From Anaerolineaceae bacterium (lineage in GTDB: Bacteria > Chloroflexota > Anaerolineae > Aggregatilineales > Phototrophicaceae), in the NCBI GenBank assembly GCA_002699585.1, contig PABP01000009.1, positions 793,750 through 857,749 on the forward strand: a stretch of 64,000 nucleotides of DNA, read 5' to 3'. Under the pieces are notes generated by a model, which worked only from the letters and a program-made list of their open reading frames with translations, did no database searches and had not been told where the DNA came from. How positions within the stretch are numbered: the stretch's first letter is position 1; each line of letters begins with the position of its first letter. Positions 1 to 64,000 of the stretch are shown one piece after another. The position numbers and the translations under genes are program-made.

Positions 1-3000
1 AGGTCTGGGATCTCTGCTGTATTATCTGGCATCTCAATGCCGCGATAGGTCGGATCATCAAAGGCCACACCAGAGTTCGTGCTGTAGATGGTCATACCTA
101 CGACCGCATTGCTGGTTGCTTCATAGTAGTCCAGCCAGATTGTGTGGTTGCCCGCCGGGATCGTTCGCAACACAGTATTGTATCTGACGCCTTGGTTTCG
201 CCAATTGTCAACCAACAGGCATTCCGTATTGTCTGGCGATGGATAGGTGTCATTTGTGCCGGTCGTATACTCACCACTACGGCCCTTGTCCACGCAATTC
301 GGATCATCTTGATCGTAGTCGATCCATAGGCGGACGCCATCATCAGCCCATGTCTCAAAGACAAACGTGGTCGGCGCATCCAGCGTGAACGTCCGCATAA
401 AGCGTATGGACACATTATCCCTGCCCCAACTATCCGACACACCCGCGAAGTCCCTACCGAGTTGGTCGCTACCAAAGGTGAAATCGATGGATGTACCAAC
501 CGGGATATTGGCGTAGTCACGATTGTAACCCGTCTCATTTCTACCGGAGGAACTGTTATAGTCCAGTTCTCGACCGTCGAAGAGATCAGCCGTCCAGTCA
601 CTGGTCCACATACCGGTGGGGTAGGTACCAACGGGTGGTGCACCTTTTAAGCCGTTTTGTGTCCAGCTAAAACCACCATCCGTGCTGACTTCAACATTGG
701 GGTAGCCATTCCAGCCCGTTTCGTAGTACGTCCAGTACTGGACAACCGGGTTGACAGCACCTGTCAGGTCGAGCACGCCATCCAGTAACAAGGACGAGTT
801 GCTGCGTTGGACGGCACCCACATCTTCGTCTTCCGTCGGGCCATATTCCGGGCTATCCGTAAACGATGTATTACCGGACGTACCCTGGGTCATGATGATG
901 GTTTCACCACCACCGCCTTCGAACCACTGCATTTCAAAGCGATAGGTACAACCGGACTGGAGTACCGCACGGCCCGTATTCGTCTGGTCACCATGATAGT
1001 TCCAGTCGTCGATCATGTTCCATTCGTTTTCAGCCATCGGTAGGTCCGGCGTGGCTGTGATCGTACATGGGCCACTGGCGACCTCATAGCGCATGCGTGC
1101 GCCATCATCGCTGATAGTCTGGAACAGATAAGTACCGGGATCAACCACACCACCGATAGATGCTGGGCCAACCAGACCTGTGGTGACAATCCAACGGCCA
1201 GCGATGCGATCAGAATCAATATCTTGTGCACCTGGTTGCGCGCGCATATCCTGGTAATCGCGATAAATGATGGAACTGTCGAAGTTCACGAAACTAAAGC
1301 TGCTGCTTGAGTTTGGCATGGGCGTATTGTCGAAGTACCAATCCGCGCAATCATCATGATTACCGCTGCCCATTGGGCAACCAACGTCACGTAGATTGAC
1401 AAACTCACGGTGCCAGGTCAATTGACCCAAACCGGCAGTCGCACTTTGCCCACGTCCAAACGTCTGGCTGATGCCCCAGATACCTTCCGGGATCCAGTTG
1501 CGCATATTTTTCGCGCTGTCGAAGAATTGGCCTTCAGCCAGGTCACGGTCGATCACATAAACATCTGGATCGTTGTATTCCACGCGGACCTCATCAATGT
1601 ACCAACCATCCCACTCGGTACCATTGCGCAAGGCATCCAAGACGAAACGGATACGGATGATGCGGCCTGCGCCTGTCGTGCCACCCTTGGCATAGTCGGA
1701 TAGATTGACCCGTTCATATTGCCATGTATAGGTACGCTTCTGGCTGCGCTGTTCCCACAGCACATTCCACTCGCTCCAACCGTAGTTTTTCTCGTAGCAC
1801 TGCTCATAGCCGTTCAAGCAGTAGTCCATCAAACTATCATTAGCATACTTATCTGGCTCGAAGTACGCGACTTCGACACGGGCACGGTGATTGCTACCTA
1901 CAGCAAACCGTGACCAGAAGTCCAACATCGGCACATCCGTCGCATCGACACCGCGCAAGTCAATCCATGTCGCTAGCTCAATGACCTGGAAAGAATCCTC
2001 GGTAGTTGCAAAGCGAGGGTCGGAAATGCTGGAGCCATCTTCAAATGGTGGTGCCAGTGCCTGGTTATTTGGGCTGTCATGGAAGCTGGTCGTGCCGCCG
2101 CTGCTGGCCCAGTTGATTGCCTCCCATTCACCACCGATGTACCAGTATTCGTCATCCGGGTTGCCGGTTGTGTCGATGCCATCATAGAAGACCACGCCAT
2201 TACCGGCAGGCAGGGTCGTGCCGACGCTGTCAGTCGGGGTCGTTGAGGGGTCCCACAAGCGCCAGACTGTCGTGTTGCGTTCCCGCATGCGGATGTCATC
2301 GATATAGTGCCCATCTGATGTGCCCCATCCATTTGCACTAAATCGGAAGCGAATCACGATGTCGTCATCGTTGGGATCACCAGGTAAGTCTTCGCTGGTT
2401 AGCACGTCCATCATGGGCTTCAGGTTGATTTCAACACGTTCCCAGGTTAGCTGGACGCGTGTTTCACGGTCCGTATTGGTCGTGTTGGTCTGCATACCCT
2501 CAATGTACGTCCACAGTGTTCGCCAATCGGCATCCGTTTCGCTTGCACGCCGCCATTCGACGTAAAGGTCGTCATTGTTATCCAGTCGCCGCCACCAGTA
2601 GAATTCAAACATCGGTTCAACGGGCGTCGGGTCTACATCCGTACAGCCTGTTATTGCACACGATGCTGAACGGACATTTGTCGGCGAATCCATGAACATA
2701 TCAAACGGATACTTTGTGATGAGATTCGTCGTGCTGTTATTGCTGTAGTTCCCGCCTGGGGAATCGGTGTAACTGTAGCCTGGGTTGCCCTCAGGTGGCC
2801 AATGACCACCTTCGACACGGCCCCAGTCGCCTTCCCAGTTGCGGATGGATGTCACATCATCAACGTTGTCGTAGAACTCATAGGGCAAGAAGCGATCACC
2901 ACCCACGCGCTCTAGCTGGATTTCATCGATCCACCAGCCGTTGTCCTCAACTGCGTCATTGCGCATGATGAGTGCAAACCGCAGCCGGAAGCGCGTCACG

Positions 3001-5183
3001 CCCAGGTCAACCAGAGGTTGCAATGGGATTTCGACCGCAGTCATCTGACCATTGGTCGTTGCGCCTGTTAGCGTACGGTCGACCAGCAGGCCGCCATCGG
3101 GCAGCGGCTGCCAGTTGACGGCACCCAGACCATACGAGGTGTTGGGATCAGCGTTCACACCGTCAGTCGTATACTGGACTTCTATACCAGTGTAACTGTT
3201 CAATTCATACTTATGCCAGAAGGTTAACAGCGGATCACCTGTGTCACCTTCAAGATCAGCAACGCCTTGCGGGTCATTGACATCGACAATGCCGTTGAAC
3301 TCCACAGAATGCACACGCACATCGTCGTTGGTGCTGCCCGTTGGATTGCGATACTCAGTAAACGCGCTGGAATTACGACCAGGACTTTCATGCCAGGCCA
3401 TACCGACCCCAAGCGCATTCTCAGTCGTTAGTTCCCAATGGCCACTGGTGATGAAGTCATCCGCCTGGGCCGCGTCGTTCAAATCCCAGCGCTGGGACAT
3501 GTAGAATGTCTCGCGCGGCGTTGAATCAATGCGGATGGTATCGATATACCAGCGGTTGGTCGCTGTCGAATTGTTATTCTGGATACCGAAGCGCAGCGCA
3601 ACACGCTTGCCGACGTAGCTTGTCAGGTCAATCGTGTTATGCGTCCAGTTGTAATTATAGGTAGAGCCATCGTGCAGGCTGACGCGCTGCCAATTCAGAT
3701 CAGCGCGGTTGCCGGACAATTGGTAAGCATCGTAGTCACCAATTTCGACCCAGCCGGACACACTCGCTTGCATATCCCAGATATCCCAGAATGTAAGTTT
3801 GACGTCCGTCATGGTTGCTGGGACGAGCACACTACCACGTAGTTCTAGATAGCAGCGATTGCCGGGTGGGAAAGGTGCTCCGTCGGAGAATTCGTCCCAC
3901 ATATAGTCGAGCGAATTGGGGAGCTTGTCGCTTTCGCGGTTGTACCAACCACAGGTTGTCGAACCGACCACAGCAGAACCTGCGCCGTTGACAGCCGAAT
4001 CATCCGGGTTGATCTTGGTATCGGAGTTGTTGATAACCACATTGAGGCTGGCATCACCCTGGTAATCATAGTAATCGACCTGGATGAAGTACAAACCTGC
4101 CGGAACCGTGCGTTTGACGTTGAACAGGCTCGATGGTCCTGCATTATGGACCCAACCATCAACGATCAGACATTGTGTCGGGGCTTCATTTGCTGGCTGT
4201 GTGTTTGGATCATAGCCCAGTGACGCATCATCATAAATCCTCCAGCGCTCCCCCACGCTGGCGAAGTCCTGACCGGGGCCACCTGGCGTGGTACCCGTTG
4301 ATGAGCAGTTACCTGCACCAGCAACGCTATCGACTACATCTGCGCCGCCATAGCGCCCACCATAAATCCAAACGCGCACGCCATCATCCACATCCGGGAT
4401 GCTGATGTTGAGCGTCACTTTGTCATTGACATCCGGGTTCACCCAGATGGGCTTACGATAGGAAACGCTCCAGCCATTGACGTCTGGCATCTGCGCTGTG
4501 GGTTTGCCCGTTCCCCAGTCGAAGTCAATCTTATTGCGATGTTGCCCAGGGAGCTGGTAGTTATAGAGCCGCTGGACTTCAGGGCTGCTTAATGTTGAAT
4601 TACCATAGTACAGGCCTAACCAGTCCTCAGAACCTGTATAGAAGGAGTCATCCAGGCGCCAATGCACGGGCTGCTCTGCGGAATCTTCCCAGGGAGCTGT
4701 AAACGAAAAGTCCTCTGCTGTCGGCGAAGGTTCTGGTGTATCCGATGGAATCGGTGTCGGCGTATCAATCACGTCTGTTGGTGTCAACGTCGGCAGGGAT
4801 GGGTCCCGTGTCGCTGTGGGAAATGGCAAGGTACGTGTCGGCAGGGCGAACTCTTCTGGCGTCTGAGAAGCGACCCATGTCACTGTCAACCAGAAGTCCT
4901 CTGCACTCGGCATATCAGCGACATCAATGCCGCCGCCTCCGACTTGTTGGCAACTACCAGTGCCATCATCTTCATCAATGACGTATCTTGCCTCGACATT
5001 ATCGGGCGAATTGGCTTGCACCAAATTGATGGCGACTTGGCAGAAAACATCACCCAGGGCAGGCCCGGTTGCTCTTACAGCCAACCCAAACGAAATAATA
5101 ACGAGCGCAGCAATCAGTGTATACTCGATTAGTGCTTGACCCGTCTCTTTGTGTTGACTAAACCTACGTGTTGATCGTTTCAT
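1..5183 (-). CDS. Giant exported protein with Flp-type pilin N-terminus and PA14/WYID modules (partial)
   Basis: One frame stays open from the ATG at 5183 to the left edge, giving at least 1727 residues; the C-terminus is missing. An AGGGGAG ribosome site lies 6 bases upstream of the ATG. Residues 10-45 have the Flp/type IVb pilin pattern: a basic start, then G15-QALIEY, so Glu and Tyr fall at +5 and +6 after a TadV/CpaA-type cleavage site, followed by a hydrophobic helix. A Thr/Pro-rich linker follows at about 100-135. The rest is Asp/Asn/Gly/Trp-rich beta-sandwich sequence. PA14-like blocks with a 'DDGvRvW' core lie near residues 266, 1359 and 1614, and four 'W/H-Y/W-IDxI/V' strands at about 545, 750, 959 and 1194 mark repeated MAM/immune-inhibitor-A-like domains. 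The inferred role is a cell-surface adhesin or glycan-binding fibre. The domain families are my reading by eye; the exact ligand is unknown. Confidence 0.8.
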   Translation of the reverse strand, partial: MKRSTRRFSQHKETGQALIEYTLIAALVIISFGLAVRATGPALGDVFCQVAINLVQANSPDNVEARYVIDEDDGTGSCQQVGGGGIDVADMPSAEDFWLTVTWVASQTPEEFALPTRTLPFPTATRDPSLPTLTPTDVIDTPTPIPSDTPEPSPTAEDFSFTAPWEDSAEQPVHWRLDDSFYTGSEDWLGLYYGNSTLSSPEVQRLYNYQLPGQHRNKIDFDWGTGKPTAQMPDVNGWSVSYRKPIWVNPDVNDKVTLNISIPDVDDGVRVWIYGGRYGGADVVDSVAGAGNCSSTGTTPGGPGQDFASVGERWRIYDDASLGYDPNTQPANEAPTQCLIVDGWVHNAGPSSLFNVKRTVPAGLYFIQVDYYDYQGDASLNVVINNSDTKINPDDSAVNGAGSAVVGSTTCGWYNRESDKLPNSLDYMWDEFSDGAPFPPGNRCYLELRGSVLVPATMTDVKLTFWDIWDMQASVSGWVEIGDYDAYQLSGNRADLNWQRVSLHDGSTYNYNWTHNTIDLTSYVGKRVALRFGIQNNNSTATNRWYIDTIRIDSTPRETFYMSQRWDLNDAAQADDFITSGHWELTTENALGVGMAWHESPGRNSSAFTEYRNPTGSTNDDVRVHSVEFNGIVDVNDPQGVADLEGDTGDPLLTFWHKYELNSYTGIEVQYTTDGVNADPNTSYGLGAVNWQPLPDGGLLVDRTLTGATTNGQMTAVEIPLQPLVDLGVTRFRLRFALIMRNDAVEDNGWWIDEIQLERVGGDRFLPYEFYDNVDDVTSIRNWEGDWGRVEGGHWPPEGNPGYSYTDSPGGNYSNNSTTNLITKYPFDMFMDSPTNVRSASCAITGCTDVDPTPVEPMFEFYWWRRLDNNDDLYVEWRRASETDADWRTLWTYIEGMQTNTTNTDRETRVQLTWERVEINLKPMMDVLTSEDLPGDPNDDDIVIRFRFSANGWGTSDGHYIDDIRMRERNTTVWRLWDPSTTPTDSVGTTLPAGNGVVFYDGIDTTGNPDDEYWYIGGEWEAINWASSGGTTSFHDSPNNQALAPPFEDGSSISDPRFATTEDSFQVIELATWIDLRGVDATDVPMLDFWSRFAVGSNHRARVEVAYFEPDKYANDSLMDYCLNGYEQCYEKNYGWSEWNVLWEQRSQKRTYTWQYERVNLSDYAKGGTTGAGRIIRIRFVLDALRNGTEWDGWYIDEVRVEYNDPDVYVIDRDLAEGQFFDSAKNMRNWIPEGIWGISQTFGRGQSATAGLGQLTWHREFVNLRDVGCPMGSGNHDDCADWYFDNTPMPNSSSSFSFVNFDSSIIYRDYQDMRAQPGAQDIDSDRIAGRWIVTTGLVGPASIGGVVDPGTYLFQTISDDGARMRYEVASGPCTITATPDLPMAENEWNMIDDWNYHGDQTNTGRAVLQSGCTYRFEMQWFEGGGGETIIMTQGTSGNTSFTDSPEYGPTEDEDVGAVQRSNSSLLLDGVLDLTGAVNPVVQYWTYYETGWNGYPNVEVSTDGGFSWTQNGLKGAPPVGTYPTGMWTSDWTADLFDGRELDYNSSSGRNETGYNRDYANIPVGTSIDFTFGSDQLGRDFAGVSDSWGRDNVSIRFMRTFTLDAPTTFVFETWADDGVRLWIDYDQDDPNCVDKGRSGEYTTGTNDTYPSPDNTECLLVDNWRNQGVRYNTVLRTIPAGNHTIWLDYYEATSNAVVGMTIYSTNSGVAFDDPTYRGIEMPDNTAEIPD

Positions 5184-5444
5184 AGTGCTCCCCTGTATCA
5201 ACAGGCTGCAAGATCTCATTTTACTCTGGTCACTATGCTGTTTATACTACCTGAAAATCCCAAATTGGTGGGTTTAAGTCTTGTTCTGAGTTGTATGAAT
5301 GCCTTGACAACATGCTCGTTACCCATAATGTAACACTCAGCAGGGGGCAAATAGGGGGCTCTGTCACTGTATATTGCTGGCATTTTGATGGAGAATGGCA
5401 CTAGCGTAATTTATGAATTATTTCGTAAGGAGCATTTCTAAATC

Positions 5445-6326
5445 ATGACAGCAACCATCATTGACGGGCGGCAAGTCGCTAGCAAAATGCAAGCAGAAAT
5501 CGCTGAGCAAGCCGCTGCGTTTGAGCAAAAAAACGGTTATCTGCCCGGTTTAGGCGTCATACTTGTTGGCGAAGATCCCGCCTCTCAGATGTACGTCCGT
5601 ATGAAGCGCCGCGCCTGCAAACGCGCCGGAATCCACTCTGTTGCCGTCGATTTGCCCGCGACGGCTACCCAGGACGAGGTTTTGCAGGCTGTTCAGCAGC
5701 TAAATGACGATCCCAAGATTCATGGCATCCTGGTTCAACTCCCGATGCCGGATCAAATTGATGAGGAAACGGTTCTCAGCGCGGTCAGCCTCGATAAAGA
5801 TGTTGATGGCTTCCATCCGGTCAATATTGGTGCTCTGGCGATGAAAGGCCGCACCCCGACCTTCACCCCCGCCACGCCAACGGGCTGCATGGTCTTAATA
5901 GATGAAGTCGGTGTGGATCCGAGTGGCAAGAACGCCGTTGTCCTGGGACGCAGCAACATCGTCGGCCTTCCGGCAGCGCTGATGCTCATCAAAGCCAATG
6001 CGACCGTTACCATCTGCCATAGCCGCACGCCCGATATCGCCGCTGAAGTCCGCAAAGCCGATATCGTGATTGCCGCCATAGGCCGCGCCAATTACGTCAA
6101 AGGCGATTGGATCAAACCCGGTGCCGTCATTATCGACGTCGGTACCAACAAAATTGATGACCCCAGTGACGAGCGCGGCTATAAGTGGGTCGGTGATGTC
6201 GATTTTGAGGCAGCCAAAGAGGTCGCTGGTGCGATTACAGTCGTGCCCGGTGGTGTCGGCCCCTTGACTATCACCATGCTTTTGAGCAATACGCTCAAAG
6301 CGGCGCAGCGCTTGGCCGCCAAATAA
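5445..6326 (+). CDS. folD: Bifunctional methylenetetrahydrofolate dehydrogenase/cyclohydrolase FolD
   Basis: Interconverts 5,10-methylene-THF, 5,10-methenyl-THF and 10-formyl-THF in the cytoplasm, supplying one-carbon units for purines, fMet and other pathways. The 293 residues are the normal family length. Visible family motifs are YVRMKRRACKRAGI with the catalytic Lys, VQLPMP, DKDVDGFHP, the Rossmann stretch VVLGRSNIVGLPAALML, and the C-terminal PGGVGPLTITML. The ATG at 5445 is preceded by AAGGAG, about 12 bases away. It opens the + strand run, divergent from the giant surface protein, and is followed after 36 bases by 8-oxoguanine deaminase. A one-carbon enzyme beside purine genes is plausible metabolically, but folD is a housekeeping gene and need not be tied to that role. 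Confidence 0.96.
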   Translation: MTATIIDGRQVASKMQAEIAEQAAAFEQKNGYLPGLGVILVGEDPASQMYVRMKRRACKRAGIHSVAVDLPATATQDEVLQAVQQLNDDPKIHGILVQLPMPDQIDEETVLSAVSLDKDVDGFHPVNIGALAMKGRTPTFTPATPTGCMVLIDEVGVDPSGKNAVVLGRSNIVGLPAALMLIKANATVTICHSRTPDIAAEVRKADIVIAAIGRANYVKGDWIKPGAVIIDVGTNKIDDPSDERGYKWVGDVDFEAAKEVAGAITVVPGGVGPLTITMLLSNTLKAAQRLAAK

Positions 6327-6362
6327 GCGTTATACTCGCTGGCACGTATTTATCAGTAGCCT

Positions 6363-7745
6363 ATGGGCGATGTTGAGTCGAAAGGGCCTTCGTTGACAAC
6401 TAAACTGCTTAAGAATATCCACACTCTGGCCACGATGGATGATGACTTCACCGAATGGCAAAATGCGGCCATCTTCATCCGCGATAACGTGATCGAAGCC
6501 ATCGGTTCACTGGCCAGCATGCCAGAGGAAACTGCCGATGAGGTGGTCGATCTATCCCAGCATGTCGTTATTCCCGGTCTGGTGAATACGCATCACCATA
6601 TGTTCCAGAGCCTGACGCGCGTCATCGCTCAGGACAAAGAACTCTTTGATTGGCTGGTGACGCTCTATCCCATCTGGCGTAACTTGCGCAGCCAACATAT
6701 CAACGTGTCGGCCAAGCTGGCGATGGCGGAACTCATCTTGTCCGGCTGCACCACATCCAGCGATCATCTCTATATCTATCCTAACGATGTCACTATTGAG
6801 GACGAAATCCGTGCTGCCCAGGAAATTGGGATGCGCTTCCATGCCGCCCGTGGCTCCATGAGCCTGGGCGAGAGCAAAGGCGGCCTGCCGCCGGATTCTG
6901 TGGTTGAGGACGAAGCTGACATCATGCGCATCACCCGCGACATCATTGAAGAACATCATGATGACGCGCGTTATGCCATGTTGCGCATTGTTGTCGCGCC
7001 TTGTTCGCCCTTCACTGTGACGAAAGACCTGATGAAAGAAGCCGCCGAGCTGGCGCGTAGTTATGGCGTTAATCTGCATACGCATCTGGCGGAAAATGTC
7101 AAAGACATCGACTTCAGCCTGGAGATGTTCGGCCAGCGCCCCGGTGACTATGCCCAGGATGTGGGTTGGGTCGGTAACGATGTCTGGCATGCCCATTGCG
7201 TCCAGCTCGATTCCTCAGAAATTGGCTTGTTCGCGCGCACTGGAACCGGTGTCTGCCACTGTCCAAGCTCGAATATGCGCCTCGCTTCTGGTATTGCGCC
7301 CATTCGCTCAATGCTCGATACGGGAGTCAAAGTCGGCCTGGGCGTCGATGGTTCGGCTTCGAACGATAGCGGCCACTTGCTCAACGAAGCCCGTACCGCC
7401 ATGCTGTTGCAACGTGTCAAAGGCGACCCGGCAGCCCTCAGCGCCCGTGAAGCGCTCTACATCGCCACGCGCGGGGGGGCTTCTGTACTGGGTCGTGATG
7501 ACATCGGCATGCTGGCTCCGGGTATGGCCGCCGACATCGCTGCCTATGACATCGACCAGGTGGCTTTTGCTGGCGCACAGCACGACCCGGTCGCTGCATT
7601 GACCTTCGCCCAGTCGGTGAATGCCAATCACGTCTGGATCAATGGCCGCAATGTGGTCCGTGATGGCCAGCTCACCACGCTCGACCTGCCTGTTTTGGTC
7701 GAGTCGCACAATACCCTGTCCAAACAACTCATCGACGGGGCCTGA
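6363..7745 (+). CDS. 8-oxoguanine deaminase-like amidohydrolase
   Basis: A 460-residue amidohydrolase of the COG0402 type. It shows the HHHMFQSLTRV metal site, LFDWLVTLYPIW, RGSMSLGE..GGLPP, APCSPFTVT, HTHLAE, CHCPSSNMRLASGI and GVDGSASND. This set closely matches my recollection of the Pseudomonas 8-oxoguanine deaminase, including the RGSMSLGE and SSNMRLASG segments that more distant S-adenosylhomocysteine or chlorohydrolase relatives lack. Predicted reaction: 8-oxoguanine plus water gives urate plus ammonia. The product would feed the urate-type degradation genes ygeY, ygeW and ssnA in the window. The start is uncertain: ATG 6363 lacks a clear ribosome site and TTG 6394 is possible. The NUDIX gene starts 1 base after the stop, so co-translation is likely. 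A guanine or atrazine-type deaminase is the alternative. Confidence 0.85.
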   Translation: MGDVESKGPSLTTKLLKNIHTLATMDDDFTEWQNAAIFIRDNVIEAIGSLASMPEETADEVVDLSQHVVIPGLVNTHHHMFQSLTRVIAQDKELFDWLVTLYPIWRNLRSQHINVSAKLAMAELILSGCTTSSDHLYIYPNDVTIEDEIRAAQEIGMRFHAARGSMSLGESKGGLPPDSVVEDEADIMRITRDIIEEHHDDARYAMLRIVVAPCSPFTVTKDLMKEAAELARSYGVNLHTHLAENVKDIDFSLEMFGQRPGDYAQDVGWVGNDVWHAHCVQLDSSEIGLFARTGTGVCHCPSSNMRLASGIAPIRSMLDTGVKVGLGVDGSASNDSGHLLNEARTAMLLQRVKGDPAALSAREALYIATRGGASVLGRDDIGMLAPGMAADIAAYDIDQVAFAGAQHDPVAALTFAQSVNANHVWINGRNVVRDGQLTTLDLPVLVESHNTLSKQLIDGA

Positions 7746-7746
7746 T

Positions 7747-8610
7747 ATGCCGTCGATGCACTTAGGCGTTGCTTGCGCGGTCGTTGATGAGAATGGCCGC
7801 ATTCTGTTGTCGCGTCGTGGCGATTTTGACGTTTGGAACTTGCCAACGGGTCGCCTGGATATGGGCGAAACGCTGGCTCATGCTGCCGAGCGCGAAGTCT
7901 ACGAAGAAACCGGGATCGAATGCCAGATAGAGCGTCCACTGGGTCTGTACTTCCAGCAGGGCAGGCAGCGCCTGAACACGCTCTTTCTGGCACGTCCGGT
8001 CGGTGGTGAACTGCGCCAGCGCACTGATGAAACCACGGCAAACGCCTTTTTCGCACCCGATGACCTGCCAGATAACATCTTTGGCGATTTTATGATTGAC
8101 CATGCTTACCAGGGCGGAACCCATCTGCACGTTCTTGAAACCCCGCCGGAGGTTTTGCGGCAGGTGCGCTGGAAGTTGGCGCGCCGCTGGCTGTTTAACC
8201 TGCTGCGTGGCAAACCGGAGCCTTCCTGGCCCAAGCTGGATGTCAACGCCGCCCTTATCATTCAGGATACCAGCGGCCAGCGCGTGATGACCGTGCCCAT
8301 CAATGGTGAACAGTGGATACTGCGTGCGCCCCTCAAAGGTGATGTGGCGCCCTGGCAGCTACTCGCCGATCAGATGAACGAGCAGTGTAACTGGCAAAAT
8401 TTCCAGATCAATTGGGTTGGCCTCGTGCAGAACCCCTCTATGGACCGCGTGTTGTTTGTGTTCCGCACGATTGTTCCCGATGAGTGGTTCTGTTCCCAAC
8501 TCCACTGGACCTACCTGGGCACAGGCGACATCCTGCCATTGGATCGTAATTACATTGACCAGACACGCAAGCAACCCGATGGCATCTGGACAATCATCCA
8601 CGACCGCTAG
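7747..8610 (+). CDS. NUDIX hydrolase with C-terminal extension
   Basis: 287 residues from an ATG overlapping the end of the upstream deaminase context (TGATATG). The Nudix box is complete: GRLDMGETLAHAAEREVYEETGI fits Gx5Ex7REUxEExGU at about residues 36-58, with Mg-binding Glu residues. The N-terminal 130 residues are a canonical Nudix fold. The following 150 residues are beta-rich, repeat a shorter Nudix-like core (VNAALIIQDTSGQRVM...LRAPLKG) without a Nudix box, and may be a degenerate second Nudix fold. Substrate cannot be assigned; nucleoside diphosphate derivatives or oxidised nucleotides are possible. Its pairing with 8-oxoguanine deaminase suggests nucleotide clean-up, as an inference from neighbourhood only. 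Confidence 0.85.
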   Translation: MPSMHLGVACAVVDENGRILLSRRGDFDVWNLPTGRLDMGETLAHAAEREVYEETGIECQIERPLGLYFQQGRQRLNTLFLARPVGGELRQRTDETTANAFFAPDDLPDNIFGDFMIDHAYQGGTHLHVLETPPEVLRQVRWKLARRWLFNLLRGKPEPSWPKLDVNAALIIQDTSGQRVMTVPINGEQWILRAPLKGDVAPWQLLADQMNEQCNWQNFQINWVGLVQNPSMDRVLFVFRTIVPDEWFCSQLHWTYLGTGDILPLDRNYIDQTRKQPDGIWTIIHDR

Positions 8611-8728
8611 CAGGTGCATAGCGGCCATGTGCGCATCCTCTATATGGGGTTATAATGGCACGCCATTGAGCATGTGATATTGCGATTCCGTTTTACTCGC
8701 TATTCCCACCCAGGAAGGACCATTCCTT

Positions 8729-9928
8729 ATGGTAGACCAATCTACTATCGATACCCTTAAAGCGCGTGTAGAAGCACAACGCGATGATATTCTCACATTT
8801 TTCCGCGAGATTGTGGCCATCCCCAGCATGGAAAGCCAGATTCGTGAAGTCGGCGAGCGCTGTGAAGCTGAAATGAAGAAGCTCGGCTTTGACGAAGTCT
8901 TCTGGGACAAGATGGGTAACGTCGTCGGACGCATCGGCGATGGCGACAAAATCCTTGTCTACGACAGCCACATTGATACGGTCGGCATCGGCGACCCTGA
9001 CGAATGGGACTGGGACCCGTTCCAGGGCAAGGTCGAAAACGGTATTCTGTTTGCGCGTGGCGCCTGCGATGAGAAGAACAGCACCCCCGGCATGATTTAT
9101 GGCTTGGCGCTGGCCAAGGAACTCGGCTTGCTGGATGGCGTGACTGCTTACTACTTCGGCAATATGGAAGAATGGAACGATGGTCAGGCTCCCCATGCTT
9201 TCGTCCAGACCGAGGGCATCAAGCCAGATTTCGTCGTCATTGGCGAGCCGACCAAGATGCAGGTCTATCGGGGGCAGAAGGGCCGCGTGGAATTCAGCAT
9301 CACGGCCAAAGGCAAGAGTTCCCATGCCGCCAGCAACTATCTGGGCGACAACGCCATCTACAAGCTGCTGCCGATCATTGAGCGCATCAAAGACCTCGAA
9401 CCCGAATTGGGCGATCATGAGTATCTCGGTCATGGGCGCATCACCGTCACTGACATGGAAGTCAAGACGCCCAGCATCAATGCTGTGCCTGACGAAGCGA
9501 CCATCTTCGTTGACCGCCGTGTGACCCTCGGCGAAACGCCGGAAGGTGAACTGGCTCGTTTGCAAGAAATCGTCGGCGATCGCGATGATGTCACCGTCGA
9601 GATCCTGATGTACGAAGAACCCAGCTACACGGGCTTTGTGTTCCCATTGGAGAAAATCTACCCGGCCTGGCTGCTGGAAGATGAACACCCGTTCGTCCAG
9701 GCAGGTGTGGAAGCGGGCAAGGCCATTTATGGGTCGATGAACACGGGCAAGTGGGATTTTTCCACCAATGGCATTTACTGGATGGGTAAAGCAGGCATCC
9801 CCTCGATTGGCTTCGGCCCTGGCGATGAAATCCACGCCCATACCGTGCTCGATCAGGTCAAGCTGGATGATGTCGTTACCGCGACTGAGTGGTACGCACT
9901 GCTACCAGCTATGCTCCCCAACGAATAA
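8729..9928 (+). CDS. ygeY: YgeY-type M20 family hydrolase, selenium/purine cluster
   Basis: 399 residues with an AGGAAGGA ribosome site 9 bases before the ATG. It is an M20/ArgE-DapE-type zinc amidohydrolase: YDSHIDTV holds His and Asp ligands, RGACDEKN the bridging Asp, MEEWNDG the catalytic and binding Glu pair, IGEPTKM follows, the dimerisation domain contains KGKSSHAA, and the C-terminal ligand His is in EIHAHT. Sequence and length fit YgeY, the 'selenium metabolism hydrolase' found with YgeW and SsnA. In E. coli and gut anaerobes that set is linked to anaerobic urate breakdown; a deacylating or peptidase-like step on a ureido intermediate is the likely role. A perfect terminator hairpin follows the gene. 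Acetylornithine or succinyl-DAP deacylase is the main alternative. Confidence 0.85.
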   Translation: MVDQSTIDTLKARVEAQRDDILTFFREIVAIPSMESQIREVGERCEAEMKKLGFDEVFWDKMGNVVGRIGDGDKILVYDSHIDTVGIGDPDEWDWDPFQGKVENGILFARGACDEKNSTPGMIYGLALAKELGLLDGVTAYYFGNMEEWNDGQAPHAFVQTEGIKPDFVVIGEPTKMQVYRGQKGRVEFSITAKGKSSHAASNYLGDNAIYKLLPIIERIKDLEPELGDHEYLGHGRITVTDMEVKTPSINAVPDEATIFVDRRVTLGETPEGELARLQEIVGDRDDVTVEILMYEEPSYTGFVFPLEKIYPAWLLEDEHPFVQAGVEAGKAIYGSMNTGKWDFSTNGIYWMGKAGIPSIGFGPGDEIHAHTVLDQVKLDDVVTATEWYALLPAMLPNE

Positions 9929-9954
9929 GACGGACTGACAGTCTGATAATAAAG

Positions 9955-9979
9955 AGTGCCCCTCGTGGGCACTTTTTTA
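9955..9979 (+). terminator. Rho-independent terminator of ygeY
   Basis: A perfect 7-bp stem AGTGCCC / GGGCACT with the loop CTCGT, followed directly by TTTTTTATT, starting 27 bases after the ygeY stop. It separates the folD-ygeY block from the ring-cleaving dioxygenase gene. Confidence 0.9.
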
Positions 9980-10085
9980 TTAGAGATATATCAATAAACG
10001 GACTGTGGTCCGCTTGTTGTGTAATAATGGCAGCCTCATCTGCGTCAAGTAACATGTAGCTGGTGAATAAGAGAGGCACTTAACC

Positions 10086-11168
10086 ATGAAAATTCTAGGT
10101 TTGCACCACATCACCCTGGTGACCAATAACGCACAACACAACGTCGATTTCTATGTTGGCGTATTGGGGCTGCGCTTCATCAAGAAGACAGTCAATTTTG
10201 ACGATCCGAGCGCCTATCACCTGTACTATGGCGACCACGATGGCACGCCCGGTTCCGCTGTAACCTTCTTTGAGTGGCGTGATGCTCGCAAGGGGCGACC
10301 CGGTATCGGCGGCACGCAACACTTTGCGCTGACCGTCGCTGATGAAAACGGCCTGCTCAAGTGGAAGCGGCGGCTGACCGACCTCGGCATCGCCGTGCTG
10401 GGTCCTTATGATCGGCAGTACTTCAAGAGCATCTATTTCAACGATCCCGATGGCACCATCGTGGAAATCGCCACCAAAGGTCCCGGCATGACCGTTGACG
10501 AACCCGCCGAATCTTTGGGTGAAACACATCAACCTGTGCCGGAAGCCTTACAGCGCGCCAATCGTGACGACGAGGCCATCGCTGCCACCACCTGGCCGGA
10601 ACCTGTGCCTCTCATCACGGACGACATGGCGCTCAAGTTCGGGATGCACCATATTTCTGCTTTCAGTAGCGATGTCCAGGCGACTCATGTTTTCCTGAGC
10701 GGAGTGCTTGGCTTGCGCCGCGTCAAGATGACCGACAACTACGATTATCCCGGTATGCCGCACTGGTATTGGGGCGTGGATGACGGCCAACCCGGTACGC
10801 TGATTACCTACTTTGGTCACACACCGGGCCGCGGAAAGTATGTCGTGCCAGGGGCAGGCCAGACGCATCACTTCGCGTTTGCTGTCAAAGATGAGGAAGA
10901 GCAGGAACTCTGGCGCGAAAAACTCATGCAGAACGGCTACCGCGTGTCGCCCATCATGAACCGTGATTATTTCCGCAGCATCTACACCAATGATCCCGAT
11001 GGGCATATTGTCGAGCTAGCGACACTTGGCCCCGGCTTTGATGTCGATGAACCGCTGGCCGAACTGGGGTCAGCCCTCAAGCTGCCGGAATGGCTGGAAC
11101 AGCATCGCAGCCAGATTGAACGCAGCCTGGTCCCGATTCAGATACCCGAAAGGCCAGTCGAAGCATGA
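10086..11168 (+). CDS. Ring-cleaving dioxygenase, VOC family (MhqO-like)
   Basis: 360 residues made of two vicinal-oxygen-chelate halves. The first begins HHITLVT (residues 7-13) and ends IVEIATKG; the second begins HHISAFSSD (about 194) and ends IVELATLGPG. Metal ligands in the active half fit His (HHI), His (HHFAF) and Glu (IVELA). This arrangement is that of the MhqO/LinE-type hydroquinone or catechol dioxygenases. The stop overlaps the ATG of a carboxylesterase by 4 bases (ATGA), an arrangement reminiscent of the mhq quinone-detoxification operons of Bacillus. Predicted role: cleavage of hydroquinone-like compounds. Substrate is not determined. Confidence 0.85.
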   Translation: MKILGLHHITLVTNNAQHNVDFYVGVLGLRFIKKTVNFDDPSAYHLYYGDHDGTPGSAVTFFEWRDARKGRPGIGGTQHFALTVADENGLLKWKRRLTDLGIAVLGPYDRQYFKSIYFNDPDGTIVEIATKGPGMTVDEPAESLGETHQPVPEALQRANRDDEAIAATTWPEPVPLITDDMALKFGMHHISAFSSDVQATHVFLSGVLGLRRVKMTDNYDYPGMPHWYWGVDDGQPGTLITYFGHTPGRGKYVVPGAGQTHHFAFAVKDEEEQELWREKLMQNGYRVSPIMNRDYFRSIYTNDPDGHIVELATLGPGFDVDEPLAELGSALKLPEWLEQHRSQIERSLVPIQIPERPVEA

Positions 11169-11806
11169 CACAGCCACACAGCACAACACCTATCATGGAA
11201 ACGGGCCTGCCGATAGCAGAAGCTGACGCAGCGTTAATTTTGATTCATGGTCGTGGGGCAGGGCCACAGGGCATGATGCCTCTGCTGGCCCACCTGAACG
11301 TACCTGGCTACAGCTTCTTGTTGCCAGCGGCATCCGGTAACACCTGGTATCCCAACCGCTTTATTGTTCCGCGCGACCAGAACCAGCCCCATCTGGATGC
11401 AGCTTTGCAAAAAGTGGATAGCGTGGTGAGCAATCTGGTGGAGCAGGGCATCCCGACTGAAAAAATCGTGCTGCTCGGTTTTTCTCAGGGGGCTTGTCTG
11501 GCGACAGAGTACGCTGCCCGCAATCCAGCGCGTTATGGCGGGGTGGTCGCTCTCAGTGGCGGATTGATTGGCGCGGATGATGAGTTAGTCGGTTACGAAG
11601 GCGATCTGCAAGGTACGCCCATTTACCTGGGCTGCGATGCCGACGATTTTCACATTCCGCAGCAGCGCGTCGACCATTCCGCCGACATCCTGACCCAACT
11701 GGGTGGCAAGGTCAAAAAGCAAATCTTCACGGGCCTTGGCCATACCGTTAACGAGGTCGAATTGGCCATCACCCGCAAGATGATGACCAATGTGACAGGC
11801 CAATAA
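11165..11806 (+). CDS. Alpha/beta hydrolase, carboxylesterase family (MhqD-like)
   Basis: 213 residues, start overlapping the dioxygenase stop. Catalytic triad visible: nucleophile Ser in LGFSQGA (about residue 104), Asp in the GCDADDFHIP loop, and His in GLGHTVNE near the C-terminus. The LIHGRGAGPQGMMPL oxyanion region at residues 26-40 is typical of the phospholipase/carboxylesterase family that includes YodD/MhqD. Likely hydrolyses an ester or thioester derived from the ring-cleavage product of the upstream gene, or acts in general electrophile detoxification. No signal peptide, so cytoplasmic. Confidence 0.85.
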   Translation: MTQPHSTTPIMETGLPIAEADAALILIHGRGAGPQGMMPLLAHLNVPGYSFLLPAASGNTWYPNRFIVPRDQNQPHLDAALQKVDSVVSNLVEQGIPTEKIVLLGFSQGACLATEYAARNPARYGGVVALSGGLIGADDELVGYEGDLQGTPIYLGCDADDFHIPQQRVDHSADILTQLGGKVKKQIFTGLGHTVNEVELAITRKMMTNVTGQ

Positions 11807-11815
11807 AAACCGTAG

Positions 11816-11840
11816 GGGCACAATATATTGTGCCCTTTTT
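11816..11840. terminator. Perfect palindromic terminator between convergent genes
   Basis: GGGCACAATATATTGTGCCC is a 20-base perfect palindrome followed by TTTTT. It lies between the hydrolase (+) and the convergent MazG-like gene (-), so it ends the + strand operon and may serve both directions. Confidence 0.85.
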
Positions 11841-11854
11841 GTGTTTGGAATACC

Positions 11855-12193
11855 TTACCGATTATCCCCGCTCCCCCGAATTACACCGCGTTCTTTACGC
11901 GATGCCAGCTTCTCCAAATTACCTGCGCCGATGTCTTCCAGATCAATATCAAACTCGTAAGCGACCATCGCCACATACCACAATACGTCGCCCAATTCCG
12001 CTGCGATGTCATCCTTGATGTCCGCTGCCGTATAATCGCCGCGTAGGATTTTCTTAGCTTTGTTGGCGATTTCCCCGGCTTCACCCACCAGGCCCATCGT
12101 CGTATAGGCGATCCCTTCGGTTGTGCCCTGTTCCTCGCGCGTATACGTGGTACGCGCCCGCGTTTGATACTCGCTCAAGCTGAGTTGGCCCAT
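11855..12193 (-). CDS. MazG-like nucleoside triphosphate pyrophosphohydrolase
   Basis: 112 residues from the ATG at 12193, chosen because GAGGAG lies 7 bases upstream; a longer start at 12247 has none. All-alpha NTP-PPase fold with the two acidic helices: GLVGEAGEIANKAKKIL gives ExxE and AAELGDVLWYVAMVA gives ExxD, the Mg-binding set of MazG/dUTPase-2 relatives. Length and the Trp-rich second helix match small MazG-like house-cleaning enzymes. Predicted to hydrolyse non-canonical or oxidised (d)NTPs to monophosphates. It is divergent from ygeW across a 116-base spacer. Confidence 0.88.
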   Translation of the reverse strand: MGQLSLSEYQTRARTTYTREEQGTTEGIAYTTMGLVGEAGEIANKAKKILRGDYTAADIKDDIAAELGDVLWYVAMVAYEFDIDLEDIGAGNLEKLASRKERGVIRGSGDNR

Positions 12194-12309
12194 GATGAAC
12201 TCCTCGATGTGGATGTTGGTCACTGGATGTATTGTGTGGTTCGCCAATCAGAAGTAACATTGGCGTCTGCCATAGTATCATGCAACCCATCACTAAGGGA
12301 GTTCTGACA

Positions 12310-13290
12310 ATGCAAACAGATTTACGGGGCCGCGACCTGATTTCAACACAGGATTGGTCCAAAGAGGAAATCGAAACACTCATCGACGTCGCCTTTGACC
12401 TCAAGCGCAAACGTGCCCTGGGCGAGTCCCAGGCATTGCTACGCGACAAAGTGCTGGCGATGCTGTTTTTCTTCACCAGCACCCGCACCCGCATCAGCTT
12501 TGAAGCCGGCATGGCCCAGCTTGGCGGTCACGCGCAGTTCATTGACCACACCACCACCCAGATCAGCCACGGCGACACAGCCAAGGAAATCGGTGAAATC
12601 GTAGGCCGTTACACCGATGGTATCGCTATCCGCCAGTGTGATTGGGGCGTTGGCAACAAGTACATCAACGATGTTGCCGAAGCCAGCCGTGTCCCGATCC
12701 TCAACATGCAGTGCGATGTGTACCATCCGTTCCAGATTCTGGCCGACCTGATGACCATTATGGAAAAATTCGGTCGTGACCTGAGTGGCCGGACGATTAA
12801 TGTCTCCTGGGCTTATGCCAGCAGCTACCAGAAGCCCATCAGTGTGCCGCAAAGCCTCATTTTGCTGATGACCCGCTTCGGTATGAATGTCAAGCTGACC
12901 CGCCCGCCGGAGTACAAGTTGATGCCCGACATCGTCGAACAGGCCCAAGAAAACGCCCGTAAGTCCGGCGGCGCGCTCGACATTATCGAAGATTTTGATG
13001 AGGGCTTCAAAGGCGCGGATATTGTCTATCCCAAGAGCTGGGGTAGCTGGCTGACCACGGAAGATAACGACGAGTCAGCGGAAATCGGCAAGAAGTACAC
13101 TGACTGGATTACCGATGACCGCCGCATGGCCCTGGCCAAGGAACATGCCATCTACATGCACTGCCTGCCCGCCGACCGCAATATCGAAGTGACCGACAGC
13201 GTCATTGATGGCCCCCAGAGCGTCGTCTATGACGAGGCCGAAAATCGCCTGCATGTCCAGAAAGCCGCTATGGCCCTGACAATGCGTTAA
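12310..13290 (+). CDS. ygeW: Knotted carbamoyltransferase YgeW
   Basis: 326 residues; the ATG at 12310 is preceded by AAGGGAG. The carbamoyl-phosphate site FFFTSTRTRISFEAG (about residues 54-68) and HCLPAD (about 281) are those of the aspartate/ornithine transcarbamylase superfamily. The tracts DLRGRDLISTQDWSKEEIE and SHGDTAKEIGEIVGRYTDGIAIRQCDWG fit YgeW, whose fold carries a knot like acetylornithine transcarbamylase. In urate-degradation clusters it is thought to release carbamoyl phosphate from a ureido acid (reverse direction) for carbamate kinase. Carbamate kinase is encoded two genes downstream at 14061, supporting this. Ornithine carbamoyltransferase of arginine catabolism is the alternative, but no arcA is present. 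Confidence 0.9.
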   Translation: MQTDLRGRDLISTQDWSKEEIETLIDVAFDLKRKRALGESQALLRDKVLAMLFFFTSTRTRISFEAGMAQLGGHAQFIDHTTTQISHGDTAKEIGEIVGRYTDGIAIRQCDWGVGNKYINDVAEASRVPILNMQCDVYHPFQILADLMTIMEKFGRDLSGRTINVSWAYASSYQKPISVPQSLILLMTRFGMNVKLTRPPEYKLMPDIVEQAQENARKSGGALDIIEDFDEGFKGADIVYPKSWGSWLTTEDNDESAEIGKKYTDWITDDRRMALAKEHAIYMHCLPADRNIEVTDSVIDGPQSVVYDEAENRLHVQKAAMALTMR

Positions 13291-13350
13291 TAACATGATG
13301 GTGTATGTGGTCAGTTAGCGTGTGCTGGCTGGCCATTTGCTTGTTAAGAT

Positions 13351-13863
13351 GTGTCTATGACAATTCATATTCTCCCTGATGTCCTGACAACAGGGTTGCG
13401 ACTTGTTTTCTGTGGTACAGCTCCCAGCGATGTCTCCGCCAGGGAAGGGGCTTACTATGCCAACCCCTCCAATAAATTCTGGCCGACGCTGTATGACGCC
13501 GGGTTTGTTCCGCAGCCGATGCACCCGCTGCAGTTTCGCCAGGTGACGCAGTATGGCATCGGCCTGACTGACCTTGTTAAGTTCGCCCAGGGGGTAGATG
13601 CTGTACTCAAGCAAGATGACTTCGACGTAGTGGCCTTGCAGCAAAAAATACAACGTTACCAACCGACCATGCTGGCCTTCACCAGCAAAAAAGCCGCTTC
13701 GGTCTACTTTGGCACGACCACAGGCCGCATCCAATATGGCCCTCAACCAGACCACCCCGGACCGACCCGCTTTTGGGTGCTGACGTCGCCTAGTGGTGCA
13801 GCCATTCGCTACTGGGATATGTCCTATTGGGTCGCTCTAGCGGATTGGTTCCACGCCAGATAA
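13351..13863 (+). CDS. Mismatch-specific (Mug/TDG-type) uracil DNA glycosylase
   Basis: 170 residues from GTG 13351, or 168 from ATG 13357. The N-terminal FCGTAPSD motif with AYYANPSNKFWPTLYDAGF corresponds to the GINPG...FxxPxNxFW region of family-2 (Mug/TDG) glycosylases, with GTAPS in place of GINPG. The C-terminal block VLTSPSGAAIRYW corresponds to the NPSG helix-pin motif that intercalates into DNA. Predicted to excise uracil, thymine or ethenocytosine opposite guanine. It sits between ygeW and carbamate kinase without an obvious functional link, although the region also holds NUDIX, MazG-like and 8-oxoguanine deaminase genes. Confidence 0.8.
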   Translation: MSMTIHILPDVLTTGLRLVFCGTAPSDVSAREGAYYANPSNKFWPTLYDAGFVPQPMHPLQFRQVTQYGIGLTDLVKFAQGVDAVLKQDDFDVVALQQKIQRYQPTMLAFTSKKAASVYFGTTTGRIQYGPQPDHPGPTRFWVLTSPSGAAIRYWDMSYWVALADWFHAR

Positions 13864-14060
13864 AAATAGTGAAATTATGGGTACATTATCTGGTGTACAC
13901 TATTGTGCCCTCTATAAGTAAGTGGCTGGCGTAGGGCCGCAGCATGCTACGGCCATTTTGAGCATGATTGGATGGATGCCTGACACGCAATTAGCATCCC
14001 TAAATTTTGTTGATAAAATAATCTCCCTTATTCAATTGATAGAATAGGCAGGCGAAACCC

Positions 14061-15029
14061 ATGATAGAAAAACTAGCGATTGTTGCTATTGGTGGTAATT
14101 CATTGATTGAAGACCCCAGCGACCCGGGTATCGCTCGCCAATGGGATGCTGTCCGCAGCACATGCCGCCACATCGCCGATATGGTCGCTGAGGGCTGGCA
14201 TGTCATCGTGACGCATGGTAATGGTCCCCAGGTGGGCTACATCGTGCGCCGCGGGGAAATCGCCGCCAAAGAGGGCATCCATGATGTGCCACTGGACCTG
14301 GTCGTTGCCGATACCCAGGGCAGCATTGGTTACATGTTGTCACAGGCGCTGGATAACTCCCTGCGTCGTATGGGCATGAACCGCACCGTCGCCAGCATCG
14401 TGACTCAAGTGCGCGTCGATCCTGACGACCCTGCCTTTCAGAATCCGACCAAGCCCATCGGTGGCTTCATGACCGAAGACGAAGCGCACAAATACGAGCA
14501 ACAGGGTTGGGATGTCATGGAAGATGCCGGACGGGGTTGGCGGCGCGTGGTGGCTTCTCCCAAACCGTTGGCCATTCAGGAAATTAATGCCATCCAGGCG
14601 TTGATGCTCAGCGGTTACGTCCTGATTGCCTGCGGTGGCGGTGGTGTGCCCGTTGTCCGCAATGAATTCGGCAGTTTGCGCGGCGTCTATGCCGTCATCG
14701 ACAAGGACCGTTCCAGCGCTTTGCTGGCCAAAACCCTGCGAGCCGATTTGCTAGTAATCTCTACAGGCGTGGAAAAAGTCTCACTGAACTTCAACACGCC
14801 TCAGCAGCAAGACCTCGACAAAATCACCTTGCAAGAGGCCATGACCTATATGGAGCAGGGCCACTTCGCTAAAGGCAGCATGTTGCCCAAGATCGAAGCT
14901 GCCATCGACTTTGTGCAATCCGGTGGTCCGCGTGCCATCATCACCAACCCGGCCAACCTCAAACGCGCCATGCTTGGCGAAACAGGCACACAGATTGTCC
15001 CTGGCTCATGGGAAATGGACGATGCCTAG
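14061..15029 (+). CDS. arcC: Carbamate kinase
   Basis: 322 residues, amino-acid-kinase fold. Motifs are AIGGNSLI (residues 9-16), VTHGNGPQVGYI (about 50-61), ACGGGGVPV (about 193-201) and VIDKDRSSALLAKTLRADLLV (about 212-232), all diagnostic of carbamate kinases. Reaction: carbamoyl phosphate plus ADP gives ATP, CO2 and ammonia. With ygeW this makes a substrate-level phosphorylation module, as in E. coli where yqeA sits in the same cluster. The stop overlaps the HIT gene start by 8 bases. A spacer of about 200 bases upstream probably holds its own promoter, though I cannot fix the boxes. Confidence 0.95.
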   Translation: MIEKLAIVAIGGNSLIEDPSDPGIARQWDAVRSTCRHIADMVAEGWHVIVTHGNGPQVGYIVRRGEIAAKEGIHDVPLDLVVADTQGSIGYMLSQALDNSLRRMGMNRTVASIVTQVRVDPDDPAFQNPTKPIGGFMTEDEAHKYEQQGWDVMEDAGRGWRRVVASPKPLAIQEINAIQALMLSGYVLIACGGGGVPVVRNEFGSLRGVYAVIDKDRSSALLAKTLRADLLVISTGVEKVSLNFNTPQQQDLDKITLQEAMTYMEQGHFAKGSMLPKIEAAIDFVQSGGPRAIITNPANLKRAMLGETGTQIVPGSWEMDDA

Positions 15030-15516
15030 TTCAACGCCCTATAGTCACGCCCCTGAAGATTATCAGTGCGCCATGTGCAAAATCGTCGCTCACGACAGCA
15101 CTGGTATTTATACGCAACCGCAAGACATCATTTTTCAGATGGATGTGGTGACAGCCTTCATTGGATCGCATTGGTGGCCGCGTAATAAGGGCCATGTGAT
15201 CGTGATACCCAATGCCCACATCGAAAATCTCTATGCCATGCCGTTTGAAACTGGAGGCCATATTTTGGCTGCGGCTCGTCAGGTGGCTTTAGCGCTCAAG
15301 GCTGTATATCAATGTGATGGCACATCTACCCGCCAGCATAATGAACCTGCGGGCTATCAAGAGGTTTTTCATTATCATCTGCACGTTTTTCCACGTTATG
15401 TAGGCGATGAACTCTACATCTCGACGTATGATCGCTACCTGACCACGCCAGAAGAGCGCTTGCCTTACGCGGAAAAATTGCGTCATTATTTTGTAACAGA
15501 AGGGAACCTGTCGTGA
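15022..15516 (+). CDS. HIT family protein
   Basis: 164 residues from the ATG overlapping the arcC stop by 8 bases. The histidine triad FHYHLHVFPR (about residues 114-123) fits HxHxHxx, and the upstream segments HWWPRNKGHVIVIPNAHIENLY and RQHNEPAGYQEV are the usual nucleotide-binding strands. A CxxC (CAMC) near the N-terminus may be half of a zinc site as in many HIT proteins. Role: nucleotidyl hydrolase or transferase acting on AMP-linked substrates. It is translationally coupled on both sides, to carbamate kinase and threonine synthase. Confidence 0.88.
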   Translation: MPSSTPYSHAPEDYQCAMCKIVAHDSTGIYTQPQDIIFQMDVVTAFIGSHWWPRNKGHVIVIPNAHIENLYAMPFETGGHILAAARQVALALKAVYQCDGTSTRQHNEPAGYQEVFHYHLHVFPRYVGDELYISTYDRYLTTPEERLPYAEKLRHYFVTEGNLS

Positions 15517-16772
15517 CCTCGCACTATCTCCAATGCGTCCTCTGTGGTCGTCGTTATGAAGATGACCAACTGCACTATAGCTGCCCCCATTGTGGCGAAG
15601 CCGGTACGCTCGATATTCTTTACGATTACGACAGCCTGCGCACATCGCTTGATCGTGACGCCCTGAAAGGTGATTTCACGACCAATGCTTGGCGCTACCG
15701 TGACTTGCTGCCAATTGCCGCTGATGGCCCGGTGCCGCCTCTGTCGCTCAGCGTGGGCTGGACGCCCCTCTATGACGCGCCGCGTGTGGCGGATGCCCTC
15801 GGCGTAGCCCGCGTTTCTCTCAAAGACGATGGCCGCAACCCGACAGGCTCTCTCAAAGATCGTGCCAGTGCGCTTGTGACAGCCCGCGCCATGGCCGCCG
15901 ATATTCCTATCGTCAGCACCGCTAGCACAGGCAACGCCGCTGCTGCTCTGGCTGGAATCGTCGCGTCTGTGCCGGATATGCAGGCTGTGATTTTTGTCCC
16001 GGCGACTGCACCGGAAGCCAAGATTGCCCAGTTGTTGGTGTACGGCGCGCAAATTGTTCTGGTAGATGATAGCTACGATGTCGCCTTCGACCTGTGTATG
16101 CAAACTTGCCTGGAACAAAATTGGTACAGTCGCAATACGGGCGTCAACCCGTATACGACCGAGGGTAAAAAGACCGTCGCCCTGGAGATCGCCGAGCAGC
16201 TCGACTGGCAGATCCCTGATGCAGTCGTCGTCAGTGTGGGCGATGGCAGCATTATCAGTGGCATCTATAAAGGCTTCTGGGATTTACACCAATTGGGCTG
16301 GATCGTGAGGATGCCACGTATTATCGGTGTACAAGCAGTAGGTAGTTCGCCCTTAGTCGCCGCCTGGGAAAATGGCACTCCTGGCGAAGCCATGCAGCCT
16401 GTCGATGCCCATACCATCGCCGATAGCATTTCGGCGGGGTTGCCGCGTGACCGGGTGAAGGCTTTGCGCGCCGTCCGTGAGACAGGTGGGGCCTATATCG
16501 CTGTGACCGATGACGACATCGTTGCGGCCATCCCGGAACTGGCCCAATTGTCTGGCGTATTCGTGGAGCCAGCCGCGGCTGCGGCTTTTGCCGGGGCGCG
16601 AATTGCTGTACAATCGCAGCATATTAACCCGGATGAGCATATTGCAATTGTATTGACAGGTAATGGCCTGAAAGATGTGCGTACTGCCCAAAAATCAGTC
16701 CAGCCTGTCGCCAGCGTAGCGCCCAATATGCAGGCGGTGCGCGACCACTTACGGAAGTTATCACTGATATGA
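15513..16772 (+). CDS. thrC: Threonine synthase-like PLP enzyme with zinc ribbon
   Basis: 419 residues. The N-terminus has two CxxC pairs (CVLC at about residues 9-12 and CPHC at about 25-28), a rubredoxin-like ribbon common in threonine synthases. PLP Lys lies in PTGSLKDRASAL (about residue 115); STASTGNAAAALAGI is the phosphate or substrate loop and ISGIYKGFWDL a later segment. Makes threonine from O-phosphohomoserine. Overlaps the HIT gene by 4 bases and the GT2 gene by 4 bases. A side activity on other beta/gamma-substituted amino acids cannot be excluded given the nearby diaminopropionate-type pathway, but ThrC is the simplest call. Confidence 0.88.
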   Translation: MTSHYLQCVLCGRRYEDDQLHYSCPHCGEAGTLDILYDYDSLRTSLDRDALKGDFTTNAWRYRDLLPIAADGPVPPLSLSVGWTPLYDAPRVADALGVARVSLKDDGRNPTGSLKDRASALVTARAMAADIPIVSTASTGNAAAALAGIVASVPDMQAVIFVPATAPEAKIAQLLVYGAQIVLVDDSYDVAFDLCMQTCLEQNWYSRNTGVNPYTTEGKKTVALEIAEQLDWQIPDAVVVSVGDGSIISGIYKGFWDLHQLGWIVRMPRIIGVQAVGSSPLVAAWENGTPGEAMQPVDAHTIADSISAGLPRDRVKALRAVRETGGAYIAVTDDDIVAAIPELAQLSGVFVEPAAAAAFAGARIAVQSQHINPDEHIAIVLTGNGLKDVRTAQKSVQPVASVAPNMQAVRDHLRKLSLI

Positions 16773-17800
16773 CCAGCCCGACATTATCCATCGTCGCCCC
16801 TGTATACAACGAGGAAGCCATCCTTCCTGAGTTTTATGCGCGGGTGCGCGATGCGATGGTCGCCATTGGGGATACCTGGGAATTGATCCTCGTCAACGAT
16901 GGTAGCCGCGATAATTCGCTGCCCATCATGTGGTCCATTGCTGAAAACGATGAGCATGTGCGCGTCGTCAACTTCGCCCGTAATTTTGGCCATCAAGTAG
17001 CGGTCACAGCCGGCATCGACCATGCGCGTGGCGCTGCTGTCGTGCTCATTGATGCCGATTTGCAGGATCCGCCGGAAGTCATAACCGAACTCGTCGCCAA
17101 ATGGCGCGAGGGCTACGAAGTGGTTTACGCTGTTCGCGAGGAACGCGAAGGCGAAAGCTGGTTCAAACGGGTGACTGCCAAGCTGTTCTATCGCATACTC
17201 TACCGCATCACCGATGTCAAAATTCCGGTGGATACGGGCGATTTCCGGCTAATGGATGCGAAGGTCGCTCAGATTCTGCGTGACATGCGCGAGCACAACC
17301 GCTTCATTCGTGGTATGACCAGTTGGGTCGGTTTCAAACAAACAGGCGTCAAATACGTTCGCCATGCCCGTAAAGCCGGGGAAACCAAATACCCGCTGCG
17401 CAAAATGTTGAGCTTTGCCCTCGATGCCGTCACCAGCTTCAGCTATTTCCCGTTGCAAGTGATGGTCTACATGGCGGGGTTCCTGGGCATTATGGCGATT
17501 GCCGTTGCTATCGTGATTTCCATTCTGCGTGTAACCCAGGGCGAAGGCTATTTCGGCGGTCAGGCCACGACCATCGTGCTGCTGTTATTGCTCAGTTCGT
17601 TCCAGTTCTTATTTCTGTTCCTGATTGGCCAGTATGTCGCCCGTATATACGACGAAACGCGCAACCGTCCGTTGTATGTGGTTGCATCCCGCAACGGCTT
17701 TTCGGAATCTGAAAATGACGAGCGAGTCGCTCCGGCACATGGACGCTCATCCACTCGACTGCCAGCACCCCCGCTAGAAACGCAGGATGCTGGCGAGTAA
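16769..17800 (+). CDS. GT2 glycosyltransferase, DPM1/ArnC-like with two membrane helices
   Basis: 343 residues. GT-A motifs: SIVAPVYNEEA at the start, VNDGSRDNS (about 43-51), NFARNFGHQVAVTAGIDHA, and IDADLQDPP (about 92-100) with the DxD metal site. Two hydrophobic helices at about residues 228-255 and 267-292 are followed by a cytoplasmic tail. This is the family that moves a sugar from a nucleotide donor to polyprenyl phosphate (DPM1, ArnC, GtrB-like). Such lipid-linked sugars would serve GT-C enzymes; one candidate is at 26260. Start overlaps thrC by 4 bases. Confidence 0.88.
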   Translation: MTSPTLSIVAPVYNEEAILPEFYARVRDAMVAIGDTWELILVNDGSRDNSLPIMWSIAENDEHVRVVNFARNFGHQVAVTAGIDHARGAAVVLIDADLQDPPEVITELVAKWREGYEVVYAVREEREGESWFKRVTAKLFYRILYRITDVKIPVDTGDFRLMDAKVAQILRDMREHNRFIRGMTSWVGFKQTGVKYVRHARKAGETKYPLRKMLSFALDAVTSFSYFPLQVMVYMAGFLGIMAIAVAIVISILRVTQGEGYFGGQATTIVLLLLLSSFQFLFLFLIGQYVARIYDETRNRPLYVVASRNGFSESENDERVAPAHGRSSTRLPAPPLETQDAGE

Positions 17801-17930
17801 ATGTGTCGTGCGAGCATGTAGTCAGCGAGCAAAATCGTTACCTAACGGCCAGAACCAAATATATGGCCGATGAAATGGTTTTATTGAAAATGCTGTTGGT
17901 TAACAGCAATGACCTGTAGGAGACAGCCTG

Positions 17931-19325
17931 ATGGTATCTGGCCCAACGTTTGAAGAAATGCTGCACCCCGACAAGATTGACCCCGAAATTCGCGCCAAAG
18001 CCCTCAAGGCGCTCAAAGACAATCCCCTTGACCCTATCAATCTGTATAACGTGACTTGGCGCAACGCCGATAACGAGATTTATCACGTTGTCCTGCCCAA
18101 AGAGTTAACGGGTGTGGATGCCAAAATCGTCGTGATTTACGGCAAGGGATTTCCGTCAGGCAGCCATAAGGTCGGTGCGGCCTATTCGGTTCTGATTGAA
18201 AAACAGCTCATGGGTGAAGTCGATCCAGACGTGCATACGCTCGTCTGGCCCTCCACCGGGAACTATGGCATTGGTGGCGCATTCATCGGCTGCCGCATGG
18301 GCTATGATGCCATCGTCGTCCTGCCGGAAGCCATGAGCCAGGAGCGTTATGATCGCATCGAAAGCTATGGTGCGCGTATCATCCGCACCTACGGCAGCGA
18401 GAGCAACGTCAAGGAAATCTACGACAAAGTCAACGAACTCTCCGCGACCGATAAAAAGGTGCGCGTGCTCAATCAGTTCGAGGTGATGGGCAACTATCGC
18501 TTCCACTACCATGTGACGGGCAATACCGTTGCTGAACTGGCCGCCGAGTTGGCCGAAAAGGGCATCGGCAATGGCAAAATCGCTGCCTTCGTTAGCGCGA
18601 TGGGCAGCGCGGGTACGATTGCCGCAGGTGATCGCCTCAAGCAAATCTGGCCGGATCACAAAATCGTTGGCCTGGAACCCATTCAGTGCCCGACGCTCTA
18701 CAGCAACGGCTATGGTGCCCACGAAATCCAGGGTATTGGCGACAAGCACGTCACCTGGATACACAACGTCAACAACATGGATGCCCTCATGTGCATCGAC
18801 GATGACGAATCGCTGCACACCCTGCGTGTCTTTGCCGAACCCGTCGGTCGCGAAGTCCTGGCCGAGCACTTTGGTCTGGCTGATGGCCTCGCTGACTGCT
18901 TTGGTGAGATATTTGGTATCAGTGCCATGTGTAACATCATCGGTGCCATTAAGACCGCTAAATACTACAACTACGGCGAAGACGATGTGATCGTCACCGT
19001 CGCTACGGATTCGCTTGAGCGCTATCATTCGTCCATCGACATGCTGCGCGAAGAATACGGCGATCTGACAGCCATGCAAGCTTACGGCAACATCGAACGT
19101 TTCTTCAAAGGCGCAGGCACCGACTGGATCATGCGCGGCACGCCCGATGCTCGCGAGCGTTGGCATAACCTCAAATACTACACGTGGGTGGAGCAGCAGG
19201 GCAAGTCAGTCGAAGAACTCGATGCCCAGCGCGACCAAGCCTGGTGGGAAGAACACCAGCAAATGGTCCAGCAGATCGATGAGATGCTCCTTGCCCAGCG
19301 CCAGAAATTAGCGGAATCAGAGTAG
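17931..19325 (+). CDS. Fold-type II PLP-dependent lyase/synthase-like enzyme of the purine cluster
   Basis: 464 residues; GTAGGAGA ribosome site before ATG 17931. Resembles the cysteine synthase/threonine deaminase superfamily: GFPSGSHKVGAAYSVL (about residues 71-86) carries the PLP Lys, STGNYGIGGAFIGCRMG (about 103-119) the substrate loop, and SAMGSAGTIAAGD (about 222-234) the phosphate-binding Gly loop. It is longer than CysK (about 310) and does not look like YgeX 2,3-diaminopropionate ammonia-lyase of E. coli. Position among ygeW, arcC and ssnA suggests, as inference, that it handles an amino-acid product of purine ring opening, for example eliminating ammonia from a diamino or ureido acid. 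Exact substrate unknown. The next gene starts 3 bases after its stop. Confidence 0.75.
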   Translation: MVSGPTFEEMLHPDKIDPEIRAKALKALKDNPLDPINLYNVTWRNADNEIYHVVLPKELTGVDAKIVVIYGKGFPSGSHKVGAAYSVLIEKQLMGEVDPDVHTLVWPSTGNYGIGGAFIGCRMGYDAIVVLPEAMSQERYDRIESYGARIIRTYGSESNVKEIYDKVNELSATDKKVRVLNQFEVMGNYRFHYHVTGNTVAELAAELAEKGIGNGKIAAFVSAMGSAGTIAAGDRLKQIWPDHKIVGLEPIQCPTLYSNGYGAHEIQGIGDKHVTWIHNVNNMDALMCIDDDESLHTLRVFAEPVGREVLAEHFGLADGLADCFGEIFGISAMCNIIGAIKTAKYYNYGEDDVIVTVATDSLERYHSSIDMLREEYGDLTAMQAYGNIERFFKGAGTDWIMRGTPDARERWHNLKYYTWVEQQGKSVEELDAQRDQAWWEEHQQMVQQIDEMLLAQRQKLAESE

Positions 19326-19328
19326 CTT

Positions 19329-20009
19329 ATGTTCCCGGACGACCGGGTGCTGGTAGGTGTCCTTAATCGCAAGCGCGACCTCAAAACGCTGCTGGAACAG
19401 CGCTGGTATCGTATTCCTGAAGATAAGATGCCCTTTGGCGTCTATGCGGAGTACATTGCGTTGTTCCTCAGCGGTAGCGCGGCCAAAAGTTATGGCGATA
19501 GTGGCATCTACCTGTACGCTCGGCGCAAAGGCGTTGAACTGGCCCTGCGCAAAGATTTACTGCCCAACGAGCCGGATCATAAAAACGCGGAAAAACGCTA
19601 TTACAAAGTGCAGTTGCACCCGATAGAAGAGAAGCATCCGCCGCTGCTGAACAACGAGAAGCGCGTCATCAGTTTTATCTATACCACCTGGGATCGCTTC
19701 ATCAAAGCGGAAAAGCTCTCCGATTTGTACAGTCACGAAGACTACTTCGTCGACCGCATCTACCACGCGCTGCGCGACCGCCGCGTCAAAGTCCGCCGCT
19801 TCTGGGATGCCGACCGGGACTATACCGGTATCGGTGCCCATTTGCGCGTTATGTGCGAACAGGGGCCAATAGTGGCATCCACTGAACCGGGTGATGATGT
19901 GGACGTTTATTTAGAAAAGCGCATGGCGGAAGATGCACTCCTGGCCAAGGTGCTGACAGAGATCAAGAACAAGGGCGGTCCGGTTGTGTTGTCGGTTCCG
20001 CTCGATTAG
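19329..20009 (+). CDS. Conserved protein of unknown function
   Basis: 226 residues, soluble, no signal or membrane segment, starting 3 bases after the PLP enzyme so very likely in the same operon. I do not recognise a named domain. Visible features are an N-terminal VLVGVLNRKRDLKTLLEQRWYRIP segment, a Lys/His-rich middle (KNAEKRYYKVQLHPIEEKHP), and FVDRIYHALRDRRVKVRRFWDADRD near residues 143-167, which mixes many Arg with an FWDADRD acidic motif. The C-terminus is acidic then ends VVLSVPLD. Could bind nucleic acid or nucleotide, but nothing here proves it. Confidence 0.75.
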   Translation: MFPDDRVLVGVLNRKRDLKTLLEQRWYRIPEDKMPFGVYAEYIALFLSGSAAKSYGDSGIYLYARRKGVELALRKDLLPNEPDHKNAEKRYYKVQLHPIEEKHPPLLNNEKRVISFIYTTWDRFIKAEKLSDLYSHEDYFVDRIYHALRDRRVKVRRFWDADRDYTGIGAHLRVMCEQGPIVASTEPGDDVDVYLEKRMAEDALLAKVLTEIKNKGGPVVLSVPLD

Positions 20010-20048
20010 TATTTTTAATCCTTCGCATAGTCAAGAAGGGGAATGCAT

Positions 20049-21413
20049 ATGGCATCACTCTTAATCAAGAACGGCACACTCATTACCTGGGGTACGGAAA
20101 ATCAGGTTTTGGCTGATCAGGCGCTACTCATCGAAGATGGTGTGATACAGGCCATTGGCCCGACCAGCGAATTGGTTGCGCAGTACCCGACCACACCCTC
20201 ACTCGACGCAAAAGGGCAGTATGTCATGCCCGGTGGCATTTGCTCGCATACCCATTTTTATGGGGCCTATGCGCGTGGCATGGCCATCCCCGGTGATCCA
20301 CCTGCGGACTTTCCAGCGGTACTCAAGCAGCTATGGTGGCCGCTCGACAAAGCCCTGGATGCTGAATCGGTCAAAATGAGCGCTCTGGTCTGTTTGGTGG
20401 ATGCCATCAAACATGGCACGACCTCACTAATTGACCATCACGCCAGCCCCAACGCTATCGATGGCAGCCTGGACATCATCGCGGATGCTGTGGACGAAGC
20501 CGGGTTACGCGCCGTCCTTTGCTACGAAGTCACCGACCGCGACGGCAAGGATAAAATGCATGCAGGCATCGCGGAAAACATGCGCTTCATACAGGCCAGC
20601 CAGGGACGCACTCTGGTCAGTGGCACATTTGGCTTACACGCCAGCCTGACGCTCGATGAAGAAACGCTCACCGCCTGTGCCGATGCTGCCCCGGCGGATG
20701 TTGGTTTTCACATTCATGTTGCCGAGCACGAAGCTGACGAAGAAGACAGCTTGCAGCGCAGTGGCAAGCGCGTCGTCCAGCGCCTGGATGACTATGGCAT
20801 CTGGCGCAGCAATACGATTGCGGCCCACTGCGTCCACGTTGACGAAGCCGAGCTGGCGATTCTCAAAGACAAGGGCGTCTGGATCAGCCATCAGCCACGC
20901 TCCAATATGAACAACGGTGTCGGCGCGGCCAACATCGACCATCTGCTGGCAGAAGACATCAAGCTGTGCCTGGGCAATGATGGCTTCAGCAACAACATGT
21001 GGGCTGAATGGAAAGCCGCTTATTTGCTGCACAAAGTCGCCAATCGTGACCCGCGCCGTGCCAATGGCTCCGACATTGCCCACATGGCGACAGTTAACAA
21101 CGCTCGTCTTCTGGAGCAGTTCTTTCCCGGCCAGACATTAGGCGAACTCAGTGTAGGTGCGCAGGCTGATATCATCTTCGTGGATTACAAGCCCTTTACG
21201 CCGCTGACTGCCGGGAATATACCCTGGCATATCGTCTTTGGTTTCGAGTCATCCATGGTGACGACCACCATCGTCAATGGCCAAGTCCTCATGCGTGACC
21301 GCCATCTACTGACGCTGGATGAAGACGAAATTGCTGCGGCTGCCCTGGAATTGGCACCAAAGGTCTGGGAGCGGTATACGCGCAACGCCCAAGATGCTTT
21401 ACAATCAGGCTAA
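20049..21413 (+). CDS. ssnA: SsnA-type aminohydrolase
   Basis: 454 residues from ATG 20049, preferred over ATG 20043 because AGAAGGGG lies 7 bases upstream. COG0402 amidohydrolase: SHTHFYGAYARGM with the metal HxH at about residues 62-70, TTSLIDHHASP, FHIHVAEHEADE, HCVHV and GNDGFSNNMW. These match SsnA, the aminohydrolase next to ygfK in E. coli and in selenium-dependent hydroxylase clusters, assigned to urate degradation. It would deaminate or hydrolyse a ring-opened intermediate. It is clearly different from the 8-oxoguanine deaminase at 6363 (different motifs around the metal site), so the window holds two paralogous steps. A 148-base spacer follows. Confidence 0.85.
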   Translation: MASLLIKNGTLITWGTENQVLADQALLIEDGVIQAIGPTSELVAQYPTTPSLDAKGQYVMPGGICSHTHFYGAYARGMAIPGDPPADFPAVLKQLWWPLDKALDAESVKMSALVCLVDAIKHGTTSLIDHHASPNAIDGSLDIIADAVDEAGLRAVLCYEVTDRDGKDKMHAGIAENMRFIQASQGRTLVSGTFGLHASLTLDEETLTACADAAPADVGFHIHVAEHEADEEDSLQRSGKRVVQRLDDYGIWRSNTIAAHCVHVDEAELAILKDKGVWISHQPRSNMNNGVGAANIDHLLAEDIKLCLGNDGFSNNMWAEWKAAYLLHKVANRDPRRANGSDIAHMATVNNARLLEQFFPGQTLGELSVGAQADIIFVDYKPFTPLTAGNIPWHIVFGFESSMVTTTIVNGQVLMRDRHLLTLDEDEIAAAALELAPKVWERYTRNAQDALQSG

Positions 21414-21561
21414 GTTGGTTATGAAGATAATCATGAGAATAATTACGTAAAAGCGATGTCATTTAATCGATTACGTAACCTGTCGTTGCCCAAAAACGTA
21501 TGCATACATACGCCACAACGTCAAAACAGTTATCTACCTCACATGACGAATAGGAGTTCCC
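21414..21561. promoter_or_regulatory. Palindrome-rich leader of the F420 operon
   Basis: The spacer holds two identical ATTACGTAA boxes (21442-21450 and 21470-21478, 28 bases apart, each centred on the palindrome TTACGTAA) and a 16-base inverted repeat CGTATG-N4-CATACG at 21497-21512. The same TTACGTAA palindrome recurs at 38295-38302 upstream of pnp. The sites are seen directly; that they are operators, and for which regulator, is inference. The GTG start of npdG at 21562 has AGGAG 6 bases upstream. Confidence 0.45.
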
Positions 21562-22239
21562 GTGTCAGACGATGCCCCCCTCATAAAATCGATTGCGGTC
21601 GTTGGTGGGACCGGTAAAGAAGGCTCAGCCCTGGCCAAGCGCTGGGCATTAAAAGGCTATCGCGTCATCATTGGCTCGCGCAGTGCCGACAAAGCCGTTG
21701 CCACCGTCAACGAATTGAATGACGAACTCGGTAGTGCTTATTTAGCAGCGATGGTCAATGAAGAAGCTGTTCAACACGCCGACCTCGTTGTCCTGAGCGT
21801 GCCTTACAGCGCTCATAAACCCACGCTGGAAGGTATCAAGCCCCATCTAGAAGGCAAAACCCTCATTGACCTGACCGTACCACTGGCACCGCCCGCCGTG
21901 CGTACTGTCAATGTGCCAGAGGGCAAATCCGCATGTTTGGAAGCCCAGGCCCTACTAGGGCAGGGCGTTCATGTCGTAGCCGCCTTCCAAAACGTCAGCG
22001 CCGTCAAATTAGCAGACCCTAATAATGTGGTTGATTGTGACGTGCTTGTCTGTGGTGATGATGCTGATGCCAAGGCCGATGCCATCGTCCTGGCGGAAGC
22101 AGCAGGCATGCGCGGCATTGATGCGGGCAAGCTGGCCAACGCGGTCGCTGTTGAAGCCCTGACGCCCGTTCTGCTCTATATCAACAAGCAGTACAAAGTG
22201 AAGGGCGCGGGAATCCGCATCACGGGCTTAGCAGACTGA
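21562..22239 (+). CDS. npdG: F420H2:NADP oxidoreductase NpdG
   Basis: 225 residues from GTG 21562. N-terminal NADP-binding Rossmann motif VVGGTGKEGSALAKRWALKG (about 13-32) followed by IIGSRSADKA, where SRS selects the NADP phosphate, then DLVVLSVPYSAHKPTLEGI and the C-terminal GIRITGLAD typical of the archaeal/actinobacterial F420-dependent NADP reductases. Transfers hydride between NADPH and cofactor F420. Heads a run of F420 biosynthesis genes with 11-base spacing to cofE, so supply of the cofactor and its reduction are probably expressed together. Confidence 0.92.
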   Translation: MSDDAPLIKSIAVVGGTGKEGSALAKRWALKGYRVIIGSRSADKAVATVNELNDELGSAYLAAMVNEEAVQHADLVVLSVPYSAHKPTLEGIKPHLEGKTLIDLTVPLAPPAVRTVNVPEGKSACLEAQALLGQGVHVVAAFQNVSAVKLADPNNVVDCDVLVCGDDADAKADAIVLAEAAGMRGIDAGKLANAVAVEALTPVLLYINKQYKVKGAGIRITGLAD

Positions 22240-22250
22240 CGCGAACACCC

Positions 22251-23018
22251 ATGATTACACCACAGATGACCGCTTTTGCGGTCCCAGATATGCCTTTGGT
22301 TCAGCCGGGGGATGACCTCGTCGCCCTCATCATGGACGCACTCGCTGCTCATGATGAATCCTTGCAAGATGGCGATATTCTGGTCATCTCATCGAAAATT
22401 GTCTCCAAGTCGGAAGATTGCTTTGTTGATTTGTACACGGTCAAACCGGGTGCAAAGGCCTTGGAGCTAGCCGAAAAAGTGAATAAAGACCCGCGCATTG
22501 TGGAAATGGTCCTCCAGGAGAGCAAATCCATTTCGCGTGCTGTTCCCGGCGTGCTGGTCGTGGAACATCGCCTGGGTTTTGTATCGGCCAATGCGGGCAT
22601 CGACCAGTCCAATGTCGATGATAGCGGCCACCATATTCTGCTGCTGCCCATCGACCCCGATGCATCCGCCGCCGCGTTGCGCCAGGGGCTGCAAGAGCGC
22701 CTTGGTGTGACCGTTGGCATCGTCATCAGCGACACGCACGGACGCCCATTCCGGCGTGGCAATGTGGGTGTGGCCATAGGCATCGCCGGGTTGCCCGCTG
22801 TCGTCGATCTGCGTGGCGAAGTGGACCTGTTTGGCCGCGAAATGCTGGCCTCAGTAGAAGGTTTTGGCGATCTGCTGGCCTCAACCGCCCACTTGCTCTG
22901 TGGGGAAACTAATGAAGGTCGCCCGGTCATTGTGTTGCGTGGCGTACCTGTGGCCGATGTTGAGCATGGCCTGGGCGCGGACATGAACCGTGATCCAGCC
23001 CACGACCTGTATCGCTGA
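22251..23018 (+). CDS. cofE: F420-0:gamma-glutamyl ligase CofE
   Basis: 255 residues. Family motifs DGDILVISSKIVSKSE (about 40-55), the RLGFVSANAGIDQSN segment (about 107-121), ISDTHGRPFRRGNVGVAIG (about 160-178) and LRGEVDLFGREM (about 185-196). Adds gamma-linked glutamates to F420-0 with GTP. It is the stand-alone CofE form of about 250 residues without the fused nitroreductase domain of actinobacterial FbiB; a separate nitroreductase gene follows after 8 bases. Confidence 0.95.
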   Translation: MITPQMTAFAVPDMPLVQPGDDLVALIMDALAAHDESLQDGDILVISSKIVSKSEDCFVDLYTVKPGAKALELAEKVNKDPRIVEMVLQESKSISRAVPGVLVVEHRLGFVSANAGIDQSNVDDSGHHILLLPIDPDASAAALRQGLQERLGVTVGIVISDTHGRPFRRGNVGVAIGIAGLPAVVDLRGEVDLFGREMLASVEGFGDLLASTAHLLCGETNEGRPVIVLRGVPVADVEHGLGADMNRDPAHDLYR

Positions 23019-23026
23019 GGTGGCTT

Positions 23027-23644
23027 GTGTCGGATTCACCGTTCACTAACCCGGTGCTGGACTCGATTTTTGCGCGGCGCTCTTTGCGTCGCTATCAGTC
23101 GCAGCCCGTGCCCAAACCGCTCATTGAGCAGGTTTTGGCCGCTGGGACGTGGGCGCCTTCAGCCCATAATCGCCAACCCTGGCGTTTTGCCGTTGTCACC
23201 ACCGACGAGCAAAAGCGTCATCTAGCCCTGGCGATGGGTGCGCGATTGCGTGCTGACTTACAAGCTGACCATGTACCGGAATCCGTCATCGCAGCAGATG
23301 TCGAGCGCTCCTATGATCGCCTGACGTCAGCCCCGGTGCTGATCGTAATGAATCTGACGATGGCCGACATGGATACGTACAGCGATGCCGCGCGTAACCA
23401 GAGCGAAAGCATCATGGCGATCCAGAGTGTGGCCATGTGTGGGCAAAACATCCTGTTGGCAGCACATAGCCTGGGGCTGGCCGCCTGTTGGATGTGTGCC
23501 CCCTTATTTTGCCCGGATGTCGTCCGGCAGGCGCTTGATTTGCCAGACGATTGGCAGCCACAGGGCATCATCACCCTGGGCTATCCTGACCAATCGCGTG
23601 AGCGAACGCGCGAACCATTAGAAACGAGGCTTTTGTGGCGCTAG
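23027..23644 (+). CDS. Nitroreductase-family protein, candidate dehydro-F420 reductase
   Basis: 205 residues from GTG 23027. FMN-binding nitroreductase pattern: ARRSLRRYQSQPVPKP (about 13-28), GTWAPSAHNRQPWRF (about 43-57), the AIQSVAMCGQNILLAAHSLGLAACWM helix (about 132-157) and PQGIITLGYPD (about 182-192). Position directly between cofE and cofD, with a 10-base overlap into cofD, matches the FMN domain that actinobacteria carry at the C-terminus of FbiB. There it reduces dehydro-F420-0, which is needed when phosphoenolpyruvate is the precursor. By inference this free-standing protein does that job here. A general nitro/ene reductase is the alternative. Confidence 0.8.
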   Translation: MSDSPFTNPVLDSIFARRSLRRYQSQPVPKPLIEQVLAAGTWAPSAHNRQPWRFAVVTTDEQKRHLALAMGARLRADLQADHVPESVIAADVERSYDRLTSAPVLIVMNLTMADMDTYSDAARNQSESIMAIQSVAMCGQNILLAAHSLGLAACWMCAPLFCPDVVRQALDLPDDWQPQGIITLGYPDQSRERTREPLETRLLWR

Positions 23645-24576
23645 ATCACAACATTGTCGTATTGGTAGGCGGTGTCGGTGGGGCGAAATTAGCCCTCGGC
23701 CTGCAAATGATCCTACCCCCAGAGCAGCTCACAGTGATCGTCAACACGGGCGATGACTTCTGGCATTATGGTTTGCGCATCTGCCCGGACATCGACACGG
23801 TGCTTTATACGCTCAGTGGCCGCGTTGACCCGGTTAATGGCTGGGGCCTGGCCGATGATAGCCGTGTCGTCCTGCAATCCCTGGCGGACTATGGAGAAAA
23901 TACTTGGTTCGGTCTGGGCGATAAAGACATCGCCACCCATCTGCTGCGCACACACATGTTGCGTAACGGCCACAGCTTGTCTGAGGTCATCGACCATCTG
24001 GCCAAGGCCCAGGGCATCCAGTCAGCTATCCTGCCGATGACTAATGACCCGGTGCCGACCATTGTCGAAACAGCCGAATATGGCGAATTGGCTTTTCAGG
24101 AGTATTTCGTCAAATATCGTTGGCAGCCAACCGTGACAGGCTTGCGTTACCAGGACATAGAGCAAGCAAGCCTTAATCCGGCGGTTACATCCGCATTACA
24201 AAATGCCGATATGATATTATTTGGGCCATCTAACCCGTGGCTGTCTATCGAGCCGATCTTATCGGTGCCGGGGATGCGCGACACCTTATTAGCCTGTGAT
24301 GTCCCGCGTGTCGCCGTGACGCCCATCGTTGATGGGCAAGCCATAAAAGGTCCGGCAGCCAAATTGATGGCGGAATTGGGGTATGACGACGTCAGTGCGC
24401 AGAACGTAGCCAAACATTATGGTCAGATCATCAATGGTTTTGTGTATGATAAGAGTGACGCCGCCTTCCACGTTGACGCCCTCCATACAATAGGTATGGA
24501 CACCATTATGAAAAATAATGCCGATAAAGCACGCTTGGCACAGCAAATGCTGGCGTGGATTAAGGAATGGACTTAA
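23635..24576 (+). CDS. cofD: 2-phospho-L-lactate (or enolpyruvyl) transferase CofD
   Basis: 313 residues from GTG 23635 inside the end of the nitroreductase gene. Motifs VVLVGGVGGAKLALGLQ (about 8-24), VNTGDDFWHYGLRICPDIDT (about 35-54), and FGPSNPWLSIEPILSVPGM (about 197-215) identify CofD/FbiA. It transfers the phospho-lactyl or enolpyruvyl moiety from its GDP-activated form to the flavin Fo. Fo synthase (CofG/CofH or FbiC) is not in the window and must be elsewhere. Confidence 0.95.
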   Translation: MALDHNIVVLVGGVGGAKLALGLQMILPPEQLTVIVNTGDDFWHYGLRICPDIDTVLYTLSGRVDPVNGWGLADDSRVVLQSLADYGENTWFGLGDKDIATHLLRTHMLRNGHSLSEVIDHLAKAQGIQSAILPMTNDPVPTIVETAEYGELAFQEYFVKYRWQPTVTGLRYQDIEQASLNPAVTSALQNADMILFGPSNPWLSIEPILSVPGMRDTLLACDVPRVAVTPIVDGQAIKGPAAKLMAELGYDDVSAQNVAKHYGQIINGFVYDKSDAAFHVDALHTIGMDTIMKNNADKARLAQQMLAWIKEWT

Positions 24577-25256
24577 TGAGTATTTGGGCGATTGTACCGG
24601 TTAAACCTCTGCGACGTGCCAAGACACGCTTAGCGGATATCTTATCACCCGATCAGCGTTACCAACTGGCGGAAATGATGCTCCGTCAGGTCTTGGCTGT
24701 GCTCGATAGTGCGCCCCAGGTCACCGGGACGCTGGTGATTAGCCGTGATACGGAAGCCTTAGCCATCGCCCGAGATATGGGCGCACGGACGATTCAAGAG
24801 AGCAGCAGTTCCGATCTGAATCTCGCTCTCATCCGGGCGACGGAAGTGATCCGTGTATGGGGCGCGGGCGCGGCGCTCATCATTCCGGCAGATTTGCCAT
24901 TTGTGAATGCGCACGACATCGCATCCATTGCCGGCATGGGGCGCTATGGTCCCTGCATTGTCATTGCCTCCGATGTCTACAAAATGGGGACCAATGCGCT
25001 TCTGGTTCGGCCTCCGGGCTTGATCAACTATGCCTTCGGTGAAAATAGCTACAATCTCCATCTGGCTGCCGCCCAACGCGCCAATATCGATGTCCATACC
25101 TACGATTCTGACTCGCTTCGCATCGATATTGATGTGCCAGAGGACCTGGTGCGGTACAATGAGCTGGTAGAGAGTGGTGAATTCACATTACTGACCCGCA
25201 TGTTGCCTGATCTCTCTCGTAGCGACATGCCCACCACAGGAGGCAGCAATGGCTGA
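24576..25256 (+). CDS. cofC: CofC/FbiD-type phospholactate or PEP guanylyltransferase
   Basis: 226 residues from ATG 24576, which shares its A with the cofD stop (TAATG) and has AAGGA 9 bases upstream; ATG 24567 is an in-frame alternative. Nucleotidyltransferase pattern: [18 protein letters not shown] (about 5-22), a GALVIS-like strand ([11 protein letters not shown]), and [14 protein letters not shown] (about 105-118) with the catalytic Asp. Makes GDP-activated 2-phospholactate or phosphoenolpyruvate for CofD. The nitroreductase next door argues for PEP as precursor, which is an inference. Overlaps the LLM gene by 8 bases. Confidence 0.93.
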
Positions 25257-26256
25257 TCGTGTAGCCCTCTATTTGCAAGACGCGCATCCGTTACGGGATG
25301 CCATCGAATACGTAAAACACGCCGAAGCGCGTGGTTTTGAAGCCGTCTGGCAGGCGGAAAGTCGCCTTGTGCGCGATGCCATTGTGCCGATGGCCGCTTT
25401 TGCCGCGACCACCCATCGTATTAAGATCGGTTCTGGTGTCATCAACAACTGGACCCGTAACGCCGCTGTCATCGCCGCGACATTCTTGACGCTCGATGAC
25501 TTGGCCCCGGATCGCATCATGTGTGGTATCGGTGCCTGGTGGGACCCGCTGGCATCCAAGGTGGGCATCACGCGCCGCAAGAATCTGCTTGCCATGCGTG
25601 AAGTCGTCACTGTTGTGCGTGCCTTGCTGGCCCGTGAGCGTGTGACCTTCAAGGGCGAATTCGTGCAGCTTGATGATGTCGAACTCGACGTCGTGCATGG
25701 TCGCAAAGAGGCGCGTAATGTGCCTATTTATGTTGGCGCGACTGGCCCCAAGATGATGGCCCTCACCGGGGAAATTGGTGATGGCGTCGTCCTGAATTAC
25801 CTTGTTTCGCCCAAGTACAACGATATGGCCCTGCAGCAGCTAGAGCAGGGTGCAAAGATCGCAGGCAAGAGCGTTTATGATATTGATCGTCCGCAGTTGG
25901 TCGTTTGCTCGGTTGATAATGATCGCGAGAAGGCCCTCAATGGCGCCCGTAAGTTGGTGACGCAGTACCTCGGTCAACAGCCGCATATCATGAAGGCCAG
26001 CGGCGTCAGCCAGGATTTGCTCGATGAAATTGGTCAGGTCCTGACATGGCCAGCCACTGAAGAACAAATCGAGCAAGCCATGAAGCTCGTCCCCGACGAT
26101 GTGGTCCAGATGATTACTGCTTCCGGTACGCCGGACGAAGTCAAAGCCAAAGTGCGCGAATATGTCGACCACGGCGCGACCTGCCCGATTCTCTACCCAT
26201 TGGGGCCAGATGTCCGCCTGATGATCGATACCTTCGCCAACGGGTACTCTGCCTAG
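25249..26256 (+). CDS. LLM-class F420-dependent oxidoreductase
   Basis: 335 residues; GGAGGCAGCA before ATG 25249. Luciferase-like TIM barrel: [42 protein letters not shown] resembles methylene-H4MPT reductase (Mer)-like and F420-dependent G6P dehydrogenase-like proteins, with [31 protein letters not shown] (about 160-190) as the phosphate-binding and bulge region. Uses F420H2 as hydride donor or F420 as acceptor. The natural substrate cannot be told from sequence. Being the last gene of the cofactor operon, it is likely a main consumer of F420 in this organism. Confidence 0.9.
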
Positions 26257-26259
26257 TCG

Positions 26260-28728
26260 ATGAGCGTTACAGTCCCAAATCGCAATCGAATGCTTTTCAC
26301 AGCCACCTGTATCTGGGTGGCTGCGATTTTCCTTGTCTACCTGTTGGCGAGTGTCTCCGGTGGGCAGGGCGATGTCCTCATGCCCCTGGATGATACTTAC
26401 ATCCATTTTCAGTACGCGCGCCAATTGGCCCTCGGCGAACCCTATCAATACAACCCTGGCCAGCCACCGACTTCCGGCGCAACCAGTTTTCTGTACCCCT
26501 TTGTTTTAGCTACGGGCTATCAAGTCGGCTTCCACGATTTGTCGCTTGGCCTGTGGGCAATGATCGTTGGTGCACTGGCTATGATAGCCTCAATGCTAGC
26601 CATCTATCGTATTGCTCGTCTGTTGGATGCTTCCTGGCAGCTGGCTGCTTTTTCAGCCTTTATTTTCAGCCTGATTGGGTCCTTCACTTGGCACTTTTTC
26701 AGTGGCATGGAAACGCCGCTGATGATCGCCTTGACCCTGTGGACGGTCGCTGCGCTGCTGGCCAATCAAGCCCGCTGGTTCGCGTTCATAGGCGTTCTGC
26801 TGGCCCTGATGCGGCCTGAGGGCAGTATGATGGCCGTCGCCGCTGGCGTGGTCGCATTTGCCTTCAATTGGCGTGCATCTGGCCGTCGGGCGCTCTGGTT
26901 CCTACTACCGATCCTTGCCCTGGCTGTTCAGCCACTAGCCAATGGCATCATCACCGGCGAATTTGTGGCATCCGGTGGACAGGCCAAATCCCTGCTCGGC
27001 CTCATTCCCCGCGATTGGCCCGACATCATTCGGCGCATTCTCGACAATTGGCTGCGCATGTGGCTAGAATTCATGACGGGTTATGCGCCGCGGGAAGGTT
27101 GGTATTTGCCTATCGGGCTAGGGCCGCTGGCGATATTTGGATTAGGCCGTTTGGTCGTCAGCCAACGTCGAACCCTACGCCAGACAGGCCTTACTATCAC
27201 CATCTGGCTGCTGCTGGTGACCGCCGCCATCGCCACATTGGATACGGCTTTTTGGCATTTCAAACGCTATCAAATGCCGCTGATGGTCCTGTTTGTGCCG
27301 CTGGCTTTTTACGCACTTCATCGCCTGATAGCTGCTTTCCATCGTCTGCGGCCTGTGGTCCTGGGCTATGCCATCGTCGTACCCATCATCAGCGCGGTGC
27401 TCTTCGCCCAATTCTTGATCTATTTCTATGCCAATATTGGCTATGTCTACGCGCAGCCCCTGTCGATGGCCCGCTGGCTCGCCGAAAATACACCTGAAGA
27501 TGCGATCATCGCCGTGCATGACGTCGGCATGATGCGTTACATGGGCCAGCGTGCCACGCTCGACATCGTTGGTTTGACGACCCCTGGTGCCGCCGCCTAT
27601 TGGCGTAATGGCCCTGGGAGCGTAGCTGAATTCCTCATTCAGGAGCAGCCGGACTATATTGCCAATTATGGGGTAGGGCATGGCTATGGCCTGCGTCTGC
27701 TAGCCGATACCGACCTGTATGCCAACGTCCTGGCCGAGTTCCCCGTTGACCTTCAACCGCACCTCAATGTTGCCCTGGCTGCGGATTATCAAGCCATCTA
27801 TCAGCCTGATTGGGAACTTATTCTCAATCGCGTCACACTTCAGCAAACCGTCGCTAACTTCCCGACTGATTTCACCCAGATTGCTGCGTATGCCGTCGCT
27901 GACCCCTCTCATATCTGGTCGCGCTCAGCCGATGTGATGGCTTTTCCCAGCGTCGTCCAGCAGTTCACCTGCGCCGATTATTTGCTGGCCCCCTGTGATG
28001 ACTTGCAAACAGGCCGTTTCGTCAACTCGGAACAGCTCACGGTTGATAGCAGCGCCATTGATAGCGATGTGCTCCTGGTAACCCGCGTCCATGCGCAACA
28101 GGCTAGCCAGCTAGAAGTATGGATCAACGCGCCCGATGCCCAGCCGCAGCACATCGCCAGCCGTTCATTACCTGCTATCCCTGGCCGCTGGCAGGACATA
28201 CCAACCCTTATTCCGCTGGATGCCGTGCCCGATGCCGCCACATTCACCATCGAACTGCGTTCAGATACTGGCTACGAAGCCTATACACATTGGCTGTACA
28301 CCGGGACCTACGCACAGCCTGCTGGTCCGTCATCACCTGAGGCCACCTACCAGGATGGGGCCTTCTCCATGGTGGACGTCACAACCGAGCAAGCATCGGA
28401 CCAGCTTGCTGTTACCTTTGATTGGGCCACTACGCCAGATGTGTCGGGTGATTTGCGCTTCTTCGTGCATCTCTATGACGACCTTAACCAGCCACCTGTC
28501 GCCCAGTGGGATGGCTATTTGCCCGGTGGTCCGGTCGGGAACTGGCTAGCGGGCATGCGCCGCGATACAGTTATGGTAAACTTACACGAACTCACAGCCG
28601 GAACCTATACACTGGCCATTGGTTTCTATGATCCGAATGATGCCATACAGCGTCCGGTCCCCGTGAGCGATGATTATGACGTGTTGCCTGACGGTCGCCT
28701 GATATTAGGCGAAATCGTCACTGAATAA
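26260..28728 (+). CDS. Large multi-pass membrane protein, GT-C glycosyltransferase-like
   Basis: 822 residues, starting 3 bases after the LLM stop. About eleven hydrophobic helices lie in residues 8-395; the first loop carries DDTYIHFQYARQLALGEPYQYNPG, placing an acidic pair at about residues 43-44 as in GT-C enzymes that use polyprenyl-phosphate sugars (ArnT/PMT-like). The C-terminal 420 residues are soluble, probably extracytoplasmic, with a beta-rich domain (about 650-820). It may transfer sugar from the lipid carrier made by the GT2 protein at 16769. Activity is inferred from architecture only, and no specific family is claimed. Confidence 0.75.
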   Translation: MSVTVPNRNRMLFTATCIWVAAIFLVYLLASVSGGQGDVLMPLDDTYIHFQYARQLALGEPYQYNPGQPPTSGATSFLYPFVLATGYQVGFHDLSLGLWAMIVGALAMIASMLAIYRIARLLDASWQLAAFSAFIFSLIGSFTWHFFSGMETPLMIALTLWTVAALLANQARWFAFIGVLLALMRPEGSMMAVAAGVVAFAFNWRASGRRALWFLLPILALAVQPLANGIITGEFVASGGQAKSLLGLIPRDWPDIIRRILDNWLRMWLEFMTGYAPREGWYLPIGLGPLAIFGLGRLVVSQRRTLRQTGLTITIWLLLVTAAIATLDTAFWHFKRYQMPLMVLFVPLAFYALHRLIAAFHRLRPVVLGYAIVVPIISAVLFAQFLIYFYANIGYVYAQPLSMARWLAENTPEDAIIAVHDVGMMRYMGQRATLDIVGLTTPGAAAYWRNGPGSVAEFLIQEQPDYIANYGVGHGYGLRLLADTDLYANVLAEFPVDLQPHLNVALAADYQAIYQPDWELILNRVTLQQTVANFPTDFTQIAAYAVADPSHIWSRSADVMAFPSVVQQFTCADYLLAPCDDLQTGRFVNSEQLTVDSSAIDSDVLLVTRVHAQQASQLEVWINAPDAQPQHIASRSLPAIPGRWQDIPTLIPLDAVPDAATFTIELRSDTGYEAYTHWLYTGTYAQPAGPSSPEATYQDGAFSMVDVTTEQASDQLAVTFDWATTPDVSGDLRFFVHLYDDLNQPPVAQWDGYLPGGPVGNWLAGMRRDTVMVNLHELTAGTYTLAIGFYDPNDAIQRPVPVSDDYDVLPDGRLILGEIVTE

Positions 28729-28741
28729 GGATAGTTTTACG

Positions 28742-29596
28742 ATGGCGGATGACCATCACGATGTTTACCAGGCACTTCTGGCCGCGACCGACGCCGGGAC
28801 CAGTGCCGCGCTCGCAACCATTATCAAAACCCAGGGATCTATCCCACGCCATGCCGGTAGCAAGATGCTGGTCTATGCCGATGGGTCCTCCGTCGGTACA
28901 GTCGGCGGTGGCGCGATGGAATCCAAAGTAATCGAGGTCGCCCTGGCCGCTATTGCCGATGGTCAGTCCCGTATCGAGCAGTACACGCTCAACAGCATCG
29001 AAGCTGGCGATCCGGGTATATGTGGCGGTTCCGCCCAGATATTCATCGAGCCATTGGCGACGACACCCACCTTGCTGGTGATCGGTGGCGGGCATGTCGG
29101 CAAGGCCCTGGCGGAACTCGGCAAATGGATGGGCTTTCGTGTCGTCCTCAGCGATGATCGCCCCGATTATGCCAATCCGGGTTATGTCGCCGACCTCGAC
29201 CAATATCTGGTGTGCCCACCTGAGGAAATCTTCGATCATGTCGGCATTACGCCCAATACCTACGTCGCAGCCGTGACGCGCGGCCTACCCATCGACAAAA
29301 ATATCATTCCCGCTTTGCTAGAGACGCCTGCCGCCTATATTGGCCTGATTGGTAGCCGCCGACGCTGGTCGTTGACCGTCGCTGCACTCAAGGAAAATTT
29401 CGGACTGACGGATGTCCAGCTTGCGCGGGTGCACGCCCCCATTGGCCTGGAGTTGGAAGCGGAAACGCCGAAAGAAATCGCCCTCAGCATCATGGCGGAA
29501 ATTACGATGATGCGCCGCGGTGGTACCGGTGCCCCGATGCAAACATCCCCGGCGGCACTACCCAAAACTGATCGCCAGCCGACATCACAGGGTTAG
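28742..29596 (+). CDS. xdhC: XdhC/CoxI-type molybdenum hydroxylase maturation factor
   Basis: 284 residues. The N-terminal XdhC_CoxI part has GSIPRHAGSKMLVYADGSSVGTVGGGAMES (about 30-60), and the C-terminal NAD(P)-binding part has LLVIGGGHVGKALAELGKWM (about 110-129), followed by PKEIALSIMAEITMMRRGG near the end. XdhC proteins bind the molybdenum cofactor, promote its terminal sulfuration (or selenation) and insert it into xanthine-dehydrogenase-type enzymes. It precedes the fused FAD/2Fe-2S subunit by two genes, in the same run. No CxxC is needed for the call. The phosphoesterase starts 3 bases later. Confidence 0.92.
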   Translation: MADDHHDVYQALLAATDAGTSAALATIIKTQGSIPRHAGSKMLVYADGSSVGTVGGGAMESKVIEVALAAIADGQSRIEQYTLNSIEAGDPGICGGSAQIFIEPLATTPTLLVIGGGHVGKALAELGKWMGFRVVLSDDRPDYANPGYVADLDQYLVCPPEEIFDHVGITPNTYVAAVTRGLPIDKNIIPALLETPAAYIGLIGSRRRWSLTVAALKENFGLTDVQLARVHAPIGLELEAETPKEIALSIMAEITMMRRGGTGAPMQTSPAALPKTDRQPTSQG

Positions 29597-29599
29597 TCT

Positions 29600-30211
29600 G
29601 TGAAGATCCTGACGATTAGCGATATTGTGATGCCGCAGTTAGAGAACGCGGCCAATCTGCGCCGCCGTTATAGTGATATCGATGTGGTTATTAGCTGTGG
29701 CGATATGCCTGTCGCTTACATGGACTACATCACCACGATTCTGGGGGTGCCGCTGCTGTATGTGCGCGGCAACCATGATGAATCCTACGACAATGAACCA
29801 CCCGGTGGCGTCGATCTGCATAAGAATATTTATACCTACAAGGGCCTCACATTTGTCGGTCTGGAAGGCTCAATCCGCTATAACAAGGGCAAAATCCAGT
29901 ACACACAGGGCCAGATGGCACGCATGGTCAACCGGATGACGCCCTCACTCTATTTCCATAGGATGCGAACGGGTCAATTTCCTGATATTCTGGTAGCACA
30001 TTCACCCGCATGGGGCATCCATGATGCTGAAGATTATCCCCATCATGGCTTTAAAGCGCTGCTGACTTACATGAAGCGGTTTAAGCCGCGCTATATGTTT
30101 CATGGGCATGTACACACCTGGGATCGCCGCAAGACGGTGGTCACAGATTATGAAGAAACACGCATTATGAATATCAATCCCTATACGGTCATAGACGTGG
30201 AGCCACGCTAA
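29600..30211 (+). CDS. Calcineurin-like metallophosphoesterase
   Basis: 203 residues from GTG 29600. Motifs: VISCGDMPVAYMDY (about 30-43), RGNHDES (about 56-62), LVAHSPAWGIHD (about 132-143) and FHGHVHTW (about 169-176), with the usual metal ligands Asp, Asn, His and HxH. The first motif DxH is replaced by SDIV (residues 7-10), so one ligand position differs. Substrate unknown. Its place between xdhC and the FAD/2Fe-2S subunit suggests a role near cofactor or purine nucleotide metabolism, but such genes are promiscuous in location. Confidence 0.85.
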   Translation: MKILTISDIVMPQLENAANLRRRYSDIDVVISCGDMPVAYMDYITTILGVPLLYVRGNHDESYDNEPPGGVDLHKNIYTYKGLTFVGLEGSIRYNKGKIQYTQGQMARMVNRMTPSLYFHRMRTGQFPDILVAHSPAWGIHDAEDYPHHGFKALLTYMKRFKPRYMFHGHVHTWDRRKTVVTDYEETRIMNINPYTVIDVEPR

Positions 30212-30257
30212 AGGCGTCCACGGCTTGCGCATAGGCCATAGTCAAGGGTATGGAGCA

Positions 30258-31682
30258 ATGTGGCAGCAATTTGAGAGCGTTAGCACACTGACAGAAGCAT
30301 TGGAGCAACTGGACGCGCATCAGCAGTCCGCGCGCATTATCGCTGGCGGTACCGACCTGATGATCGAAATGGAACATGGCAGCCGCCCGGATTTAACCAC
30401 GCTCATTGATATTACGCGGGTACCCGGTCTGGATACTATCACTCAACACGGTGATTCGATCCGGCTGGGGCCGCTGGTGAATCATAATCATGTGGCGGGT
30501 AGCCAACTGCTTATCGAACGGGCTTTGCCGCTGGCTCAGGCCAGTTGGCAGGTCGGCGCGCCCCAGATTCGCAACCGCGCGACGGTGGCCGGCAACCTCA
30601 TTACAGGTAGCCCAGCCAACGATACCATCGCACCCTTGATTGCGCTCGATGCCAGCGTCACCTTAGCCAGCGTGGATGGCGAACGCACCGTTGCCTTGTC
30701 CGACTTCTACACAGGCTTGCGCCGCACAGTCATGCAGCCCAACGAAATGCTCATCAGCATTGATTTCCCGGCATTGGCAGCGAACGAGCGTGGGGTCTTC
30801 CTGAAATTGGGCCTGCGTCGTGCCCAGGCGATTTCAGTCGTGAACGCCGCCGTTGTCCTGACTTTCGATGGCGATACCGTCACCCAAGCGCGCGTCGTCC
30901 TGGGTAGTGTCGCCCCAACGGTCATTCGTATCACGCAAGCTGAACAAGCGCTAATTGGCAAAACACTCGATGACGCAACCATCCGCGAGGTGGCGCGTGT
31001 TGCGGCCAGTGTACCAACTCCGATTGACGATGTACGCAGTACGGCCACTTATCGCAGTGAAATGATTAAAGTGCTGGTGGCCCGTGCCTTGCGCATCCTG
31101 GCCGCGGATGACGACGATACCGGGGTTCCACAGCAGCCTGCGATGCTCTGGGGCGTCAATCAGGCCCATGTGGCCGACAACGCCCTTAAGCAGCCTGTTT
31201 CGCATGATGCCAACGCAACCATTGAAACCACCATCAACGGCGAGGCGTATACTGTCACAACTGGCCAGGACAAATCCTTGCTCGATTGGCTGCGCGAGGA
31301 TGCTGGTTTAAAAGGTGCTAAAGAAGGGTGCGCTGAGGGCGAATGCGGCGCCTGTACGGTCTATCTTGATGGGGCGGCTGTCATGGCTTGCATGGTGCCC
31401 GCACCTCGCGCTCACGGTGCCGACATTGTCACTGTCGAGGGCTTGCAGGAGGACGAAACCTTGCACCCAATTCAACAAGCTTTTGTCAACCAGGCTGCTG
31501 TACAATGTGGGTATTGTACACCTGGCTTTCTGATGTCCGGGGCCAAGCTCATTGAAGAGCATCCCCAACCGACACTTGAACAAATCCAACAGAGTATTAG
31601 CGGCAATTTGTGTCGTTGTACGGGCTACTACGCCATCATCAACGCCATGAAAGAAGCGGCCGCTCTGGCTCAGGGATCGTAG
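30258..31682 (+). CDS. Fused FAD-binding and [2Fe-2S] subunit of a xanthine dehydrogenase-type enzyme
   Basis: 474 residues from ATG 30258; TTG 30225 is also in frame. Residues about 1-290 are a CO-dehydrogenase medium subunit-type FAD domain (ARIIAGGTDLMIEMEHGS, APQIRNRATVAGNLITGSPANDT). Residues about 320-474 are a small-subunit iron-sulfur part: CAEGECGACTVYLDG for the plant-type [2Fe-2S] near residue 357, then CGYCTPGFLMS and CRCTGYYAI for the second cluster. Order is FAD first and FeS last, whereas fused XdhA-type proteins usually have FeS first. It should carry electrons from the Mo subunit (34155) to NAD or another acceptor. Together with xdhC this supports purine hydroxylation. Confidence 0.9.
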   Translation: MWQQFESVSTLTEALEQLDAHQQSARIIAGGTDLMIEMEHGSRPDLTTLIDITRVPGLDTITQHGDSIRLGPLVNHNHVAGSQLLIERALPLAQASWQVGAPQIRNRATVAGNLITGSPANDTIAPLIALDASVTLASVDGERTVALSDFYTGLRRTVMQPNEMLISIDFPALAANERGVFLKLGLRRAQAISVVNAAVVLTFDGDTVTQARVVLGSVAPTVIRITQAEQALIGKTLDDATIREVARVAASVPTPIDDVRSTATYRSEMIKVLVARALRILAADDDDTGVPQQPAMLWGVNQAHVADNALKQPVSHDANATIETTINGEAYTVTTGQDKSLLDWLREDAGLKGAKEGCAEGECGACTVYLDGAAVMACMVPAPRAHGADIVTVEGLQEDETLHPIQQAFVNQAAVQCGYCTPGFLMSGAKLIEEHPQPTLEQIQQSISGNLCRCTGYYAIINAMKEAAALAQGS

Positions 31683-31732
31683 TCAGCGCACACATCAGCA
31701 GCTTACATGGCATAGACGAGGAGGATGAAGCG

Positions 31733-32128
31733 ATGGGTTTTAGTGACGATGGAAGTATTAAAAAGGCGAGTGGCCGCAAATGGAGTCGTGTGCTCACGCC
31801 AATATTTGGATTGCTGATCGTCGCCGCCTCTGGCGCGATTGCATATGTACTTGCGGAACCCATTTTTAATGCGATTCTGGATGCAATTCCTGAGGTGCCG
31901 GCGGTCGATGAAGTCTTATTAGCCGTTGGCGTCATGATCTTTATCGTGTGTTTGGCCATATTTGGCGGGTTATATGCGGTTGTTGCGCCCAAACCCAACA
32001 AAGCCACCTACGTCACCGAGCGCGAGCTGGACCGTCTGAAGAAAGAACGCGCCGCCGAAGAAAAGGCCAAAGAACGTCGCCGGAAAGAAATGCGGCGGCG
32101 TATGCGCGACCAAAACAAGAATTTATAG
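31733..32128 (+). CDS. Small two-helix membrane protein with highly basic tail
   Basis: 131 residues from ATG 31733, chosen for its GAGGAGGA ribosome site 7 bases upstream. Two hydrophobic helices (about 22-42 and 61-87) are followed by a charged, probably helical tail rich in Lys, Arg and Glu (residues 98-131, RELDRLKKERAAEEKAKERR and on). No family recognised. The tail could bind RNA, DNA or acidic lipid at the cytoplasmic face; that is inference. It sits between the fused Xdh subunit and the large phosphorylase-like gene. Confidence 0.75.
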   Translation: MGFSDDGSIKKASGRKWSRVLTPIFGLLIVAASGAIAYVLAEPIFNAILDAIPEVPAVDEVLLAVGVMIFIVCLAIFGGLYAVVAPKPNKATYVTERELDRLKKERAAEEKAKERRRKEMRRRMRDQNKNL

Positions 32129-32273
32129 CAATCTGTAGTAGATAAGATGATGCAAAGCTGCCAATTGATCCTAGAATCAGGTAGGGTAAAAGGCGACATC
32201 ACTTTGTGCACATCTCAGTAAAACAGGAAGGAGAGAGCGGCCGCACGATGACGTGTGGCCGTTGTGTAATCTT

Positions 32274-34025
32274 ATGGAGCGAACTGTCCCTCGCCGCATT
32301 GGCGATGAAATTCAACTTTACATGCGTACCTACTATTCCTTGCTGCGGTCCAGCCATCCCTTCGACATAGAAACGCTGGAAGAGAGCCACCTGGCGATGA
32401 CCTCATCGCTGCACATAAGTGCGCAGGAATTGCAGCCGGATGTCTCCGCATTCTTGTACTCGGCGTTGCGCCTGCCGGATTGCATCAAAGATGTTCGCCG
32501 TGTCTGGATTGGCCAGACGGAACGCTCATTCGTCGGCGCGGGCTACACCGACATCGCTGACTGGGAACGGGTCTTTGCGCCCGGTCGCCGTCGCCGTATG
32601 CAATTTGATGGTAAGGAAACGCTGGTCGCATTTATAGCCAGCCGTTCAGACATCGACGACATGATTCCCATTTTGGTTGCCTTCCAGATTGAATGGAATA
32701 AATTCAATGCGCTTTTGCAAGATTCCGGCATCCAAAGGTGGCTGGAAAAGCGTAAAGGCCATATTGGCCAGCTCAGTGATGAAGACTGCGGGCACCTCGC
32801 CGAGTCCTTGCAAGTTAGCGTACCTGACCTGCGCCGCTTAGAGATCGTCTGGCAGGCGGGCTTGATCGAACTTCTGCTGGAAATGGCCGCCAAACGCAAA
32901 GATATGTCTGTTGGCATGATTTCTGGCTCGCTGTCGGACTATCGCCGCGCGACCGCTTCCTGGTGGAAAGAGTTGTGTAAAGCGGTCGAAGCGCACGGTG
33001 TCGACCCAGAAGATCGCCCGATTTACTTTGTGTCTAGCAACACGCATTCGCTGATTAACTTGCTCACAGGCTTTGCCCATCGCCATGAAGAGAGCCTCGT
33101 TCGTTATATCGAGCGCTCCAATTACGAATCCATGCTGGCGGAGTACAAAGACATTCGGCGCTATGGCCACAAAAGCTTAGAGAACTTCCTGTACTATGTG
33201 CTGGGGCGCTTCCTGGCGGATGACCAGGCCAGCATTGACGATTTGCGTCAGGTGGAGCGCAGCGTGGGCATTTATCGTGTACCCAACAAACACGGCTTCC
33301 AAATCGAAGCCCAGATTATCGACCTCGGCCAGCTCAACCCCGATTGGCTTGACCCACGTCTGCACCTGCCCAACGTTGCCGACGAACTGCCGCGCAGTGA
33401 TGCCCTCATTGTCAACATTGACTATCCGCTGGGCATGGCCGCCTACGAAATCCTCAGCAGGATTTCCGAGCGTGTGACCCAGTTACGCGGTGTCTATATC
33501 ATGGGCAAAGCGGCCACGCTCAATGGCCGCGTTGGCGATGTCATGATCCCTAACGTCGTCCATGATGAGCACTCGCAGAACACCTACCTGTTCGATAACT
33601 GCTTCTCTGCCGATGATGTCAAATCCTACATGAACTTCGGCAACACGCTCGACAATCAGAAGGCGGTCACGGCCCTGGGCACCTTCTTACAGAACCAGAC
33701 CTACATGAGCGTCTTCTACCGCGAAGGCTACACCGACATCGAAATGGAAGCAGGGCCGTACTTGTCAGCAATTTATGAAGCTTTCCGGCCCAAGCGTCAC
33801 CCGAATGACGAAATCGTCAACATGTATCAGGTGCCTTTTGATATTGGCTTCTTGCATTACGCATCGGATACGCCCATGAAGCATGGTCAGAATCTGGGGG
33901 CGGTCAACCTGGCCTATATGGGTGTCGAACCCACCTATGCGACGGCTGTCGCCATCTTGCGCCGCATCTTCAATCAGGAGTCGCAGCGCCAGGGCCAACG
34001 AGCGGTACCCATGCCCATCAAGTAA
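32274..34025 (+). CDS. Large protein with nucleoside-phosphorylase-like C-terminal part
   Basis: 583 residues from ATG 32274; GTG 32253 adds seven residues and neither start has a strong ribosome site. I recall such proteins as the family DUF6909, but that name is not certain. The N-terminal 370 residues are alpha-helical with RIGDEIQLYMRTYYSLLRSS at the start and have no known fold by eye. From about residue 376, DALIVNIDYPLGMAAYEIL, GRVGDVMIPN (about 420) and TDIEMEAGPYLSA (about 486) look like the phosphorylase superfamily (PNP, MTAP, UDP), where a Met-Glu pair contacts the ribose. With pnp at 38409 and Xdh subunits beside it, a purine-related hydrolase or phosphorylase is possible. Function not established. 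Confidence 0.75.
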   Translation: MERTVPRRIGDEIQLYMRTYYSLLRSSHPFDIETLEESHLAMTSSLHISAQELQPDVSAFLYSALRLPDCIKDVRRVWIGQTERSFVGAGYTDIADWERVFAPGRRRRMQFDGKETLVAFIASRSDIDDMIPILVAFQIEWNKFNALLQDSGIQRWLEKRKGHIGQLSDEDCGHLAESLQVSVPDLRRLEIVWQAGLIELLLEMAAKRKDMSVGMISGSLSDYRRATASWWKELCKAVEAHGVDPEDRPIYFVSSNTHSLINLLTGFAHRHEESLVRYIERSNYESMLAEYKDIRRYGHKSLENFLYYVLGRFLADDQASIDDLRQVERSVGIYRVPNKHGFQIEAQIIDLGQLNPDWLDPRLHLPNVADELPRSDALIVNIDYPLGMAAYEILSRISERVTQLRGVYIMGKAATLNGRVGDVMIPNVVHDEHSQNTYLFDNCFSADDVKSYMNFGNTLDNQKAVTALGTFLQNQTYMSVFYREGYTDIEMEAGPYLSAIYEAFRPKRHPNDEIVNMYQVPFDIGFLHYASDTPMKHGQNLGAVNLAYMGVEPTYATAVAILRRIFNQESQRQGQRAVPMPIK

Positions 34026-34032
34026 AGACCAT

Positions 34033-34053
34033 GTGTGCCCCGTGCGGGCACAC
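34033..34053 (+). terminator. Weak terminator-like hairpin after the phosphorylase-like gene
   Basis: Perfect 8-bp stem GTGTGCCC / GGGCACAC with loop CGTGC, 7 bases after the stop at 34025. No U-tract follows. Instead a TATAAT box lies at 34059-34064, so the hairpin may mark the boundary between the two transcripts. Confidence 0.45.
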
Positions 34054-34058
34054 TGCGT

Positions 34059-34064
34059 TATAAT
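34059..34064 (+). promoter_or_regulatory. Candidate -10 box for the Mo subunit gene
   Basis: TATAAT in the context GTTATAATGTGG, about 90 bases upstream of GTG 34155. No convincing -35 hexamer is visible at the right distance, so this is a candidate only. Confidence 0.35.
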
Positions 34065-34154
34065 GTGGCCATCTAACGAATCTGAGTGTGCTGGCATGCG
34101 ACAACTTGGCCGCACATCTTGTTTATTCACAGCTTGCAATCAGTGAGGTTGATC

Positions 34155-36386
34155 GTGCCTAAGGAAAAAACGGTTGTTGTCGGCCAATCCCTCAAGCGGA
34201 TTGATGCGCGCGGCAAAGTAACCGGAGAAACCCCATACCCTGGTGACATCGATATGCCCGGCCAGGCCTGGATGAAATTGCGTTTTAGTGATCGCGCCCA
34301 TGCGCGCATTGTGGCTATAGATATATCCGTTGCGGAAGCCTTACCGGGCGTTGTGGGCATCCTGACCTCAAAAGATGTGCCTGTCAATGAATATGGCCTT
34401 GTCATGAAGGACCAGCCCGTGTTGTGCGGCCCTGGTGGCGATATTCCTGGCACGGATGTCGTGCGCTGCTATATGGACATGATTGCTGTCGTCGTTGCGG
34501 AAACCGAAGCGATTGCGGCTCAGGCGGTCGATCTGATTGACGTCACCTATGAAGATCTGCCCGCTGTGTTTGATGCCGAACTAGCTCTCGCGGAAAACGC
34601 GCCGCAGTTGCATCCCGATACTCCCGATAATGTCTTGTGCCACTATCGCATTCGTAAAGGCGATATGGAGCAGGGTTGGTCCCAGGCGGATGTCGTCGTC
34701 GAGGATGTTTACGAAACGACCTGGCAGGAGCACGCTTACCTCCAGCCGGAAGCCGGATTAGGATATATTGACGAAGAAGGCCGCGTGACGGTTGTTGTTG
34801 CTGGTCAGTGGACCCACGAAGATCAGGAACAGATTTACCACGCGCTCGGTCTGCCACAAGAACAGGTCCGCGTGATCTACCCGGCTATTGGTGGTGCATT
34901 CGGTGGCCGCGAAGATATGTCCGTCCAGATCGTTCTGGCATTGGCTGCCCAGGCGTCCCAACGCCCGGTGAAAACCCAGTGGAGCCGCGAAGAGTCGATT
35001 TTGCATCATCACAAGCGCCACCCGATCAAAGTCTATGCCAAGTGGGGCGCCACTCGTGAAGGTCACATCGTCGCCGTAGAAGCCAAAGTTGTCGGCGATG
35101 CCGGTGCTTACAACTACACATCGACCAAGGTGCTCGGTAATGCCAATATGATGGCATCCGGCCCTTATGAAATCGACAATATTCAGGTCGATACCTACGG
35201 CGCCTATACCAATAACATTCCCTGTGGAGCCTTCCGAGGATTTGGCGCGCCGCAAGCGTTGTTCGCTGCGGAAGGGCAGGTCAACAAGTTAGCTGTTGCC
35301 TTGGATATGGACCCGGTAGAAATCCGGCGGCGCAATGTCTTTAAAGAGGGGAGCCTCGCGCCAGTTGGCACACCGCTCCCGGCGGGTGTGTCTATGCCGC
35401 AAGTCGTGGATGCCTGTGCTCGTGAGTCTTACTGGCAGCAAGCCCCCGATAATTCCTGGCAGCGCAGTGTTGATCCTGAGCAACCAACGTCCTTGACCAA
35501 GCGACGTGGTATTGGTTTCGCTGCTGGCTACAAGAATGTCGGTTATAGCTTCGGTTTCCCGGAGCAGTCCCACGCTCGTATTGAGCTTTACGGTAAAGCG
35601 CAGATTGACGAAGTCGTTGTCAAGCTGGCTGGGGCTGATGTCGGCCAGGGTGCGCATACCGTCTTTTCTCAGATGGCTGCGGAAGCTGTCGGCGTGCCCT
35701 TTGAAAAAGTGCGCCTCGTTGCTTCCGATACAGCTCATACAGGGAGTTCTGGTAGCGCGTCTGCTTCACGCCTGACCTTCATGACGGGCAACGCCGTTCG
35801 TGGTGCCGCTGAACAGGCCCTTGAGCGTTGGGCCGCGGAAGATCGTCCGGCTATTGGTGATTTCACCTATCGGCCACCCAAGACCACACCCTATGATCCG
35901 CTAACAGGCCGCAGCGAACCCAACTTCGCCTATGGTTACACGGCCCAGGCGGTCGAAGTCGAAGTGGATATTGAAACCGGGCAGGTCACGCTGCTCAATG
36001 TTGTATCAGCCAATGATGTGGGTCGCGCTATCAACCCGCAGTTGGTCCAGGGCCAGATCGAAGGGGCGGTCATTCAGGCGGCAGGTTACGCTCTCATGGA
36101 GTACCTTGTCAGTGACCAGGGCCGCATTCGTAATCCTTATCTGTCGACCTATATCATCCCGACGGTGTACGATGTGCCGCCACAGGTGAAGTCGGTCATC
36201 CTGGAGTACGAAGACCCGATTGGCCCCTGGGGCGCGCGCGGTATGGCAGAAATGCCGTTCTTGCCGCTGACGCCAGCCATCGCTGCTGCCATCTACGACG
36301 CGACCGGGGTCTGGATCAACTCACAGCCCTTTACGCCGGATAAAGTGGTGGCCAAACTTAGAGAACAGAACATCGGCGTCATTTAG
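34155..36386 (+). CDS. Molybdopterin-binding subunit of xanthine dehydrogenase-type hydroxylase
   Basis: 743 residues from GTG 34155, selected because GAGG lies 6 bases upstream and the GQSLKRIDARGKVTGE start fits family N-termini; an ATG at 34086 would add an unlikely hydrophobic leader. Xdh/AOX motifs: GGAFGGREDMS (about 250), AFRGFGAPQ (about 358), GADVGQGAHTVFSQMAAEA (about 495) and GPWGARGMAEMPFLP near residue 695, where the Glu after ARGMA fits the catalytic base. The reading frame has no in-frame TGA for selenocysteine; the Se in selenium-dependent hydroxylases is a labile cofactor atom, not Sec. With xdhC and YqeC nearby this is a likely purine hydroxylase. It could instead be an aldehyde or nicotinate-type enzyme. 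Confidence 0.9.
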   Translation: MPKEKTVVVGQSLKRIDARGKVTGETPYPGDIDMPGQAWMKLRFSDRAHARIVAIDISVAEALPGVVGILTSKDVPVNEYGLVMKDQPVLCGPGGDIPGTDVVRCYMDMIAVVVAETEAIAAQAVDLIDVTYEDLPAVFDAELALAENAPQLHPDTPDNVLCHYRIRKGDMEQGWSQADVVVEDVYETTWQEHAYLQPEAGLGYIDEEGRVTVVVAGQWTHEDQEQIYHALGLPQEQVRVIYPAIGGAFGGREDMSVQIVLALAAQASQRPVKTQWSREESILHHHKRHPIKVYAKWGATREGHIVAVEAKVVGDAGAYNYTSTKVLGNANMMASGPYEIDNIQVDTYGAYTNNIPCGAFRGFGAPQALFAAEGQVNKLAVALDMDPVEIRRRNVFKEGSLAPVGTPLPAGVSMPQVVDACARESYWQQAPDNSWQRSVDPEQPTSLTKRRGIGFAAGYKNVGYSFGFPEQSHARIELYGKAQIDEVVVKLAGADVGQGAHTVFSQMAAEAVGVPFEKVRLVASDTAHTGSSGSASASRLTFMTGNAVRGAAEQALERWAAEDRPAIGDFTYRPPKTTPYDPLTGRSEPNFAYGYTAQAVEVEVDIETGQVTLLNVVSANDVGRAINPQLVQGQIEGAVIQAAGYALMEYLVSDQGRIRNPYLSTYIIPTVYDVPPQVKSVILEYEDPIGPWGARGMAEMPFLPLTPAIAAAIYDATGVWINSQPFTPDKVVAKLREQNIGVI

Positions 36387-36536
36387 GCGGTGTATGAGAA
36401 CCCGCACCGATTGCTTGGATTTCGATGTATGATAGGGCAGCGTAGGGTGCAGTCCATTGCACACAGGGCTGTCCTTTTCTCGTATAATCATCCTGAACAT
36501 CCAATAGTTTCCTGTGAATTGCTGGCGGATAGCTGA

Positions 36537-37901
36537 ATGAAATTACACCAGGCTTTTGATATTGTGCGTGGCGATGTTGTCTCTTTCATCGGCGCAGGTG
36601 GCAAAACAGCCACGTTATTGGCACTAGGCCATGAACTCGTTGAAAGTGGTTGGCGTGTCCTGGCGACCACATCAACCCATATCGACGAAGAACTGCTGCC
36701 CAGCCTGCCGCACATCCTGCATTACAAAGAAGACCCTCAAGCGATTTCTGCCGCGCTCAGTCAGCATGGCTTCGTGTTCCTGTATGATCGCATCCAGAAC
36801 CGCCGCATCTATGGGCCGGATGTTGAGTTTGTGCGTCAACTGCTGGATCGGGTCGATAGCGATGTCTTGCTGATCAAGGCTGATAATGCCAACGGACGTC
36901 CCTTTAAGGCGCCCAAGAAGAACGAGCCAGTCATTCCATCAGAGTCGTCCCTCGTTGTGCCGATAGTTGGCCTTTCCGCGCTGGATCAGCCGTTGGACGA
37001 TGACCACGTCTATCATCCCAAAGCCATGATCGACAAATTTGGTTTTTACAAAGGGGCCAAAGTGCGCTCACCCTGGGTGTCCCAGGTCCTGCGTGATGAC
37101 GACCTCGGCTTGTATGGTATCCCTGAGAGTGCCCGCGTCATTGGTTTCTTGAACCAGGCCCCTCACGAAGGCTACTTGCGCAGTCGTGCCCGTCTCATTG
37201 CCAAACTGGCGCTCAAATCACCGCGCTTTCATGGTGTGGCGCTGGGTTCCGCCCGTGCTGCTGACCCGGTTGTGGAAATTCGCCGCCCGGTTGCCGCTAT
37301 TGTCCTGGCTGCGGGACGCTCTAGCCGCATGGGCCAGCCCAAGGTGTTGCTACCCTGGGAAGGTGGCAAAACCATCATAGAGCACATCCTGACCCAACTT
37401 ATTCGCTCCCGTGTGGACCATATCGTCGTGGTGACGGGCCACTATGCCGATGAGGTCAAGCGTCTGGTTAAACCCTATGACGTGAAGGTTGTGCATAATA
37501 GGGCGTATAAAACAGGGGAAATGGTCTCTTCGCTGAAGGCGGGCTTACGCACCCTGCCGGACCACATTTCGGCATCGATGGTTGTGCTTGGCGACCAGCC
37601 GCGTTTGCAGCCGCGCGTCCTCTATGAATTGCTCAATGCCTATTCAGAAGGGGTGGGGGATATTGTTATTCCCAGCTACCAGATGCGCCGGGGGCATCCT
37701 ATCTTAATTGGACGCCGTTACTGGCCGGAGATTTTGGCGTTGCGTAACCATGAGCAACCGCGCGACGTTATCAATGCCCACGCGGATAAAATTGCCTATG
37801 TCAAAGTTTATACGGATAGTGTGATACGCGATGTGGATACGCCAGCAGATTACTACCAGGAGCGCCAGCGAGCGGGCCTGCAAAAGAAACGAATTGACTA
37901 A
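36537..37901 (+). CDS. YqeC-MocA fusion, selenium-dependent molybdenum hydroxylase accessory protein
   Basis: 454 residues joining two proteins that are separate and neighbouring in E. coli (yqeC and ygfJ/mocA). Residues about 1-245: YqeC, with the P-loop-like SFIGAGGKTATLLAL (about 14-28), LATTSTHI and VDSDVLLIKADNANGRPFK. Residues about 252-454: MobA/MocA-type nucleotidyltransferase, AAIVLAAGRSSRMGQPK (about 252-268), VVVTGHYADEVKRL and VLGDQPRLQPRVL (about 346-358), which transfers CMP onto molybdopterin. YqeC marks selenium-dependent molybdenum hydroxylase systems. The fusion ties cofactor cytidylylation to that system in one polypeptide and supports selenium in the hydroxylase of this window. 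SelD and YqeB are not here. Confidence 0.88.
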   Translation: MKLHQAFDIVRGDVVSFIGAGGKTATLLALGHELVESGWRVLATTSTHIDEELLPSLPHILHYKEDPQAISAALSQHGFVFLYDRIQNRRIYGPDVEFVRQLLDRVDSDVLLIKADNANGRPFKAPKKNEPVIPSESSLVVPIVGLSALDQPLDDDHVYHPKAMIDKFGFYKGAKVRSPWVSQVLRDDDLGLYGIPESARVIGFLNQAPHEGYLRSRARLIAKLALKSPRFHGVALGSARAADPVVEIRRPVAAIVLAAGRSSRMGQPKVLLPWEGGKTIIEHILTQLIRSRVDHIVVVTGHYADEVKRLVKPYDVKVVHNRAYKTGEMVSSLKAGLRTLPDHISASMVVLGDQPRLQPRVLYELLNAYSEGVGDIVIPSYQMRRGHPILIGRRYWPEILALRNHEQPRDVINAHADKIAYVKVYTDSVIRDVDTPADYYQERQRAGLQKKRID

Positions 37902-37910
37902 TCTTGCTAA

Positions 37911-38150
37911 TTAACCTCGGAACCACTTAATCAGGCGCGAGATAGCGCTTTTCTTTTCTTGTATCTGGCGATGTTCCTGTAGTAATTGATGTGTCAGCTT
38001 TTCCAATTCGCTGACGCGCATCCGCGCCCCATTGACGATGACCCATTCTCGGTCCAGCGCGTGTAAGCTGCTGGGCTGCCGTTTATAAAGCTGCTGATAG
38101 GCTTCAATGTAGCTGACCATGATGCGCTTTATATCTTGTGTCACCACCAT
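37911..38150 (-). CDS. Small helical protein of unknown function
   Basis: 79 residues from ATG 38150 (GAGGA 6 bases upstream); a longer start at 38195 gives 94. Helical, charged, with SSLHALDREWVIVNGARMRVSELEKLTHQLLQEH in the middle and a basic Trp-Phe-Arg end (RLIKWFRG). No family recognised. Convergent with the YqeC-MocA fusion, 9 bases between stops. A real gene is likely because of the ribosome site and frame, but confidence is moderate. Confidence 0.6.
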   Translation of the reverse strand: MVVTQDIKRIMVSYIEAYQQLYKRQPSSLHALDREWVIVNGARMRVSELEKLTHQLLQEHRQIQEKKSAISRLIKWFRG

Positions 38151-38408
38151 GATGTCCTCGGATAGGTATTCTTGCTGACGGTTTATGGCTAACAATTTCT
38201 ACCTAACAATGTCTATCGGGCGATTTTATAACGGTTTATAACTATATTTTATAAACAAATGAGTTCGAATGCTACATCTAATCATTAAGATTTGTTACGT
38301 AATTGTTGTGGTATATCCCAAATAGGCGTAGAGCCAGCGCCGACTTTCGTGTAAGCTGATGCAGAAATGGCCCAAATGCGGTGCCACAGGCGGGAATGAG
38401 AGACAAAT
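38151..38408. promoter_or_regulatory. AT-rich regulatory spacer upstream of pnp
   Basis: Divergent spacer between the small minus-strand gene and pnp. It contains three near-identical TTTATAA(C/A) units starting at 38225, 38235 and 38248, 10 and 13 bases apart, and the palindrome TTACGTAA at 38295-38302 also seen twice upstream of npdG. Such phased repeats suggest a regulator site; no regulator can be named. Confidence 0.4.
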
Positions 38409-39266
38409 ATGGTGAATACAGCAGATACCTATACGTTTGATGATTACAAGAACGCGGTGGATGTCATCCGCCAGCGAACGACCCAACAGCCGACGATTGG
38501 CCTGGTTTTAGGGTCGGGGTTGGGTAGCCTTGCGGACACGCTTGGGAATGCAACAGCCATCCCCTACGATGAAATCCCCGGTTGGCCCACCTCGACCGTA
38601 CACGGTCATGCAGGCCGTTTGGTCATCGGTGAATTGGAAGGGCATACTGTCGTTGCCCAGCAGGGGCGCGCTCATTTTTATGAGGGCTACAGCATGCAAA
38701 AGATTACCTTCCCCATCCGTGTGATGCATCTCTTGGGCATCAATACACTGATCCTGACCAACGCCGCAGGTGGCGTTGATCCCAGCTATTCCGTTGGCGA
38801 CCTGATGCTCATCAACGACCATATTAATTTTCCGGGTATGACGGGTAGTAATCCGCTGATGGGCCCTAATGATGAGCGCATCGGTCCGCGTTTTGTGGGC
38901 ATGGCCCAGGCCTATGATCGTGAACTACGTGTGATCGCTCGCCACATCGCGTCGGAAAATGACATTCCCCTGCATGAGGGCGTTTATGCAGCCGTCTCTG
39001 GCCCCAGTTTTGAAACCCCTGCGGAAATCCGTATGCTGCGGACGATTGGCGCCAATGCAGTCGGTATGTCCACTGTGCATGAGGTATTGGTCGCGCGCCA
39101 TGCAGGCATCCGCGTGATGGCCTGCTCCGGCATCACCAACGTTGCTATCGACCATGTCGACAGCGAGCTAGAGACCAATCACGAAGAAGTACTGGAAGCG
39201 GGTCTGGTTGTTGTGCCACGTCTGAAAGCTGTCTTGACAGGTGTCCTCCAGACGTTGGCGCGCTAA
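38409..39266 (+). CDS. punA: Purine nucleoside phosphorylase (class I, trimeric type)
   Basis: 285 residues. Motifs: IGLVLGSGLGSLADTL (about 25-40), TVHGHAGRLVIGELEGHTVVAQQGRAHFYEGYSM with His and Arg of the phosphate site (about 63-97), NAAGGVDPSYSVGD (about 118-131), and VYAAVSGPSFETPAEIRMLR plus the GMSTVHEVLVARHAGI substrate site with Met and the Asn of SGITNVAID (about 192-245). Phosphorolyses inosine and guanosine to base and ribose 1-phosphate, supplying bases to xanthine dehydrogenase. Fits the purine theme of the region and ends it. Confidence 0.95.
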   Translation: MVNTADTYTFDDYKNAVDVIRQRTTQQPTIGLVLGSGLGSLADTLGNATAIPYDEIPGWPTSTVHGHAGRLVIGELEGHTVVAQQGRAHFYEGYSMQKITFPIRVMHLLGINTLILTNAAGGVDPSYSVGDLMLINDHINFPGMTGSNPLMGPNDERIGPRFVGMAQAYDRELRVIARHIASENDIPLHEGVYAAVSGPSFETPAEIRMLRTIGANAVGMSTVHEVLVARHAGIRVMACSGITNVAIDHVDSELETNHEEVLEAGLVVVPRLKAVLTGVLQTLAR

Positions 39267-39292
39267 GTGTTGGTAAAGAAGAGGCTCGGCCT

Positions 39293-40138
39293 ATGAGTGG
39301 CATTTTCTATCTCATTGATCGGGTGGCGATTGGCCTTTACATCATCATCGCCGCGATGGTTGTCCTACAAATGCGAAGATTCCTGCTGGCCCAGTCGGAG
39401 TACCGTTCGACATATTTTGAACTAGAGCGTGACCTCGCCCGGGTGCAGCAGGGCACAGCTTTGACCAGTGCCATTATCGCTTTTCAATTCGCTTTTATTG
39501 TGCTCGGTATTCAACAGGTCATTGTGCCATTTTTGCAGACGGAAGAAGACCTACAGGTCCAACTGGCCAGCATGCCCAGTGATGGCGATTTCTTAACAGC
39601 GACCCCGGCTCCCATCGACGATGAAAACTTTGACATCGCGCCCATTGAATTGCCAGATGATGAGGATAGCGGCGTCATCTTGTTGACGCCCACCCTGACG
39701 CCGACGCCAGTAGGTACGATCATTCCCAACGCGCCGGCTATCGAAGGCTGTGACAGCGACGAAGCCCTGCTGCAAGTGCCCGCCAACGGCATGCGCGTTT
39801 TCCAACCGATTGTGGTCATTGGTCAGGCATTCACTGATGATTTTAGCAGCGCCAAGATCGAAATTAGTGGTCCCCAGACCAACAATCAGTATTCTGTTGT
39901 CGGTGTTATTGATTCACAGGTGCGATCTTTGCAAGCCTTCAGTCAATTCAATCCAACAGGCTATATACCCGGCGAGTACGAGTTCCGGTTGGTCGTGTTT
40001 GATGTCGCAAACGAAATTGCTGCGGCTTGTAAAGTCACCATCTATATCTCGGAATTGCCCATCACCGCGACACCGACACCCTTGCCGGAGGGCGGCAACG
40101 CACCAGTCATCCAGATGACCGCGACGCCATCCAACTAA
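39293..40138 (+). CDS. Membrane-anchored protein with Thr/Pro-rich linker and extracellular beta domain
   Basis: 281 residues. Two hydrophobic helices at about residues 5-27 and 58-82, with a charged loop between them, then an acidic stretch, a TLTPTPVGT linker (about 140-150), a domain of about 110 residues with CDSDEALLQVPANGMRVFQ and a GEYEFRLVVFD strand pattern resembling an Ig or FN3-like sandwich, and a Thr/Pro-rich end. One disulfide possible between its two Cys. Probably binds something at the cell surface; no family assigned. Confidence 0.75.
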   Translation: MSGIFYLIDRVAIGLYIIIAAMVVLQMRRFLLAQSEYRSTYFELERDLARVQQGTALTSAIIAFQFAFIVLGIQQVIVPFLQTEEDLQVQLASMPSDGDFLTATPAPIDDENFDIAPIELPDDEDSGVILLTPTLTPTPVGTIIPNAPAIEGCDSDEALLQVPANGMRVFQPIVVIGQAFTDDFSSAKIEISGPQTNNQYSVVGVIDSQVRSLQAFSQFNPTGYIPGEYEFRLVVFDVANEIAAACKVTIYISELPITATPTPLPEGGNAPVIQMTATPSN

Positions 40139-40161
40139 CGGCATCACCATAGCAAACAAAA

Positions 40162-40195
40162 AAGAGGACAAGTCTGCACTTGTCCTCTTTTGTTT
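40162..40195. terminator. Bidirectional terminator
   Basis: Perfect 12-bp stem AAGAGGACAAGT / ACTTGTCCTCTT with loop CTGC, A-rich on the left and TTTTGTTT on the right. It lies between the + strand anchored protein and the convergent receiver gene, and can stop transcription both ways. Confidence 0.9.
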
Positions 40196-40214
40196 CTATA
40201 ATGCGTTTGCAGTT

Positions 40215-40646
40215 TTAGTTTGTAGGTGATGCCGCGTCGGTTGGGGTGTCCTGGGCAGGTGTGTCTTGCGCTGACTCAGCCAGTTCCAGATGCTTATTGA
40301 GCATCCCGACCAACTCCTGGCGGCTAACCGGCTTGGCCAGATAGTCATCGCAGCCGCTGGCGATAAAACGTTCACGGTCGCCAATCATGGCATTGGCTGT
40401 CAGCGCAATGATCGTAATCCCTTTGCACCTGTCATTTTCCCGCAGCGTATGGGCTACTTCGATGCCATCAATATCGGGCAGGTTAATGTCCAGCAAGATG
40501 AAGCGCGGCAGATGCTCAATCGCGTGTGCAATGCCTTTTTTGCCATTGGAAGCTTCAAATATCTTGAAGCCATGCACTTCAAGCATCTTTTTTACAAGGC
40601 GTCGATTTTGAGGGTTATCGTCAACTATGAGAACTGTCGTGCACAT
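40215..40646 (-). CDS. Single-domain response regulator
   Basis: 143 residues from ATG 40646; starts at 40658 (ATG) and 40661 (GTG) are possible and no ribosome site decides. A bare receiver domain: VLIVDDN with the acidic pair (about residues 5-11), phosphoacceptor Asp in ILLDINLPDIDG (about 51), switch Thr in LTANAM (about 84), Lys in AKPVSR (about 106). After residue 120 comes a Ser/Thr/Pro/Asp tail (AQDTPAQDTPTD). No output domain, so it probably acts by protein contact as in CheY/Spo0F types. No histidine kinase gene is nearby. Confidence 0.9.
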   Translation of the reverse strand: MCTTVLIVDDNPQNRRLVKKMLEVHGFKIFEASNGKKGIAHAIEHLPRFILLDINLPDIDGIEVAHTLRENDRCKGITIIALTANAMIGDRERFIASGCDDYLAKPVSRQELVGMLNKHLELAESAQDTPAQDTPTDAASPTN

Positions 40647-40777
40647 CGCCAATCGCATCACTTAGAACGGTCGCATGTATTATCGACGATAATACCATAA
40701 CGGGAAGCATAATTCTAAGTAAACTATAGCGTTTGACTTATGTTTATATATATTCATTTGTTGATTGCTGATTGATG

Positions 40778-41977
40778 TTAGGGCAACTTCTCTCGGTTGG
40801 CTCGTCGCCGCAGCCGCATCAAGCGAATGTTACGCGGATTGCTCCAGCGCAGGATATTGCTCCATGCGCGCCGTAAGCGGTTCCACCGGGCACGGATGCG
40901 TGCCAGTGCATAAACGGCCCGCCGCCGTTGGCGGTTGAGCGGGTTCGCTTGCAGTGAACTCGGTTCCGGGATACCCCAGCGTACAGTCATCGCCGCCCAG
41001 GATAAACCCCCGCCAAAACCCACCATCACCAGATGATCATCCTTGCGGATGCGCCCCTGTTCGATAGCTTCACACAGCGCAATCGGGATCGATGCCGCTG
41101 ACGTATTGCCATAGCGATCCAGGTTGCTGACGAACTTGTCCATATCCAGGCCAAGTTTACGCGCGGCACTTTGCAGAATGCGGTAATTCGCCTGATGGGG
41201 GATGATGAGGTCAATCTCGTTGAGGGTGATGCCAGAATCTTGCGACACCTGACGGATGCTCTCATCGACCACGCGCGTGGCGAACTTGAACACTTCGCCA
41301 CCATGCATCGACATCTTGCCCAGTCGGTGGCCGTTGAGTTCGCGCACATTTTGCGTGGGGATGGACAGCAGATCGTGGCCAGCCCCATCGGAGCGCAAGA
41401 CGGCGCTCAAAACGCCGCCTTCCTGGTCACTCCCTTGTAGCACAACCGCGCCCGCGCCATCGCCGAACAGGATGCAGGTACTGCGGTCGTTCCAATCGAC
41501 TACCCGGCTCATGGTTTCCGCACCGATCACCAGCGCAGTATTGATGCTGCCGGACCGGATCGACTGCGCGGCCATATTCACGGCATACACGAACCCGGCG
41601 CAGGCTGCCGCCAGGTCAAACGCACCGGATTTGCTCGCACCCAGCCAATCCTGAATGCGGTTGGCCGTACTGGGGAAGACATGTTCTGAAGTTGATGTCG
41701 CTACAACAATCAGGTCGATATCCATCGGCAGCACGTCAGCGACTTCCAGCGCCGCTGTGGCTGCCTTATAACCTAATGTTGCCGACGACTCCCGTTCGTT
41801 GGCAATGCGCCGCTCTCGTATCCCGGTCCGGGACCGTATCCACTCATCATTGGTTTCGACAATGGCCGCCAGATCGTCATTCGTCATGACGGTTTCTGGG
41901 ACGGCCATGCCCCAACCCGTGATGTGTGCGTAGCGCAGCGGCCCGTTAAGCCGCGTTTTTCCGTTAGCTGCTGCCAT
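40778..41977 (-). CDS. fabH: Beta-ketoacyl-ACP synthase III with arginine-rich tail
   Basis: 399 residues from ATG 41977, overlapping fabF by 14 bases; an upstream ATG at 42034 is less likely. FabH catalytic triad: Cys in DLAAACAGFVYA (about residue 133), His in IIPHQANYR, Asn in DRYGNTSAAS. Condenses acetyl-CoA with malonyl-ACP to start fatty acid synthesis in the cytoplasm. Canonical FabH ends near VGFGGGLSWAAMTVRW (about residue 334); about 65 more residues follow with about 22 Arg, including RLRRAW and RLMRLRRR motifs. A tail of this charge is not normal for FabH and may bind acidic ACP, nucleic acid or lipid head groups. It is in the same frame with no sign of frameshift. Confidence 0.92.
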   Translation of the reverse strand: MAAANGKTRLNGPLRYAHITGWGMAVPETVMTNDDLAAIVETNDEWIRSRTGIRERRIANERESSATLGYKAATAALEVADVLPMDIDLIVVATSTSEHVFPSTANRIQDWLGASKSGAFDLAAACAGFVYAVNMAAQSIRSGSINTALVIGAETMSRVVDWNDRSTCILFGDGAGAVVLQGSDQEGGVLSAVLRSDGAGHDLLSIPTQNVRELNGHRLGKMSMHGGEVFKFATRVVDESIRQVSQDSGITLNEIDLIIPHQANYRILQSAARKLGLDMDKFVSNLDRYGNTSAASIPIALCEAIEQGRIRKDDHLVMVGFGGGLSWAAMTVRWGIPEPSSLQANPLNRQRRRAVYALARIRARWNRLRRAWSNILRWSNPRNIRLMRLRRRANREKLP

Positions 41978-43220
41978 TGGCTGCGTATCTACCCAAAATA
42001 ATGACGGCGTTATGTCCGCCGAACCCAAAGCCATTGCTCATCACAACATCGACCTGTTTATTGACACCCACGTTGGGGGTGTAATCCAGGTCACAGGTGG
42101 GGTCGGGGGTTTCAAGGTTAATCGTAGGCGGGATGAAATTATCGCGAATTGCCATCAAACCGATGATGGCCTCAATCGTTCCGGCGGCACCCAGCAGGTG
42201 CCCGGTCATCGACTTGGTCGAGCTAATCGGGATGTTATACGCCTGCTCACCGAGCGCAGCCTTCAAGGCGCGTGTTTCAGCCGTATCGTTTAGTTGTGTG
42301 CTGGTCCCGTGCGCATTGATGTAGTCGATGTCCTCAGGCGTGAGGTTAGCATCATTCATCGCCTGTTTCATAGCCAGGGCGGCACCTTCGCCGGTTTCCA
42401 TCGGCGCAGTCGGATGATAGGCGTCGGATGTGTGTCCGTAGCCCAATACCTCACCGTAGATTGTCGCGCCGCGCGCTAAAGCAAAGTCCAGGTCTTCCAG
42501 CACCAGCGTTGCCGCGCCTTCACCAGGGACAAAGCCATCGCGGTCGGCATCAAACGGACGTGATGCCCCTTTGGGGTCGTCATTGCGATGCGTCAGGGCC
42601 TTCATGTTGTTAAAGCCAGCAATCGTGATCGGCACGATAGCCGCTTCCGTTGCTCCGGCCAGCATGACTTTTGCCTGACCACGTTTGATAATCTCGGTAG
42701 CTTCGCCGATGCAGTTATTACCTGTTGCACAGGCCGTCGTGATGTTGAAGTTCGGCCCACGCAGGCCCAAATCCATCGACACCTTGCCGGAGCTACTGTC
42801 AATCAAGATACGCGGAATGGCCAATGGGCTAATCGAACGATGGCCTTTTTCAAGGAATGTCTGTACTGACTCAATCAGTGAGCCAATACCCCCGACACCG
42901 CTGCCGATAATGCAGCCGACATCGTGCATATTGTCCGGGGTGATCTCTAGCCCGCTGTCTTCCAGCGCTTGCCGCGATGCCACCACCGCCATTTGTGTGC
43001 TGCGATCTGTGCGGCGTGCTTCCTTGCGACCAAGCAGCGCATCCGCGTCGAAGTTCTTGACCTCACCAGCGATCTGATTTTCGACCGTGCTGCGATCAAA
43101 CAAGGTAATGAAATCAATGCCGCTTTTACCAGCGGCGATATTTTTCCAGGCTTCTTCTGCAGTGTTTCCAGTTGGCACAACAGCACCAATACCAGTCACA
43201 ACCACGCGACGTGTTCCCAC
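41964..43220 (-). CDS. fabF: Beta-ketoacyl-ACP synthase II
   Basis: 418 residues from GTG 43220 with GAGGAGG 5 bases upstream. Thiolase-fold motifs: VVVTGIGAVVPTGNT at the start, active Cys in TTACATGNNCIGEA (about residue 166), His in INAHGTSTQLND (about 303-310), Lys and His in STKSMTGHLLGAAG (about 337-342), and SNGFGFGGHNA near the end. Elongates acyl-ACP with malonyl-ACP. First gene of a two-gene fab operon with fabH; a 298-base divergent spacer separates it from the epimerase gene. Confidence 0.96.
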   Translation of the reverse strand: MGTRRVVVTGIGAVVPTGNTAEEAWKNIAAGKSGIDFITLFDRSTVENQIAGEVKNFDADALLGRKEARRTDRSTQMAVVASRQALEDSGLEITPDNMHDVGCIIGSGVGGIGSLIESVQTFLEKGHRSISPLAIPRILIDSSSGKVSMDLGLRGPNFNITTACATGNNCIGEATEIIKRGQAKVMLAGATEAAIVPITIAGFNNMKALTHRNDDPKGASRPFDADRDGFVPGEGAATLVLEDLDFALARGATIYGEVLGYGHTSDAYHPTAPMETGEGAALAMKQAMNDANLTPEDIDYINAHGTSTQLNDTAETRALKAALGEQAYNIPISSTKSMTGHLLGAAGTIEAIIGLMAIRDNFIPPTINLETPDPTCDLDYTPNVGVNKQVDVVMSNGFGFGGHNAVIILGRYAANGSS

Positions 43221-43518
43221 AGCATCCTCCTCATTTGGGTAATATGGACTGTGTTTGTCGTAACACAGTGCCGATCAATCGTGAACGTCGTAGGTTGGTT
43301 ACGTCACAACAGTCATAACACGGGATGTGCGCCAGCGTTGTGTTCTTACTTCTGATGGGTTTTACGACGTGCACCCTCTCTTGAGTTGTTGATGATACAA
43401 CGAACCGCCCGTATCACACTAGATGGCCTTTTAGATACACCATGTCTCATTTTGCGGCCCCTGGGTTATAATCGCCCATTACATTGTGTGCAACACAGAG
43501 GGATATTCCCAATAACCT
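43221..43518. promoter_or_regulatory. Divergent spacer between fabF and epimerase gene
   Basis: No gene seen. A TATAAT box at 43467-43472, with no convincing -35, faces the epimerase gene at 43519. GAGGAGG near 43226-43232 is the fabF ribosome site on the other strand. No further motif stands out. Confidence 0.4.
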
Positions 43519-44478
43519 ATGATTTTGATAACAGGCGCAACTGGATTCATAGGCCGCCATGTGGTTAAGGCTCTGATGGAGCAGGGACTGCCGCTGCGTT
43601 GTCTGCTGGCTCCCCATCAGGTGCGTAACGTTCCCTGGGACTCGGAAATGGAAAATCCGCCGGAAATTGTCGTCGGTACCATTCTCGATCAGCAGGCCGT
43701 TTTCCGCGCCGTCACGGGTGTGCATACCATCATCCATCTTGAAAGTGCCATGTGGTGGGGTCGTCAGCGCGACCTGGAACGTGTCGAAATCGCCGGAACC
43801 CGTAACTTGATTACGCAAGCCCGCGCCGCCCGCGTAGGTCGCCTGGTTACCGTGAGTCATCTCGGTGCCGCGTCATCATCAGCCTATTTGTTGCATCGCA
43901 TCAAAGGCCAGCAAGAAGAAATTATCCGCGCCAGCGGCTTAGCCTATACCATCATTCGGTCCGGCATTGTCTTCGGCGAAGATGACGCTTTCATCAATAA
44001 CATGGCCATGATGATGAGCACCAATCCCATATTCTTCCTGATGCCCGGTATGGGGGAAGTCTCGATCCATCCCATTTATATAGATGATCTGGTGCGTGCT
44101 ATCCAAATTAGCCTGGAGCGTATCAGCACGGTAGATCGCGTGTTGGAAATCGGCGGCCCAGAGTACACAACAGAGCGTGACATGCTGCAAACGATCATGC
44201 GCGTCACCGGGATGGGCCGTCTCGTGATTGCTATGCCGCCTTATATCATGCGCTTCCTATCGCGCGTCTATAACCGCATTTTCCCGCGGTCCTTTGTTAC
44301 GCCGCACTGGTTGGATATACTCGCTACCAATCGCACAACGCAGTTGGGTAACACGTTCGATTATTTCGGATTCCAGCCCCGGCGCTTTGAAGATACCTTG
44401 CTGACCTATATGCCGCAGGAACGGTATTTTTTGCGAGCGCTGCGCTTTGCCTTCCGTCGACGCCCACGCCGTATCTAA
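43519..44478 (+). CDS. NAD(P)-dependent epimerase/dehydratase-like (atypical SDR) protein
   Basis: 319 residues. N-terminal Rossmann ILITGATGFIGRHVVKALMEQGLPLRCL (2-29), a long hydrophobic substrate region (about 140-260), VLEIGGPEYTTERDMLQTI and a basic C-terminal tail rich in Arg (FRRRPRRI). No complete Tyr-x-x-x-Lys: the usual site is AYLLHRIKGQ, which keeps Tyr and Lys spaced by five, so it belongs with NmrA/NDUFA9-type atypical SDRs. These bind NAD(P) and may act structurally or on lipids. Substrate unknown. Confidence 0.8.
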   Translation: MILITGATGFIGRHVVKALMEQGLPLRCLLAPHQVRNVPWDSEMENPPEIVVGTILDQQAVFRAVTGVHTIIHLESAMWWGRQRDLERVEIAGTRNLITQARAARVGRLVTVSHLGAASSSAYLLHRIKGQQEEIIRASGLAYTIIRSGIVFGEDDAFINNMAMMMSTNPIFFLMPGMGEVSIHPIYIDDLVRAIQISLERISTVDRVLEIGGPEYTTERDMLQTIMRVTGMGRLVIAMPPYIMRFLSRVYNRIFPRSFVTPHWLDILATNRTTQLGNTFDYFGFQPRRFEDTLLTYMPQERYFLRALRFAFRRRPRRI

Positions 44479-44491
44479 GGGTAATCGTGTC

Positions 44492-45373
44492 ATGAAATCA
44501 GCCATTTCCATTCGTCCGGTAGTCACAAACGAAGCATTTGAGCAGGTAGTCACCCTGCAAAAGATTTACTGGGGAGAAGACGACGCTGCGCTCGTCCCGA
44601 CGCATATGCTGGCCAGCATCGTCGGCTATGGCGGTCATGTCCACGCTGCCTTCGATGCAGACCGCATGATTGGCACGTTGATTGGCTTCCTCGGCGCAGA
44701 CCTCGACCCTGACAGCCAGCAGAACGCGCCCTCGCGCATGTTGATTATGTCCAAGCGTATGGTCGTACTGCCGGAATATCGTGGTCATAAAATTGGCGAG
44801 CGTCTCAAATTAGCCCAGCGGGATTATGCGCTTCAACATGGCATCCGCCTCGTGGCCTGGACCTTTGACCCTCTACTGGCTCCAAATGCCTATCTCAACC
44901 TGCACAAGCTGGCTGCCTTAGGGCAGGGCTATGTGCCGAATTTCTTTGGCACTGGGGCTGTCCATCCGACTCTCAGCGAAGATCGTATCAAGGTCAACTG
45001 GTGGGTCGATGACGACCTCACGCGCGAACGGCTAACAGGCCAAACCAGCTTCAATACTGCCGATGCCCCCGTCATCAATCCTGCTGAGATGCAGAACGGC
45101 TTGCTCATCCCATCGGGGAAACCCACATCATTCGATGACAAACTGGTCCTGCTGCAAATCCCGCCGCACCATATCGCTTTGCAAAACCTCGATGCGGCTT
45201 TGGCTCGTTCCTGGCGTGACCATGTGCGCGAGTGCTTCATGACAGCCTTTGACCAGGGCTATCAAGCGGTAGATTTTGTGCGCCGTAACGATCAGACTTA
45301 TTATGTGCTGGCCCAGCTCGATAATCCGCCGCACTTTGCCGATGATCTGGCGACAGCCAGTCACCAACAATGA
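44492..45373 (+). CDS. GNAT-like acetyltransferase of the COG3375 type
   Basis: 293 residues from ATG 44492. The GNAT core holds VVLPEYRGHKIGERLKLAQRD (about residues 89-109), with the R/Q-x-x-G-x-G/A pattern of acetyl-CoA binding, then LVAWTFDPLLAPNAYLNLHKLAALGQGYVPNFFGTGA. This tract matches the predicted acetyltransferases that sit beside menC-like genes in many bacteria, exactly as here, where the MenC-family gene starts 41 bases later. Likely acylates an amino acid handled by that enolase-superfamily protein; inference. Confidence 0.8.
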   Translation: MKSAISIRPVVTNEAFEQVVTLQKIYWGEDDAALVPTHMLASIVGYGGHVHAAFDADRMIGTLIGFLGADLDPDSQQNAPSRMLIMSKRMVVLPEYRGHKIGERLKLAQRDYALQHGIRLVAWTFDPLLAPNAYLNLHKLAALGQGYVPNFFGTGAVHPTLSEDRIKVNWWVDDDLTRERLTGQTSFNTADAPVINPAEMQNGLLIPSGKPTSFDDKLVLLQIPPHHIALQNLDAALARSWRDHVRECFMTAFDQGYQAVDFVRRNDQTYYVLAQLDNPPHFADDLATASHQQ

Positions 45374-45414
45374 ACACCTAGCATATTTGATGAACGATCT
45401 TGAAGGAGTCCCCT

Positions 45415-46563
45415 GTGCGTCCCATTACCATTAAAGAAATCGCCCTGCATCCGATTGCCATGCCCTTTGTGGAGCCGTTGAAAACGAGCTTCGGCATGGA
45501 ACCCTTCAAAGGAGCTGTCCTGGTTGAAATCACAACTGAGGATGGCGTCAAAGGGTGGGGTGAGGCTGCCGTTGCTCCGGCACCTGGTTACTCAGGGGAA
45601 ACCATCGCAACCGCTTATCACATCCTCAAGCACTTCATGGTGCCGCTGCTGACAGGTAAAACCATCGAAGACCCATACCACACCCGCGACATCCTCAAGG
45701 TCATCCGGGACCATCACCATGCGCGTGCTGGCATTGAAGGCGCTATCTGGGATACCTTCGCCCGCGCTAATGACATGCGCCTGGCCGATCTATTCGCTTC
45801 CTATGTGGATGCCGAAAGTACCAACCGCGCCGTAGTTGGCGTCAGCATCGGCATTCAGCCCACTGTAGAAGATACGCTGGCCATTATTCGTAAGCGCATG
45901 GGGCAGGGCTACAAGCGCATCAAGCTCAAGATCAAACCCGGTTGGGATGTCGATTTTGCCAAAGCGATCCGTGCCGCACTGCCTGACGCCACCATCATGC
46001 TCGATGCCAACAGCGCCTACACCCTGGCCGATAGCGATCATCTCGCTCAATTTGACGATCTCAACCTGCTGATGATTGAGCAGCCCTTGCAGCCCTTCGA
46101 TATTTACGAACACGGCATGCTTAACCACCTCATTGATACGCCCATCTGCCTGGACGAGAGTATCAAAACAGCCCTCGACCTGCGTATCGCGCTCCAGGTG
46201 AATGCCATTGACATCCTCAACCTGAAGCCGGCTCGCGTTGGCGGTTACTCGGAAAGCATCGATATCTACAAAATTTGCGTCGAACATGAGCTGCCCCTGT
46301 GGATTGGTGGTATGCTAGAGACAGGCATCGGACGTGCGGCGAACGTCGCTTTTGCTTCGCTACCTGGCGTGACGCTGCCCTGCGATATTTCCGCAACTGA
46401 CCGCTACTTCGACCCGGACATCACCGAGCCGCCTTTCGTCTTACAGCCCGATAGCACCCTGGCCGTTCCTGATGGTCCTGGCATCGGTGTCGAAGTCATC
46501 CCCGAACGGGTGCAAGAGGCCGCCGTCCGCTGGCAAGAACGCAATTTATATCCGGTTGGTTAA
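45415..46563 (+). CDS. Enolase-superfamily enzyme: o-succinylbenzoate synthase / N-succinylamino acid racemase
   Basis: 382 residues from GTG 45415 with GAAGGAG upstream; TTG 45400 is possible. MR/MLE fold: KxK pair in YKRIKLKIKPGWD (about 165-177), metal ligands Asp in MLDANSAY (about 193), Glu in MIEQPLQPF (about 220) and Asp in CLDESIKT (about 245), second-side Lys in NLKPARVGGYSES (about 270). This is the MenC/NSAR-type subgroup. The acetyltransferase directly upstream favours N-acylamino acid racemase activity over menaquinone synthesis, as no other men gene is near. Dipeptide epimerase is a further alternative. Confidence 0.85.
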   Translation: MRPITIKEIALHPIAMPFVEPLKTSFGMEPFKGAVLVEITTEDGVKGWGEAAVAPAPGYSGETIATAYHILKHFMVPLLTGKTIEDPYHTRDILKVIRDHHHARAGIEGAIWDTFARANDMRLADLFASYVDAESTNRAVVGVSIGIQPTVEDTLAIIRKRMGQGYKRIKLKIKPGWDVDFAKAIRAALPDATIMLDANSAYTLADSDHLAQFDDLNLLMIEQPLQPFDIYEHGMLNHLIDTPICLDESIKTALDLRIALQVNAIDILNLKPARVGGYSESIDIYKICVEHELPLWIGGMLETGIGRAANVAFASLPGVTLPCDISATDRYFDPDITEPPFVLQPDSTLAVPDGPGIGVEVIPERVQEAAVRWQERNLYPVG

Positions 46564-46585
46564 TGAGGTCACTTAAGGGGGCACG

Positions 46586-47404
46586 ATGACATTCGCAGGT
46601 AAGAAGTTAGCATTTATTGGGTCAGGCGTGATGGGCCGTGCGATTATTGGTGGCCTGCTTGGCAAAGGCCTGATCGCACCCAATCAGATTATTGCCTCAG
46701 ATCCTGATATGAAGGCAATGGAGACGATACAGGCTAACAATGGCATAAACGTCACCCACGATAACCTTGAAGCAGTAAAAGATGCCAATATCATGGTGTT
46801 GTGCGTCAAACCACAGATCATGCCGACTGTGCTCGATGGTTTGCGCGGCCACGTTGCCCATATTGAATTGGCTATCAGCATCGCCGCTGGTGTGACGCTC
46901 AAGGCTGTGGAAGAAGGTTTGGCGCTGATGCATGTCGTTCGCGCTATGCCCAACACCCCCGGCCAGATCGGACAGGGTGTTTCCGTCTGGACGTGCACGC
47001 CGGAAGTCACAGGCGAGCAGCACGAGCAAGCCCAGCAGATATTAGAATCGATGGGGCAGGCCATCTACGTCCATGACGAAAAATACCTCGACATGGCGAC
47101 AGCCCTGACAGGGTCTGGTCCGGCTTATGTATTTATGTTCATAGAAGCACTGATAGACGCAGGAGTGCGCATGGGCTTTTCGCGCGACGTGGCGACGGTC
47201 CTGGCTATGCAGCTTGTTAAAGGCAGCACCGCTTTTCTGGAACAGTCCGGCATCCATCCGACCGTATTGCGCAATCAAGTCACCAGCCCTGGCGGAACAA
47301 CGGCGGCAGCGCTCTATGAACTGGAAAAAGGCAATTTCAGGACGACCATCAGCGATGCCATCTGGGCCGCTTACCAGCGATCCATAGAGCTTGGCGAGGA
47401 CTGA
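46586..47404 (+). CDS. proC: Pyrroline-5-carboxylate reductase
   Basis: 272 residues. NAD(P) motif AFIGSGVMGRAIIGGLLGKG (8-27), CVKPQ (about 72), RAMPNTPGQIGQGV (about 119-132), and the helical ALTGSGPAYVFMFIEALIDAGVRMGFSR plus QVTSPGGTTAAALYELEKG (about 232-250) that forms the proline-binding and dimer region. Makes proline from pyrroline-5-carboxylate. A 427-base non-coding stretch follows before atpA, so the ATP synthase genes are not the continuation of this gene. Confidence 0.95.
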   Translation: MTFAGKKLAFIGSGVMGRAIIGGLLGKGLIAPNQIIASDPDMKAMETIQANNGINVTHDNLEAVKDANIMVLCVKPQIMPTVLDGLRGHVAHIELAISIAAGVTLKAVEEGLALMHVVRAMPNTPGQIGQGVSVWTCTPEVTGEQHEQAQQILESMGQAIYVHDEKYLDMATALTGSGPAYVFMFIEALIDAGVRMGFSRDVATVLAMQLVKGSTAFLEQSGIHPTVLRNQVTSPGGTTAAALYELEKGNFRTTISDAIWAAYQRSIELGED

Positions 47405-47831
47405 TTGCAACAGCAGACATGCGTGGCGTAGCGGCGCGATATATCATGCCCAATATGAGCAATACCGCTATGATATTGTGGTTTTCAGCATCGAACGCTT
47501 AAGTTCCGCGTAATGCCCGCCAGAGTGCGCTCATTATGGGTTGATAAACCCACCGCTGGCGGTTAATCTTAAGGACAGTGTCAAAGGATGAGTAGCGTTT
47601 GTGAAAATGTGGACAAACGCAGTATTGCTCGTATACAATAGACAGGTGCGCTCGGCAAGAGGGGCGCTCCGTTGGCGTCTATCAAACATCACCAATCCAT
47701 TAACGCACCAAGACGCATTTTGTGTTCTTACCAGACCGGAAGCAGGTACGCCTTTAAGCAGTTCCTGTATTGAATAACGGATACTGAAAGACGAATCACT
47801 CGCATTTATTCGATCAGATAAGGAGCCGGGA
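47405..47831 (+). other. Non-coding leader region of the ATP synthase F1 operon
   Basis: No credible gene in 427 bases. It holds a nested hairpin at 47517-47562 (CCGCCAG...CTGGCGG enclosing GGGTT-GATA...AACCC), then a promoter candidate at 47610-47639, then a leader of about 190 bases ending in AAGGAG before ATG 47832. The long leader suggests room for translational control of atpA, which is inference. Confidence 0.6.
47610..47639 (+). promoter_or_regulatory. Candidate sigma70 promoter of the atpAGDC operon
   Basis: TGGACA at 47610-47615 and TACAAT at 47634-47639 with an 18-base spacer, upstream of atpA by about 190 bases. Close to TTGACA/TATAAT in sequence and spacing. Confidence 0.5.
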
Positions 47832-49334
47832 ATGGCGGAAAATATTTATGACTCGATACTCAAACAAATTGAGGGCTTTGATCCCTCGGTTGAGGCTGTC
47901 GAAGTCGGTTATGTAGAGGTGGTTGGCGATGGTATCGCCCGTGTGAGTGGCTTGCCCAATGTGCGCTTTAACGAGCTGGTGCGCTTTGAGAATGGCACAG
48001 CGGGTATCGCCTTCAACCTGGAAAGTGACAACGTCGGTGTCACCATCATGGGTGACTACGGCGAAATCCAGGAAGGGGACACCGTCAGCGCAATGGGCCG
48101 TATCGCCTCGGTCCCGGTTGGCGAAGGCCTGATTGGCCGTGTCGTCGGCGCGCTGGGTAACCCCCTCGACGGCAAAGGCCCCATTGCCAGCGATGAGTTC
48201 TATAACATGGAACGTATCGCCCCAGGTGTGATGGAGCGTAAGGGTGTTGATCGCCCGGTCCAAACCGGTTTGCTCGCCATTGATGCCATGATCCCGATTG
48301 GTCGTGGCCAGCGTGAGTTGATTATTGGCGACCGTCAGACGGGTAAAACCGCTGTTGCTCTCGACACCATCATCAACCAGAAGGGTGAAGACCTTTACTG
48401 CATCTACGTCGCGATTGGTAAGCGTCGTGGTGAAGTAGCTCGTATCGTGGCCACCTTGGAAGAACATGGCGCGATGGATTACACCACCATTGTTATGGCC
48501 TCTGCTTCCGACGCAGCCGCGCTGCAATACATGGCTCCCTATGCGGGTTGCGCTATTGGCGAATGGTTCATGGAAAATGGCAAGGACGCCCTGGTCATTT
48601 ACGATGACTTGTCCAAGCATGCGGCTGCTTACCGTCAGGTATCGCTGCTGCTGCGCCGCCCCCCTGGCCGCGAAGCCTTCCCCGGCGATGTCTTCTACCT
48701 GCACAGCCGCCTGCTGGAACGTGCTGCCCAGCTCAGTGATGAGCGTGGCGGCGGTAGCTTGACCGCGTTGCCTGTCATCGAAACACTGCTTGGTGATGTG
48801 TCCGCATTCGTGCCGACCAACGTGATCTCCATTACAGACGGCCAGATCTACCTGGAAAGTGAACTCTTCTACTCCGGCCAGCGCCCAGCCCTGAACACGG
48901 GTATCAGCGTCAGCCGTGTGGGTGGTAGTGCCCAGACAACAGCTATGAACAAGGTTGCAGGTGGTCTACGCTTGCAGATGGCTCAGTTCCGCTCGTTGGC
49001 TGCTTTCGCTCAGTTCGGCTCCAACCTGGACCGTGAAACCCAGCGCCAGTTGGATCGTGGTCTACGCCTGAACGAATTGTTCAAACAGGCTCAGTACCAG
49101 ACCCTGGCTGTGGAAGAACAGATTATTCTCATTTACGCGGGTACCAATGGTCTGATCGATGAAGTGCCCGTTGACCGTGTTGGCGAGTTCAAACTCGACT
49201 TCCTGCGCGCGCTCCGTGGCCAATACAGCGATCTGGCCAAGGACATCCGCGCCAATACCGACAAGAGGCTCTCCGAAGAACTGACAGCTCGGATTGAAGA
49301 AACGATCCAGGGCTTCTTACAGACGTGGAGCTAG
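47832..49334 (+). CDS. atpA: F1 ATP synthase subunit alpha
   Basis: 500 residues with AAGGAG before the ATG. Walker A GDRQTGKT (about 166-173), [21 protein letters not shown], the [25 protein letters not shown] stretch (about 257-281), SISDGQ-like [10 protein letters not shown] and C-terminal [13 protein letters not shown] are all alpha-subunit hallmarks. Non-catalytic nucleotide-binding subunit of the F1 hexamer. First gene of an atpA-G-D-C operon; the Fo genes (B, E, F) and delta (H) that normally precede atpA are replaced here by proC and a promoter. Confidence 0.97.
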
Positions 49335-49364
49335 CGCATCACATCAGTGGAAAGGAGACGCTAG

Positions 49365-50690
49365 ATGCCACCGCTTAGAGAAGTCAAAAACCGAATACGT
49401 AGTGTCAAAAACATTTCTCAGATCACCCGCGCGCTGGAGGCCGTTTCGGCTTCGCGCGTGCGTCGTGCCCAGGCGCGTGCTTCCGCCAGCCGCCACTATG
49501 CTGAAAAAGCATGGGAAATTCTGGTAAATATCCAGGCATCGGCCAAAGGGTCGCTGCCGCACCCGCTGTTGACCTCGCGTGAAGAGATCAACCGTGTCAT
49601 GGTTATCGTCATCACCTCGGATCGTGGCCTGGCTGGGTCGTATAACTCCAACGTCCTGCGCGTTGTGGAGCGTTTTCAGCGTAGCCTCGGCAAACCCGTT
49701 GATTTTGTGACGGTGGGTCGCAAAGGCCGCGATACATTGATCCGCCAGCGGGCCAATGTCGTCGCTGAATTCAGCGACATGCCGTCAGAGCCGCGTATCA
49801 GCGACATAGCGCCGATTGCGCGCCTCGCCGTTGATTCGTACCTCAAGGGTGAAGTTGACGAAGTCCTGATTGCTTATACTGACTTCATCAATATGCTGAC
49901 GCAGCGCCCGGTGGTGCTCGGTTGGCTGCCCCTGACGCCCAATACCATTGCAGAACAGGTCGCCGGGGAATTCGTCAAGGATGTCCCGCACGTCACAGAA
50001 GGCGCAACGGACTATGAATACGAGCCGAATGCCGCTGCTGTTCTGGAAGAAATCGTCCCGCGCTTTACCGAGTTGCAGTTGTACCAGGCTTTGTTAGAGT
50101 CGCAGGCTAGTGAGCATGCTGCCCGTATGGCGGCCATGCGTAATGCAACCGACAATGCATCCCAACTCGTGGACGACCTGACGCTGGAATACAACAAAGC
50201 TCGTCAGTCGGCGATTACCAGCGAAATTCTCGACATCGTTGGTGGGGCCAATGCGTTGCAACAGGCCATTGATAAAGGTGCCAAAGAGATTCTCGACTCG
50301 GCCCATCCGACGGCCCCCCGTGCTCCCGCGCCGGCGATGACAGCCGCCAGCAATGGCAACGGTGCTGGCACCAAGGGCAATGGTAAGAAGAGCGCGCCAG
50401 CAGCCAAGAAAGTTGGTCCGCGCGGCAAAAAAGTCAAGCAAGATGACCTGAAGATCATCGAAGGTATCGGCCCCAAGATGGAAAAAGCCCTCAAAACGGC
50501 TGGCCTCGATACCTGGGCTAAATTGGCGGAAGCCACAGACGATCAACTGCGTACAGCTATCGAAGAAGCAGGGATGAGTTTTGCCCCTAGCTTGTCGACC
50601 TGGGCGCGTCAAGCCGGTTTCGCCGCCCGTGATGATTGGGACGGCTTAGAACAATTGCAAGATGAACTGACCGCCGGGCGTGATGAGTAA
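49365..50690 (+). CDS. atpG: F1 ATP synthase subunit gamma with C-terminal helix-hairpin-helix domain
   Basis: 441 residues, against about 290 usual. The start MPPLREVKNRIRSVKNISQITRALE and the conserved gamma C-terminal stretch LTLEYNKARQSAITSEILDIVGGANAL (ending about residue 300) are normal; other gamma proteins stop there. An Ala/Pro/Lys/Gly-rich linker (about 305-358) then leads to DLKIIEGIGPKMEKALKTAGLDTWAKLAEATDDQLRTAIEEAG (about 363-405), a helix-hairpin-helix fold of the GIGPKxEKxL type known in fusions to other proteins, and a last helical stretch. Same frame, no stop between. The gamma C-terminus normally lies inside the alpha3beta3 crown, so this extension has to exit the hexamer top. 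Function of the extension unknown. Confidence 0.95.
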   Translation: MPPLREVKNRIRSVKNISQITRALEAVSASRVRRAQARASASRHYAEKAWEILVNIQASAKGSLPHPLLTSREEINRVMVIVITSDRGLAGSYNSNVLRVVERFQRSLGKPVDFVTVGRKGRDTLIRQRANVVAEFSDMPSEPRISDIAPIARLAVDSYLKGEVDEVLIAYTDFINMLTQRPVVLGWLPLTPNTIAEQVAGEFVKDVPHVTEGATDYEYEPNAAAVLEEIVPRFTELQLYQALLESQASEHAARMAAMRNATDNASQLVDDLTLEYNKARQSAITSEILDIVGGANALQQAIDKGAKEILDSAHPTAPRAPAPAMTAASNGNGAGTKGNGKKSAPAAKKVGPRGKKVKQDDLKIIEGIGPKMEKALKTAGLDTWAKLAEATDDQLRTAIEEAGMSFAPSLSTWARQAGFAARDDWDGLEQLQDELTAGRDE

Positions 50691-50708
50691 TCATCCGGCT
50701 GCTGATAG

Positions 50709-52124
<1,416 letters not shown>

Positions 52125-52158
52125 CACGGTGTTTATCTGTGCGGAAGGAGCTTTCTAA

Positions 52159-52620
52159 ATGCCAATTCACGTAGAACTTGTTTCCCAGGAACGCAAAGTC
52201 TTTGAAGAGCCGGAGGCCGACATCGTCGTGCTGCCCGCTATCGAAGGCGAAATGGGTGTACTCCCCAACCACGCGCCTGTCCTCACGCCGTTGACGTTTG
52301 GCGAGATGGTTGTGCGTAAAGGCAATGCAGAAGAACGCTTTGCCATCTATGGTGGTGTGGTGGATGTCCGCCCGGACAAAGTCGTTGTCCTGGCGGATGT
52401 GGCGGAATCATCCTTTGAAATTGATGAAGAACGCGCCGTAGAAGCGCGTCGTCGCGCCCAGGAACTGCTCGACCAGGGCTTGCCCCCGGAACAGAACCGC
52501 GAAGCGGTCCTGGCCCTGCGCCATGCAGAATTCGCCCTCAAGGTATCTCGCCGCGTGCAATCCAGCTCGGCGGGTCGCCTGCGCATCATCATGGATGACG
52601 ATAAAGCGAATAACCAATAG
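52159..52620 (+). CDS. atpC: F1 ATP synthase subunit epsilon
   Basis: 153 residues with GGAAGGAG before the ATG. N-terminal beta sandwich: FEEPEADIVVLPAIEGEMGVLPNHAPVLTPLTFGEM (about 16-51) with the usual GE.GVLPnHaP motif, then VYGGVVDVRPDKVVVLADVAE-like strands, and a C-terminal helix pair (EERAVEARRRAQELLDQG onward). Couples gamma rotation to catalysis and can inhibit ATP hydrolysis. Operon ends at a terminator 23 bases downstream. Confidence 0.95.
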   Translation: MPIHVELVSQERKVFEEPEADIVVLPAIEGEMGVLPNHAPVLTPLTFGEMVVRKGNAEERFAIYGGVVDVRPDKVVVLADVAESSFEIDEERAVEARRRAQELLDQGLPPEQNREAVLALRHAEFALKVSRRVQSSSAGRLRIIMDDDKANNQ

Positions 52621-52642
52621 CCTGGTCTTTTTACATGTTATG

Positions 52643-52673
52643 AAAAACACCCGGCTGTTAGTTGGGTGTTTTT
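52643..52673 (+). terminator. Terminator of the atp operon
   Basis: Perfect 10-bp stem AAAAACACCC / GGGTGTTTTT with an 11-base loop (GGCTGTTAGTT), with the U-run contained in the right arm. 23 bases after the atpC stop. Confidence 0.88.
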
Positions 52674-52788
52674 AGTTCCGCATTTCATTTTTCATCGTAG
52701 GGCCACAGCATGCTGTGGCTGGACCCGTTTTGGTAGCACTTGATAGATAGGGGCATGGTAGCCCCCTGTAAAACGAAGGAGCAATCTC

Positions 52789-53541
52789 ATCGCAGTCGAA
52801 TGGCAGTCCCTCATCCAGGCTATGCAATCATCGGCCCCCGCGGAGCGCAGTCAGGCGGTTTTGGCCATCGGCCACCAGCGAGAAACGCGCGCGATTGACC
52901 AGCTTGTCGCCATTCTCTGCACTGATGATGACCTCAATGTGCAGGAGGACACCACCTGGTCGTTGGTACGCATGGGCAGCGATGCGGTCGATGCCTTGCT
53001 GCCTGCCATCGAGCATGATGATCCCAAGGCACGCCACAATGTCGTGCATACACTCGGCAAAATTGCGGATGTCCGCGCACTGGACACGTTGATTCAGGCG
53101 ACCTCAGATGCCGACCAGAAGGTGCGCTATAAGGCCATCTATGCCCTCGGCCAGATCGGCCATGTGGATGCCCTTGAGGCGCTCATTGCAGCCCTGGACG
53201 ATGATGTACAGGAAGTGAGCTGGATGGCCCGTGAAACGCTGGAAGGCTACGGCGACAAGGCTACCATGCACCTGATTGCTGCCCTGGATAGCGCTTCTGC
53301 TGTCGTGCAGGAACTGCTGATTAGCCTGCTTGGCGATACACGCGACGAACGCGCTGTCGAGCCATTGATCGCCCTGCTAGCTGCACCCGACTGGCAAATT
53401 CGGTTTGCGGCTATTCAAGCCCTGGGCGAACTGGGTGATGCCCGTGCACTGCCGGGGCTGCGTGCCCTCGTAGACGATGACGATGCGCGGATACGGGCAA
53501 TTGCCAAAGCCATGAGCGCCCAACTCAACGGCGTATCCTAA
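52789..53541 (+). CDS. HEAT/PBS-lyase-like repeat protein, possible ATC start
   Basis: A repeat protein of about 240-250 residues made of five to six HEAT units, each with the pattern 'ALiaaLdDdd..VR..A..ALG.iGD.rAl..L'. Examples: KARHNVVHTLGKIADVRALD, KVRYKAIYALGQIGHVDALE and IRFAAIQALGELGDARALP. It probably acts as a protein-protein scaffold. The only clear ribosome site, AAGGAG at 52776-52781, lies 7 bases before an in-frame ATC (52789), giving IAVEWQSLIQAM..., which looks like the missing N-terminal helix. The first ATG is at 52822 and lacks a ribosome site. The ATC start is therefore proposed; if wrong, the gene starts at 52822. Confidence 0.75.
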   Translation: MAVEWQSLIQAMQSSAPAERSQAVLAIGHQRETRAIDQLVAILCTDDDLNVQEDTTWSLVRMGSDAVDALLPAIEHDDPKARHNVVHTLGKIADVRALDTLIQATSDADQKVRYKAIYALGQIGHVDALEALIAALDDDVQEVSWMARETLEGYGDKATMHLIAALDSASAVVQELLISLLGDTRDERAVEPLIALLAAPDWQIRFAAIQALGELGDARALPGLRALVDDDDARIRAIAKAMSAQLNGVS

Positions 53542-53694
53542 AATCCATCATCGGTGTGAGGGGTAATCGTTGGGCATGTTCTGGCTTTCAGAATGTGCAG
53601 CCCACCAGCCATCGTGTACAATGTGCCTCAACATGGGACTCTCTGGAAGGCGACACCCGGTCGTTTTCCTGATACACGGCATAAAGGTTCGACC

Positions 53695-54705
53695 ATGGGG
53701 TTATTTTCAAAGCGGTTAGGGGTTGACCTCGGTACGGTCAACGTATTGATCTATGAAGGCGGTCAGATCGTCTTACAGGAGCCATCTTTGGTGGCGTTGA
53801 TCGTAGAAGACGAGCGTATCGTCGATTTCGGCCAGCCTGCGCGCGAGATGATGGGCCGCGTCGATGACGAAGACATTCAGATCATTCGCCCCCTGCAAAA
53901 CGGCGTCATCGCCGATTACGAAGTCACAGAAGCCATGCTCAGCTACTTCTTTGGGAAGATTGCTGGTCGGGTGCGCTTCTTCCGTCCCACGGTCATGATC
54001 TCTGTGCCCTGGGGTGTGACCAGCGTGGAAAAACGTGCGGTCCACGAAGCGGCTTTAGCGGCAGGCGCGCGCGAAGTCTTCCTCATCTGGGAGCCATTGG
54101 CAGCGGCAATTGGCGCGGGTTTGCCTGTCGGTACACCAGCGGGTGATATGGTCGTCAATATTGGCGGTGGCATCACCGAAGCGGCTGTGCTGACGATGAA
54201 TAACATCATCCGTGCGGAAAGTGGCCGCATCGGGGGGTTACGCCTCGACGAAGCGATCATGAGTTATGTGCGCCGCAAGTACAATCTATCCATTGGCCAG
54301 CCGACTGCGGAATCCGTAAAGATTCAGGTCGGGGCGGCCATCAATCAACCCTCTGAATTGACGATGGAGTTGCAAGGGCGCGATAATGTCAGTGGCCTGC
54401 CGCGTACGGTCATGATGACAACGGGCGAAGTGGTCGAAGCACTCGCGGAACCGCTGTCACAGATTGCCAACGTGGTCAAAAATGTGCTTGGCAATACACC
54501 GCCGGAACTGGCCTCCGACATCATTGATCGTGGCATCATGCTGACGGGTGGCGGCGCGCTGTTGCGGGGTATCGATGAATACCTCACACGTCAGACAGGC
54601 GTGCCCGTTTACCGCGCCGATGATCCCCTGATTTGTGTGGCTGCTGGGGCAGGGCGTGCCCTGGAAGATCAAGCGATCCTACGGCGTATCGCCCAGGGCC
54701 AATAG
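53695..54705 (+). CDS. MreB-like actin-fold protein with altered active site
   Basis: 336 residues from ATG 53695 (AAAGG 8 bases upstream). Start GVDLGTVNVLIYEGGQIVLQEPSLVA fits MreB phosphate-1 region (usual GIDLGTANTL), the phosphate-2 motif is VNIGGGITEAAV, where the usual Asp is replaced by Asn, and the segment usually ending FLIEEP reads FLIWEPLAAAIGAG, so a Glu is replaced by Trp. C-terminal LTGGGALLRGIDEYL is normal. No mreC or mreD follow. Either a divergent MreB or a paralogue with lower ATPase activity, which is inference. A TACAAT box at 53617-53622 may be its -10. Confidence 0.85.
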   Translation: MGLFSKRLGVDLGTVNVLIYEGGQIVLQEPSLVALIVEDERIVDFGQPAREMMGRVDDEDIQIIRPLQNGVIADYEVTEAMLSYFFGKIAGRVRFFRPTVMISVPWGVTSVEKRAVHEAALAAGAREVFLIWEPLAAAIGAGLPVGTPAGDMVVNIGGGITEAAVLTMNNIIRAESGRIGGLRLDEAIMSYVRRKYNLSIGQPTAESVKIQVGAAINQPSELTMELQGRDNVSGLPRTVMMTTGEVVEALAEPLSQIANVVKNVLGNTPPELASDIIDRGIMLTGGGALLRGIDEYLTRQTGVPVYRADDPLICVAAGAGRALEDQAILRRIAQGQ

Positions 54706-54735
54706 CGCCAACGATCTCAACCCAAAACACAGACT

Positions 54736-54772
54736 AAAAAAGGCACTCATGATATGTATGGGTGCCTTTTTT
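54736..54772. terminator. Bidirectional terminator between mreB-like gene and rex
   Basis: AAAAAAGGCAC ... GTGCCTTTTTT around 54736-54772, a stem of about 11 bp in which GGCAC pairs with GTGCC, extended by A/T pairs on the outside and more pairs (C-A-T) inside. It stands between convergent genes. Confidence 0.85.
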
Positions 54773-54787
54773 CATCTAGGTCGGACG

Positions 54788-55426
54788 TTATTCTTCATCG
54801 TCCAGGTAGTAAGTCATGTGCTGCATATGGACCACCGGGTCGATGTACTGCACCATCACCCCCTCTGGCACCGTCAGATTAATCGGCGCATAATTCAGGA
54901 TAGCTTTGACCCCAGCTTCGACCAGGGTGTCAGCTACATTTTGCGCGTATTCCGCCGGGACAGCTACCATAGCAATCTGGCAGTGGTTATCCGTCAGTGT
55001 TTTCTTGATGTCGCTCATGGGCAGCACGACAAAGCGGTCGACCTGTGTCCCGACTTTTTCAGAGTCGGCATCAAACAACCAGGAAATTTCGAACCCACGA
55101 TCAATAAACCCACGATAATGTGAAATCGCGCTGCCGAGATCACCGGCACCGACAACGGCGACCTTCCACTGGCGATCCAGCTTTAGCACGCTCTGTAGTT
55201 TGTCGATCAAAAAGTCTATCTGATAGCCTGTACCCTGCTTACCAAAGCCACCAAAGTGCGACAAGTCCTTGCGGATCTGAGCCGAACTGATACCTAACTT
55301 TTGCCCTAGCTCGTGTGAAGATGTCACATCAACACCGACTTGCTTCAGGCGATTTAGGGCGCGCAAGTACAGGGGTAAGCGCCCGATAACGATATCGGGA
55401 ATGCGGTTATCTATTTTCAGAGGCAT
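54788..55426 (-). CDS. rex: Redox-sensing transcriptional repressor Rex
   Basis: 212 residues. N-terminal winged helix: RLPLYLRALNRLKQVGVDVTSSHELGQKLGISSAQIRKDLSHFGGFGKQGTGY (about 16-68) with the DNA-recognition helix SAQIRKDLS. C-terminal NADH Rossmann: VAVVGAGDLGSAISHYRGF (about 89-107), FDADSEKVG, MVAVPAEYAQNVADTLVEAGVKAILNYAP (about 151-179). Senses NADH/NAD and represses respiration and fermentation genes when NADH is low. A Rex-like box lies 31 bases upstream of its start, so autoregulation is likely. Confidence 0.96.
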   Translation of the reverse strand: MPLKIDNRIPDIVIGRLPLYLRALNRLKQVGVDVTSSHELGQKLGISSAQIRKDLSHFGGFGKQGTGYQIDFLIDKLQSVLKLDRQWKVAVVGAGDLGSAISHYRGFIDRGFEISWLFDADSEKVGTQVDRFVVLPMSDIKKTLTDNHCQIAMVAVPAEYAQNVADTLVEAGVKAILNYAPINLTVPEGVMVQYIDPVVHMQHMTYYLDDEE

Positions 55427-55456
55427 ATGCGTCTCTCTGGATCGGAATAGTTTCGT

Positions 55457-55474
55457 TCGTGATAACTATCACTA
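55457..55474. promoter_or_regulatory. Rex-type operator upstream of rex
   Basis: TCGTGATAACTATCACTA is an inverted repeat (GTGATA-AC-TATCAC, 14 bases perfect) that fits the Rex box TTGTGA-N6-TCACAA with two mismatches, symmetrically placed at positions 2 and 17. It is 31-48 bases upstream of the rex ATG and also lies 150-170 bases before the exporter operon at 55625. Match is seen; Rex binding is inferred from the known consensus. Confidence 0.65.
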
Positions 55475-55624
55475 TACAATGCTATATTATCATTACGAAA
55501 TTGCAAAATCCATTTTAGGGCATTATTGCCGCATCATCGTGCCCTGGGGATTTTGCTATGTCACCAGGGGTAGGCCCTATGGTAACATCAAGCGTTGATA
55601 CGTTGAATTTCTAGCCGCCGGACT

Positions 55625-57016
55625 ATGTCGATTCGTCGTGCCCTAATCATTTTAGCTTTGTTGACGATTGCTTTGCCCATCGTCATTTTCAGCCGCCAGC
55701 AAGCCCCCGCGTCCACTAATGCAGCCAGCCAACTTGCCAACCTGCAACTGTACCGCGTCGAACCGGGCATAGTGCAGCGGTCGGTAAGCGCATTAGGCAG
55801 CATAGAAGCCGATGCCGTTGCCAGCCTTAGTCTGCAAACGGCAGGCCGTGTGACCGATGTTTTTGTGCAAAATGGGGACTACGTCGTCGCTGGCGATCCG
55901 CTCATTCAACTGGACAATACCGCTCAACGCATCAATTATGAGCAAGCCGCCCTGGCCCTGCGCCGCGCTGAACTCGACCTTGAGGATACCATGACTGTTG
56001 ACGAAACCTCAGTGCGCATTGCGGAGGCTGCGGTTGACAGTGCCTATGGGGCTTACCTGAGCGTGGCCAATGCCGTCAGCCAGTCCGATATAGATGCTGC
56101 CGAACTAGCATATGAACAGGCGTTATCTGCTTCGGAAACAGCCCGTATCGAGCGGGATCGGATTGGCGGTCAATTTGGTGGCGATAGTATCGAATACAAT
56201 AGTGCTGATGCCCGTTATGGCGAAACCACCTTCAATGCGGAAATCGCTCGTCTGCAATTAGAGTCCCTGCGTAACCAGACCGCCCCCCAGGCCGGTGCTG
56301 CCTATCAACGTTATCAACAGACCCTCCGCGAGCTAGAGCGTGTCCAGAGTGGCCCTACGCAAATCCAGATTGATACTGCCCAAGCCGCCATTGAACGCGC
56401 TGAAAGCCAGCTCAAAGATGCCGAAACAGCCTTCAATCGTACCATCCTGACCGCGCCCTTCGATGGCATTGTCTCTGGTATCGTCGTTGAAGTCGGTTCG
56501 CTGGCGGCCCCTAGCCTGACCGTGATGTCACTCACCGATGTCGATCCACTGCGCCTATCGGTGCTGGTCGATGAAATTGACATCAGCCTGGTGATGCCCG
56601 ATGGCAGTGCCCAGGTCGTGCTGGACGCCTTGCCCGATGTCGAGTTCCCGGCGACCGTCTCCACGATTGGCGAGCTGGGTGTGGATGCGGCAGGTATCGT
56701 CAATTATCCAGTCGATATTGCGCTTAACGTCACCGATCCGCGCGTGCGTGTTGGCATGACCGCTGAAGCGACGATTGTCTCTGATGCCCGTGATAACGTG
56801 TTGCGTGTGCCCAATCAATACCTGCGTATCGAGCGTGGCGCGGAAAATGTCGCCTATGTCAACATCCTGCGCGATGACAACGCCTTAGAAGAAATTCAGG
56901 TGGAGCTCGGTTTGCAGGGCCAGGACTACAGCGAAGTTGTCGCTGGTTTAGAAGACGGCGATCTGGTGGCTATAGAGCTACGCGGTGAAGGTATTTCGAC
57001 CTTCTTTGGCAACTAG
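55625..57016 (+). CDS. HlyD/MacA-family periplasmic-type adaptor (first)
   Basis: 463 residues from ATG 55625. N-terminal membrane anchor at about residues 7-22 (ALIILALLTIALPIVIF) without lipobox; biotinyl-lipoyl half VTDVFVQNGDYVVAGDPLIQLDN (about 78-100), long coiled-coil arms (about 105-270) with ERAESQLKDAETAF, the second lipoyl half FDGIVSGIVVEVGSLAAPS (about 280-298), then beta-barrel and membrane-proximal domains. Membrane fusion protein of an ABC exporter. Followed after 50 bases by a second adaptor, then ATPase and two permeases. Confidence 0.92.
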   Translation: MSIRRALIILALLTIALPIVIFSRQQAPASTNAASQLANLQLYRVEPGIVQRSVSALGSIEADAVASLSLQTAGRVTDVFVQNGDYVVAGDPLIQLDNTAQRINYEQAALALRRAELDLEDTMTVDETSVRIAEAAVDSAYGAYLSVANAVSQSDIDAAELAYEQALSASETARIERDRIGGQFGGDSIEYNSADARYGETTFNAEIARLQLESLRNQTAPQAGAAYQRYQQTLRELERVQSGPTQIQIDTAQAAIERAESQLKDAETAFNRTILTAPFDGIVSGIVVEVGSLAAPSLTVMSLTDVDPLRLSVLVDEIDISLVMPDGSAQVVLDALPDVEFPATVSTIGELGVDAAGIVNYPVDIALNVTDPRVRVGMTAEATIVSDARDNVLRVPNQYLRIERGAENVAYVNILRDDNALEEIQVELGLQGQDYSEVVAGLEDGDLVAIELRGEGISTFFGN

Positions 57017-57066
57017 CGCGGGAATGAGCGCTCTGAACATGAACATCTAGCAACGAGGATACAACC

Positions 57067-58653
57067 TTGTACTTTTTGCTAATACTCATCATCACCTATT
57101 TGCTCTACCGCTTCCTGATCCGGCGGCTGCGCTGGCGTGCCTTACGTTTTGGCATTGGCATCCCGCTCATGACCCTTTTTGTTGTGGGCTTCTCCATCGT
57201 CTGGGGTGTGATGACTGCTGATGCCCGTACCCAGGATGCTGCCAGTACCGTCACTGTCCTCGATGAAGCACAAGTACAGCAGGGCGCTCTCCAGGTGACG
57301 ATCTCCTCAACGGGCCAGATTCAGCCCAATCGCCAGGTGGCGTTGGCCTTTGCTGGCAGCGGTTTGGTGACCGACGTCTACGTGGAAGAAGGGCAGACGG
57401 TGCAAGCAGGTGATTTGATCGCCAAATTGGACAGCGCCGACCTCGACCGCCTGATTGACCAGGCGACTATCGCCCTGGGCTTGCAAGAGGCCGTTTACAA
57501 CGCCCTGACCAGCCCGCCCAGCGAATACGACATTGCCGTTGCCCAGGCCGCGCTGGATGCTGCCAGAGCGCAGTACAACGCGGCGGCGTCCACTGCGCCA
57601 ACCGCCTATCAGGAAGAAATCGCCCGACTGCAAACCGAAATTGCCCGTAACCGTCTGTGGCAGGCGCAGCTCTCCCGTGACAGCATCACCATCCCTGAAC
57701 CTAGTCCCCAACTTGATGTAGATACGGGCAACGATAATGTCGATGATGTGGTGGATGGCATCAACGCCGCGATTTCTGCCCAGAGCCGCGCTCAGATTGC
57801 AGCGGCTCAGGCCCAGCTACGACAAGCCGAGTCCTCATTGGAGCAGTTCGACTACGGTGTGGCTATCGCTGATACAAATTATCAATCGACCCTCAACCGT
57901 GGCGCTGATTTTGGCTCGGTGAACTCGGCCTTGGCAGGTATCACCCAGGCGGAAATCGCGCTGGAGAATCTCGTCAACGGTCCTGATGCGATCCAGCTTG
58001 AGTTGGCCAACATCGATCTCGAAAACAGCCGTTATGCCATCGAACTGGCAGAATACAATCGGTCGCAATCGGAACTGCACGCGCCATTTGATGGGGTGCT
58101 CGTCCAGAATAACTTCGTCATTGGTCAGACGCCGCCGCAGGGCGTTGGCGCCATCCTGATCGATAACAGCGTGTTCTACGTCGATATGCCCGTCGACGAA
58201 GTCGACATTGTCGATGTACAAGTCGGCCAACGTGTGACACTCCGCGTTGATGCCTTGCCCGATCAGGAACTTGGCGGCGAAGTCGTTCAGGTCGCCTACA
58301 CGCCGACGCGCCTGGGCCAACTGGTCGTCTATAACGTGCGTATTCAGGTCGATGCTACCTCGGCTCCTGTTCGCGCGGGCATGAGCGTCACCGGGGACAT
58401 CATTGTGCAGGATAAATCCGATGTGGTCTACGTGCCCAACCGTTTCATCCGCATTGACCGCATTACGCTCGATGCTTTCGTAACGGTTGAATTAGCCGAT
58501 GGCACTTACGAAGAACGATTGGTGCTTCTCGGCGCACGTAACGATACTGACAGCGAAATCTTGGCAGGTCTGGAAGCTGGTGAGCGCGTTGTGCTGCTGC
58601 CGCAGTCCTCGACCACATCTGGCGTACTGCGCGAACAGATGGCGAACAATTAG
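57067..58653 (+). CDS. HlyD/MacA-family adaptor (second, larger)
   Basis: 528 residues, starting at TTG 57067 with GAGG about 9 bases upstream. N-terminal hydrophobic helices (about 1-16 and 27-50), lipoyl half VTDVYVEEGQTVQAGDLIAKLDS, coiled-coil arms (about 120-320) containing a low-complexity stretch IAAAQAQLRQAESSLEQF, second lipoyl half FDGVLVQNNFVIGQTPPQG, then barrel domains, as in the first adaptor. The two proteins share organisation but differ in sequence, so the exporter may use a mixed adaptor ring. ATPase gene starts 11 bases after the stop. Confidence 0.92.
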   Translation: MYFLLILIITYLLYRFLIRRLRWRALRFGIGIPLMTLFVVGFSIVWGVMTADARTQDAASTVTVLDEAQVQQGALQVTISSTGQIQPNRQVALAFAGSGLVTDVYVEEGQTVQAGDLIAKLDSADLDRLIDQATIALGLQEAVYNALTSPPSEYDIAVAQAALDAARAQYNAAASTAPTAYQEEIARLQTEIARNRLWQAQLSRDSITIPEPSPQLDVDTGNDNVDDVVDGINAAISAQSRAQIAAAQAQLRQAESSLEQFDYGVAIADTNYQSTLNRGADFGSVNSALAGITQAEIALENLVNGPDAIQLELANIDLENSRYAIELAEYNRSQSELHAPFDGVLVQNNFVIGQTPPQGVGAILIDNSVFYVDMPVDEVDIVDVQVGQRVTLRVDALPDQELGGEVVQVAYTPTRLGQLVVYNVRIQVDATSAPVRAGMSVTGDIIVQDKSDVVYVPNRFIRIDRITLDAFVTVELADGTYEERLVLLGARNDTDSEILAGLEAGERVVLLPQSSTTSGVLREQMANN

Positions 58654-58664
58654 GAGGCCAACCC

Positions 58665-59510
58665 ATGAGCCAACAACAACGTAGTGGCCGTCCTTCGTCG
58701 GATCGCCTGTCACCCAGTCGTAAAAAGGCTGTCATTGACATCCGCAACATCACCAAAACTTACAAAATGGGCACCTTTGACCTCAAGGTACTCAAGGGCG
58801 TCACACTCAAGATTTACCCCGGTGAATTTCTGTCGATCATGGGGCCATCCGGCAGTGGCAAAAGCACCCTCATGAACATCCTCGGTGCACTCGACACGCC
58901 CACATCCGGCAAATACCTGCTCGATGGCGAAGACGTCAGCCAGCTATCGGAAGACCAGCTCGCCCGTATCCGTAACAAGAAGATCGGTTTCGTCTTCCAG
59001 AGCTTTAACTTGCTCAAACGCACAGAAGCCATTCGTCAGGTCGAGCTGCCATTGATCTATTCAACCAATGTGCGCAATCGCTCTCGATTGGCCAAACGCG
59101 CCCTGGAATCAGTCGGCCTCGGCCAGCGCTTAGATCACCTGCCAAGCGAGCTTTCCGGCGGTCAGCAGCAGCGTGTGGCTATTGCCCGTGCCCTGGTGAC
59201 CAGCCCCTCGGTCGTCCTGGCCGATGAACCCACGGGTAACCTCGATAGCCGCAGCGGCACCGAGGTCATGCAAATTTTCCAGCGCCTGAACGAGCAGCAG
59301 GGCATAACGACTGTGTTCGTCACCCACGACCCCTGGATTGCGCGTCACACTCAGCGCGTGATTATGCTGCGCGATGGCAAAATCATTGCCGATGAGCGCG
59401 TTAAAGAGCCACTCATTGCTGGGGAAGTCGAGCGCCCATCCGATGCCGAAGAATTACAGGGCATTTTCGAAGAAACCTATTACGGCGGCGACGAGTCCGA
59501 GTACACATGA
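58665..59510 (+). CDS. MacB/LolD-type ABC transporter ATPase
   Basis: 281 residues with AGGAGG before the ATG. Walker A GPSGSGKST (about 63-71), Q-loop FVFQSFNLLKR, signature LSGGQQQRVAIARAL (about 165-179), Walker B VVLADEPTGNLDSRSG (about 184-199), H-loop THDPWIA (about 220). Typical of the MacB/LolD subgroup that powers lipoprotein, macrolide or peptide export. Two MacB-like permeases follow at 59530 and 60774. Confidence 0.95.
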   Translation: MSQQQRSGRPSSDRLSPSRKKAVIDIRNITKTYKMGTFDLKVLKGVTLKIYPGEFLSIMGPSGSGKSTLMNILGALDTPTSGKYLLDGEDVSQLSEDQLARIRNKKIGFVFQSFNLLKRTEAIRQVELPLIYSTNVRNRSRLAKRALESVGLGQRLDHLPSELSGGQQQRVAIARALVTSPSVVLADEPTGNLDSRSGTEVMQIFQRLNEQQGITTVFVTHDPWIARHTQRVIMLRDGKIIADERVKEPLIAGEVERPSDAEELQGIFEETYYGGDESEYT

Positions 59511-59529
59511 TGGATAGCCGTCAGCGACC

Positions 59530-60765
59530 ATGAATTTATCCGAGACGTTCCGTATTGCCATTAGCAGCCTGCTCATCAACCGCATGCGCTCTGCTTTGAC
59601 GACCCTGGGTATTGTCATTGGGGTGGGGGCCGTGATTGGCCTTGTCAGCCTCGGACGCGGCGTGGAGGCCTTCATCGCTGCTGAGTTCCAGACCCTTGGC
59701 TCCAACATCCTTGAAATTTCGTCATCGCAGCCCAACAGCCCGACGCGCTCCCGTATCGCCCCGCTGACCACCATCGAAGCCGCCGACCTGGCCAATCCCT
59801 TCACCGCGCCCGATATTCGCCAGATTGCTGCGACTTATGAGTCGTCCGGCATCATCACGGCTGGTTCAGAACGCACCCAGGCGGCGATTACAGGCGTCAC
59901 TGCCAACTACGCCGAGGTCCGTAGCTGGCCTGTGATGCTCGGCACGTTCATCACGCCTGCCGATGTCGAAGATACCCAGCGGGTGGCGGTCATCGGCCTG
60001 GATGTGGTCGAAACGCTCTTTGGCTCCCGCGAGGCCAACCCGGTCGGCCAGTCGATTCAGGTTAATGACCGCAGCTTTACCGTAATCGGTGTCATGAGCG
60101 AACGTGGCGGCAGCTTTGGCATCAGCGAAGATGGTGCTGTTATTGTACCTATCACCACCGCCCAGACCCGCCTCGACAATGCGCGTGCCCGTGATGGCGG
60201 CTACCTGCTGACACGCATGTACGTCGAAGTCATTGACGAAGAAGCCGTTGAGGACGCTCGCCAGGACATCGAAACCTATCTCAATCAGGCACATGGCATT
60301 ATCTTCGATGACGAACAGGATTACACTATTTCGTCCGCCTCGGATATTTTGAGCATTGTCAACCAGATCAGTTCACTCTTGACCGTATTCCTGGTGATGA
60401 TCGCCAGTATTTCGCTTCTGGTGGGTGGCATCGGCGTCATGAACATCATGCTCGTTTCCGTCACAGAGCGCACCCGCGAAATTGGCCTGCGTAAAGCAGT
60501 GGGTGCGCGTCAGGGCGACATCCTGGCCCAATTCCTGATGGAAAGCATCATGCTGTCTTTTATTGGTGGCATCCTCGGTATCGCGCTCGGTTGGGTTGTC
60601 TCCGTCCTGGTGACAGCCTTTGTCGCTGATCTGACTGTGACCGTGTCGCCGGATGCAGTTATCCTGGCAACAGGCATCAGCACGCTGGTCGGCGTGTTTT
60701 TTGGCTACTATCCAGCGCGTCGTGCCGCTTCTATGAAGCCCATCGACGCCCTGCGTTTTGAGTGA
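59530..60765 (+). CDS. MacB/FtsX-type ABC permease (first)
   Basis: 411 residues. One N-terminal helix (LSETFRIAISSLLINRMRSALTTLGIVIGVGAVIGLVSLG), a periplasmic MacB-PCD domain of about 240 residues (VAVIGLDVVETLFG, DRSFTVIGVM), and three C-terminal helices with IASISLLVGGIGVMNIMLVSVTERTREIGLRKAVGA, the diagnostic FtsX-type coupling segment, ending ISTLVGVFFGYYPARRAASMKPIDALRFE. Half of a heterodimeric exporter with the next gene, which begins at its stop. Confidence 0.94.
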   Translation: MNLSETFRIAISSLLINRMRSALTTLGIVIGVGAVIGLVSLGRGVEAFIAAEFQTLGSNILEISSSQPNSPTRSRIAPLTTIEAADLANPFTAPDIRQIAATYESSGIITAGSERTQAAITGVTANYAEVRSWPVMLGTFITPADVEDTQRVAVIGLDVVETLFGSREANPVGQSIQVNDRSFTVIGVMSERGGSFGISEDGAVIVPITTAQTRLDNARARDGGYLLTRMYVEVIDEEAVEDARQDIETYLNQAHGIIFDDEQDYTISSASDILSIVNQISSLLTVFLVMIASISLLVGGIGVMNIMLVSVTERTREIGLRKAVGARQGDILAQFLMESIMLSFIGGILGIALGWVVSVLVTAFVADLTVTVSPDAVILATGISTLVGVFFGYYPARRAASMKPIDALRFE

Positions 60766-60773
60766 GTGCCGCC

Positions 60774-61985
60774 ATGTTCGAGACGATCCGCATCGCATTC
60801 CAAAACCTCGGCAGCAATCGCCTGCGCACTGGCCTGACCATGCTCGGCGTCACTATCGGTGTCGCTGCTGTGATTATCCTGGTATCAGTTGGGCAAGCCT
60901 TCGAGACCTACGTGCAGGAGCAGTTCCAGAGTGTGGGCGTCAATCTGATTTTTATTGTGCCCGCTGCTGATGATCGCGGCCAAGTGACCCCCTTAACCCT
61001 CAACGATGCCGATGCCCTCAGCAACCTATTCAACGTGCCCGATGCCAGCGTCATCATGCCGCACCGCAACGTAAGCCGGACGATTAAATTCGGCAGCCGT
61101 GAAGTCAGTCGGCAGGTGCAGGGCGTCGATATTAACTACCTGGAGCTGTTCAACCGGGAAATTGTGGCGGGCCGTTTTATCGATGAGCGCGACCTTGATA
61201 CCAGTGCCCGTGTCGCTGTTGTCGAGCAGGGCTTGATTGATAGCCTCATGCCAGATGTCTACCCGGTCGGCCAAAGCATCCGCGTAGGGGATGTCCGTTT
61301 TAGGGTGATTGGCGTCCTGGGTGAACAGGGTTCGAGTATCTTCGGTGGCGGGTCGGGTCTCATCGTGCCGATTACCACCGTACAGACGCGCCTCTCTGGG
61401 GAGCGTGTCCTCAGTGGTGAGCGTCCGATTACCTTTATTTCAGCCCAGGCCCGTGATAGCGACCTCGTTGAGGCCGTCGTCGATGAAATTACCCAGACCT
61501 TGCGCGTTGAGCGCGACATCAGCTTCCGCGATCAGGATGATTTTGTAGTCTTCACCCAATCGGAAATCATCGACACGCTGGCTAGCATTACTGGCCTGAT
61601 TACGGTCTTCCTGGCCATTCTAGCAGGCATCTCCCTGCTCGTCGGTGGCATTGGCATCACCAATATCATGTTGGTTACCGTCACCGAGCGCACCCGTGAA
61701 ATCGGCCTGCGCAAGGCAGTTGGTGCGCAAAAGTCCGCGATTCTGTTACAATTCTTGACAGAGGCTGTTGTCCTGTCATTGCTCGGTGGGGCAATTGGTG
61801 TGGTAATCGCCTTCGGTTTTGGCGCTTTGGTGACGCGCTTTCTGCCAGATCTTCAGGTCCAGGTGCAGCTTAGCAGTGTCCTATTGGCGACGGTCATTTC
61901 GGTGATCGTCGGTGTCTTGTCTGGAGGCTATCCGGCCCAGCGCGCGGCCAATCTCAACCCGATTGACGCCCTCCGCTATGAATAG
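60774..61985 (+). CDS. MacB/FtsX-type ABC permease (second)
   Basis: 403 residues from ATG 60774; a GTG at 60762 that overlaps the previous stop (GTGA) is a second possibility. Same layout as its partner: N-terminal helix (NLGSNRLRTGLTMLGVTIGVAAVIILVSVG), MacB-PCD domain (VAVVEQGLIDSLMPDVYP, FRVIGVLGEQGSS), and ILAGISLLVGGIGITNIMLVTVTERTREIGLRKAVGAQ with the C-terminal GGYPAQRAANLNPIDALRYE. The two permeases are about equally long but clearly not recent copies. Confidence 0.94.
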   Translation: MFETIRIAFQNLGSNRLRTGLTMLGVTIGVAAVIILVSVGQAFETYVQEQFQSVGVNLIFIVPAADDRGQVTPLTLNDADALSNLFNVPDASVIMPHRNVSRTIKFGSREVSRQVQGVDINYLELFNREIVAGRFIDERDLDTSARVAVVEQGLIDSLMPDVYPVGQSIRVGDVRFRVIGVLGEQGSSIFGGGSGLIVPITTVQTRLSGERVLSGERPITFISAQARDSDLVEAVVDEITQTLRVERDISFRDQDDFVVFTQSEIIDTLASITGLITVFLAILAGISLLVGGIGITNIMLVTVTERTREIGLRKAVGAQKSAILLQFLTEAVVLSLLGGAIGVVIAFGFGALVTRFLPDLQVQVQLSSVLLATVISVIVGVLSGGYPAQRAANLNPIDALRYE

Positions 61986-62030
61986 CGGCCTGTCATGCAT
62001 AATGCTTGTGTAAATAATCTCTGGTTTGTT

Positions 62031-62552
62031 ATGTCTTCTTCAGCGTCACACGATTCGTCTGACATCATGATTCCGCTGGATCGCATCTATGTTATTAACG
62101 AACAGGACTTCGTGATCGATTGGGGCGAACAGCGCGTCGAATCGTTGACCGATGGCCGTTATTTCCCGGCACCAGCGATTAGCAGCCGTCATGAAATTAG
62201 CCAGTATGAACTAGACCAATTAGCGCACGCGGGCTATATCAACGGCTATGATGACCACTTCGTATTCCTTGATGTGCATGCCGTTACCCTGGGGCAGCAT
62301 CAGCAGCGCCAGTATTATCTACACACGCGCCTGACCAAAGACCGCCGTGCGGATGTCGAAGCGTGGTTGCAAACCGCCCAGTTGCATCACGAACATGCAG
62401 TGCGTGTCCAGTCAAATTTTGTTATCATTCGGAGTAAGAACGGTCTTGGCTTCCCAACACTGGATGCTGCTACCACCGCCCAGATGCAACTCGTTGAGCA
62501 GGTGCCACAGCTTGCCACGACCGTGGTCGCTTTTGTCGAAGTATTGGCTTGA
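62031..62552 (+). CDS. Small hypothetical protein after the exporter
   Basis: 173 residues from ATG 62031, or 185 from ATG 61995; neither start has a ribosome site. No known domain. It begins with a Ser/Asp-rich stretch, then VINEQDFVIDWGEQRVESLTDGRYFPAP and YELDQLAHAGYINGYDDHFVFLDVHAVTLGQHQQRQYY, rich in His and Gln. Composition and position suggest a soluble protein linked to the exporter. Function not known. Confidence 0.6.
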   Translation: MSSSASHDSSDIMIPLDRIYVINEQDFVIDWGEQRVESLTDGRYFPAPAISSRHEISQYELDQLAHAGYINGYDDHFVFLDVHAVTLGQHQQRQYYLHTRLTKDRRADVEAWLQTAQLHHEHAVRVQSNFVIIRSKNGLGFPTLDAATTAQMQLVEQVPQLATTVVAFVEVLA

Positions 62553-62702
62553 AGAAATATCGGCTTGAAGAAGTGTTGGCTTGAAAATGGTTTTAGTCAG
62601 ATGAGCTTGTCGTCCTGTTGAGTTTACTTTTTACAAAATAAGGTCTATCGTAAGCTCATCTGTGCAGTCCTTATGAAAACAACCGCCTAGAGGTTATCCC
62701 GC

Positions 62703-63290
62703 ATGGTCAGCGAAAGCGGTCATGACAATCCAATCGATCATCCTGATATTCGCGCCGTTCATGACAGCATGTTGGATGGCCTGGGTCAGTTGGCCGACTA
62801 TTTTGGTTTTAGCAAAGTCCTGGGCCAGCTATACGGCACCCTGATGTTAAGCGCCACACCCTTATCGCTCGATGATATGGTCGAGCGCCTGGATATCTCC
62901 AAAGCCAGCGTCAGTATGAACATGCGCTCCCTGGAGCATATGGGCATGGTACGCCAGGTGTGGGTCCGGGGAGGTGGTGGCCGCCGCAAATACTACGAAG
63001 CGGAAACCGACTACTGGAAGATCATCAGCAGTTTGCTCAATGGCCGTGAAATGCGCGATGTCGAACGTGCGATCCACGTCATGACGGAAAATAGCAAGAA
63101 GCTCAAAGTGGCTATGCCGGAAATGGCCGACGAGAACCAGGAAGTTGCCCGGGTCTATATGCAGCGCATCGCCCAGATGCAGACCCTTTTCCAGTTTGCC
63201 CAACTGATGATTAGCAGTATCCTTGCCCAGGCGGAAACGGTCGATTTTAACGATATTTCCAGCATTGAAATTCATTCTGAGCAGGATTAG
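62703..63290 (+). CDS. GbsR/MarR-like winged-helix regulator
   Basis: 195 residues. Winged helix at about residues 30-85: FGFSKVLGQLYGTLMLSATPLSLDDMVERLDISKASVSMNMRSLEHMGMVRQVWVRGGGGRRKYYEAET, the GbsR-type pattern (SKASVSMNMRSL recognition helix and RKYYEA wing). The rest is a helical dimer region (LKVAMPEMADENQEVARVYMQRIAQMQTLFQFAQLM). It follows the MacB-type exporter genes by about 700 bases on the same strand, and may regulate them or a tRNA-linked region; the target is unknown. Confidence 0.85.
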   Translation: MVSESGHDNPIDHPDIRAVHDSMLDGLGQLADYFGFSKVLGQLYGTLMLSATPLSLDDMVERLDISKASVSMNMRSLEHMGMVRQVWVRGGGGRRKYYEAETDYWKIISSLLNGREMRDVERAIHVMTENSKKLKVAMPEMADENQEVARVYMQRIAQMQTLFQFAQLMISSILAQAETVDFNDISSIEIHSEQD

Positions 63291-63330
63291 TTTTGCGGGC
63301 GCGATTTTTGCTTTGGATGCAGGCTTGCCC

Positions 63331-63359
63331 TTGAGACAAACCCCTGGTTCGCCTATAAT
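63331..63359 (+). promoter_or_regulatory. Promoter of tRNA-Leu
   Basis: TTGAGA (63331-63336) and TATAAT (63354-63359) with a 17-base spacer, 14 bases before the tRNA 5' end. Good sigma70-like match. Confidence 0.7.
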
Positions 63360-63373
63360 ATGCCGTCAGTCAT

Positions 63374-63455
63374 GGGGGAGTGGCGGAATTGGCAGACGCG
63401 CATGACTTAGGATCATGTCTCCTCGGAGGTGAGGGTTCGAGTCCCTCCTTCCCCA
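63374..63455 (+). tRNA. tRNA-Leu (anticodon UAG)
   Basis: 82-base class II tRNA. Acceptor GGGGGAG pairs with CTTCCCC, discriminator A; anticodon loop CTTAGGA gives UAG (CUA codons); long variable arm with stem CTCC/GGAG; T-loop GGTTCGAGTCC. The CCA end is not encoded (sequence continues CTGTCC). Confidence 0.95.
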
Positions 63456-64000
63456 CTGTCCGATACGGCCTTGTTTGAGTCAATCAGCAAGGCCGTATCG
63501 CCTTTTAAGACCAGAGCAATGACCTCATTGTCGAACACGATTACCTTATCCAGAATTTGCCTAATTAACGCCTGTTGATCCTCAGTGTTCTTGCATTCTT
63601 CCCATAATTTATCAAATTGATTGAGAAGACTGGCGGACCTTAGTAGGTCATCTTGTTCAAGTGGCCTGAGCATTTCCATGTCAATTTGAAGTTGCCTACG
63701 TTTTTGGACATATGTGTCTTCGTCCATAAACTCGTTTTCCCAAGAAATTTCAACACGCTCAACAACTTTACGAATATCATCAATATGTTGCATTGCTTTC
63801 GCGTGTTCACGATGTCGGCGCATTATGCCATCAATCCGTTCTGTCACGTCTTCTGGCAGCCGCCGATGTAGGTCATGTAATGCACTGATGACTTGCTCGT
63901 CGATAGTCTCTTGTCGTATCTGCAATTGACCACAGGCTCCATAGCCTCGTCGTCGGGCGCTGCACTCATAGTAGTGCCATTTCTGCCTTAGGACGTGCGT
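63413..64000 (-). CDS. Serine recombinase, C-terminal part (partial), overlapping tRNA-Leu
   Basis: An open frame of 195 codons plus stop runs in from the right edge. First in-window residues THVLRQKWHYYECSARRRGYGACG carry a zinc-ribbon C...C (YYEC...GACG) as in large serine recombinases, then IRQETIDEQVISALHDLHRRLPEDVTERIDGIMRRHREHAK and a coiled-coil (about 95-165). The stop (TGA at 63413-63415) is inside the antisense of the tRNA-Leu anticodon stem, and the last 14 residues (SGEGGTRTLTSEET) are antisense T-arm sequence. Catalytic domain lies beyond the window. Probably the integrase of an element inserted at the 3' end of tRNA-Leu. Confidence 0.85.
   Translation of the reverse strand, partial: THVLRQKWHYYECSARRRGYGACGQLQIRQETIDEQVISALHDLHRRLPEDVTERIDGIMRRHREHAKAMQHIDDIRKVVERVEISWENEFMDEDTYVQKRRQLQIDMEMLRPLEQDDLLRSASLLNQFDKLWEECKNTEDQQALIRQILDKVIVFDNEVIALVLKGDTALLIDSNKAVSDSGEGGTRTLTSEET

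Follow-up and report, generated by a model that had tools for sequence, protein, structure and literature searches.

DUF6909, a protein family of Chloroflexota with a predicted NP-I fold, and its genomic surroundings

The closest described systems to the family considered here belong to the NP-I (nucleoside phosphorylase/nucleosidase) superfamily: AMP nucleosidase (Amn, EC 3.2.2.4), in which a PF10423 domain (AMNp_N) precedes the NP-I domain, and the hexameric-type enzymes (uridine phosphorylase or UP, DeoD and MTA/SAH nucleosidase; PF01048). In phosphate-dependent NP-I phosphorylases, phosphate is bound by arginine motifs, i.e. a GDPxR loop and an Arg located before the GxxG motif. According to the parts of the Amn description that concern its active site (PMC9584410), this site comprises N205, W383, M404, E405 and D428, of which only M404, E405 and D428 are common to more distant homologues; the phosphate residues are R381 and K436, plus H188/Y189 of the neighbouring chain, and the loop lying above the active site has weak density yet is conserved.

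The DNA analyzed here (the window, a stretch of 64,000 nucleotides) encodes one member of DUF6909, a family already named in Pfam for which a function is newly proposed in this work. From a structural model and from sequence comparisons, DUF6909 is placed in the NP-I superfamily as a divergent two-domain branch. Like Amn, it would have two domains with the NP-I one in C-terminal position. An uncharacterised family found in many Chloroflexota genomes and on two Bacteroidota plasmids can in this way be given a fold and an active site, both predicted, together with a reaction that lends itself to testing.

The DUF6909 gene and the genes around it in the window

A preliminary description had pointed to a large protein at positions 32274-34025. 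This is a real open reading frame, and its product of 583 aa matches the PF21850/DUF6909 profile over its entire length (1-535 of 535, 743 bits against a cut-off of 27, E 1.6e-223); the Pfam entry describes a family of unknown function. Since the match is full-length, since the family is present in 65 of the 201 Chloroflexota genomes sampled and since its motif residues are near-invariant, the frame is not a chance one. The gene lies within a 590-aa open frame (32253-34025, + strand) that begins with GTG, and homology favours the ATG at 32274 as its start. In tblastn comparisons with 29 relatives, the alignment began at this ATG (residue 8 of the open frame) or further in for 28 of them and two residues ahead of it for the last one (L025). 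Furthermore, Met1 of the 583-aa reading is conserved in at least 76 of 77 aligned rows. The genes delineated around DUF6909 are the following:

28742..29596, + strand: XdhC-type maturation factor (above Pfam cut-offs, below NCBIfam cut-offs)
30225..31682, + strand: XDH-type fused FAD + 2Fe-2S subunit, upstream flank
31610..32128, + strand: small ORF between the FAD/Fe-S subunit gene and DUF6909, overlapping the upstream gene (ATG at 31730)
32274..34025, + strand: DUF6909 protein, 583 aa (start favoured by homology: ATG 32274)
34086..36386, + strand: XDH-type molybdenum-binding subunit, downstream flank
36537..37901, + strand: YqeC-MocA-type fusion, cofactor maturation (NCBIfam: YqeC half over its cut-off, MocA half just below)
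38409..39266, + strand: purine nucleoside phosphorylase (TIGR01700 over its cut-off)

A phosphoesterase gene completes this order between the XdhC-type factor and the FAD/2Fe-2S subunit. The two hydroxylase subunit genes that had been noticed on either side of the gene are indeed its flanks, with the small ORF lying in between on the upstream side; a similar small frame was found in three of 80 related loci (the best 80 of at least 554). Both XDH-type subunits score under the NCBIfam cut-offs of all named families, the best match of the molybdenum subunit being pucD (588 of 783 bits). With regard to purine specificity, an alignment of this subunit with XdhA of E. coli and PaoC gave a mixed picture of the active-site residues: the Arg is found in all three proteins, and the Glu regarded as purine-specific is found in the window protein but not in XdhA of E. 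coli. The genome from which the window comes (96% complete) carries a single copy of DUF6909 and encodes seven PF01048 proteins; neither a uricase nor a xanthine/uracil permease was found in it.

Searches with the protein itself gave little. NCBIfam and PADLOC scans of the window protein returned no match, and in the literature searched, neither name, DUF6909 or PF21850, is used by any paper. A phmmer search of PDB sequences with the window protein yielded only three weak matches, all to Cake repeat proteins (best E 0.31), and profile searches of PDB sequences retrieved no chain of the NP-I superfamily and one kinesin-like protein at E 1.9. Neither the window protein (searched up to an E of 1) nor 77 members (up to an E of 10, with filters that drop most weak matches) matched PF01048 by hmmscan. 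Two other Pfam-scan matches, Collagen_bind_2 (18 of 77 members, best E 0.00047) and Fe_dep_repress (four of 77, best E 0.0043), were taken as chance.

Predicted fold and putative active site

The window protein was aligned with 76 relatives, and an AlphaFold2 model was computed from this alignment (pLDDT 89.1, pTM 0.89). Foldseek comparison of this model with the PDB at an E threshold of 0.001 gave 504 matches. Those listed, 50 in number, are all NP-I proteins, i.e. AMP nucleosidases, uridine phosphorylases, MTA/SAH nucleosidases and purine nucleoside phosphorylases, and the top one is an AMP nucleosidase (E 7.1e-7). VIA-align superposed the model on uridine phosphorylase 6k8p_B (Z 16.4, rmsd 2.7, 218 residues) and on E. 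coli Amn 1t8w_A (Z 15.7, rmsd 3.5, 236 residues), Amn, PNP and UP being tied by Z. The C-terminal domain of the model therefore firmly has the NP-I alpha/beta fold, and we consider the NP-I fold and homology of the family to be highly probable. The nucleoside-phosphorylase-like C-terminus of the preliminary description, which named an unrelated predicted fold as grounds for abandoning it, is thereby upheld at the level of a predicted structure. Its 370 unassigned helical residues are not: the match to NP-I extends from residue 228 onwards and includes a helical stretch, so that the part devoid of a recognised fold shrinks to about residues 1-227. Domains and motifs are located as follows:

32274..32954, + strand: N-terminal domain, residues 1-227, no confident fold match
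32955..33995, + strand: NP-I fold domain, residues 228-574, predicted
33033..33047, + strand: SSNTH, residues 254-258, following the first strand of this domain, where phosphorylases have their phosphate loop (inferred placement)
33072..33269, + strand: helical stretch inside the NP-I domain, about residues 267-332 (approximate edges, from the secondary structure of the model)
33504..33554, + strand: GKAATLN-GRVGDVMIPN, residues 411-427, aligned with GxxGGL..GD of NP-I enzymes
33741..33749, + strand: E490-M491-E492, aligned with D403-M404-E405 of E. coli Amn (ribose binding)
33864..33869, + strand: S531-D532, aligned with S427-D428 of E. coli Amn
33873..33914, + strand: loop of residues 534-547, partly conserved, pLDDT under 50, possible active-site lid

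The relationship was also detected from sequence alone, independently of the model, by profile-profile comparison, which the preliminary description had called for. Using hhalign, a profile of 91 DUF6909 sequences, restricted to their C-terminal part, aligned with a profile of 34 NP-I and Amn proteins over 156 columns with a score of 37.4 (P 2.2e-4), compared to 21.6 at most for 60 column-shuffled controls and to 11.5 for the N-terminal domain in the same comparison. In this comparison, the score was slightly lower (36.0 to 36.6) against an NP-I profile mixed with trimeric PNPs. When the set was enlarged to 123 rows (121 rows and two Persicobacter proteins, scored together), the score rose to 43.4 (probability 72, E 3.3e-5), compared to at most 25.8 in 100 shuffles. 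The match was moderate against seven NP-I proteins of the same genome (P 2.4e-4, 43 columns) and weak against shallow Amn profiles (probability under 1). The global mode of hhalign was informative for the C-terminal part only.

Conservation was assessed on 121 rows, i.e. the window, 80 genome contig loci (the best of at least 554) and 40 wide loci. The hhalign alignments and these rows reveal that the motifs G..G-GD, (E/D)ME and SD of the NP-I superfamily are present in DUF6909 in a co-linear manner. GKAATLN--GRVGD is paired with GHCGGLRESQAIGD of E. coli Amn, IEMEAG with IDMESA and ASDTP with VSDKP. The two stretches singled out in the preliminary description, GRVGDVMIPN (residues 418-427, 33525-33554) and TDIEMEAGPYLSA (residues 487-499, 33732-33770), both lie within the last 210 residues as it had stated, and the likeness that it saw between Met-Glu and a ribose-binding motif holds, since these residues align with M404/E405 of Amn and are found in 121 of 121 rows. 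As for the catalytic Glu/Asp geometry, whose absence would have counted against it, the residues stand (both Met-Glu and the Asp align with Amn and are invariant), as judged from sequence. M491, E492 and D532 are kept in all 121 rows and in a Persicobacter protein (L216), whose sequence has forms closer to the usual NP-I ones: GKAG, EGT, EMEGA and SDNP. Met491-Glu492 and Asp532 are therefore predicted to be the ribose- and base-binding residues of nucleoside-cleaving enzymes. We assume that the Met-Glu motif marks the hexameric NP-I type (DeoD, UP, MTAN and AMN) and that the trimeric PNP type, to which the PNP encoded at 38409 in the window belongs, differs.

Compared to the hexameric-type enzymes, DUF6909 shares the fold (Z 15-16 over about 215 residues) and the order of the G..G-GD, EME and SD motifs, but the identity is about 10%, PF01048 is not matched by hmmscan and the proteins are about twice as long. 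Compared to Amn, the Met-Glu and Asp residues of the active site align and a conserved loop of low order is found in both, whereas Amn R381 and W383 align with different residues, the N-terminal domains are not recognisably related (no PF10423 match in DUF6909) and the stretch between the first and the next strand is longer in DUF6909 (N256 to N381) than in Amn (N205 to V276). By eye only, N256 may correspond to Amn N205. Position 537, which is Lys or Arg in 89 of 121 rows and His in the window protein, may correspond to Amn K436. As no DUF6909 residues were paired with Amn H188/Y189 and those opposite R381 and W383 differ, a 5′-phosphate site is at best putative.

The N-terminal domain, modelled alone, reached a pLDDT of 90.2. 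Foldseek found no match for it at E <= 0.001. The best VIA match (Z 4.2 over 53 residues) is under the noise level of the tool, and none of those listed is convincingly the N-terminal domain of Amn. There was no profile match to the latter (hhalign P 0.41), and hmmscan detected AMNp_N neither in the window protein nor in the 77 members. R105-R107, S123, S125, D126, D129 and E140 are present in 121 of 121 rows and K143 in 120. Several of these residues, RRR among them, are also found in Persicobacter, and this domain is thus under strong constraint.

Proposed reaction and alternatives

We propose that DUF6909 proteins are two-domain NP-I N-ribosyl hydrolases that act on a purine nucleoside or nucleotide and deliver the base to salvage or to XDH-type oxidation, a scheme that, taken as a whole, we find rather likely. 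Considered part by part, an activity on the N-ribosyl bond is probable; a hydrolytic reaction is favoured to a lesser extent, as is a purine substrate; specificity for AMP is doubtful. Glu492 and Met491 would hold the ribose, Asp532 would protonate the leaving base, a water molecule would attack C1′ of the substrate and the mobile loop 534-547 would close above it. The resemblance of this conserved loop of low pLDDT to the weakly ordered, conserved loop of Amn was counted in favour of a nucleosidase. The substrate would most likely be a purine nucleoside or a nucleoside 5′-monophosphate. As for the N-terminal domain, its invariant arginines may contribute to the binding of a regulator or of a charged portion of the substrate, such a role in binding a charged group being a guess. 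In the lineage of the window, the freed base would pass to the XDH-type enzyme encoded around DUF6909, so that base release and base oxidation would, if this is true, be encoded as one unit; in other lineages, it would enter salvage (HPRT). Neighbouring genes that act on bases or nucleosides (those of the XDH-type subunits, of HPRT-like proteins and of an ABC importer) were counted in favour of this scheme. Weighing against it are the lack of a PF01048 match by hmmscan and of NP-I chains in the PDB profile searches, the different residues opposite Amn R381 and W383, the rarity of xdh homologues near DUF6909 across the phylum, the low recurrence of other gene families around it, the five DUF6909 genomes in which PF20256 was not found, the scores of the XDH-type subunits below all named NCBIfam cut-offs, the seven PF01048 proteins already encoded by the genome of the window and the uricase not found in it, and the Persicobacter neighbours, which are not purine genes. 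The observations proper are the family membership, the predicted fold, the alignment and invariance of Met-Glu and Asp and the gene positions; catalysis itself, hydrolysis over phosphorolysis, the substrate, the lid, the N-terminal role and the metabolic link are what we infer here. The preliminary description had held a nucleosidase or a phosphorylase to be possible: the predicted NP-I fold and the Met-Glu and Asp residues support this pair of activities, of which hydrolysis would be the likelier half.

A narrower alternative is that, in Chloroflexota, DUF6909 truly takes over the function of AMP nucleosidase, with AMP as its specific substrate and its N-terminal domain as the means of control. 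Amn is the top Foldseek match and has a similar domain order, hhalign aligns its active-site core, and its N-terminal domain PF10423 was found in none of the 201 Chloroflexota genomes (three of the 14 control genomes being positive), compared to 65 genomes for DUF6909. If this is true, DUF6909 could stand in for AMP nucleosidase in a phylum in which AMNp_N was detected in none of the genomes sampled. However, the N-terminal domains have no profile match, the places of R381 and W383 are occupied by different residues, Amn ties with PNP and UP by Z, and 136 of the 201 genomes have neither AMNp_N nor DUF6909. We consider such a replacement possible but rather unlikely. That DUF6909 represents an unrecognised class of purine nucleotide N-glycosidases, with a new substrate- or effector-binding N-terminal domain and a dedicated XDH partner in one lineage, is unlikely.

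Another explanation is that of a phosphorolytic nucleoside phosphorylase, in which Lys412 and the N-terminal arginines would replace the usual phosphate-binding arginines and which would release the base and ribose-1-phosphate. PNP and UP match the model with a Z as high as that of Amn, RRR is invariant in the N-terminal domain, and K412 (120 of 121 rows) sits where E. coli PNP has a serine that, we assume, binds phosphate. However, the phosphorylase-like protein L115 of the same genome has GDPAR and RVGSSGG where DUF6909 has SSNTH (S254, N256 and H258 each in 121 of 121 rows) and IMGKAAT: there is neither a GDPxR loop nor an Arg two residues ahead of the GKAAT glycine, both of which occur in L115. 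The placement of SSNTH opposite GDPxR rests on secondary structure and on the VIA range. Furthermore, Amn also lacks an Arg before its GKAAT-type glycine, and two short Bacteroidota proteins annotated as AMP nucleosidases have a Lys at the place of K412. Since the arginine motifs of NP-I phosphorylases are missing at the matching places, a hydrolase (nucleosidase) is likelier than a phosphorylase, and we regard phosphorolysis as quite unlikely.

Distribution and neighbourhoods in other genomes

DUF6909 was not found in any of the 14 control genomes, nor were homologues detected in the phages or viral contigs searched, and a phage or viral origin was rejected on this ground. A scan of GTDB genomes revealed at least 554 relatives, of which the best 80 were kept, so that this sample leans to close kin. 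Two distant homologues are carried by plasmids of Persicobacter (Bacteroidota) (tblastn, 24-28% identity, best E 9e-26). One of them was scanned and matches PF21850 with an E of 1.5e-64 (pairwise E 1e-34).

In a sample that is rich in close kin, DUF6909 lies between both XDH-type subunit genes in 49 of 102 scorable tree rows, window included; among the other rows, 49 have neither XDH subunit, four have the upstream one only and 19 are not scorable. A stricter count on 120 loci that required at least 2.5 kb on each side gave 41 of 94 loci with the gene between the subunits and four one-sided. On the tree of 121 rows, this arrangement needs four changes and occurs in several clades. In L031, the closest relative among the best 80 of at least 554, the YqeC-MocA gene is directly downstream and the molybdenum subunit gene is absent from the locus. 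In the 40 wide loci, which were selected so as to cover the 65 positive genomes, come from 40 of them and are in some cases short, an xdh homologue is near DUF6909 in only one; a family-wide XDH role was rejected for this reason, and the position between XDH genes is lineage-specific.

This distribution also bears on the idea that DUF6909 is a non-catalytic or regulatory NP-I member, serving the molybdenum hydroxylase, or the maturation of its cofactor, as a partner in assembly or in ligand sensing. It would account for the position between hydroxylase subunit genes in 49 of the 102 scorable rows and several clades, for the adjoining XdhC-type and YqeC/MocA-type genes and for selD, which is directly upstream of DUF6909 in L084, L087 and L093. 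However, the catalytic-type residues are invariant and the XDH family PF20256 was not found in five of the 65 genomes with DUF6909 (G004, G009, G045, G063 and G140, the latter 79% complete and deduced from its absence among the positives listed), and YqeC was likewise not found in two of these, G004 and G063. YqeC, detected in 54 of 201 genomes, occurs in 15 of the 65 genomes with DUF6909 and in 39 of the 136 without it, so that it is not more frequent alongside DUF6909. SelD exceeds its cut-off in 160 of the 201 genomes; G063 has no selD match and G004 has a single one (E 1.7e-19), under the 125-bit cut-off as deduced from its E-value. A family-wide role in selenium or molybdenum cofactor maturation was rejected on the distribution of SelD and YqeC, and a regulatory member is decidedly unlikely. 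PF20256 itself is present in 165 of 201 genomes, i.e. in 60 of the 65 with DUF6909 compared to 105 of the 136 without it, a difference (Fisher p 0.01, kinship uncorrected) that is too weak to weigh.

No gene family besides DUF6909 itself recurs in more than seven of 55 compared loci. An HPRT-like gene (recognised in L182 and L185 by a match to PF00156, in L198 by tblastn similarity) lies 54 bp downstream of DUF6909 in L182, about 1 kb downstream in L185, with an opposite-strand frame in between, and about 4 kb upstream in L198. Overall, such a gene is found within about 1 kb in two of 120 loci and a nucleoside-type ABC importer operon in one of 120: in L104, DUF6909 is inside an operon that encodes two BPD_transp_2 permeases, a PnrA/Bmp-type binding protein and an ATPase. 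All of these contexts have to do with nucleosides or bases. In the annotated Persicobacter neighbourhood, purine genes are not among the neighbours, and a methyltransferase gene and a mechanosensitive channel gene lie beside DUF6909. The best 80 of the at least 554 relatives are all labelled as Chloroflexota-type bacteria, except one (L068) that is labelled as a cyanobacterium.

Genes around DUF6909 in the window

Three features of the window lie upstream of the hydroxylase (XDH-type) cluster or between its genes:

22251-26256, coenzyme F420 genes cofE, FbiB-C-like, cofD and cofC with an F420-type LLM oxidoreductase, upstream of the cluster
29600-30211, gene for a calcineurin-like phosphoesterase, flanked by the XdhC-type and FAD/Fe-S subunit genes
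31610-32128, small frame, membrane-like by eye, between the FAD/Fe-S subunit gene and the DUF6909 gene

Their recurrence was assessed in 80 related loci, the best 80 of at least 554 DUF6909 relatives. Homologues of the F420-region genes are present in 29 to 38 of these loci and the phosphoesterase gene, whose product could act on a nucleotide, in 39. Frames resembling the small one were found in three.

Neighbours of DUF6909 in other loci

A TIR-domain ORF lies upstream of DUF6909 in four loci, L073 (at 4653-5192) and, with the same cluster present, L092, L102 and L107; the scan covered the L073 copy, which matches PF13676. In three others (L084, L087 and L093), DUF6909 is immediately preceded by selD and immediately followed by an M24-type peptidase gene, for which the scan covered the L093 copy.

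Particular relatives and other matches

The closest relative among the matches listed (L031, 67-68% identity) is devoid of a molybdenum subunit gene downstream of DUF6909. A record titled Pleurocapsa minor (L068, JAHHHY010000001.1) carries an Anaerolineae-type cluster including DUF6909 at 57% identity, and this contig is probably mis-binned. The Pfam family Collagen_bind_2 is matched by 18 of the 77 aligned DUF6909 members (best E 0.00047). Elsewhere, the window's genome encodes two divergent NP-I (nucleoside phosphorylase/nucleosidase) proteins, G000:C1:154227 (L117) and G000:C28:127847 (L116).
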